Shown: piece after piece, positions 1 to 35,153 of the stretch | Numbering within the stretch: position 1 is the stretch's first letter | Layout of the letters: each line of letters begins with the position of its first letter | Source: a virus | Virus record (IMG/VR): IMGVR_UViG_3300012920_000120 | Location: 1-35,153 of that record | Direction: 5' to 3' (one strand) | DNA length: 35,153 bases | Made by a program: the position numbers and the translations under genes | The notes under the pieces: model-generated | What the model saw: only the letters and a program-made list of their open reading frames with translations | What the model was told of the DNA's origin: nothing | Database searches by the model: none

Positions 1-64
1 ATTCTACCAAAGGCTATCCGAATCGTATCATTTGATACACTACTACATTGTTGAGGTGACTATC

Positions 65-565
65 ATGCCAACACCATCAGAAAAAGCACACAAATACGGA
101 AAACTATCTCACGCTGAATATGCCAGTTGGTATGGTCAGCAGATAGGAGTGGTTTCAGGCGACCTCGTTGCTGCTGGTGAGAAGCGCTCAAGAGGTCTTA
201 TTGAAGAGGCTGTTGAGGCTTTACTACCAGTTCTAGTAGAAGTAGAGGAAGAATTAGCGACTCCTGAAGATATAGGCGAGACTGAAGATTTCCCAGCAGA
301 ATTAACTTACGATGCTATGACAGCGAAAGAACTGAAAGCATTATGCAAAGACCGTGGGCTACCTGTCTACGGCACAAAAGCCGAACTCGCTCTACGCTTG
401 AAGCGTGACGATGAAGGTATATCCGAGTCCACGACTGAGACGGAAGCCCCCGCAGAAGCGGCTGCTGAAGTAGAGTCGGACACCCCCGCAGAAGCGGCTG
501 TGACCAATGGTGAGACAAATGACGAAAGTAATAGCGAACAAGAATTTATTGATGAGACGGAATGA
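65..565 (+). CDS. SAP-domain protein of the tail/head module
   Basis: A 166-aa acidic protein. Residues about 83-115 match a SAP fold: a first helix with TAKELKALCKDRGLP, then the turn VYGTKAEL and the second helix ALRLKRD. SAP domains bind nucleic acid in many families and also occur in small proteins near head-tail genes of tailed phages. The tail beyond residue 118 is low-complexity, rich in Glu, Ala and Thr, with a duplicated PAEAA segment, and is probably disordered. The ATG at 65 is chosen because GAGGTGAC ends about five bases upstream. The same frame is open to the window edge, so a longer N-terminus (for example from the ATG at 32) cannot be excluded. It overlaps the next gene by 14 bp. 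The SAP assignment is fairly clear, but the role in the virion is inference. Confidence 0.75.
   Translation: MPTPSEKAHKYGKLSHAEYASWYGQQIGVVSGDLVAAGEKRSRGLIEEAVEALLPVLVEVEEELATPEDIGETEDFPAELTYDAMTAKELKALCKDRGLPVYGTKAELALRLKRDDEGISESTTETEAPAEAAAEVESDTPAEAAVTNGETNDESNSEQEFIDETE
447..500 (+). repeat. Direct repeat, 18 bp, two copies 36 bp apart
   Basis: The 18-mer CCCCCGCAGAAGCGGCTG occurs at 447-464 and again at 483-500. Both copies lie in frame in the acidic tail of the SAP-domain gene and encode PAEAA. It looks like a recent in-frame tandem duplication of a 36-bp unit. Confidence 0.85.
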
Positions 566-893
566 TGAACAGAAACACGAAGTAAGAGTAGACCCCGACG
601 ACCCCGAACTTGTAATGGAAGTTTGGATTAGGGAAGTTTCTTTCTTCGACATTCAACTTGCCGCACAATCAATGTTTGATATCAAAAGCGATGGTCAAAT
701 GTCTCTAAACCTAGAAGGTTACTACAAATACGCATTTACTAACTGGGTAGTGCGAACTAATCCTAACTTATCCAGCGACGAACTACTTAACATAAAGGGT
801 TACATTGGTGAACAAATCTCAGCATTATTACCAAGCCCGAGTGAACTTGGTGAAATGATGTCAGGGGGGTTTACCAACGGCGGGAAAAAATGA
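552..893 (+). CDS. Putative tail assembly chaperone (gpG-like position)
   Basis: A 113-aa soluble protein with no recognised motif. Its position fits a tail assembly chaperone: in many long-tailed phages two small genes sit directly before the tape measure, the second overlapping the first in the -1 frame, exactly as here. It begins with a charged stretch (RRNDEQKHE) and ends in GGKK just before TGA. The ATG at 552 lies inside the end of the SAP gene. There is no strong ribosome binding site, so translation is probably coupled to the upstream gene. Longer starts would run further into the SAP gene and are less likely. Function is assigned from gene order only. Confidence 0.55.
   Translation: MRRNDEQKHEVRVDPDDPELVMEVWIREVSFFDIQLAAQSMFDIKSDGQMSLNLEGYYKYAFTNWVVRTNPNLSSDELLNIKGYIGEQISALLPSPSELGEMMSGGFTNGGKK
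882..893 (+). promoter_or_regulatory. Candidate -1 slippage/coupling site between chaperone genes
   Basis: The zero-frame codons are GGG AAA AAA TGA. A tRNA-Lys on the second AAA, with the stop codon in the A site, could slip back one base onto a perfectly matching AAA (887-889) and continue as ATG ATT GAG in the next gene. The same bases also form an ATGA stop-start overlap, so simple re-initiation is an equally good reading. The canonical X XXY YYZ heptamer is not complete, because the base before the A run in frame is G. Confidence 0.4.
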
Positions 894-1168
894 TTGAGGC
901 ATTCCTCAGTCGTAAAGTCATAAGGACACCTGCCGATTTAGAACTCGCAATCGAGATGAGAGTATATGTTGTGGCAAAGCATTATGGGATATCAATAAAA
1001 GAGGTGCATGAGATGAGTCCACAACAGTTCGCACAATCTTTCGCTTGGGCCATGGTTGGTCGTAAAGAGGAAGAGAAGGCTCAAAAAAGAGCCAACCAGT
1101 CTAGCGGTAGCGGCGATAGAGAGACTGTATCCCTTGATTATGATTTCTTAAACACGGAGGATTTCTAA
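890..1168 (+). CDS. Putative second tail assembly chaperone (gpT-like position)
   Basis: A 92-aa protein with a helical N-terminal part (IEAFLSRKVIRTPADLELAIEMR) and a charged, Lys/Glu-rich middle followed by a Ser/Gly-rich stretch. It lies in the -1 frame relative to the preceding gene and overlaps it by four bases (ATGA). It also shares one base with the tape measure start (TAATG). This arrangement matches the T part of the gpG/gpGT chaperone pair of long-tailed phages, in which T is made as a frameshift fusion and binds the tape measure. No sequence motif proves it. A free protein made by stop-start coupling is the alternative. Confidence 0.55.
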   Translation: MIEAFLSRKVIRTPADLELAIEMRVYVVAKHYGISIKEVHEMSPQQFAQSFAWAMVGRKEEEKAQKRANQSSGSGDRETVSLDYDFLNTEDF

Positions 1169-2481
1169 TGGCAAATTTGGCTGGCCTGACAGTAGCCCTT
1201 GGTGGTTTATCATCAGGAGCAGGTTTTGTCTCAACTATTTTTGGAACATTAGGTAGTGTATTTAGCGGAGCAATAGGAGTAGTAACGAGCGTATTTTCAA
1301 GTGCAATTAGTTTTATCAAAGAGAAATTTAGCGGAGTAAAAGACTTTTTCGACGCTAACATAATGCCTATTTTTCAGGAGTTCTTTGATTTCATATCCCC
1401 AGTAGTTGAGTTGATTGGCACTTTAATAAAGGACTCGCTAGGTTTAGCATTTGAAGGTGTCAAAATATTATGGGAAGCGTTAGTAATAGGCATGGATGTA
1501 TTATGGAATGATATTATTGTTCCTTTATGGAGTTTAATAGGCCCGGTGATAGAAGCAGGTATCGCTGTTATAGGTGTGCTGTGGGATACATTTGTAGGCG
1601 CTATGAAGATTATTTGGGATAATCTAGTAGTTCCTTTGTGGGATTCGGTTGGAACTCCTATGACGATGGGTATTACTGCAATCGGTGCTGTATGGGATAC
1701 TACCATGGGATTGATGGCCTTAGCGTTTAACAATCTTATAGTTCCTATATGGAATTTAGTTGGCCCTGTTATACTTCTAGGTATCAAGGCCATACAAGTT
1801 GCATGGGAAGTATTAGTCGCTGCTATGAAGTTAGTATGGGATTATGCCATAAAACCACTTTGGGATTTCATCGGCCCTCCAATTATTGCTGGTATAACTG
1901 CTATTAGAGACAACTGGGATTTAGTAGTTTCATTCATGAAAGAGTATTGGGATAGAACACTAGGTGGTGCTCTTAGTTTAGTATTTGATGGTTTATTACT
2001 AGCCTTTGACGGAATAAAAATGGCATGGGATGGTATAGTTGGTGCTATAGAGTGGACTTACAATAATATTCTAAAACCTATTTTTAATGCATTCAAGGCT
2101 ATAATCGAAGCAATTTTAGTGCCAATAGAAAAAATCGTAGGCGCTGTAAAGAAAGTGGTTGACAAAGGAAAAGGACTTATCAAGAAAGGTCTAAAGAAAA
2201 TTGGATTTGCAGATGGTGGTATAGCCAGTGGGCCAAAGACAGGATACGATGTCACACTTCACGGCACAGAAGCAATAGTGCCTCTACCTAATGGTCGTTC
2301 TATTCCTGTAGAACTCAATGGTGGTGGAGGTGGAGGTGGTAACACTTTCAACATTACAATCAACGCTGGCGGTATGACGGACAGAACTGACAAGCGTGAG
2401 TTTGCTAGAAAAATAAGCAACGCTATACAACAAGAAATCGCTCGTGCTTCGGGTGGTTCAACAATGAGGTCGGGTAGATGA
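1168..2481 (+). CDS. Tail tape measure protein
   Basis: A 437-aa protein, mostly hydrophobic and helical and rich in Trp. Residues 119-266 hold four 37-residue repeats with the pattern P-[LI]-W-x3-G and a second W-[DE] near the middle of each unit. The C-terminus is characteristic of tape measures: GGIASGPKTGYD, then LHGTEAIVPLPNGRSIPVEL, a Gly run, and a final amphipathic helix ending GGSTMRSGR. Tape measures set tail length and leave the tail during DNA delivery. At roughly 1.5 angstrom per residue this one would give a short tail of about 65 nm if fully helical. A strong GGAGG precedes the ATG, which overlaps the preceding stop (TAATG). Its small size for the family is notable. Confidence 0.88.
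   Translation: MANLAGLTVALGGLSSGAGFVSTIFGTLGSVFSGAIGVVTSVFSSAISFIKEKFSGVKDFFDANIMPIFQEFFDFISPVVELIGTLIKDSLGLAFEGVKILWEALVIGMDVLWNDIIVPLWSLIGPVIEAGIAVIGVLWDTFVGAMKIIWDNLVVPLWDSVGTPMTMGITAIGAVWDTTMGLMALAFNNLIVPIWNLVGPVILLGIKAIQVAWEVLVAAMKLVWDYAIKPLWDFIGPPIIAGITAIRDNWDLVVSFMKEYWDRTLGGALSLVFDGLLLAFDGIKMAWDGIVGAIEWTYNNILKPIFNAFKAIIEAILVPIEKIVGAVKKVVDKGKGLIKKGLKKIGFADGGIASGPKTGYDVTLHGTEAIVPLPNGRSIPVELNGGGGGGGNTFNITINAGGMTDRTDKREFARKISNAIQQEIARASGGSTMRSGR
1522..1965 (+). repeat. Four tandem 111-bp (37-aa) repeats in tape measure gene
   Basis: Codons for the P-[LI]-W motif begin at 1522, 1633, 1744 and 1855, an exact 111-bp period four times. The DNA copies have diverged but the protein pattern (PLWxxxG, GI.AI, W[DE], M/A-rich helix, W or F) persists. 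An earlier PIFQEFFDFI segment (about 1365) and a later PIFNAF segment (about 2080) look like degenerate, out-of-register relatives. Confidence 0.85.
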
Positions 2482-3725
2482 GTGACGGATACGGAACACC
2501 AATACGCCTTCACTTCGACGGTGGTATACTAAGAGATGTAGCGAACTTTGTTGGTTTCGGTGATGACCCTTTTCCTCCTATGGAACTTCAGGCTCTTTCT
2601 ATCGCACTCAGTGTAGAGCGTAAAGTTGGAGGTATGCCTTTACCGCTTATGGGAGGAAAAAGATTAGGTATTGACCTGAATATGGTAAATTCTGCTATAG
2701 TTATTGAGGGAATCTTTACTGATGATGATGTGAATAGAAGGATTACTGTAAGTAGTGGCGCTAATGGTTTTATTGATTTTTCTGTTGAGCAAGTGTATAA
2801 TAATTCAAACGGCTTTTCCATAGCAGATACTTCTCGCTTCGCAAATCTAGTAGGTAGTGAAAGCAAGTTAGTGATAACTCAAAAAGACGGAGATAAAAAA
2901 GAAATAGAATTTACATTAAATGCCACTCCTAGTCATTATACTAATCCCGGTGTATCTAATGTTCAAACAGGCGGTGGTGTCACTCTAATACATATTCATC
3001 CTACTAATTTTCTTACCCACGCTCAAATGGCTCAATCAATACAAACTGCGTTAGGGCCAAGTCATCTAAACTCAACTATCAACGCTACACTCGCTGCTTC
3101 TGATTTTACTAGTTTGGCTAATTCAAAGGTTGTTCTTCAAGAAACAAAAGTGGGTAGAATGAGTGGTGCTGGGTCTATAGTATTCAAAAACGCATCTACA
3201 TACGCTCCAATGCATCAACCCCTTACTGGAGGTAGAGACAGTGCTACTCACAAACCAAAGTCTGCTGGTGATAAAGTGCAGGATTTGTATGGTATTCTAC
3301 ACAACACAAGTAGAGGAACTGCTGCGTTAGTAGCGGGCGCTCTTATCGGTCTTGTTGCTGCCCCTGCTGCTGTGGGAGCAGGTGCTGCTTTAGGTGCAGG
3401 TGCTGCTGGTGGTGCTCTTGCTGGGCTTGGTGGTTTCTTTAATGGTGATTATCCAATTGGTTTACAGATTCCTTATAATTCAATGATAACTGCACCCGAT
3501 GGGAAAAAATACAGTGTTAGAAACTTCTTAATACGCACTGGTATAGAATCAACTAACAATAAAGTTTCAGATGGTAACAACCACGATGCTAACCAAGCAT
3601 TTTCTACATTTGATAACACAACAGGTATTCAAGGCACTATTCAAAAAATGGAAGTAGGTTACAACGCTGGAGAGCAACACTATACTTATCAAATGGTCTT
3701 TGCTCCAATTGATATGATAATTTGA
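2478..3725 (+). CDS. Tail protein with Gly/Ala-rich hydrophobic segment
   Basis: A 415-aa protein directly after the tape measure, the slot usually held by a distal tail or baseplate protein. I do not recognise a family. The N-terminal ~270 residues look like a beta-rich soluble domain. Residues about 280-322 are almost only Ala, Gly, Leu and Val (GALIGLVAAPAAVGAGAALG and on), long enough for one or two membrane-spanning helices or a glycine-zipper hairpin. The final ~90 residues are again soluble and beta-rich, with YPIGLQIPYNSMITAPDGKK. The start overlaps the tape measure stop (ATGA). A hydrophobic segment in a tail-tip protein could help cross the host membrane, but this is inference. Confidence 0.6.
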   Translation: MSDGYGTPIRLHFDGGILRDVANFVGFGDDPFPPMELQALSIALSVERKVGGMPLPLMGGKRLGIDLNMVNSAIVIEGIFTDDDVNRRITVSSGANGFIDFSVEQVYNNSNGFSIADTSRFANLVGSESKLVITQKDGDKKEIEFTLNATPSHYTNPGVSNVQTGGGVTLIHIHPTNFLTHAQMAQSIQTALGPSHLNSTINATLAASDFTSLANSKVVLQETKVGRMSGAGSIVFKNASTYAPMHQPLTGGRDSATHKPKSAGDKVQDLYGILHNTSRGTAALVAGALIGLVAAPAAVGAGAALGAGAAGGALAGLGGFFNGDYPIGLQIPYNSMITAPDGKKYSVRNFLIRTGIESTNNKVSDGNNHDANQAFSTFDNTTGIQGTIQKMEVGYNAGEQHYTYQMVFAPIDMII

Positions 3726-3734
3726 GGTGATAGA

Positions 3735-6700
3735 TTGCCGATTATGTTACAGTCTAATCACGCTTTATTCTTTGATGGAGTTAGCGACAGCGTTATCATT
3801 CCCCAAGGAAGTTTTAGCAAATTGGGAAGAGACTATGACTCGGATAACAAAAGTTCGAGCGATATAGTTGATACGAGTTCTCAAGGTCACATTGGTAAAG
3901 GCGCTATAAGCGATGTCTTTGGTAAAGGACTTGCTATTGAGGCATGGGTTGTTCCCGACTGCGGCGGAGTGATATTAACAAAAGAAGGTCAGTTCAGATT
4001 ATCAATCGGTAGCGTAGATACTCCCGGGCCTGTTGAGTTTGAAGTCAATATAGAATCACCTGCTACTGGGAAAATGAAAGTGTTTGTTAGAACAGCATTA
4101 CCTGAAACAAATAACTTCGATGGTCATGTTTATCCCGTCACCACTTTTGGTGGGTTAGACGATTCATATAATCGCTTTGATGTTAGTAAAGATAAAGCAA
4201 CATCTCTCAGTCTTAATCAAAGACCATTATATCATATTGTTGCTGCTTTAAATAACGACTCAGCAGAAATATATGTTAACGGGGCTTTGATGTCTCAGCA
4301 AAGAATACCCAAAGGTGCACAGGTTCTTGAGAATGATTCTCATGTTTACATTGGTGGTAAAGGTGGTGAATTTAGAGGTGTCATAGAGAGCATACATATT
4401 TCCTCATCTTTCACTGATGAGATGGTAACTCGCAACCCTGCTTTGGTAACTGAAAAAACAATTTCACTATTTAGATTTGAAGAGCCTGTTTCAACCTTTG
4501 ACACCGTATACACCATTAACAGTATTGATTCTACATACAGCGATTCAGGGCTTACTGAGAATGACCTTACTGCTATCACCATACCCACTGCTGATGCTCA
4601 GTCTTTGGCTAATTTGTTGACTGGTAAAACTGTAACAGATTATGTAGATTTTACAGTCTCACCTTATTCTACTGGTAACTATTCAGTCATTGATAGGTTT
4701 ACTACACCCGGCACTACTAACAAAAGAAGCATACCTCATGTGCCGTATAATCTCTTAATTAATCCCGGCTCTATTAATCAAGATACCAAAAAACCAAATG
4801 GAAAACCACCTGAGCGTGTAAGGCTTCATAGAATTAATGTCACAACAGGTGAGATGTTAGTATCGAGTATTCACTTAGACTTTGCCAATTCAACAAATGG
4901 AGATGGATTAAGACCGATACTACACAGCACTCATACTTCTGCTAACGGTGCTAACTCTTTTGTTGTTATAGCATCAGATTATTTGATAGAAAACGGCACA
5001 GGTCGCCCCTATCAACCCCCTCACTTATCCACTCAACTTATTGATAGAACAGGGCAGATGTTGATTGATGAAGGTGATTTTGAGCAACATGCTCTAGTAT
5101 ATTCTAGCAGAATGGCTACTACAGCGAATAGCCCTGATAACCCATTCAAAGTTACTTGGCCCGCAGACATTGACGAACTGTTCCAAGTAGGTCACTCGGG
5201 TAGACATACTCTAAATCATGTTGAAGGGCATCACTATCTTAGAACAATGCCTCGTGCTAATGACGAAGCGCTAGACCAACAAGCGGGTAATTCAGACATT
5301 CTGACTATAATGTATGATGAAACAGCGAAAGGTATAGACAAACTATTTCCTATAAACAGTAAAGTAGATTACTATAGAGAAATTGCTCATTTTGAAGTCA
5401 TTGATGTAGTTAACTCTAGTCCTGTTCATGAAATAGTAACCAATGGTTTGACTGGAGGAAGTAAGAAACTAATATCCATAGGTGGCACAAAAGTCAATGC
5501 AACTCCGTTCAATCCTTTACCGTTTGCTCTCAAAGGCCCAGTTCCTATTGATGTAAATAATGTTGATGCTGATTTAAATAAGTTCCATTTACATCCTTCT
5601 AGTAAAAGTAGAGTGGCCTTACTTAGCGTTCCTACCCTTGCTAGTCGTGGTATCGCACCTTATGTAGAGGTTCATTACAACGCTATAGATTTCTCCGGGG
5701 CATCTATGAATAAAACAACCCCTATGTTGATGGTAGAGAAAACTGTTCCTGCTTCTAATCTACAAGTAGGCGGCGCATATATTGTAGATGATATAGCAAC
5801 TGATGTTGCTGCTGGTAATGCAACACTGTTTGCACCCGGTGGTTATATTGATGTTGGTAAAACAATAAACGGTAATTTGGGTAATGTTGGCTTTAGCCAC
5901 TCTTTAGTTGGTGATAATAGCGAAGGGTTTGAGGCCGATGTAGAGTTAGATGAGAGATTAACCCCTCAAAATTTTACAGCGACTACTACAACAGGTAACA
6001 CTACTCCACAAAATATTCTTGCTTCTCATACAACAAAAGCCGAACACGACTCAGTATTTCATAAACTATTCTTAGAAAGAACTGAAATTGAAAGTGATGT
6101 TAGTAAAACTGTAGAGTTTTCAAGACAGACACCCACCACAGTTCACGGTAGTCCATCGGCAGGTCAATTCGATGTAGGTATAACTTCTTCAGCGTCGTCA
6201 ATACATGAAATGTTTGATATTATTGATAATTTACAAATAGGACACTTACAAGGTATTACTCACCGTTTCTTTATTCAACCTTCAGACCGAAGAAGAACTA
6301 ATCAGTTACAACACATATTCTCAAAACAAGACAGGAACGAAGATGCTAATGCTGCCATAATCTTATTCTTAATGAATAGGTCTAAACTTCGTAGTGTAGA
6401 ACAGATAGAAAACGATGATGGTAGGTTTACTACCATATCAGCCATAGGACTCACAGATGTGGCTGCTACTAGAAGTGTTAATGAGTTAGCATCAGGTAGT
6501 CCTGATTCTCATGTAGTAAAGGAAATAGACCCTAATGCCCCAGTAGTAAGTGTAACTCTTGGTGGCGTGGGTCAAGGAGGTTTTGATACTAAGCCATCTT
6601 TTGACCGCAGCACATTAGCCAACCTACCTTACAGTTCTCGAAGAGGTTTTTCTTGTCTAGCAACTAGAATTAGAGTAGATAGAAACCCAACTAATAACTT

Positions 6701-9700
6701 TCAATTTATCGAGGTAACCCCGTTAAACAACTCTTCTCCTGATTTGAGAAGTTGGGGAACTTACCCATTCCCAAAAGAGGGCCGAATATATTTGAAAAAC
6801 GGCGCTAGTGCAAAGTATTCTAGTAAAACCGGAAGTTGTTTTATATTCACAGATTCTACTTTAGAAACTCGTAATTTTTTACTACCTAATGGTGGAGTAG
6901 TAGCCACTTTTCAAGATTGGGTTGCATCTAGTGGATTAAATGCTGGTGTTGCTAGTCTTACAGGAACTGCTGCTGATGTATTTCCTCTAGGTGAAGTTCT
7001 TATGGGAGATGGTAATTTCTTTGTAGAAAATTTACAAACTGACGGTAGCACTGTAAACGATAGAATGTTCCAATCATTGGATAATGTTTCGCACGATTAT
7101 CAATTAGGAACACAATTTGCATCAACTAGAGCGCTTGTAGAGATACCGTTGTTTAGAGGACAATTTTTCGCTGATAAGACTAAAGGCGTTTATCCTTCTC
7201 CTGATAACTCTTTGAAACTACACATAGACCCAACTATGACTGCACACACATGGAATCCTTCGCCAGTTGGTAGACGATTTCAAGACATCCCTCCTTCTGA
7301 TAGAAGTGCGTTTAATGCTTATGCTAAAAGTGCATTAAGCAATAATAGAACAAACCAAGCATCTATCACACACTTTACTACAACTCCTAATAATTATCGA
7401 ATAACTGTTAGTAATTTAAAAATATTCCCGCCTGTTAAACAAAACACTTTCCTATATCAACACGCTTCCAATGTGACAGCATACAGAAGAGCATTTTTAC
7501 CTTCAGGCGAATGGTGTATCTACGACAACAACCCTGAAGTAGACGGTTTTCTTCGGATTCCAATTGCTACTTCTTTCTATTCAGAAAACTTTGTTAGTGA
7601 AATGAGCGAGGCAATAGGATTACCACTTTTAATTGGTAACTCTATTGAGTCAGAAGTATTAGTTCCTCTAAAGGGCGATGTTCTAAATAAAGCATCGGAA
7701 ATTGAAAACAGGTCTGAGTATTACCACGATGCCGCTAGTGTTAAAACTCAGGGTGGTAATGTAGATTATGGACTCCGACAATATGTTAGCGCTGTTGAAT
7801 TTAAAGCAGGGCCAATGTCTAATCCACATGCCGCTAAGGTAAAATCGGGTAGAGCCAGTGGTGAGATTCTAAGAGTAACGCCTGTATTGGGCGGCGGTTC
7901 TACATATACTGGGTATACTATACTTGTAATGAGTGAAGAAGATGTAGACCTTTTTCCAAATGCATATCCTGAAGATTTGCTAAGTAGCACAAAGACATGG
8001 GATTCGGGTGAGGCGAATCATACTTTAGAAGTGACAGTTGGTGCAACAACTCATATATTTACTTATATCGGTCATACAAATAACATATTTAGTGGAATTA
8101 GCGGGAGTTCTACTGCTGGAACTTCTAGTATAGTGGTTAGAACTAAGGAGATTGGAGGTAGTGCACCTGCTTACTTATCCACCTTGACTGGTGAAACCGC
8201 CCTTCTAACGAAGTTTGGTTTTAATCAGCACTTTGATACTGATAAGGAAAATGTATTATTAAATCAAGCAAACAATCTTGCTAATACGGCAAGACCTGTT
8301 CATTATTCTCACCCTTGGGTTATAGGCGGTATTAGCGGTGGTAATCAAATACTAACTGTTACTTGTTCTAAAACAGAATTATTACAATCTAATACACTCA
8401 ACATGAACATCCAAGACGGGGATTATTTATATGCAGAAAATAATATTACTGCCAGCAACACTGCTGTTGCTTCTATCTTTTTAGGACAGGTAAGTAAGAT
8501 AGAAGAGGGAATGATACAAGACAATCCAAACGCTTCTGCCACCACGAGTAATAGAATTCATTTAGCATCAGCAATCCCGGCGGCTCAATTAACTGAAGTT
8601 AACGCTGCTTTGGCAGACGGCACACGAACTGTGTTCTTAAGAGTGGGCTGCCATGATATAATGAAAAATGATGATACTGCTTGCCTAAACAAATCTTGGA
8701 ATTATCCGTTTGCTCAAGGTGGACTAAGACATGGTGATACAATATGGATGAACATGACATACAACAATCCCCATGCTGTGCAAGGTTTATTCTGTAAGAG
8801 TAGAGGTGTGTTTAACGAAGCATTAGTTTACAAATTTTTCAATGGCGGAAAAGGTGACACTGCTCTTGAACCTAGAGATTCTATACCTGTTGAAAATTTC
8901 CTAATAGGAAATACTTGTTTAGAAACTGCTAACAACTTTGTGCAACATGTAAACAAAACAATTGAAATGAATTATGCTACTCTAGGTATCAGTAACCCAC
9001 CTACTATAGCATACTTAGACCCGTATTTGGCTACTGAAGGCCACGCTCGTGTGTTGTTATACGATGTAGCACATGACCGTGAGTTTATCGCATTCCAAGA
9101 TATACACATGCAGGTTCAAAGTTCCGCTAAGGCTTTAGAGATAGGGTATGAAAAATTTACTACAACTCCTAACTTTGCTGACGGAACTGATGAAGTGGAC
9201 TTAGGTAATTACTCTATTATCTATAACGGTGGCGCACAAAACCCATTCATAACTCAAGTTGATGTTGCTAATGGCTATCCCTCTCAAAACAAGTATATCA
9301 GAAGCACTCAACACTCTAATTTTATGGAGAGTGCTTACGCACACAATATAGCCAATAATATTTCTAACGAATTATTACAACCCGAAAGAGGTAGAGTTAG
9401 TGCTTTGAGTCATTTGGGAAGAGGTAACACAACTCTCAATCAAAGGGGAACGGGATATAGTAACGCAAATGGAGTGGCTACTACTTCTCTTACTGGTCAT
9501 GGCACAGGCTTGACTGTAAATATAGTCACAGTTCAGGGTGAGGTCGTTAGCGCTACTCCTGTGAATTCAGGTATTGAATACCTTAACACTACCAATGCTT
9601 TTGAATCTAAAGTTAGGATAAGTGGTGGTAACAATGACTGTGTGATGGCTGTAAGCACTACACATGCTAACCTGATAAGCACTACTACATCTATAGAACA

Positions 9701-12700
9701 AGCCATGGTTTACGGTAAAGCGCATGGTCACTTTGTTCAAACTGGTTATTATACAGGAGGGGTGAAGGGTGCTGAAAGAAGTATTGGAGACAGTATAGTT
9801 TCACGAACCAACAACGGTGTGGTTCTGTCTTACTTTGCAGAAAAAAGTCACATATTCACTAGAGATTTACTTCCAGTAGACAAAAAAATGCTAAAACAAT
9901 TAATTGACCACAAAATTGGTGATGGAGAAATATCACTAAGTCCTTTAGTTACTGGTGGTAGTGGTTATACCAATGGCACATTTTTCAATGTCATAACTAC
10001 TACTAACGGAGACGGTAAGGGAATGACTCTTGATGTAGTTATTAGCGGCGGGGCTGTTCAAAGCGCAGTAATAAATAGAGTTGGTGATAGTAATTACAAA
10101 AATGGAGATACTATTTTTGTAGGTGGGAGGACTCTAAATTCAGCAGATTATGTTTTAAATGTTAGCGGGGATGGCTTAGCGTCATTTACTCTTATTGGGG
10201 AAAGTAAACTTGAAGAAACCTCTACCTCTTTCGACACACCCGATGGAACTAGGGTTATACCTGCTTTCCTTGCTCTAAAGGGTATACGCTCAACTCCTTT
10301 GGATTTATCTAACCACCCCGAGGCTAACACTAGAGGTATTAACTTACTTCCTCAATGGACTCAAATGGATTTCGTTAGAAGATTATCTATAGACCTTGGT
10401 GAAATTGCCATTAAAGAAGGTATAACTAACATAGAGGCTGCTGCGAATGAAGTAGTTAGGATGATAAATCAAGCAGCCGCTACTGGGGGTAAAACACATG
10501 CTGCTCAAAACAATAGACAATATCCTGTAGAAGTAGTAGGAGAATCAGATTTTGCTGTAACAGGTTCTACTTTTGACCCACCAGTTTGGTGGGATGAAGA
10601 GAAAGCCTTTGCTTCTCATGATAAAGGAACTCACATGGGTTACTTAAGAGCACACATTGGTCGTGTGGTAAAGGATGTTAACGGTGAAGAGGGTTTCTCC
10701 GTAGTAATCCACAGCACAGTTCCCGGTGCAACAGGTCGTAACTTCGCTGTGTGGTTAGATAATAGTAAAGGTCAAGCACCATACAAACCTGAATTTTTGA
10801 TAGGTCATGGTGGTCGGTTCAGAACCTTTTGGTGTTTACCTGATGAATTAACAGGAGAGAATATGCACCCAGCACCAATGCCGCTTAATAAACACGGTAG
10901 ACCTTTCGCTCCTATTACATCTCTTAGGCAATTTACACAGTCTGATGAAAATACAGATATCGCATCATCAACTGCTGATTTCGCATCCAATCTTTCTGAT
11001 ACTGTCGAGGCAAAAGAAAGAGCAATTTCTGCTGTGACTGGTAGCGGGCAAAGTCACAATACAGTAAACGGTGAATCTTTTGAGACTGAAGGATTCAACG
11101 CTTCTCTTGTCGAAGGATTGAGAACGGGAACTTCTGCTGTGGGTAGAATTAACTTTGGTGGTTTAGTCGAGGCTGGTATTCCCGGTTTTGCACCTGATGC
11201 TGGTAAATGGGGTTTTGGTAGAAAAGGCGATACTAGGTTTATGAACGATTACGGCATAGTGACAAAAGTAGGTCAAACTAACCCACCATCAACTTACACA
11301 GGTCATGTTCCTAATACAGATATAGTTTCCGAAAAAATAGGAAATACGCCTATTTACGGCTTTAAGTTTGACGACCATAGAGGTGTATCTCACGGTATAA
11401 GATATATCTACAAAAACATGGGTGATAAATTCACTCTTGAAAACACAAAAGTTCCAAAAACTCTTGAGAATGAAATAGTTATTTATTTTAATCATAAAGA
11501 TTGCGCTCAAGGTGGGTTTACCATAGGTAGACACATGCATGGAATAAGTGAGCCGACTGGTCGTTTCCCAGCCACACCTGATAACGCTTCTCTTGCTAAT
11601 TGGCAAGGTAACCTTTGGAGAGGCGCTAGCGCCCCTAATGCGGCGTATAACAGTGATATTGTATATCATAAATCAGCATCAACTCTTTCTGTAACATTTT
11701 ATCACCCTTATGACAATACTGGCAGTCCACCAAGTATTGACCATCCTGATATATTGGGTTACATGGGTTTCCCTGCAACTAATGGGGTAATACATGTATC
11801 AGACCCATACAATTCAATGGGTGTAGCGACGATTGTATTGGGTGGCTCGGGGTATACCATTAATCAAACTGGTGCTGCTGCTACTGCTAAGGATAGTAAC
11901 AACAACGAACTAAATGTTTCTATCAACACAAATGGTAGCGGTAGTGTTACTGCTGTGACTATAACTTCATTAGGTGCTGGTAATTACGCTAACGGCGATA
12001 CATTTACTATAACTGGTATTGGTGGTAGCAACGCAACATTTGTTCTGTCTAATTCTTTAGCCGGTAGTTGGGGTAACATGTTTAGTTACACTCATAGAAC
12101 TAGATTAAACGCAACTTCAGCCACACATGTATTTCATGGTGTTACAGCAGACACATTTATTTCTAATCATTGTATTCATACACATGATAATATTAACCCA
12201 CGAATTTCTCTTGGAACTTTTGTAGTTGGTGAGACTACACAAGCAACTTCTGCATTAATATCATCAACAGCAAATTGGACTACTTTAGTAACCGACGAAC
12301 TTATGGCGGAGGTAACTGCTTTTGCGATTAATTTAGAAAATCCAAACATAGAGGAGGGAGTGTCTTTTGACTGCACTGAAATGTATGCTTCTGATGGTAG
12401 AACATTTGGAGAGTGGGGTATAACTCCTGAGTCAATTAAAATTAGAGCATACAACACTAAAAACAACATAACCCCGATATCAGAATTTTTTACAGCAAGT
12501 GTGTCTCGAGATATGGGTATTAAAGCAGCCCATCTTGAATTTGGTGAAATCCCAAGAATAACCCCTGAATTAGAAATTCAAGGCACAGCAGTAAGCACAT
12601 ATCAATTACCATCTAATTCTTTGATAAAAGAAGGAAGAGGTATAGAGTGTGGTTATATACCAAATACTATCTTACAAATTACTTCAAAGGGTAAAGGAAC

Positions 12701-15700
12701 TAATACTAACACTGCTACTCCTGTCCTAGTAGATTCAGATAATATACCCGTAGACACCTCAACTTGGGCTAAAAACCTAAGTGGCGAAAACTTTACAGAA
12801 TCTAGTGGAGATTTAATTTTACCAAATTGTGACAACCCTACTCTAAAAATGGTTACTGTAGATACTACACAAGCCATGCAATCACACTCGCATAGCAATC
12901 TTTGGTATTTCTGTAAACTATCAGGAAGAGAACAGGCTGTGTTCCATTATGAAAACGGTCAAACATTTGATTATCCTAGAGTTAATTCTTTTGGTAATAA
13001 GACAAAGATTGCGTATGGGAGCGAAACTGCTATTGCTGAAAGTGATGGTCAAAGTGGGGCTGGTAATGACCCGGCTGTATTCTTTGCACGAATAACAGAT
13101 ACTAATGTAGTGAGTGAAAACTGGCCTAGTAGCCCAGTTGGTGGTGACATAGTTATTCAAAGATATGCTGATAAAAGAGCATACTTGTTTGCTGGTAAAA
13201 GGTCACTTGGTAGTGTTCACTCTATACCTGTTATACACTTTACTGGCGCTAGAGATAGTCCTGATAATTATGTGCCGTTATATTTTGGTGGTGGGTTTAC
13301 AGGTGCTACTATAGACATAAACGATGGCACTAATAATGACTATGCTGAGCATAATACACATCACTACGCTAACGGCCCAACTGGTTCTGCTGGTATACAA
13401 AATGCTAATGAAATATTATCTTCCTTCTCTACACTAGACTGTAACGCTATCATGGCGTTCTTCCCTGCTACTGCTTTACTAAATCAAAACCGTGGGTCAA
13501 TTAATCCACCTGTATACAACAAGAACAACATACTATCACCTGATTTAAAACGAGGAACACATATACCAAGCAATATATTCCCCGATGCTGCTCCATATAC
13601 TGCTGGAGTTCACATGCAAGTGCCTTCACCTATGGTGTTGAGATTTGCTCATCCTACAGCAAGATATCAAGACCATAAGAATGACATCGAAAACAAAACG
13701 ACATTTATCATATTTGGGCCGGGTCAGGCATTCCCACTTACTAGAGATTCAGCCTCACCCGCTAATCAATTTGAACCACATCCCGGCGCTGCTATAACTG
13801 CTGGTAATACTTGGAGTAAAGTTCCAGAAAAATCCAGTGATGGTAATTTCTTGCCTAATCACATAGCAAACTTCAACGGAGATTTTTTGCCGGAGCAATC
13901 ATCTTTCCAAACTACACATAGAGATTTCCATTACAAAACAACTTTGAATTGGGAATCATCTTTAGGTATACCATTAGCAGGGTCAACCGTTAGACACCGA
14001 CCTGAGAACGGTAGAAACTACGGTAGTCAATTTAGCACAAAAGCATTTGAAAATTCCCCTCTTGGTTTCAATGCAATAGCAGCAGAACTTTACGCTGTTG
14101 CTCAACCGAATAGACACGCTGTGTTTGTTCCTAGTGGTATGGTTAAGAATTCAGATTTATGTTGGCACATGGATAATGGTAATCATCCCGGTGGTTCTTG
14201 GATGGATAATCAAATCACTATGAATCCACCTATGCAAACTGGTGATGCAAGAGTAGCAAAAACAGCAGCGACTATCATAAACCCTACAGCGTTTAGAGTA
14301 GCCGGAACATTAGCAAAGCGAATGCTTTACTCTAACGATAACTCATCTTCACCTAACTTTGAGGCTGAAACATTAGTTGCTGACGATGTAGACCACGAAT
14401 ACATTGTAGTGGATGCTACACGCTGTCAAAACGGTGAAGAGTTAGCATGTGTCTTGGGTGCTGCTATCAATACATTCCCCGGTAAAGGTGCACTTAAAGC
14501 GATAGGTGGCACATTTATGCCGTCTATGGGTAACTCTTCTCGGCAAGACCGCTACGGCTGGATTCAGGCTGAGTCTACTTCCATACCTAGTGGTGCTGGT
14601 AATACATTGGCTAATGTATATGGAAACGGAACAGTTAACGGAGCAACTGCTCATGCTGATGTAACCAGTTTAGGATATTCTAATAGATTGGCTACATTAC
14701 AACCGGCTACAAGAAATTCTACTGTTACAACTGCTACCTTTACAGGAACAGTTACTTCCGGTAGCGCTACTATCACTGGGGTTACAGTTCCAGCGACTAT
14801 GAAAGTTGGTCAATCTATCACCGGAACAGGATTGGCAGCACACACTGTTGTTACAGGTTTTGATAGTTTCGCTAACACTGTCACTGTTAATCCATCGGCC
14901 ACATCAACCCCGGGAAGCCCTGTGACATTAACACTAACAACAAGCACACTTGGAAATTTACTAAACACTCTTACTGTTCTCCAAGGAGATTGTTTCATTG
15001 ATTTAAGAATAACCAGTGCTCAGGCTACCAGTCAAAAAACAGTAGCAGATAGAATACCAGCGAGTGGATGGCTTAGAACCGAGCCTATGCACAACTACTC
15101 TTATGCACTTTCTAGTAACTCTAGTCTTAAAACTCCAGCGTGGGCTTGTTATACCAGTAGAGCGTTCTATACCCATAACACTGACTTATACTGTAGATTC
15201 TTCTTAGGAGTAAATAAAATAACAGGGTCTAAATTATTTGAAGATGGTGATGTATGGCATCAATATGCAAGGACTACCTCGATGGTTGATAGTAATGGTA
15301 ACGGTCAATACGACGGTTTGACCACACCACACCCTGCTCCTACTGCTGGTGATACAGTTTGGATATGGTCGAAGTCTCCTGTTAACTATGTTGATAACTC
15401 TACTAATTTCATAGGTAGTAGATTCCTTGGTTATGGTATAGGTGCTGTTCATTTCAACGGATTAGTTGATGCAATAGATAGAACCAAACCAATAGGTGCA
15501 GTTGGTTGGCATGGTGAGCGATACTCATACCTTAACTCACTTAATGTTGGGGGTGGTTATGCTGCGGGATTAGGGGCATGGCATACCTCACTTGGTTTCT
15601 CTCCATACGGTAATTTCTCGTCTTGTGTTTCTGTATTATCTCACTTACCACAAACAACACCTCTACCTAATAGTCCTGAAAGCGCACCTCCTACAGATTA

Positions 15701-18700
15701 TAGGGATGACGGATTAAACACTTTACCATCAAAAGACAGAATGGAAGGTGACAATACCGCATTTGCTGCTCATGGTTATGGTGGGTATGCTATGAATAGA
15801 ATTGAAGCATCACAATATCACATTCCTCCGATAATGAATACTATGGCTAACTTACCAAAAGAGTTATTTAGCGCTCAAGGAACATACGCACGCTCTTTAC
15901 TTGTAGTAGCCCATGAAGGTGAATTAAGTTTAGTAGCAAAGAAAGATAGAGACGGTTACATCACTACTGGTGACTACTTGATTAGGGGAGGAACTACCGA
16001 ATGGGATGAAAGATTCCATGCTGCTGACCGATTTATCGCTCCGGCAAACGCAGGGCCGAATGTAGAGGCTTTAATCGCAGATAATACAGCACCGCCTACT
16101 CAACTTACAGAAAATGGGCCACATAGTTTGTCTTTATTTAGTAACCCCCTTCTTCCAGTGTATCCCACCACTCCTTACACTTTACACGGAGCGATTACAG
16201 CAGATACATCTTTATCAAACGCTGAGCCTTGTTTAAATGAGATAGGTGACTTATTTACCGACCTTAACAAAAGCATAGGAACTGCGTTGAATGAGGATGC
16301 CACCTTGGGTATCCGTCATATTACCTCCGATTATATCAATAGTTTTGACACCGATATAAAAGCAGCATTAACTGATATTGGTGGTGGCTCAGCAGCGAAA
16401 TTTTGGGTAGGCGACATTAGCGGGTATGATGTTATGGCTAGAAGCCCTCACAAAAACTTCAGCACCGAACATGTAGTTTGGAAGCGTATGGATGGGGGTA
16501 GTCTAACTTTACCTGCTTCTAACGCTCGTGGTCTTGGAGCAGTGCCTTGGGTCACAAGAGTCACAGCAGACAGTGATGGTAACAAAACAATTGCTAATTT
16601 AACTGGTGAAAAAGTATTAGGAAATATTAGATTTTCTTTTGAGTCAACTAACTCCGCTATGATGCCAATTTTACAAGCACAAGAAATCGCTCATCCTCAA
16701 CTAGCAGCAGGTAACCCGATAACACTGGCTAATGTTCTTACTATACCAAATGAAGAATTACAATTTGAAGATATTAATGTTGTAGATGACACAGGGCAAT
16801 TACATGTTGTTCAAGGTGGCTCTCCACTAGGTATTATAATTAGAGCATATAAACCAGCATCGGAAAGATTGTCTACTGGTTTAGAACCAGCAATTGCTAA
16901 TTCAGGTATAGAACCTAACTTAGAGATTCAACTACCAAACCCTGACGATATACCGGGTAACATTCTAGTTAGAAGCGGTTTTGACCCTGTGCAAGCATAT
17001 CAGCACGAAACTATGGGTGATGGTGGTATGTTACCTTTGTTTGACAATAATCTAAAACAGTTATTCGTTAATGAACACAAAGCACCTAGACTACAACCTA
17101 CTATGAACGAGGTGGGATGGGAACACATTTCACAAGACAAAAACTTCCCTGAGTCTACTCGTGATGGATGGAGCGCTGCTACGAACGACAAACCTATACA
17201 AACATCATACGAATTACACGATAGGGCGCTTTACTTCCATGTCACTAAGATGGGTCACAGTCATACTGAAAAGTTCCCCGCTACCTACACACACGCTGGT
17301 GGTGTAGAGAGCCAAACACTTGGTTTTGTTAGTTTAGTAGACGCAACTTTGACTGCTGACGCTACTATCAATCCATCAATTTTTGCTGCTGAGTTTGGAA
17401 CAAAAGAAGTATCTGATAATCGTAGATTCCTTCGCATAGCAAACGCAGCAGGTAAAAGCGTTGTTGCTTCATACACTGGTATTAGTGGGGCTACATTCAC
17501 TGGGGTGGTTGGGGATATCAACACAACTCAATTCCTTGCTGACAATGCTAATGCTACTCTTACAATTACCCCGTCATACTATGTGCCAGCAGGTAGCACT
17601 CGTATATTTGCATCACGCCGTTTGCGTGACCACGCTGAAGTAAGCGGTAGTAGTCCTGACATGGCTCACACAATGTATTTTGACGGCGACTCTCAAACTA
17701 CAATTCACTCACGATATAGTAAACCGCAACTAACACCAATGCCGATACCTCGTATGGGTCATCACTTTGTTAACGCTACCATGCCTATGATGCCGGGTCA
17801 CTGGGCACATCCTTCTTATCAAGGAATTTACAGTAGAGCAAATAGCAACGAAACTGTAACTTCGCAAGAAGAAGAGTTAACATTGTTAGAAGAACATGTA
17901 GGCGCTACAGGGTCATCTTTCACCGGAACTCAACTCCTCAGTGGCATAATAAATGAGTTATTCCCACTTAATCCATATCTTATGGTTGGTAGCCTAACAG
18001 CGAATCCTTCAGGGCCGAGTGACATACACGGCGGTGCATTCACTCTAATGTTTGAAACTAAAATTAAGTATGATGGTTACGGTGTTCTTGCTTCAAAGGG
18101 TGAGGCTGGTAACATAAACAAAGCCGGAGGACATTCTATTGTGCTTGAGGCTGGGGGTAACTATACTCAGTCTAATCATTTCCCTGACCCTGCTGAAGTA
18201 GGTGCATATCAAATAATTATTCAACCAAATTTATCAGAACAACAGTTTACTGGCTTCCACAGAAACAATGCAACTACTACCGCTTTACCAAACGCTAGTG
18301 ACATGAATTTAACAAGCCAACAAATTAACTTGGTTATAGGTATAAAGTATGACGAAGAGAGGCATGCATCTCTAACTAACGCTGCAAATGTGGGTGGTGT
18401 GACCCTCATACTAGCCGAGGCTACACTCGCTGATGTAAGGGGCTGTGAAGTATTTATCAACGAAGTTATCCTTGACCATGACCCTGACCATGGTAGTCAG
18501 TTTACTAATATACCACCAATGCTGCTTTATAATCCACTTGGAGTTCAAGGTAGCGAAAGTCCTCACTTTACTCGTAGAGGTCATCCTTATCACCCACCTA
18601 TAGGTGATATTACTTTCAAAGACGCTACACCGGGGCATACAACTAGCATTCCTTGGTGGAGTATAATGCACCAAAATACTCCTGTTAATGCTTCTGCTGT

Positions 18701-21700
18701 AGGGTTTAGACATCTAGCGATATATCGTATTGATAATTATTATCAGTTCTGTAGAGCAAGTTATGGTTCAATAGCAGCACAGATAACTCTCGCTGGATAT
18801 CCAAGTATCAGCCCTGATATTTACTCAACTATAATGGAAAATATCAGTTTAACACCAACATGTAAGGTTACTGCTAATATATCAGGAAACATAATACAAG
18901 TTGATGATGCTTCTTTATTCCCTGAAACCCCATACTACGGACAAAAATTGTTAATTCATAACCCGGCCACAAAAGAAACAACAGCGATTGATTATAGCAG
19001 TAGACAGGGAGTTACTCAAGGTGCTTCTACAATGAATGAGCCTGATATATTCCATCTTCCGTCTAGTGTTAGCACAAAAATTGGTATGACAATAAGCCTA
19101 AGTAAACCATACTCAACAAAACCAATGAGTGAATTATTTACAGTTGGTAGTGAATCTATCATTACAAAGAACTTACCACAATTACTGTCAGGCACAAGAG
19201 ATACTAACAGTCTTACTTCCGGTGACGCTTACCTATGTGCTTGGAGTCCTAACTTGGGTAGACCACATACTTTCTACTCAGATGCAAGTAGAACATGGAT
19301 TACTAATGGTGTTAATCATACTGCTGATAGGGCAATTAACAAAGCAGCATACAATAGCATGCCAAAACACTTCGAGACTATTCACTATCACGAAGTAAAT
19401 TATGCAGCCAGTCATGGGCCTTTTGCATTAATGATGAAATCACCTCAACCACCTATAAGATTAGATGGGATTGTGATAGGTATTACAAATACAGGGCCGT
19501 ATGAAATTAGAATGAATGTTGCTAATCAATCACTTATCACTGCCCCATTTGGTCAAACCATTTATTTTAATGGAGAAGTTGTAGGTAAAGTTACTGGAAT
19601 TGCTGCTAATACTCCACTCAATGGAGCATGCACAATTACATTTGCACACGAGTTGTTACACACAGCCGGTAATATTATTGGTGGAACTTTATTCATTGGT
19701 GGAGACGGAACTGCTCTTACTGGTAGTGAGATACACGCATTGACAGGCTATTCAGCCCAAGGTAGTAACTCTACTATGTATACTAACTTTTGGCCTTGTG
19801 GTAGTAGAGGCGGGCCTTTAGTAAGCCGTTTAGATGGTTATGCTGCTACAACAGCCGCATGGCACATACCACAGAATTATGGTCACGACGCTGGTAGACA
19901 TTGGATTGACCAAGATGATGATGGGTCTTATGCTGTAGCAAGCGGTATAACAGACAGCAATTTAGTCTCGACAAGAACATATCCGTTTGGTTACCGATTC
20001 GGTCTAAGACAACCGTGGAACAGACCTCAATGGGGTCACTATGGTATGCGAGCATATCAGGAGTTAAGCAACCACGGTAGCGCTACACAGATTACCACAG
20101 GATATAGAGCAGGGCCACTGGTTCATTATGAAAGGCAAGGGTCGAACAGTTGGGTTTATGAAGGTGGTGACTCTTTACAAAGTAACACAACACTTGACAC
20201 AATATACAACGGTATACTAGAAAGACAAACAACTGCTGCTGGTATGTTAAATGCAGATAAATATGAATGGCAAGTTCGATACAGCGAAGGCCGAAGAATG
20301 ACTAGAGGTTTTGGTTGCGCTGTTAGAACCATAAGAAACCCTAACACTGTAATTAGAGATTGGTGGGGTGATTCTGCTGGTAAGAATCTAAAGAAGTATG
20401 GAGAGGCTGTAAAATACTACTTAGTAGATTGGTGGGGTAATACTCGTGGTGAAGATGTAAGAAGAATGCCTGTTCGTGGTTTTGGTGTAAACCCATGTTG
20501 GGATGCTGGAGATGCATACGAATATGATAGAACTAACCATAGAACTCCATACGACAGAATATGGAATGGTGGGAAACCTATCTTTAATCTAAAAGGAGTT
20601 GCTAATTTATCCACTGGTGCTGTTCTAGCCTCACCTACATCTACTATCCCTAGATTTGGTGGTAGAAAGAATACTGGTAACAATAATACAGACACTACGC
20701 TAGTAGATGTTTTTGCTCCTACTAATGCCATGCGTGTAGGCGACATGGGTAATGGTCGTGGTGTTAGATTCCCAACTCAGTTTAACGAAGATATACTCGT
20801 TGAGTTAGATGCTGTATATGAAAACTCAGGTATCGTCTTATCAAGCAGCACTGCTGAGCCTACATTTGGTAAAGGATATCTAAGACCGAGAGACGATGTG
20901 TTACAGCCTACTGAGATTGTTAGAGGTATTAGTAGAAGATTGGAAGTTGATGAAGATGGTCTGTTAAAGCCCGAAGCAACTGTGAGCGATAGAGTGGAAA
21001 GCATTAGTGGTAGTTCTGTGCACAAAGATGCTGTATCAAGGTCGTCTCCAAGAGTAGGTATAGAAGGTCAAACAATGCAGTCATTAACTGGTGCTAATAC
21101 TAACATGGTTGCTATAAACTCAGAAGCACACAGTCTACACACTAACAGGGGTGTAGGTCAGCGTGTAATACTACATGGTGGTATGCAATCAGGTTCTCAA
21201 ACTCTAGGTCACTATGACTTAACTACTCTATCTTTCGCTGCTCAACCCCATGGTGGTGTAATGAGATTTAGTCATACTTCTAATTTCAAACCAATGGGCG
21301 GCACTTATGTTTTAGAAAGTCGTAGTTTCGCAAGCCCATTTGATGATACAGGGTGGGGTAGGGCTGGTTTAACTGGTAGTCAGAAAACAAGTAATCCGTA
21401 TCAAATAACTAATTCTGTCTCAGCACAAACAAACAAAACTGATGATTCTATCAAGTTCTTAGTGCGACCAATAAGACTACTTGATAATCAACATATAGCA
21501 GTGTTTAGACCACAACTCGCCTTACACAGTGGTAGTAAACAAGTAGGTAGCACTGCTTACACAGCCACTGCTGGTGGTAAATATGGTATGTTTACTTACG
21601 AAACAACAACTGGTAGAGCAAGTAGTGGATTCTACATGCGTGCTACTGACCCCGATGCAAATGCTCCTTACCAACCTGTATACCTAGTAGAAGATTCTAG

Positions 21701-21959
21701 TGATACTGTGCCTACTTCAAAAGGCCCGAAGTTGTTAGGAACTGAAGTTGCTGGGTATGATAAAACAAATTTAAAATCAAATGTAACTAGATTAATTATC
21801 AGCGAAAATAGCCTACAGCATTTTAGAAGTGATGCACCAAGAAGAGACGGTGTAGATAAAGACTATACTGTAAAGCCTAGATTTAGTCAAGCATTACACG
21901 GTAAAGGGCACAAAGGTGATGTTGATTATAGTAAAAGAACACATGGAGGGAATAGTTAA
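3735..21959 (+). CDS. Giant 6,074-aa virion/adhesin-like protein with LamG domains
   Basis: A single uninterrupted frame of 18.2 kb, over half the window. Residues about 60-225 form a LamG/concanavalin-A-like domain (AIEAWVVPDCGGVILTKEG, then YHIVAALNNDSAEIYVNG, then VYIGGKGGEFRGVIESIHIS). A second, weaker LamG-like segment lies at about 4765-4936 (FTLMFETKIKYDGYGVLASKG). Three beta motifs of the G[ST]GY type, common in phage fibres, start near residues 1904, 2073 and 2702. Residues about 3667-3735 resemble a Thr/Val-rich fibre repeat (GSATITGVTVPATMKVGQSI). Near residue 5543 a DWWG unit is duplicated. Most of the rest is beta-rich with many Asn, Thr, Gly and His and no membrane helix. The TTG at 3735 sits four bases after GAGGTGA; the ATG at 3744 is the alternative. 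Position between tape measure and hub suggests a tail-tip or host-binding protein. A cell-surface lectin-like role is inferred. Confidence 0.8.
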   Translation: MPIMLQSNHALFFDGVSDSVIIPQGSFSKLGRDYDSDNKSSSDIVDTSSQGHIGKGAISDVFGKGLAIEAWVVPDCGGVILTKEGQFRLSIGSVDTPGPVEFEVNIESPATGKMKVFVRTALPETNNFDGHVYPVTTFGGLDDSYNRFDVSKDKATSLSLNQRPLYHIVAALNNDSAEIYVNGALMSQQRIPKGAQVLENDSHVYIGGKGGEFRGVIESIHISSSFTDEMVTRNPALVTEKTISLFRFEEPVSTFDTVYTINSIDSTYSDSGLTENDLTAITIPTADAQSLANLLTGKTVTDYVDFTVSPYSTGNYSVIDRFTTPGTTNKRSIPHVPYNLLINPGSINQDTKKPNGKPPERVRLHRINVTTGEMLVSSIHLDFANSTNGDGLRPILHSTHTSANGANSFVVIASDYLIENGTGRPYQPPHLSTQLIDRTGQMLIDEGDFEQHALVYSSRMATTANSPDNPFKVTWPADIDELFQVGHSGRHTLNHVEGHHYLRTMPRANDEALDQQAGNSDILTIMYDETAKGIDKLFPINSKVDYYREIAHFEVIDVVNSSPVHEIVTNGLTGGSKKLISIGGTKVNATPFNPLPFALKGPVPIDVNNVDADLNKFHLHPSSKSRVALLSVPTLASRGIAPYVEVHYNAIDFSGASMNKTTPMLMVEKTVPASNLQVGGAYIVDDIATDVAAGNATLFAPGGYIDVGKTINGNLGNVGFSHSLVGDNSEGFEADVELDERLTPQNFTATTTTGNTTPQNILASHTTKAEHDSVFHKLFLERTEIESDVSKTVEFSRQTPTTVHGSPSAGQFDVGITSSASSIHEMFDIIDNLQIGHLQGITHRFFIQPSDRRRTNQLQHIFSKQDRNEDANAAIILFLMNRSKLRSVEQIENDDGRFTTISAIGLTDVAATRSVNELASGSPDSHVVKEIDPNAPVVSVTLGGVGQGGFDTKPSFDRSTLANLPYSSRRGFSCLATRIRVDRNPTNNFQFIEVTPLNNSSPDLRSWGTYPFPKEGRIYLKNGASAKYSSKTGSCFIFTDSTLETRNFLLPNGGVVATFQDWVASSGLNAGVASLTGTAADVFPLGEVLMGDGNFFVENLQTDGSTVNDRMFQSLDNVSHDYQLGTQFASTRALVEIPLFRGQFFADKTKGVYPSPDNSLKLHIDPTMTAHTWNPSPVGRRFQDIPPSDRSAFNAYAKSALSNNRTNQASITHFTTTPNNYRITVSNLKIFPPVKQNTFLYQHASNVTAYRRAFLPSGEWCIYDNNPEVDGFLRIPIATSFYSENFVSEMSEAIGLPLLIGNSIESEVLVPLKGDVLNKASEIENRSEYYHDAASVKTQGGNVDYGLRQYVSAVEFKAGPMSNPHAAKVKSGRASGEILRVTPVLGGGSTYTGYTILVMSEEDVDLFPNAYPEDLLSSTKTWDSGEANHTLEVTVGATTHIFTYIGHTNNIFSGISGSSTAGTSSIVVRTKEIGGSAPAYLSTLTGETALLTKFGFNQHFDTDKENVLLNQANNLANTARPVHYSHPWVIGGISGGNQILTVTCSKTELLQSNTLNMNIQDGDYLYAENNITASNTAVASIFLGQVSKIEEGMIQDNPNASATTSNRIHLASAIPAAQLTEVNAALADGTRTVFLRVGCHDIMKNDDTACLNKSWNYPFAQGGLRHGDTIWMNMTYNNPHAVQGLFCKSRGVFNEALVYKFFNGGKGDTALEPRDSIPVENFLIGNTCLETANNFVQHVNKTIEMNYATLGISNPPTIAYLDPYLATEGHARVLLYDVAHDREFIAFQDIHMQVQSSAKALEIGYEKFTTTPNFADGTDEVDLGNYSIIYNGGAQNPFITQVDVANGYPSQNKYIRSTQHSNFMESAYAHNIANNISNELLQPERGRVSALSHLGRGNTTLNQRGTGYSNANGVATTSLTGHGTGLTVNIVTVQGEVVSATPVNSGIEYLNTTNAFESKVRISGGNNDCVMAVSTTHANLISTTTSIEQAMVYGKAHGHFVQTGYYTGGVKGAERSIGDSIVSRTNNGVVLSYFAEKSHIFTRDLLPVDKKMLKQLIDHKIGDGEISLSPLVTGGSGYTNGTFFNVITTTNGDGKGMTLDVVISGGAVQSAVINRVGDSNYKNGDTIFVGGRTLNSADYVLNVSGDGLASFTLIGESKLEETSTSFDTPDGTRVIPAFLALKGIRSTPLDLSNHPEANTRGINLLPQWTQMDFVRRLSIDLGEIAIKEGITNIEAAANEVVRMINQAAATGGKTHAAQNNRQYPVEVVGESDFAVTGSTFDPPVWWDEEKAFASHDKGTHMGYLRAHIGRVVKDVNGEEGFSVVIHSTVPGATGRNFAVWLDNSKGQAPYKPEFLIGHGGRFRTFWCLPDELTGENMHPAPMPLNKHGRPFAPITSLRQFTQSDENTDIASSTADFASNLSDTVEAKERAISAVTGSGQSHNTVNGESFETEGFNASLVEGLRTGTSAVGRINFGGLVEAGIPGFAPDAGKWGFGRKGDTRFMNDYGIVTKVGQTNPPSTYTGHVPNTDIVSEKIGNTPIYGFKFDDHRGVSHGIRYIYKNMGDKFTLENTKVPKTLENEIVIYFNHKDCAQGGFTIGRHMHGISEPTGRFPATPDNASLANWQGNLWRGASAPNAAYNSDIVYHKSASTLSVTFYHPYDNTGSPPSIDHPDILGYMGFPATNGVIHVSDPYNSMGVATIVLGGSGYTINQTGAAATAKDSNNNELNVSINTNGSGSVTAVTITSLGAGNYANGDTFTITGIGGSNATFVLSNSLAGSWGNMFSYTHRTRLNATSATHVFHGVTADTFISNHCIHTHDNINPRISLGTFVVGETTQATSALISSTANWTTLVTDELMAEVTAFAINLENPNIEEGVSFDCTEMYASDGRTFGEWGITPESIKIRAYNTKNNITPISEFFTASVSRDMGIKAAHLEFGEIPRITPELEIQGTAVSTYQLPSNSLIKEGRGIECGYIPNTILQITSKGKGTNTNTATPVLVDSDNIPVDTSTWAKNLSGENFTESSGDLILPNCDNPTLKMVTVDTTQAMQSHSHSNLWYFCKLSGREQAVFHYENGQTFDYPRVNSFGNKTKIAYGSETAIAESDGQSGAGNDPAVFFARITDTNVVSENWPSSPVGGDIVIQRYADKRAYLFAGKRSLGSVHSIPVIHFTGARDSPDNYVPLYFGGGFTGATIDINDGTNNDYAEHNTHHYANGPTGSAGIQNANEILSSFSTLDCNAIMAFFPATALLNQNRGSINPPVYNKNNILSPDLKRGTHIPSNIFPDAAPYTAGVHMQVPSPMVLRFAHPTARYQDHKNDIENKTTFIIFGPGQAFPLTRDSASPANQFEPHPGAAITAGNTWSKVPEKSSDGNFLPNHIANFNGDFLPEQSSFQTTHRDFHYKTTLNWESSLGIPLAGSTVRHRPENGRNYGSQFSTKAFENSPLGFNAIAAELYAVAQPNRHAVFVPSGMVKNSDLCWHMDNGNHPGGSWMDNQITMNPPMQTGDARVAKTAATIINPTAFRVAGTLAKRMLYSNDNSSSPNFEAETLVADDVDHEYIVVDATRCQNGEELACVLGAAINTFPGKGALKAIGGTFMPSMGNSSRQDRYGWIQAESTSIPSGAGNTLANVYGNGTVNGATAHADVTSLGYSNRLATLQPATRNSTVTTATFTGTVTSGSATITGVTVPATMKVGQSITGTGLAAHTVVTGFDSFANTVTVNPSATSTPGSPVTLTLTTSTLGNLLNTLTVLQGDCFIDLRITSAQATSQKTVADRIPASGWLRTEPMHNYSYALSSNSSLKTPAWACYTSRAFYTHNTDLYCRFFLGVNKITGSKLFEDGDVWHQYARTTSMVDSNGNGQYDGLTTPHPAPTAGDTVWIWSKSPVNYVDNSTNFIGSRFLGYGIGAVHFNGLVDAIDRTKPIGAVGWHGERYSYLNSLNVGGGYAAGLGAWHTSLGFSPYGNFSSCVSVLSHLPQTTPLPNSPESAPPTDYRDDGLNTLPSKDRMEGDNTAFAAHGYGGYAMNRIEASQYHIPPIMNTMANLPKELFSAQGTYARSLLVVAHEGELSLVAKKDRDGYITTGDYLIRGGTTEWDERFHAADRFIAPANAGPNVEALIADNTAPPTQLTENGPHSLSLFSNPLLPVYPTTPYTLHGAITADTSLSNAEPCLNEIGDLFTDLNKSIGTALNEDATLGIRHITSDYINSFDTDIKAALTDIGGGSAAKFWVGDISGYDVMARSPHKNFSTEHVVWKRMDGGSLTLPASNARGLGAVPWVTRVTADSDGNKTIANLTGEKVLGNIRFSFESTNSAMMPILQAQEIAHPQLAAGNPITLANVLTIPNEELQFEDINVVDDTGQLHVVQGGSPLGIIIRAYKPASERLSTGLEPAIANSGIEPNLEIQLPNPDDIPGNILVRSGFDPVQAYQHETMGDGGMLPLFDNNLKQLFVNEHKAPRLQPTMNEVGWEHISQDKNFPESTRDGWSAATNDKPIQTSYELHDRALYFHVTKMGHSHTEKFPATYTHAGGVESQTLGFVSLVDATLTADATINPSIFAAEFGTKEVSDNRRFLRIANAAGKSVVASYTGISGATFTGVVGDINTTQFLADNANATLTITPSYYVPAGSTRIFASRRLRDHAEVSGSSPDMAHTMYFDGDSQTTIHSRYSKPQLTPMPIPRMGHHFVNATMPMMPGHWAHPSYQGIYSRANSNETVTSQEEELTLLEEHVGATGSSFTGTQLLSGIINELFPLNPYLMVGSLTANPSGPSDIHGGAFTLMFETKIKYDGYGVLASKGEAGNINKAGGHSIVLEAGGNYTQSNHFPDPAEVGAYQIIIQPNLSEQQFTGFHRNNATTTALPNASDMNLTSQQINLVIGIKYDEERHASLTNAANVGGVTLILAEATLADVRGCEVFINEVILDHDPDHGSQFTNIPPMLLYNPLGVQGSESPHFTRRGHPYHPPIGDITFKDATPGHTTSIPWWSIMHQNTPVNASAVGFRHLAIYRIDNYYQFCRASYGSIAAQITLAGYPSISPDIYSTIMENISLTPTCKVTANISGNIIQVDDASLFPETPYYGQKLLIHNPATKETTAIDYSSRQGVTQGASTMNEPDIFHLPSSVSTKIGMTISLSKPYSTKPMSELFTVGSESIITKNLPQLLSGTRDTNSLTSGDAYLCAWSPNLGRPHTFYSDASRTWITNGVNHTADRAINKAAYNSMPKHFETIHYHEVNYAASHGPFALMMKSPQPPIRLDGIVIGITNTGPYEIRMNVANQSLITAPFGQTIYFNGEVVGKVTGIAANTPLNGACTITFAHELLHTAGNIIGGTLFIGGDGTALTGSEIHALTGYSAQGSNSTMYTNFWPCGSRGGPLVSRLDGYAATTAAWHIPQNYGHDAGRHWIDQDDDGSYAVASGITDSNLVSTRTYPFGYRFGLRQPWNRPQWGHYGMRAYQELSNHGSATQITTGYRAGPLVHYERQGSNSWVYEGGDSLQSNTTLDTIYNGILERQTTAAGMLNADKYEWQVRYSEGRRMTRGFGCAVRTIRNPNTVIRDWWGDSAGKNLKKYGEAVKYYLVDWWGNTRGEDVRRMPVRGFGVNPCWDAGDAYEYDRTNHRTPYDRIWNGGKPIFNLKGVANLSTGAVLASPTSTIPRFGGRKNTGNNNTDTTLVDVFAPTNAMRVGDMGNGRGVRFPTQFNEDILVELDAVYENSGIVLSSSTAEPTFGKGYLRPRDDVLQPTEIVRGISRRLEVDEDGLLKPEATVSDRVESISGSSVHKDAVSRSSPRVGIEGQTMQSLTGANTNMVAINSEAHSLHTNRGVGQRVILHGGMQSGSQTLGHYDLTTLSFAAQPHGGVMRFSHTSNFKPMGGTYVLESRSFASPFDDTGWGRAGLTGSQKTSNPYQITNSVSAQTNKTDDSIKFLVRPIRLLDNQHIAVFRPQLALHSGSKQVGSTAYTATAGGKYGMFTYETTTGRASSGFYMRATDPDANAPYQPVYLVEDSSDTVPTSKGPKLLGTEVAGYDKTNLKSNVTRLIISENSLQHFRSDAPRRDGVDKDYTVKPRFSQALHGKGHKGDVDYSKRTHGGNS
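20358..20470 (+). repeat. Duplicated DWWG motif unit in giant protein
   Basis: GATTGGTGGGGT occurs at 20358-20369 and again 69 bp later, encoding RDWWGDSAGKNLKK and VDWWGNTRGEDVRR. Both are followed by basic helices, giving a 23-residue tandem unit near residue 5543 of the giant protein. Confidence 0.7.
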
Positions 21960-23383
21960 TGCCGTTAATAACTTCCCATAGATTAGGTGCGGTAAACAAT
22001 CTAACGATTATGAAGTCTGTTCGTAAACCTGTTTTCGTAGATAATGCACTACATCTAGGTGAATATACAAGCGATGCTAATTTACAAAATAAGGTTACTG
22101 TGAAGCAAAAGAAAACTGCTACATACGGAGTAGCAACCGGGCGTGCTTATGACATAACTGAATTAGAAAATTCCATGATTATCAAACACCCCCAAACTCA
22201 TGGTAGTAAATACCAAGGCTCAATCTTCTACATGGACTCTACTATAACAGATGATAACGCTGACAACAAACCTGTTTTGTTCTACGCAAAAGGACTTACT
22301 CATCAAAGATTAAGACCATCTAATGTAATGAATAGTGGCACAGGCACAACTTTTGCTGTTAAGAATACAAAATCTAAGTCGTTTATTGATTTAGGTTTTG
22401 AGTCAACTCAAGCACACATAGCACAACCAATTGATGCTGGTTTAAGAACTACAGACCTAGCAATTCGTATTAGTAGAGACATAGCAGACACTTTGACATC
22501 AGTGAGTATATCTTTACCGTTGAGTGCTGCTAATTCTAAAATTGACAGGCGGAGACATAGTAATGTTTTCTTAGGCACTGATTTCCATGGTATAACATTG
22601 ATAGATGCCCTACGCTTTATTAGTAGACATGATGGTAGGGTAGTGCATTTCGATAGGTTTGGTAACTTATTGTATGTTCCATTCCAATTTGAAGAAGGTA
22701 GTAGAGTGGTCAATGCTGCTGCTAGAATTGGTGACAAAATAAATAATCCAATAGAAAACATTTCCAATCGTGTTATAGTAGAAGGTTTACCTACAGCAGT
22801 AAATGACACAGCCTTTGCTGAAGTTAATGACTCCGAAAAACAATCAGGTTCTAATGGTGAGATATTAGAAGAGCCACAAGTTGTAGGTGATTTTACTGTT
22901 CGTAGTAACGAACAGGCAAGAGAGGTAGGTCGAAACATATTGAAAGCCAACTCAGTGATGAAAGGTAACTTGACTAGCAACGGACATCCTAACTCTTGGG
23001 ATTTAAGACCGGGTATGATAATAGAGTATGAAGGTAGAAGAAAAATACTGGTAGAGGTTAGACACAATTTAGCAAACAATACTGCTGATTTAGTATTCTT
23101 AAGTGTAGAGACTGGTGTAGAAGGAGTGTTACAAGGTATTCTCGATGGCACTAAAAATACAGGTAAACAACAGGATACCATACAACAAGTTATTGAAAAG
23201 AATTTAGCGTTCTTTGGTGATATAGAAATAGTATCCATTATCACTACAGAAAAGGTAATTCATGGCTTACCGGGGGATGGCTTCATTATAGGTAGAGGCA
23301 TGGGTAGAGGCGTGGTCGGAGTCACTAACGCTGAAACAATAGGTGGTAGTAAGTCTACTAGAATAATAGAGAGGGGTGAATAG
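21959..23383 (+). CDS. Baseplate hub-like tail protein (late control D/gp27-like)
   Basis: A 474-aa protein. The central part (about residues 205-400) reads like a tail hub: LIDALRFISRHDGRVVHFDRFG followed by YVPF, a segment NRVIVEGLP, an Ala/Arg helix (NEQAREVGRNILK), then HPNSWDLRPGMIIEYEGRRK and VRHNLANNTADL. This order (a V-x-V-x-G strand, a helix with repeated Ala, then LRPG-x-[IV]-x-[VIY] and an H-x-L strand) is seen in gpD/gp27-type hubs that join tube and tip. The C-terminal 60 residues are Gly-rich and probably flexible. The ATG overlaps the giant gene's stop (TAATG) and has GGAGGG upstream. The family call rests on pattern memory, so confidence is moderate. Confidence 0.6.
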   Translation: MPLITSHRLGAVNNLTIMKSVRKPVFVDNALHLGEYTSDANLQNKVTVKQKKTATYGVATGRAYDITELENSMIIKHPQTHGSKYQGSIFYMDSTITDDNADNKPVLFYAKGLTHQRLRPSNVMNSGTGTTFAVKNTKSKSFIDLGFESTQAHIAQPIDAGLRTTDLAIRISRDIADTLTSVSISLPLSAANSKIDRRRHSNVFLGTDFHGITLIDALRFISRHDGRVVHFDRFGNLLYVPFQFEEGSRVVNAAARIGDKINNPIENISNRVIVEGLPTAVNDTAFAEVNDSEKQSGSNGEILEEPQVVGDFTVRSNEQAREVGRNILKANSVMKGNLTSNGHPNSWDLRPGMIIEYEGRRKILVEVRHNLANNTADLVFLSVETGVEGVLQGILDGTKNTGKQQDTIQQVIEKNLAFFGDIEIVSIITTEKVIHGLPGDGFIIGRGMGRGVVGVTNAETIGGSKSTRIIERGE

Positions 23384-23728
23384 ATGCCTATATCGAATCA
23401 TGTAAGGCGGCTTTTGATAGATACTATTGCTAATAATATCAATGAAATGGTAATTGGTTTTGATGGTAGCCCAGCGACTAAAAGCGACGGGTCAGCAGGT
23501 AGACCTGCTAAAGTCATCAATCCTACTGTTCGCATAATTAGCGATTCATCATTGTTAGTAGAAGGCTTCTTACCCGCAACTGATAGTTTTGATGAAAATT
23601 TACAAGAAGTATTCGTGCAGTTTAGGGGTGCTCTTAGTAGCATACCTATCGCTAGGCATACGATAGCATCATTTAAGAAAACAACGGCTAACGAAGTTAG
23701 AATTCAGATATTAATAGAGGTGAGATAA
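23384..23728 (+). CDS. Small tail/baseplate protein, family unknown
   Basis: A 114-aa protein with an N-terminal helix (NHVRRLLIDTIANNINEMVIG), a short Gly/Ser loop and beta strands ending in VRIQILIEVR. I do not recognise a family. It sits between the hub-like protein and the first fibre gene, with GGGGTGA just before its ATG and its stop two bases before the next gene, so it is probably a structural or adaptor component. Its size and place would suit a connector between baseplate and fibre. Confidence 0.6.
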   Translation: MPISNHVRRLLIDTIANNINEMVIGFDGSPATKSDGSAGRPAKVINPTVRIISDSSLLVEGFLPATDSFDENLQEVFVQFRGALSSIPIARHTIASFKKTTANEVRIQILIEVR

Positions 23729-23729
23729 G

Positions 23730-26087
23730 ATGGCGCAAAACCCATTATCAGGACATACAGCAGGAACTAATGACGGACTAAGAGACGGTGACCACATACT
23801 ATCTCCATCCCTGACCAACATATACGAAGGGTTACATGGTAACGGTATACTAAACCCACACGATACTGCTTTTGGTAGCACAGATAGAAACAATGTCGCC
23901 AACTTACCCGGTGCTGTAACTAATTCTAGTGACCACATACTCACTATCAAGTCATTCCGATGTGTTCTTGATGGTGTCTTATACAACATAGATGACGGCG
24001 CAGGTGGTGCTACATTCAATGTAACACTGGCTCCCGGGCCTGACCAATTATCAGGCACTTCTATGGCTGGTCTATCCAGTGGTCAAGAGTGTTTGTTCGC
24101 TATAGTTGCTGTTGGTGGTTTGGGTGACGGTAGTGTTAAGTTTGTTCAAGGCTCAGTAAGCAGTATAGGTGTTGGTAATTATCCATCTCTATCGGGTAGT
24201 AACGCAGATGCTTACTTGAAAATGAGTGTGGCTAGCACTGCTCAAAATAAACAAAGCATGGTGATTGCTACTGTAAGGGCTGTTCACAATAACTCTCCGG
24301 GCGCTGGTAATACTGGCACACTCACTATAACAGAAATAAACGACAAGCGTGTGTTTATCCGACCTTCACCTTTCTATCTATCTCCTGTCACTACAGGTTC
24401 TCCGGGTGATTCAGACCATCTAAATTCACACACTGCTTTAGCACAGATACACGGCGTAGGTGAACACGGTAACTTTGGTAACAATGGTGTATTATGGATG
24501 TCGTATAACGAAGATGATGATGCACCAAATCTTTACTTTAGTAGCGCTGACTCGAATGGTGCAAACAGACACACACATCTACTTGGCCCTAGTCGTATCA
24601 AAGCCTTAACAGCGAGTCGTGACTTTGAGTTTGACGATGCACAAGTGTTTACCTTCACAGGTGCTGGGACTAAAAATCTCACACCTACTGGAACATTCCC
24701 TCCGGGTCACGCTATCATAGTAACAGTGCTGAGTGGAGGTGCTGTAACATTCGACCCAAGCGGGATAAACACTACATTGACTGCTAGTGATGCTGTGATG
24801 TTTGTGTATAACGGCACTGCTTTTGTAAAAGTTATTCACAGTGGAATTACATCTCAATCGTCAAGTGGTGCTACTGGTCTAGTTCAACTATCGGATGGTA
24901 GTGGTGGGCATACAAGTGACGCTAAGTTATTTTGGACTACAGCCTCGTCTACCTTTACTGTTAATGGTAAACTCACAGTTACAGGACTGATAGACCCTAC
25001 TGGGCTTGAGTTTACTCCGGTTGGTAGTAACCCCGGTGGAACTGCTGCTAACACTTTATGGTTAGACAGTGGTGCTTCAAATGCACTTAAGCATGGGGCT
25101 AACACAGTTCTTAACTCAGCATCGAGTGTTGCTGACTTAAGTGATGTTACAAACGCTGGGTCAGGTGCTATAATAACTTCAGGCGAGCGCACAAAACTGA
25201 CAAACATAGAGATTGGTGCTGATGTTACAGATGCAACTAATGTTAACGCTGCTATCGCTGGTCACACTTACACAGCAGCAACAGTGGCTGCTAACGATAA
25301 AGTGCTAATACAAGACACAGATGGTAGTAATGTAGTCAAGACTGTAACTGCTTCTTCTATAGCAGCGTTAGGTGGCGGTGGTGGTGGAAGTAGCAGCACG
25401 ATAGTAGACGCTGATAATGACACTAAGATAAATGTGGAAACCACATCAGATGATGATAAAATAATCATGACTGCCGCCGGAACTGATGCAGTTGAAATAC
25501 ACGATGCTGGTTTATTACAGGGAAGAAATATGCGACTTCTGAACGCAACTAAACTCGTTTTTCATGGTGGTGATGCTGCTTCAAATGGTGTAACTATAGG
25601 GATAAGTAACGCTCATGTTTCTACTGGTAGTAAGACGCTTACATTCAATGCAGACTTAGGCGCTATTGGTGATACAATTCTAACAAGTAATGGTGTGGCT
25701 GTGGCTGCTGGTAGCGGAACTTTCGATTTAGGAATAGCAGGTCAAATTGCTAATGGTGTTTCAGAATTAATAAAACTACATGCATTTGCTTTACAAAGCA
25801 CAATAGTATCTTCAGGGAATGAAATTGGTGTTGTTAATCATTTAGGTCAATATGTTATAATGACAGGTTCGGGTCAAATTTTCTTTTTACCTCAAGGTGC
25901 AGGAATAATTGCTGGCTCTCATGTTACTATTCTAGCAGGGTCGTCAAATTCTGTTACTGTAACAGCCACTGGTGGTGCTACTATCAACGGTGGCGCTGCT
26001 AACGGTAGTATAACAGTAACAGGGTATAACGGTGTTACTTGTATATGTATAGACGCTAATAACAACTGGTTAGCATTAGGTGTGTGA
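23730..26087 (+). CDS. Tail fibre protein
   Basis: A 785-aa protein built like fibres of marine tailed viruses. The N-terminal ~230 residues (GHTAGTNDGLRDGDHILSPS onward) probably attach it to the tail. Further on come short fibre repeats: KLTVTGLIDPTGLEFTPVGS followed by NTLWLDSG, a DLSDVTN segment, a GVxTI-like stretch with ADVTDATNVNAA, a Gly6-Ser3 linker near residue 550, and DADNDTKINVETTSDDDKI. The C-terminal ~130 residues are beta-rich and end in CICIDANNNWLALGV, similar to trimerising fibre tips. GAGGTGA precedes the ATG. The product probably forms a trimer and binds the host surface, a role inferred from the fibre pattern. Confidence 0.8.
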   Translation: MAQNPLSGHTAGTNDGLRDGDHILSPSLTNIYEGLHGNGILNPHDTAFGSTDRNNVANLPGAVTNSSDHILTIKSFRCVLDGVLYNIDDGAGGATFNVTLAPGPDQLSGTSMAGLSSGQECLFAIVAVGGLGDGSVKFVQGSVSSIGVGNYPSLSGSNADAYLKMSVASTAQNKQSMVIATVRAVHNNSPGAGNTGTLTITEINDKRVFIRPSPFYLSPVTTGSPGDSDHLNSHTALAQIHGVGEHGNFGNNGVLWMSYNEDDDAPNLYFSSADSNGANRHTHLLGPSRIKALTASRDFEFDDAQVFTFTGAGTKNLTPTGTFPPGHAIIVTVLSGGAVTFDPSGINTTLTASDAVMFVYNGTAFVKVIHSGITSQSSSGATGLVQLSDGSGGHTSDAKLFWTTASSTFTVNGKLTVTGLIDPTGLEFTPVGSNPGGTAANTLWLDSGASNALKHGANTVLNSASSVADLSDVTNAGSGAIITSGERTKLTNIEIGADVTDATNVNAAIAGHTYTAATVAANDKVLIQDTDGSNVVKTVTASSIAALGGGGGGSSSTIVDADNDTKINVETTSDDDKIIMTAAGTDAVEIHDAGLLQGRNMRLLNATKLVFHGGDAASNGVTIGISNAHVSTGSKTLTFNADLGAIGDTILTSNGVAVAAGSGTFDLGIAGQIANGVSELIKLHAFALQSTIVSSGNEIGVVNHLGQYVIMTGSGQIFFLPQGAGIIAGSHVTILAGSSNSVTVTATGGATINGGAANGSITVTGYNGVTCICIDANNNWLALGV

Positions 26088-26902
26088 TTGTATTGTATAA
26101 TGCCGTAGCGGGTGCTTGTGCTGAAGATAAGGCTAACTCCGGCGGTGGCGGTGGCGGCGGTGGCGGCGGCGGCCTTATCACTTTAAGCGGGGCTTATTTT
26201 TCCGATAGCGCAGTAAGTGGTGCACAAGCAGGAGTTAATGCTTATATCTTTAGAAATATAGCATATACTAATCCATTTGCAAGTGGGCCACCCTATCCAA
26301 CACAGTCTATGACAGGAACATTTTTGACAGGATTAAGTTCTCCAACTATATCATTAGTCGCTCCCGATGAAACAAAAAGTGATTATACTTTATCTGCTTC
26401 AACTCTTAATAGTTTTTTAGATGACGCAATAAATATACAACAAGTAGACCCATTTACAGGAAAGTCAAGACGGGATGATATATTTTTCAATATAGGCACA
26501 TTTCTACAAACTCCTAATGGATTAAGTGCATTAGACGATTATAGAATAATTAGTGCGGCAACCACTTGGTCGGGGATATTTACAATGTTCGCAGGTTCGG
26601 CTCTTGTTGGAGCAAACTGGCCATTACAAGATTCTTTGGCTATAAGTAATACCTGTCCTATACCCCCAACTGGTTTTGCACAACCGACTACTGGGGATTG
26701 GGGAGTATGCGGAACGGGAACATTACAAATCATACAGTCTGCACCTGCTATGAGTCACATTTTCCTTCGTGATTTTAGAGCAAAAGTAGGAACAGCCCCA
26801 CAAGCAGGTGAAACTTTAACTGTAAAATATAGATGCACTATTCAAAATGCCGCAGGGCAAGCAGAAAAGAACTTTCATACAGTAGTTATAACATTAACAT
26901 GA
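26084..26902 (+). CDS. Second fibre-like protein with poly-Gly hinge
   Basis: A 272-aa protein. A short N-terminal peptide is followed by eleven consecutive glycines (residues 20-30), then a beta-rich body (ITLSGAYFSD, YIFRNIAYTN) and a C-terminal Ig-like segment ending KYRCTIQNAAGQAEKNFHTV. The layout suggests a flexible tether carrying a binding domain. The GTG start at 26084 overlaps the fibre gene's stop (GTGTGA), so translation is likely coupled. A TTG at 26093 is a weaker alternative. Cys residues are few. It could be a receptor-binding tip or fibre accessory; no family was recognised. Confidence 0.65.
   Translation: MIVLYNAVAGACAEDKANSGGGGGGGGGGGLITLSGAYFSDSAVSGAQAGVNAYIFRNIAYTNPFASGPPYPTQSMTGTFLTGLSSPTISLVAPDETKSDYTLSASTLNSFLDDAINIQQVDPFTGKSRRDDIFFNIGTFLQTPNGLSALDDYRIISAATTWSGIFTMFAGSALVGANWPLQDSLAISNTCPIPPTGFAQPTTGDWGVCGTGTLQIIQSAPAMSHIFLRDFRAKVGTAPQAGETLTVKYRCTIQNAAGQAEKNFHTVVITLT
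26141..26173 (+). repeat. GGN-codon run encoding eleven glycines
   Basis: Eleven consecutive GGC/GGT codons form a GC-only-rich island in otherwise AT-rich DNA. Such runs are prone to replication slippage in multiples of three, which would lengthen or shorten the hinge of the fibre-like protein. Confidence 0.9.
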
Positions 26903-26911
26903 GGTGGTAAA

Positions 26912-27418
26912 ATGTTAGGAATAAATATACCCGAAGATGAACAAGGCAACTGGAAAGTAGAGATAGATAACGGAGAATGTTCTCTAGTTAAATTAAGTTT
27001 AGGTTACTCTATTATGAAAGACAGTCAATACGAATATGACGCACATCAATGGTTATGGGATAACGCAACAGGTGATATATTCATTGGTGGTTTAGGAATA
27101 GGTTTTCTAAATAAAGAACTGATAGATAATCACAATTTTAGTTCTGTTACTATTATAGAAAACTCACAGGATGTAATAGATTTAGTTTGGCCTTACTGTG
27201 CAAGAGATAGTAGATTTACTTTAATACATGCAGACATAGAAACATGGACTCCCCCTGCTGGCTCACACTGGGATGTAGGTTGGTTTGACACATATCTAGG
27301 CGACAACCCTCTAAGTATCAACGGCTATTTTTCCGCTATGAAAGCCAAATATGGGCCGTTCTGTGATAAGATGGGAACAAGGTTGGTTAATGATGATTTA
27401 CATGATTTTGTTGTTTAG
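26912..27418 (+). CDS. Methyltransferase/spermidine-synthase-like Rossmann protein
   Basis: A 168-aa protein with the core of a class I SAM-dependent methyltransferase fold. FIGGLGIGFL at residues 57-66 is the glycine-rich cofactor loop. E83 at the end of the next strand (VTIIENS) is the acidic residue that usually contacts the ribose. IHADIETW (D108) matches motif II, and WDVGWFDTY (120-128) lies where the substrate strand is found. The shape resembles small spermidine-synthase-like proteins. It is short, lacks obvious target-recognition domains and has a typical DPPY-type motif only in altered form (FDTY), so the substrate is unknown. GAGGTGG precedes the ATG. Placement behind the fibre genes could mean modification of a fibre or of a host molecule; this is inference. 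Confidence 0.65.
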   Translation: MLGINIPEDEQGNWKVEIDNGECSLVKLSLGYSIMKDSQYEYDAHQWLWDNATGDIFIGGLGIGFLNKELIDNHNFSSVTIIENSQDVIDLVWPYCARDSRFTLIHADIETWTPPAGSHWDVGWFDTYLGDNPLSINGYFSAMKAKYGPFCDKMGTRLVNDDLHDFVV

Positions 27419-27500
27419 CCTTAGTGTTGTTATCGGCTTCTTAGTAACATGGTTCTTACTAAAAGAAGATGATGTGTCGTTTATTTTGCTCGACGAGTAA
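27390..27500 (+). CDS. 36-aa single-pass membrane peptide
   Basis: Starts ATG ATG inside the end of the methyltransferase-like gene and ends TAA. The sequence has about 20 continuous hydrophobic residues (MILLFSLSVVIGFLVTWFLL) and then an acidic tail with KEDD and LLDE. That is one membrane helix with a short charged end. No strong ribosome binding site is visible, so translation would be by coupling. Its place as the last gene of the late module is where lysis or envelope-acting small proteins often occur, but there is no family evidence. It overlaps the convergent zinc-ribbon gene by 20 bp. Confidence 0.45.
   Translation: MMIYMILLFSLSVVIGFLVTWFLLKEDDVSFILLDE
27437..27468. terminator. Imperfect hairpin at convergent gene ends
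   Basis: CTTCTTAGTAA can pair with TTACTAA-AA-GAAG: seven contiguous base pairs, then four more after a two-base bulge, with an eight-base loop. A T-rich stretch (CGTTTATTTT, 27479-27488) follows on the plus strand, as in archaeal terminators. It lies inside the small membrane ORF and could act in both directions, or be incidental. Confidence 0.25.
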
Positions 27501-27657
27501 ATGCACTATCTTGCCAAAGGTGACCACACTCTTTGCACTGCCACAGGCTTATTCGCTCACGCTTACCATCAAGGTAGCGTGCTTGCAGCCTTCTTGGTAT
27601 GTGTTCGTGTAAGCAAGCCCTACACTTTACTTTGAGTTTGTCTAACAGTCTACCCAT
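27481..27657 (-). CDS. TFS/TFIIS-like zinc ribbon protein, 58 aa
   Basis: A small basic protein with a C-x2-C (12, 15) and a C-x2-C-G-H-x-W (41, 44) separated by 25 residues. Spacing, the LQ-x-R between the pairs and the CGHLW end resemble the C-terminal ribbon of archaeal transcript-cleavage factor TFS. The invariant acidic Asp-Glu pair of the TFS/TFIIS hairpin is not present; the matching loop reads YLDGKRER. If this is a TFS relative, it should not stimulate cleavage and might inhibit RNA polymerase. A generic zinc ribbon is the alternative. Its ATG shares one base with the thermosome stop (TGATG), so it is the last gene of the minus operon. Confidence 0.65.
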   Translation of the reverse strand: MGRLLDKLKVKCRACLHEHIPRRLQARYLDGKRERISLWQCKECGHLWQDSAFTRRAK

Positions 27658-29132
27658 CACTCAGCACCTCTACGCCCGATGACATCATCAATGCGTAGGA
27701 TGGCGCTAGTAACTTCAGTAGCCCCACTAATAGCACTACGAATAAGTGATGTTGGTTCATATACTCCATGCATGAGAACAATACCTCCTTCATGCACATC
27801 AGGCCCATAGAACTCAGGCACTGTGTGACGCATAGCGAGTATGGTATCTAGTGCGTCATACCCTGCGTTTTCTGCAATAGTAGCAGGTATTACCTCAAGA
27901 GCATCAGCGAATGCTTCTATCGCCATTTGAGCACGCCCACCTATAGCAGTAGCATTAGCACGCAGATGCATGGCTATGGCTAGGTAAGTAGAACCCCCAC
28001 CAAAACGCATAGAGTCACCATTTTTGATAAGTGACACGACACCAAGAGCATCATCGAACCCACGCTGTATCTCATCAAGTGTGGATTGAGTAGCACCAAA
28101 CAGTATTAGCGTAGCCTCTTTTTCTTGCGAATGCATGAATAGATAGGATACATCGTTGTAAGTTTCTCTCTTAATGAACACCTTACCTGTAGTAGAGGTA
28201 GCATCAGGGAACATGTGTATCGGCGCACCTACTTCATTAGAGAGCCTTCTCATCGTGCTCTCAGGAACTCTTTGCACTAGAGATATACCTTGCTTGCGTA
28301 GATAGGCTATGGCTGTATCATGAACGCCGTCACGACACACTACAACATTAGCACCACTACTGACTACAGCCTTTGCTGACGCTAACAACTTGTCTCTACT
28401 CATTGATTGAACTTGACTGTATGAGTTAGCATCAGTCACTTGCACTGATACATTATTTGCTTCCTTTCCTTCTGTTAGCCCACCGTTGAGTAGTAAAACT
28501 TCTACGCCGTCATCACTAGCCCAGTTGTTGAACTCATCTCCTCCACCAATGAAGTCCTTGTTTAGAACTACACCACGGAACAGGTATGAATCAGACAAAG
28601 CACCACCCGGTGCAGCGAGTGTTTTGACTTCACGAGCATCACCAACGGCTTCTATGGTTTCTACACACAATTCAGCAACCTTATCCTCGCATGCTTCTAA
28701 CGATTTACCAGTAATGGCTGTCTTTGCTATCGCTAGTAAATCCCCACCTGCGTCATCCATACCTTCTAAGCACTCAATAGCCATATTTCTTGCTACAGAA
28801 TATCCTTTGTTGACAACATTAGGATGTAAGCCCTTAGCAAATAAATTCTCGCTGTTGGCTAATAATTGACTAGCAAGCACTACTGTGCTTGTAGTTCCAT
28901 CGTAAGCATTAGATTCTTGCATCTTAGATACTTCTACTACCATTTTAGCAGCAGGGTGTGCTGTATCTACCTCTCGCAAGATAGTAGCGCCGTCATTGGT
29001 AACGATAACATTACCACCACCGTCTACCATCATCTTGTCCATACCTAATGGCCCAAGGGTTGTTCTTACAGTTTCAGCGATTCGCTTCACTGCTTCTATA
29101 TTCAGTCTTTGTGTTGTATTACTTTCAGTCAT
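27657..29132 (-). CDS. Group II chaperonin (thermosome subunit)
   Basis: A 491-aa subunit, shorter than the usual ~540-550 of cellular thermosomes. The ATPase motifs are recognisable: TLGPLGMDKM (25-34), NDGATIL (46-52), DGTTS (78-82), the QRGFDDAL helix with the second catalytic Asp at 361, GGG (378-380), ENAGYD (421-426) and the LRIDDVI end (479-485). The glycine before DGTT is replaced by Tyr (YDGTT), and the usual [VI]PGGGA is RFGGGST. The apical part (about 190-340) is compact. Group II chaperonins fold proteins in archaea in two stacked rings. Here it may fold virion or replication proteins, alone or mixed with host subunits. It overlaps the exonuclease gene by eight bases. Confidence 0.95.
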   Translation of the reverse strand: MTESNTTQRLNIEAVKRIAETVRTTLGPLGMDKMMVDGGGNVIVTNDGATILREVDTAHPAAKMVVEVSKMQESNAYDGTTSTVVLASQLLANSENLFAKGLHPNVVNKGYSVARNMAIECLEGMDDAGGDLLAIAKTAITGKSLEACEDKVAELCVETIEAVGDAREVKTLAAPGGALSDSYLFRGVVLNKDFIGGGDEFNNWASDDGVEVLLLNGGLTEGKEANNVSVQVTDANSYSQVQSMSRDKLLASAKAVVSSGANVVVCRDGVHDTAIAYLRKQGISLVQRVPESTMRRLSNEVGAPIHMFPDATSTTGKVFIKRETYNDVSYLFMHSQEKEATLILFGATQSTLDEIQRGFDDALGVVSLIKNGDSMRFGGGSTYLAIAMHLRANATAIGGRAQMAIEAFADALEVIPATIAENAGYDALDTILAMRHTVPEFYGPDVHEGGIVLMHGVYEPTSLIRSAISGATEVTSAILRIDDVIGRRGAE

Positions 29133-29739
29133 TCCAATCTACCTCAATTTCAACTATAGAGCCATCCTCCATATTTCGGCTCTTTACGATGCCGTTGTCT
29201 ACGCCATACTTGTATAGGTCGTAGGTCAACTGACAATCTTTGAGGCAGTAGTCGGCTACCTCAAGATACTTACCTTCCCGCCATGCTGCGGGTGCGTCAC
29301 TGCTTTGCATACTCTTTGATAGGTCGAGTGTGCTACGAGTGAGTGTGTCTAGTGTGGTGTGAACTTTACCAACAGCCAATGCTGCTTTATCAATGAGTAT
29401 TTTGGTATCAATGATACTATCGCTCTTACCAATCAACTCACCAGCAGTCCAACAATCTAATGCTGCGTTTAAAACAGGTAAGTCGAATTTACGAATGTTG
29501 TGACCCAGTATCTTACCGCCACTGTCTAAATGCTTCTGTAAGTGGTCACCAAGTGTGCGTGGGTGTAGAGGGTGAACAGTAGCATTGACCATTTCTATAT
29601 CTTCTTTAGCAAACACATGACCGTCATTACCATCCCATGTGGCTACGACAGTAGGCTCGAACAAAGAGTGTTTATCCCATCCACCTATCTCCCAAGAGTA
29701 GTTTCCAGTCTCTATGTCTAATGCCATTATGCCACTCAT
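29125..29739 (-). CDS. DEDDy-type 3'-5' exonuclease (RNase H-like fold)
   Basis: A 204-aa stand-alone exonuclease domain. Exo I is ALDIETG (D8, E10), Exo II is GHNIRKFDLPVL (N81, D86), and Exo III is YCLKD (Y164, D168), which defines the DEDDy subtype shared by family B DNA polymerase proofreading domains and YprB-like nucleases. No polymerase domain follows, and the C-terminus is a short acidic tail. It probably trims 3' ends during viral replication or repair, or proofreads in trans. The ATG at 29739 has GAGGTG about nine bases upstream. It is followed by the chaperonin gene with an eight-base overlap. Confidence 0.85.
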   Translation of the reverse strand: MSGIMALDIETGNYSWEIGGWDKHSLFEPTVVATWDGNDGHVFAKEDIEMVNATVHPLHPRTLGDHLQKHLDSGGKILGHNIRKFDLPVLNAALDCWTAGELIGKSDSIIDTKILIDKAALAVGKVHTTLDTLTRSTLDLSKSMQSSDAPAAWREGKYLEVADYCLKDCQLTYDLYKYGVDNGIVKSRNMEDGSIVEIEVDWND

Positions 29740-29772
29740 ATTACAGCCACCTCACATCTAGTTTTTGAAACT

Positions 29773-31179
29773 TCACACATCTGCCTCTTTCAAACGAATA
29801 TACACTACTGACGCATCCTTTGCTGCATCAAATAGATGCGCCCCCCATTTAGAAAAGCGGTTGAAAGCAGTGCCCCTAGTTATCTGTTCAGTAAGACAAT
29901 ACTGTTTGATAACAGCAGCCTTCTTTCGCCACCCCTCCCCTTTCTTGTCTAACTCTACAGGCGAGACTAAGTTGTATGCAGCCTTCCAGTTCTTAGCATG
30001 ATTAGCCTTCTCGGTTTGTTTAGCACCTACTTCTACTTCGCCCTCAAGCCATAGTATTAGATTTTTGAATAAGTCATAAATGATTTCTTTTGCCATGTCT
30101 AAATGGTCACCAGTGACCACCCACTTCTCATCCATCATGGCTATGTGAGTAGCGAGGATAACAGAATAGTTCTCCATGGCGGGAACAAATGAAGATACTA
30201 CATTCGCTATGGCGAAGTTCAAATCGTCTAATAGTGAATACAAATCCTCAACCAAATCATAGGTGGCTGCGTAGAAAGAATCATCAGCAGTAAACACTTC
30301 ATGCATTACTGACTGAACTAAATCTTCTTGCTCCTCACGAGTCATACCATCCCACTCAGCGAATCCAACTTCGGTTAAGTCTAGTATGCGGTCACGCAAC
30401 CGCTTTTGTAGCCCTTCAAAATATTCAATGATTTCTTCGTATGACAACTTCTGTTTGGGAGTCTTAGTAAATGCTCTTTCCATACGCTTCATACTCACAC
30501 CCATACGCCTATCCATATCCCAGTCAGACCAATACAATAGAACACGCTGAAAGATACCCTTTGTCAAGACATACTCTTTGACACCCGCAGGTGGGTAGGT
30601 AGTAATCCATAGTGAGACAAGTGATTCAGTTTCAATACGACGACCACTCAAATGTTTTACGAGTATGTTTGAGTTACTACCGATGGGGTTACAAGCAGAC
30701 TGTAGATACAGAACAGTCTCTTGCGAGTGTTTACCCGGATTGAGAATGATACTACCTTCATCGAAGTTCAGTGCTTTTTGACCGGCTAACATACCTTTTG
30801 TTTGAACGGCTACTTCTTCCTTCTTACCGTTCTCATCAACGATGACCTCTTTGGTAACACCTCCGATAAGACCTGCATCCGAACCCGAGGTATACATGTC
30901 CTGTTCTAACCCACAGTCTTTCAACACATCTCCTATGAATTCCCACGCTACAGATTTACCAGTCCTTGAAGGTTGAATCCAAAACACATGCACACGAGGG
31001 TCAAGATGGCTAGCATCCCATGGAATACGAATGAATGGCGCTGCTATTTGTCCTTGGATATAGAAGAAAGATAACATAGCAGGTATCTCATTGTCTATAC
31101 TTGTTCTACTGAACCTATCTACATAGCCCTCAAAGAAGGGATATTTCTTTACTGCAAGGTAATCTGTAACTTCTCTCAT
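29773..31179 (-). CDS. P-loop ATPase, probable replicative helicase
   Basis: A 468-aa protein. A Walker A-like QPSRTGKS lies at residues 69-76, with Gln in the place of the first Gly, and a Walker B NFDE at 138-141. Next come a polar sensor-like stretch (SLWITTYPP, about 189-197) and a GIFQR segment (208-212) that could be an arginine finger. The C-terminal ~200 residues are helical and end in a winged-helix-like part (KKAAVIKQYCLTEQITRGTAFNRFSKWG). The order resembles hexameric helicases of the MCM/superfamily 3 or DUF3987-like type in viral replication modules. I cannot choose between them. GAGGT precedes the ATG and two TATA-like elements lie upstream, so this gene may lead its own transcript. 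Confidence 0.65.
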   Translation of the reverse strand: MREVTDYLAVKKYPFFEGYVDRFSRTSIDNEIPAMLSFFYIQGQIAAPFIRIPWDASHLDPRVHVFWIQPSRTGKSVAWEFIGDVLKDCGLEQDMYTSGSDAGLIGGVTKEVIVDENGKKEEVAVQTKGMLAGQKALNFDEGSIILNPGKHSQETVLYLQSACNPIGSNSNILVKHLSGRRIETESLVSLWITTYPPAGVKEYVLTKGIFQRVLLYWSDWDMDRRMGVSMKRMERAFTKTPKQKLSYEEIIEYFEGLQKRLRDRILDLTEVGFAEWDGMTREEQEDLVQSVMHEVFTADDSFYAATYDLVEDLYSLLDDLNFAIANVVSSFVPAMENYSVILATHIAMMDEKWVVTGDHLDMAKEIIYDLFKNLILWLEGEVEVGAKQTEKANHAKNWKAAYNLVSPVELDKKGEGWRKKAAVIKQYCLTEQITRGTAFNRFSKWGAHLFDAAKDASVVYIRLKEADV

Positions 31180-31195
31180 AACTCTACCTCTTTTA

Positions 31196-31208
31196 CTGCT
31201 TTATATAC
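31196..31208 (-). promoter_or_regulatory. TATA-like element, proximal copy
   Basis: Minus-strand GTATATAAAGCAG. Its TATATAA core is centred about 26 bp before the helicase-like gene's ATG, so transcription from it would start close to that ATG and give a nearly leaderless mRNA. It is an exact copy of the distal element. Confidence 0.5.
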
Positions 31209-31234
31209 TAATACTAAATGTTCAGTGTTTGATG

Positions 31235-31247
31235 CTGCTTTATATAC
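31235..31247 (-). promoter_or_regulatory. TATA-like element, distal copy
   Basis: The same 13-mer, GTATATAAAGCAG, 39 bp further upstream and overlapping the stop codon of the XPF-like gene. A start about 25 bp downstream would give a leader of some 35-40 bases that includes the GAGGT ribosome binding site, so it is the better promoter candidate of the two. Confidence 0.5.
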
Positions 31248-31950
31248 CCCGTCTACGCCTAACATTTCTTTCGATGTGAACAGGTGATTCACTTGTCAAA
31301 GTCTCTACAATCAGTTGTCTTTTCTTATCACCTAACCCCTTTACTTGTTTAAGAGATTCAGGGAAGCACATCTCTTCTAGGCTACCACATTTAGTAAGTA
31401 ACCTTTCTGCTAATTCAGCACCTACACCCGGTATAGTAAGTAGCATATCTACTCTTACATCGTTAGTAGACACTCTCCTGATAGCATGAGCACCATGCTT
31501 ACTAGCGGGCTTGTGTAACTTGTTGTGTAGTTTTGTGATGAACATGGCAGCCTCACTGATGTTAGCAGTGAAGAAAACTTGACACTCGAAGTCAGCCATG
31601 ATTCTAGCGATAGTGCCAGTCAATTCATTTTGCACTCTACTATGTGTTAGATGTCTACCTTGCTTCTTAGCGAATGCAACATACTTAGCGATAGAGCCAT
31701 GGATGACTAGAAAGAAGCGCTCATAATTAGCATCCATGTTGTCGAGTTGCCTCCACAAATGACCACTATGACTTGACTGAAATAAATCGGTAACACTTTT
31801 TGCTTCTACACACGCAGCACCTAATAGATAATCACCTACTACCAAAGGTTGTCTTACTACATTAAGCCCTTCCTTCTTAGCCCTTCGTTCTATAGATTCG
31901 CAAAGAGCACCACGCTCATTAGAATCAATGATTAAATCAGGCTTTGCCAT
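31240..31950 (-). CDS. ERCC4/XPF-Hef type structure-specific nuclease
   Basis: A 236-aa nuclease without a helicase domain. The ERCC4 nuclease motifs are IIDSNERG (D9, E12, R13), VVGDYL (D40) and VEAKSVTDL (E49, K51, D55). The usual E-R-K triplet is E-A-K here. A tandem helix-hairpin-helix follows at about 165-220: TIPGVGAELAERLL, then VKGLGDKKRQLI. XPF, Mus81 and archaeal Hef nucleases cut branched or flapped DNA, so a role in processing replication intermediates or recombination is likely. The start is the ATG at 31950, which has GGTGAG upstream and begins MAKPDLIID; a start at 31989 would only add unrelated residues. It overlaps the zinc protein gene by 14 bp. Confidence 0.88.
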   Translation of the reverse strand: MAKPDLIIDSNERGALCESIERRAKKEGLNVVRQPLVVGDYLLGAACVEAKSVTDLFQSSHSGHLWRQLDNMDANYERFFLVIHGSIAKYVAFAKKQGRHLTHSRVQNELTGTIARIMADFECQVFFTANISEAAMFITKLHNKLHKPASKHGAHAIRRVSTNDVRVDMLLTIPGVGAELAERLLTKCGSLEEMCFPESLKQVKGLGDKKRQLIVETLTSESPVHIERNVRRRRGI

Positions 31951-32167
31951 TCTTCTCACCCTGATTTTTATGATGGTGACAATACCCATCTATTACTATC
32001 GCTCTACATCTTTTACCTGATTTAGAGAAACCCTTACAGAAGTATTCTTCCGGTAAGTTATCTCTATCGCTTAAACATGATAAACAAACAGTGGTTGATT
32101 TTTTAACACGACAACCTAAACCTTTACCACAAATAACACATTGTCGTGCGTGTATTGTATGTTTCAT
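31937..32167 (-). CDS. Cys-rich double zinc-binding protein, 76 aa
   Basis: Two metal-binding clusters are visible. The first is CVIC (10, 13), C19 and CLSC (28, 31). The second is C44, C54 and C63 with HHH (64-66), in the pattern C-x-G-x(3)-G-x-x-C-R...G-x-C-x-H that recurs in small uncharacterised zinc proteins. Basic residues dominate the rest. It could bind DNA or RNA or act as a replication accessory. It lies between primase and XPF-like nuclease, with its stop inside the latter. Function unknown. Confidence 0.7.
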   Translation of the reverse strand: MKHTIHARQCVICGKGLGCRVKKSTTVCLSCLSDRDNLPEEYFCKGFSKSGKRCRAIVIDGYCHHHKNQGEKNGKA

Positions 32168-33271
32168 TTAATCACCTATACTACCGTCAAAATAACGGCA
32201 CTTACCAAGACATAACCCATCGTATTCAAGTGTAGCGCATGACGCTGCTGAGTATCCGTTATTACCAGCCCCACCGTAAACTATGTTTTCTACTTGTTCA
32301 CGAGTGATTCTAGGGTTATAGTCCACCCACCCTTGCTCTTCTATGATACGAATAATTCTCTCTACATGACCTGCTTTTATCTCATTAGCAATAGCATCGG
32401 GAGGGAAGAACCAACGAAACCTAGCCGCTAAAAATGAGGCTAAATGAAATCTTGCTTTGTGTGTAGGGTTACCTTCACCCAGCGCTGATTGAGCCAAGCA
32501 TGGTAACACTATAATATCACCAAGTGTAATGTCAGGTAAACCATCAACCTTCTCTACATGCTTCTTGAAAGGACTCTTACGCTGAGCCACAGTGATTTGT
32601 ATATCCGTCTGACCATGCTCTATGTATCCACTAATAGGCTCTTGTGCTTTTTCCATCAGTCCGTCATGATTCAGGTTTAGTATTGAATGACTATCTAGTG
32701 GTATGCTCCAACAACCTCTCTTGCTGTTATAAGAGTTAGGAATACGAATCATACCTGATGTATCAAACGCCACAGTAGGGTCATTACACGACAGGTTCAG
32801 TTTCTTATGCCATGATGATATTAGTTTTCTACCACCCTCTTTGACTCTAGCAACACTGTATCCATCTGAGGGAGTGTGAATGTTCCTCAATGGAATCCAG
32901 AAATGAAAGCCACCACCACTAAACCAAACATAGTGCCTAACATCTTCGTGTAACAAAAAACGATGTAGCCTTTTAACCTGTTCGTGCATGAACGCAAAGT
33001 CTACATCAGCGCCACGCTGTTTGAAATCTTTACAATCAAAATCCATGACGAAGTGACGGATGATGGGTGTATCGTAATCTACTCTATGGTTTCTAGGTGG
33101 CTTGGTTGCTCGGTATCCGTATGCTGTGAAGTATACATTACCACTACCGTTCTTACCTTTCCAGTATCGTTCTAACTCTTCCCAGTTTCTAACACAGTAA
33201 CGCCCCCCTTGCTTTCCATTGGAGGCTATCTCTAATACCTCACGAGGGAAGTCGAGTGTGATAAAAGACAT
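32168..33271 (-). CDS. Archaeo-eukaryotic primase, PriS core fused to PriL-like Fe-S region
   Basis: A 367-aa protein. The catalytic core has FVMDFDC (D77, D79), the nucleotide-binding motif SGGGFHFW (118-125, H123) and a third acid in AFDTSGMIRIPNS (D170), all hallmarks of the archaeo-eukaryotic primase superfamily. The last ~115 residues carry four cysteines, C258, C345, C354 and C358, in a PriL-like setting (LPCL, KARFHLASFL, SCATLEYDGLC, CRYF), which would hold an iron-sulfur cluster. In archaea PriS and PriL are separate subunits, so this is a compact one-chain version. It should make primers for viral DNA synthesis, possibly with the helicase-like ATPase. The stop touches the next ATG (TAAATG). 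Confidence 0.85.
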   Translation of the reverse strand: MSFITLDFPREVLEIASNGKQGGRYCVRNWEELERYWKGKNGSGNVYFTAYGYRATKPPRNHRVDYDTPIIRHFVMDFDCKDFKQRGADVDFAFMHEQVKRLHRFLLHEDVRHYVWFSGGGFHFWIPLRNIHTPSDGYSVARVKEGGRKLISSWHKKLNLSCNDPTVAFDTSGMIRIPNSYNSKRGCWSIPLDSHSILNLNHDGLMEKAQEPISGYIEHGQTDIQITVAQRKSPFKKHVEKVDGLPDITLGDIIVLPCLAQSALGEGNPTHKARFHLASFLAARFRWFFPPDAIANEIKAGHVERIIRIIEEQGWVDYNPRITREQVENIVYGGAGNNGYSAASCATLEYDGLCLGKCRYFDGSIGD

Positions 33272-33272
33272 A

Positions 33273-33551
33273 TCAATCCCTACTCTCCAAAATATAGACC
33301 TGCTTCATTATTTCACTGACAATAGAATTGAATGTGTTTGATATGTTGGGGGAGGTTAACATTGATGGATGGATAGTTATGTAGAAGCACGATAGAGTTT
33401 CTTCGTTGCTAGGTTTGTTTGCCATATCAACGCTGATTCTCTTATGTTTACCAACTCTCGCTAGCCGAACATTGAACTCAAGATTAGGCCACTTGACAGA
33501 AAGACCCAACCTAATAGTTTCACAAGCAACTTCCAAACCCTCTCTATCCAT
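33273..33551 (-). CDS. Unknown 92-aa replication-module protein
   Basis: I do not recognise this protein. It is small and mixed alpha/beta, with a helical start (DREGLEVACETIRLGLSVKWP), a basic strand (VRLARVGKHKRISVDM) and a helical C-terminus (NTFNSIVSEIMKQVYILES). It lies between the Cas4-like nuclease (four bases away) and the primase (one base away), so it is cotranscribed with replication genes and may assist one of them. Confidence 0.6.
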   Translation of the reverse strand: MDREGLEVACETIRLGLSVKWPNLEFNVRLARVGKHKRISVDMANKPSNEETLSCFYITIHPSMLTSPNISNTFNSIVSEIMKQVYILESRD

Positions 33552-33555
33552 AACA

Positions 33556-34527
33556 TCACCTCATGTCCTCCGGGTCAATTGCTAAGTCTCCCATCCAAGC
33601 AGGGCACATTTCCATAAAGTCGCAATACTCACACTTTCTTTCGTGGGCTTCAGCAGGGAAATCATCATTCAAGTGTGCGTCTACTACACGCTTGAGTCTA
33701 TTCTCTACAGTCTTTGGGGCATAACGACCACCCGGGCCTTTGACACTTTCATAATCCCACATCGGCCCGTCTCCTCCATTGATACCACCACCGGGGAACT
33801 GCCAACCCCAACCAACTACAGGTAGGTATTCTATGTGTGGGCTATGTTCTAACATCATACGGTAAAATTGCATTTCAGCACGCATAGAAGAACGCTTACG
33901 ACCACCCTTTTCTACCCACTTACCAGTCTTTAACTCCATCAAAATAATACCTGTATGGTCTGCATCAATGAATATACGGTCAATAAAACCCTTCATGTGT
34001 ATAGGAACTTCAGTTCCATCACTAGCAACTACTACTCTAGTGGCATGAATCTCTACCTCATTACCAATGGGTAACCAGTCCTTTGTATTATCACGCATGT
34101 GCATGAGTCTTTCAAATTGCCAATCACTATATTGATTCATCTGCGCTCTCTCACCATAGATGTAAGGTGTAGGCGGAATAGGCATGGCCTTTCGTAATTC
34201 CTTCTTTGCCAACTCAGTATTACCCTCGGCAACAAAACTCTCGACTTCGGGTATTACATCAGGCGCTTGTTTCCAAAACCACTCAACAGCATCGTGAACA
34301 TTACTACCACGAACATGGTAGTCTCTTTCTTCACCACGCAAGCCCAGTATGTTTTGAAAGTAATACTGCTTAGGACAGAAATCAAATGTGCCTACTGATG
34401 ATTTAGTGATACGCAGAATCTTGTCATCCATGTCAGGCGACCAGTTGTAGCAAGACTTATCGTAAGACTCCAACAACTCAGGATACTGATAGTTAGTATC
34501 ACTCTTTTGATTCGGATTGAACCTCAT
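33556..34527 (-). CDS. Cas4/RecB-like PD-(D/E)XK nuclease with Fe-S cluster
   Basis: A 323-aa nuclease. An N-terminal Cys (FDFCPKQYYF, C51) and a C-terminal C-x2-C-x5-C (299, 302, 308; CEYCDFMEMCPAW) form the four-Cys iron-sulfur site of Cas4/AddB-type enzymes. The catalytic motifs are VHDAVEWFW (H78), GFIDRI (D183), ELKTGK (E199, K201) and the Q-x-x-Y-type helix EMQFYRMM (Q220, Y222). Such enzymes digest DNA ends, usually in recombination or end processing. No CRISPR array or other cas gene is near. The ATG at 34527 is preferred because GGAGGT lies seven bases upstream; the TTG at 34542 is the alternative. It overlaps the gene before it by 29 bp. Confidence 0.88.
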   Translation of the reverse strand: MRFNPNQKSDTNYQYPELLESYDKSCYNWSPDMDDKILRITKSSVGTFDFCPKQYYFQNILGLRGEERDYHVRGSNVHDAVEWFWKQAPDVIPEVESFVAEGNTELAKKELRKAMPIPPTPYIYGERAQMNQYSDWQFERLMHMRDNTKDWLPIGNEVEIHATRVVVASDGTEVPIHMKGFIDRIFIDADHTGIILMELKTGKWVEKGGRKRSSMRAEMQFYRMMLEHSPHIEYLPVVGWGWQFPGGGINGGDGPMWDYESVKGPGGRYAPKTVENRLKRVVDAHLNDDFPAEAHERKCEYCDFMEMCPAWMGDLAIDPEDMR

Positions 34528-34852
34528 TGTTTTTACCTCCAAATTTGTTTGTTTTTATCTTTACAACAGGGGCTTCTTGAGGTTCATCTTCCATGGTTAA
34601 ACGGAGTAGTATAAAGTATCCAATCAAATCTTCTATGACATCTTTATCTGTTTCTATGCTATCATTACCACGCATTAGTCTGCTTAGTTTGTCATCTATT
34701 CGCACTCTTAAACCAGCATCAGGCCCAAGGTGACTAAAGAATCGTATGGGGTCAAATGCGCTGTCTCCATACTGTTTGTTCTTCTCACCCAGTAAGTTTA
34801 GAACCTTGGCTGCAATCTTAGCACACTTTAATTTAAACGATTCCTCAGTCAT
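34499..34852 (-). CDS. DUF1599-like nucleotide-modification-associated protein
   Basis: A 117-aa protein. KNKQYGDS (24-31), RIDDKLSRL (51-59) and DVIEDLIGYFILL (about 71-83) match the all-helical DUF1599 family, which is related in style to MazG-like nucleotide pyrophosphatases and is common in phages, often beside nucleotide metabolism genes. The acidic residues could bind magnesium and a nucleotide, but activity is not established for the family. The C-terminal ~30 residues are charged and probably disordered. GGTGAGG precedes the ATG, which overlaps the stop of the 48-aa peptide gene. Confidence 0.75.
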   Translation of the reverse strand: MTEESFKLKCAKIAAKVLNLLGEKNKQYGDSAFDPIRFFSHLGPDAGLRVRIDDKLSRLMRGNDSIETDKDVIEDLIGYFILLRLTMEDEPQEAPVVKIKTNKFGGKNNEVQSESKE

Positions 34853-34995
34853 TCTTCCTCACCTTTATCTGCTTTGTTACCTTTTATACTAACTTTCTCT
34901 ACAGTCATACCCCACTCAGTGAGTTTAGTCTGTCTAGTTCCATCAGTATGTAAGCCCCATTCATTCAATGTTGTTTGTCTTGTTTTATCTTTCAT
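34849..34995 (-). CDS. 48-aa peptide with two PIP-box-like motifs
   Basis: A short gene with an excellent ribosome binding site (TAAGGAGG) and a stop that overlaps the next ATG (ATGA). The peptide contains TRQTTLNEWGL (residues 5-15) and TRQTKLTEWGM (20-30), an exact 15-residue tandem repeat in register, then a charged tail. Each copy matches the start of a PCNA-interacting peptide, Q-x-x-L-x-x-W. The second aromatic is replaced by Gly. No other domain is present. In an archaeal virus replication operon a bivalent PCNA-binding adaptor or competitor is a reasonable guess, but no clamp gene is in the window and binding is unproven. Confidence 0.6.
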   Translation of the reverse strand: MKDKTRQTTLNEWGLHTDGTRQTKLTEWGMTVEKVSIKGNKADKGEEE

Positions 34996-35008
34996 AATTT
35001 ATTCCTCC

Positions 35009-35153
35009 TTAGATGTATGACTTAGGCACAATGCTACCGGAAGCAACATCTAAATCCCAGTCAAGACTCTCATATATTCGCATCAGTTTAGACTTCACCA
35101 TCACGCTCAAAACCTTATCCCAGTCTATCGCATAGTTATCTAACTCTTCTTTG
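35009..35153 (-). CDS. C-terminal end of an unknown protein (truncated by window)
   Basis: The last 47 residues of a gene that begins beyond the right edge. Visible sequence includes DWDKVLSVMVKSKLMRIYES and ends SIVPKSYI. The TAA stop shares its bases with the AGGAGG ribosome binding site of the following peptide gene. Too little is present to name it. Confidence 0.65.
   Translation of the reverse strand, partial: KEELDNYAIDWDKVLSVMVKSKLMRIYESLDWDLDVASGSIVPKSYI

Follow-up and report, generated by a model that had tools for sequence, protein, structure and literature searches.

Magroviruses are among the most abundant viruses of the ocean, and to our knowledge no virus of the Poseidoniales has been cultured. 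Their tail genes can be compared with those of HVTV-1, a haloarchaeal tailed virus of a related family (Druskaviridae) and the nearest isolated relative in this comparison. Like the stretch of DNA analyzed here (the window, 35,153 nucleotides), HVTV-1 has a tail assembly chaperone, a tape measure and baseplate-region genes in the same order. Unlike the window, it has no giant gene, and the largest gene at that place encodes 524 aa. The window holds a tail operon with products of 128 aa and 92 aa (small tail genes), 437 aa (tape measure), 415 aa, 6,074 aa (the giant), 474 aa (hub-like), 114 aa and 785 aa, in that order. The features of this region are the following.

1168..2481, plus strand: 437-aa tape measure protein (E 1.2e-16 to a PHROG tape measure family; its length is kept while identity falls)
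2478..3725, plus strand: conserved 415-aa protein between the tape measure and the giant, syntenic in 134 loci
3735..21959, plus strand: giant open reading frame, 6,074 codons, 657 kDa, no internal stops
21959..23383, plus strand: putative hub-like tail protein, 474 aa
23384..23728, plus strand: conserved baseplate-region protein, 114 aa, syntenic in 147 loci at 50% identity or more
23730..26087, plus strand: fibre-like protein, 785 aa, variable in sequence and length among close relatives
27657..29132, minus strand: TCP-1/cpn60 chaperonin, at which the oppositely oriented replication module begins (Pfam Cpn60_TCP1, E 1.4e-116)

The genes around the giant were the same in 116-162 of the loci fetched, and its start, stop and neighbors are kept across relatives. 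Of the 75 hub loci that had enough upstream sequence, 73 have the giant immediately before the hub; in some lineages the giant's stop and the hub's start are 0.4-2.9 kb apart, with other sequence, perhaps extra genes, between them. The initial annotation had placed the giant between the tape measure and the hub, which is nearly right: a hub-like gene follows directly, but the 415-aa gene (2478-3725) separates the giant from the tape measure. Pfam and PHROG searches gave no family match for the 415-aa protein, and its position suggests a distal-tail-like role. The 474-aa gene is called hub-like from its position and a weak match to a PHROG tail protein (E 0.0064); a faint similarity between this hub and HVTV1_133 (hhalign E 0.011, probability 4%) was not counted. 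Beyond the fibre gene are two genes that no more than 3 of the fetched loci share. The product of one (26084-26902) has 272 aa and includes a run of glycines; that of the other (26912-27418) has 168 aa and by eye the look of a SAM-binding fold, with no Pfam match.

On the other strand, the end of the window encodes two nucleases, ERCC4 and PD-(D/E)XK, along with the TCP-1/cpn60 chaperonin; with regard to the magrovirus profile, the 35-kb window itself holds only these three genes. The chaperonin appears thermosome-like by eye, and thermosome-type chaperonins mark clade 1 of the MGII viruses (PMC5332604). It is encoded within a few kb of the giant and is a candidate folding helper for the giant or other virion proteins. 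A relative of 107,203 bp (G005) shares the tail operon of the window. It encodes the replication and metabolic genes DNA_pol_B (3e-45), a PHROG clamp loader, Cpn60 and an HMGL-like (HMG-CoA-lyase-like) gene (2e-31), together with the morphogenesis genes Terminase_6C, Phage_portal, SU10_MCP (capsid) and Peptidase_S78. Thus, it has the PolB, clamp loader, chaperonin, HMG-CoA-lyase-like gene and genome size (~90-110 kb) expected of Magrovirales, as well as the terminase, portal, HK97-type capsid protein and prohead protease. The same gene profile has been published for magroviruses, the predicted viruses of Poseidoniales (PMC10768690, PMC12999244). Because the gene set of this relative agrees with the published profile, its gene content marks the window as a putative magrovirus (order Magrovirales, with archaea of the Poseidoniales/MGII as hosts). 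The structural half of the G005 genome contains a second large open reading frame, of 1,834 aa (L320:12433-17934, minus strand).

The uninterrupted 18.2-kb frame of 6,074 residues first reported at 3735-21959 matched the window sequence and its translations exactly. At the window's GC content, the probability of 6,074 consecutive stop-free codons arising by chance is ~1e-168. The start codon is TTG. Since homologues have ATG or GTG at the codon aligned with it, the sequence from there reading MPIMLQSNHALFFDGVSDS..., and since a ribosome-binding-like motif, GAGGTGA, precedes it, the TTG start is credible. The stop of the giant shares one base with the ATG of the hub-like gene (TAATG). Inspection of the sequence revealed no signal-peptide-like stretch at the N-terminus. 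The frame takes up 52% of the 35-kb fragment but ~17% of a genome of ~107 kb, which corrects the emphasis of the initial annotation.

An assembly artefact, which had been named as the finding that would overturn the proposal, is rejected because full-length homologues of 5,517-6,069 aa with 49-83% identity are present in 8 other contigs. In all, 59 complete frames were found in relatives, with lengths of 5,390-6,793 aa (median 5,616) and no internal stops; these include contigs with near-identical sequences and do not represent 59 independent lineages. The whole-gene dN/dS, measured in pairs of relatives, was 0.09-0.16, which likewise argues against an artefact and shows that the giant is under strong purifying selection. 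Searches with the N-terminus found relatives in at least 159 and at least 257 contigs, and searches with the C-terminal part in at least 296 and at least 254. In a survey anchored on the terminase, 27 contigs were 50 kb or longer; 26 of these carried at least one end of the giant, and 24 its N-terminus. The remaining contig (G101, 71 kb), which has neither end, extends 17 kb downstream of the terminase, whereas in complete relatives (e.g. G006) the giant begins ~24 kb downstream, so the contig ends too early to contain it. The presence of the giant is therefore near-universal among the related viruses that could be checked. Among 73 non-redundant sequences, 1,156 positions were more than 95% conserved, and these are mostly G, P, R, D, N and H. 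The giant is a feature of a conserved virus family and not the curiosity of one contig. No match to the giant, the hub, the 114-aa protein or one structural protein of G005 was found among the INPHARED phages.

The N-terminal part of the protein divides into two regions.

3735..4514, plus strand: predicted LamG/ConA-like jelly-roll lectin domain, aa 1-260 (Pfam Laminin_G_3; AlphaFold and Foldseek)
4515..5969, plus strand: beta-rich region with a predicted ordered fold, aa 261-745 (AlphaFold)

Pfam Laminin_G_3 matched the N-terminus with E 6.5e-6 and 26.8 bits, just below the curated cut-off of 27.6, and it matched 19 of 24 relatives, the best with E 1.1e-7. The AlphaFold model of aa 1-745, built from 64 sequences, was beta-rich, with a mean pLDDT of 75.7 and a pTM of 0.78. 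Foldseek matched this model to the LamG region of PAPP-A in the PDB (E 3e-8) and to LamG proteins of marine and archaeal viruses in BFVD (E 3e-9). The receptor-binding jelly rolls of clostridial neurotoxins are also listed, which is due to the common lectin fold and implies no closer relation. The best PDB matches span 260-275 aligned columns, that is, the LamG part only, and for aa 261-745 the PDB fold search gave no named relative. Sequence profile, predicted model and fold match together show a LamG/ConA jelly roll at the N-terminus, in agreement with the LamG-like start proposed at first, and the domain is predicted to bind sugar. No hub protein was among the 50 best PDB matches for aa 1-745. 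This result, together with the jelly-roll N-terminus, argues against membership of the giant in the tail-associated lysin/hub family (gp27-, Tal-like).

In the rest of the protein, conserved blocks alternate with variable segments (aa ~1408-1646, 1881-2159, 2690-3140, 3601-3800 and 5240-5315). The regions that stand out are listed here.

7956..8672, plus strand: hypervariable insert region, aa ~1408-1646, of low conservation and with segments replaced in relatives
9375..10211, plus strand: variable insert region with two beta-module copies, aa ~1881-2159, mostly missing in several relatives
10635..10934, plus strand: most strictly conserved block, aa 2301-2400, in which 54 of 100 positions are more than 95% conserved among 60 non-redundant sequences
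11802..12224, plus strand: variable insert with the third beta-module copy, aa ~2690-2830, of low conservation and with replaced segments
14535..15134, plus strand: fastest-evolving segment, aa 3601-3800, with dN/dS of 0.25-0.59, absent from many relatives
17937..18629, plus strand: very conserved beta-patterned domain, aa 4735-4965 (from conservation)
18819..19184, plus strand: predicted small beta domain, aa ~5029-5150 (pLDDT mostly 70-85)
19452..19739, plus strand: predicted small beta domain at an insertion site, aa ~5240-5335 (pLDDT ~70)
20082..21956, plus strand: conserved C-terminal core, aa 5450-6074, with the motifs DWWGNTRGEDVRR, DAGDAYEYDR and RVGDMGNGRG

Profiles of 50 overlapping segments, each compared with all the others, showed no internal repeats other than one beta module of ~60 aa, whose copies lie at aa ~1903-2002, 2070-2132 and 2699-2762. 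With three copies of a single module, internal repeats are rejected as the source of the protein's size. The second copy matched a PHROG baseplate wedge (E 1.2e-6) and a tail fibre (E 7.5e-5), and the module also matches PHROG virion structural proteins; the fibre-like beta motifs noticed initially thus correspond to this one module, seen three times. Relatives carry additional inserts at positions 746, 3938, 5539 and 5875. The alignments show that the variation of the giant takes the form of exchangeable inserts at fixed sites. In some relatives the insert at 5875, of 243 aa, is a Laminin_G_3 domain with a match (E 9.9e-16) to a family of virion structural proteins. An Exo_endo_phos_2 match in the insert of one relative was judged spurious, being below the cut-off (E 4.6e-6) and overlapping a LamG match. 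A second ConA/LamG-like domain suspected by eye at aa 4735-4965 was not supported: comparison with LamG and with the first domain gave hhalign probabilities below 1%, and there was no PDB sequence match.

Modeling of aa 4885-6074 as a single chain, a segment that starts inside a conserved domain, gave a mean pLDDT of 38 with 57 sequences and resolved only the two small beta domains. Foldseek returned nothing at E 0.001 or better for this model, and no significant match for the domain at aa ~5029-5150. A poor model of so conserved a region is compatible with a fold that would need other parts of the protein or partner chains, although it proves nothing. PDB profile searches with all three thirds of the giant gave no match, and its conserved core matched no known family in Pfam, PHROG or PDB profiles. 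As initially observed, most of the protein has no recognizable family: ~75-80% of it lacks a recognized domain.

To place the giant among its neighbors, its conservation can be set against that of the adjacent tail genes in six pairs of relatives. The identity of the giant was 83, 95, 96, 89, 69 and 84%, that of the hub 90, 98, 98, 93, 71 and 87%, and that of the 785-aa fibre 79, 81, 93, 69, 57 and 61%. The length of the fibre gene product ranges from 625 to 900 aa. By this measure the giant as a whole is almost as conserved as the hub, and the fibre is more variable. Because the identity of the giant tracks that of the hub, while that of the fibre is lower and its length varies, the giant behaves as a structural part of the tail tip would, with variation limited to local decorations, and the fibre is the better candidate for the main receptor-binding or host-range protein. 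Variability in sequence and length is the usual mark of a host-range determinant, as in the adhesins of haloarchaeal tailed viruses (PMC8651126).

On the basis of these observations, we consider it probable that the giant is a tail-tip or baseplate structural protein of magroviruses that carries sugar-binding domains on a scaffold. The evidence is its position in the tail operon, with a one-base overlap with the hub and the same order in more than 100 loci; its place upstream of the hub and its occurrence on nearly all terminase contigs, as counted above; the PHROG matches of the beta module and of the LamG insert to virion structural proteins; the purifying selection, the LamG fold, and a conservation near that of the hub and above that of the fibre; and the lack of a signal-peptide-like start. 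To this extent the initial view is supported, in which the giant is a virion protein from the tail region of a marine archaeal virus, exceptional in size and with a lectin-like N-terminal domain. A few copies of the giant (three or six, judging from general baseplate symmetry) would assemble at the tail tip, between the 415-aa protein proximal to the tape measure and the 474-aa hub. The scaffold would consist of the conserved core, most of which is non-repetitive, and the N-terminal lectin jelly roll and the small beta domains at fixed surface sites would make reversible contacts with host sugars. Specificity would then be decided by the neighboring, more variable 785-aa fibre.

On the other hand, the giant could itself be the main receptor-binding adhesin, with its lectin and inserted domains, and not the fibre, setting the host. 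The N-terminal LamG domain and the LamG inserts of relatives are in line with such a role, as are the hypervariable inserts at fixed sites and the dN/dS of up to 0.59 at aa 3601-3800. However, the giant as a whole is about as conserved as the hub, and the adjacent fibre is more variable in sequence and length, so we regard this explanation as unlikely. The major host-binding function proposed initially accordingly stands in part: host-facing variation may be present, confined to the exchangeable inserts, but the whole protein does not vary in the way the fibre does.

A second explanation, which we rate as similarly improbable, is that the giant is a polyprotein from which a virus protease releases several tail proteins, its size being that of the precursor. 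HVTV-1 has several ordinary-sized genes (151, 476, 279, 330 and 524 aa) from the tape measure to where the baseplate region ends, an S78 prohead protease is part of the magrovirus gene set, and the giant has many conserved blocks with variable linkers between them. However, the tail proteins of HVTV-1 match no third of the giant and have no detectable similarity to it, and an unsystematic look noticed no conserved, repeated cleavage signature.

It is very unlikely that the giant is a cargo of the virion, ejected into the cell in the manner reported for giant polyproteins of some phage virions. Its size and the lack of a recognized family for most of it would fit, but the parts of it that can be recognized, a lectin and beta modules of fibre type, belong to the outside of the particle. 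No enzymatic domain was found by Pfam in aa 1-4060 of 24 members or over the full length of the window's protein, and none, such as an RNA polymerase, by Pfam and PHROGs, the C-terminal third being covered by the window's protein. Parts of the giant may nevertheless have non-structural roles, e.g. ejection into the cell, given the ~75-80% without a recognized domain. A length-ruler role, or the tail-shaft role that the initial annotation had suggested, draws some appeal from the location next to the tape measure but is scarcely credible, as the giant is beta-rich and not helical where folded, shows no resemblance to tube or sheath proteins, owes its range of 5,390-6,793 aa to exchangeable inserts, unlike a ruler, and is accompanied by a separate tape measure, which sets the shaft length and is itself of near-constant length (437-439 aa in near relatives, at identities from 83% down to 46%). 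In distant lineages the tape measure is shorter (~280 aa), and this difference suggests lineage-specific tail lengths.

A structural protein of the tail tip thus remains our preferred reading of the giant. A bolder and rather doubtful extension is that nearly the whole magrovirus tail tip has fused or evolved into one chain of ~650 kDa, a single-chain baseplate with plug-in host-binding domains that is conserved order-wide and is also the unrecognized viral source of the commonest architecture of archaeal huge proteins. About one-sixth of the genome is devoted to a protein that all magroviruses seemingly need, and its conserved core, with more than 1,100 near-invariant positions and no known family, is a structural target for understanding the attachment of archaeal tailed viruses.

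Among the known systems, the similarity to phage proteins is limited. PHROGs 32294, 438 and 5342 (baseplate wedge and tail fibre, some with profiles of 2,400-3,300 aa) have the ~60-aa beta module in common with the giant (E 1.2e-6 to 1e-3), and the module alone, not the core. A homologue is already deposited as an unnamed viral protein: A0A1B1IU10 (BFVD/UniProt, the first of its fragments) matched the whole of aa 1-745 in Foldseek, with E 6.5e-81 and 49% identity. No paper describing the giant was found in a literature search that stopped short of the discovery papers PMC5434244 and PMC11706807, so that, as far as searched, the family is deposited and not described. A survey of magroviruses (PMC10160649) lists Laminin_G_3 among the auxiliary metabolic genes of four groups. 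The domain and the virus group are the same as here, and the domain of the giant is the N-terminus of a tail-operon protein; the giant may be the source of these calls. LamG matches in magroviruses are therefore better not counted as metabolic genes. In a survey of very long proteins (5,000 aa and above, viruses excluded), one N-terminal Laminin_G_3 domain was the commonest archaeal architecture, of a function that is not understood (PMC11573180). These proteins resemble the giant in size (at least 5,000 aa) and in their single N-terminal LamG domain, but they were reported as cellular, whereas two scans of the GTDB representative genomes gave 0 homologues of the giant family. Because of this result, and despite the striking likeness in size and architecture, we advance the link as a hypothesis: the archaeal proteins may come from binned viral contigs, or they may be unrelated to the giant. 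In this way, the giant offers a testable origin for the archaeal huge proteins.
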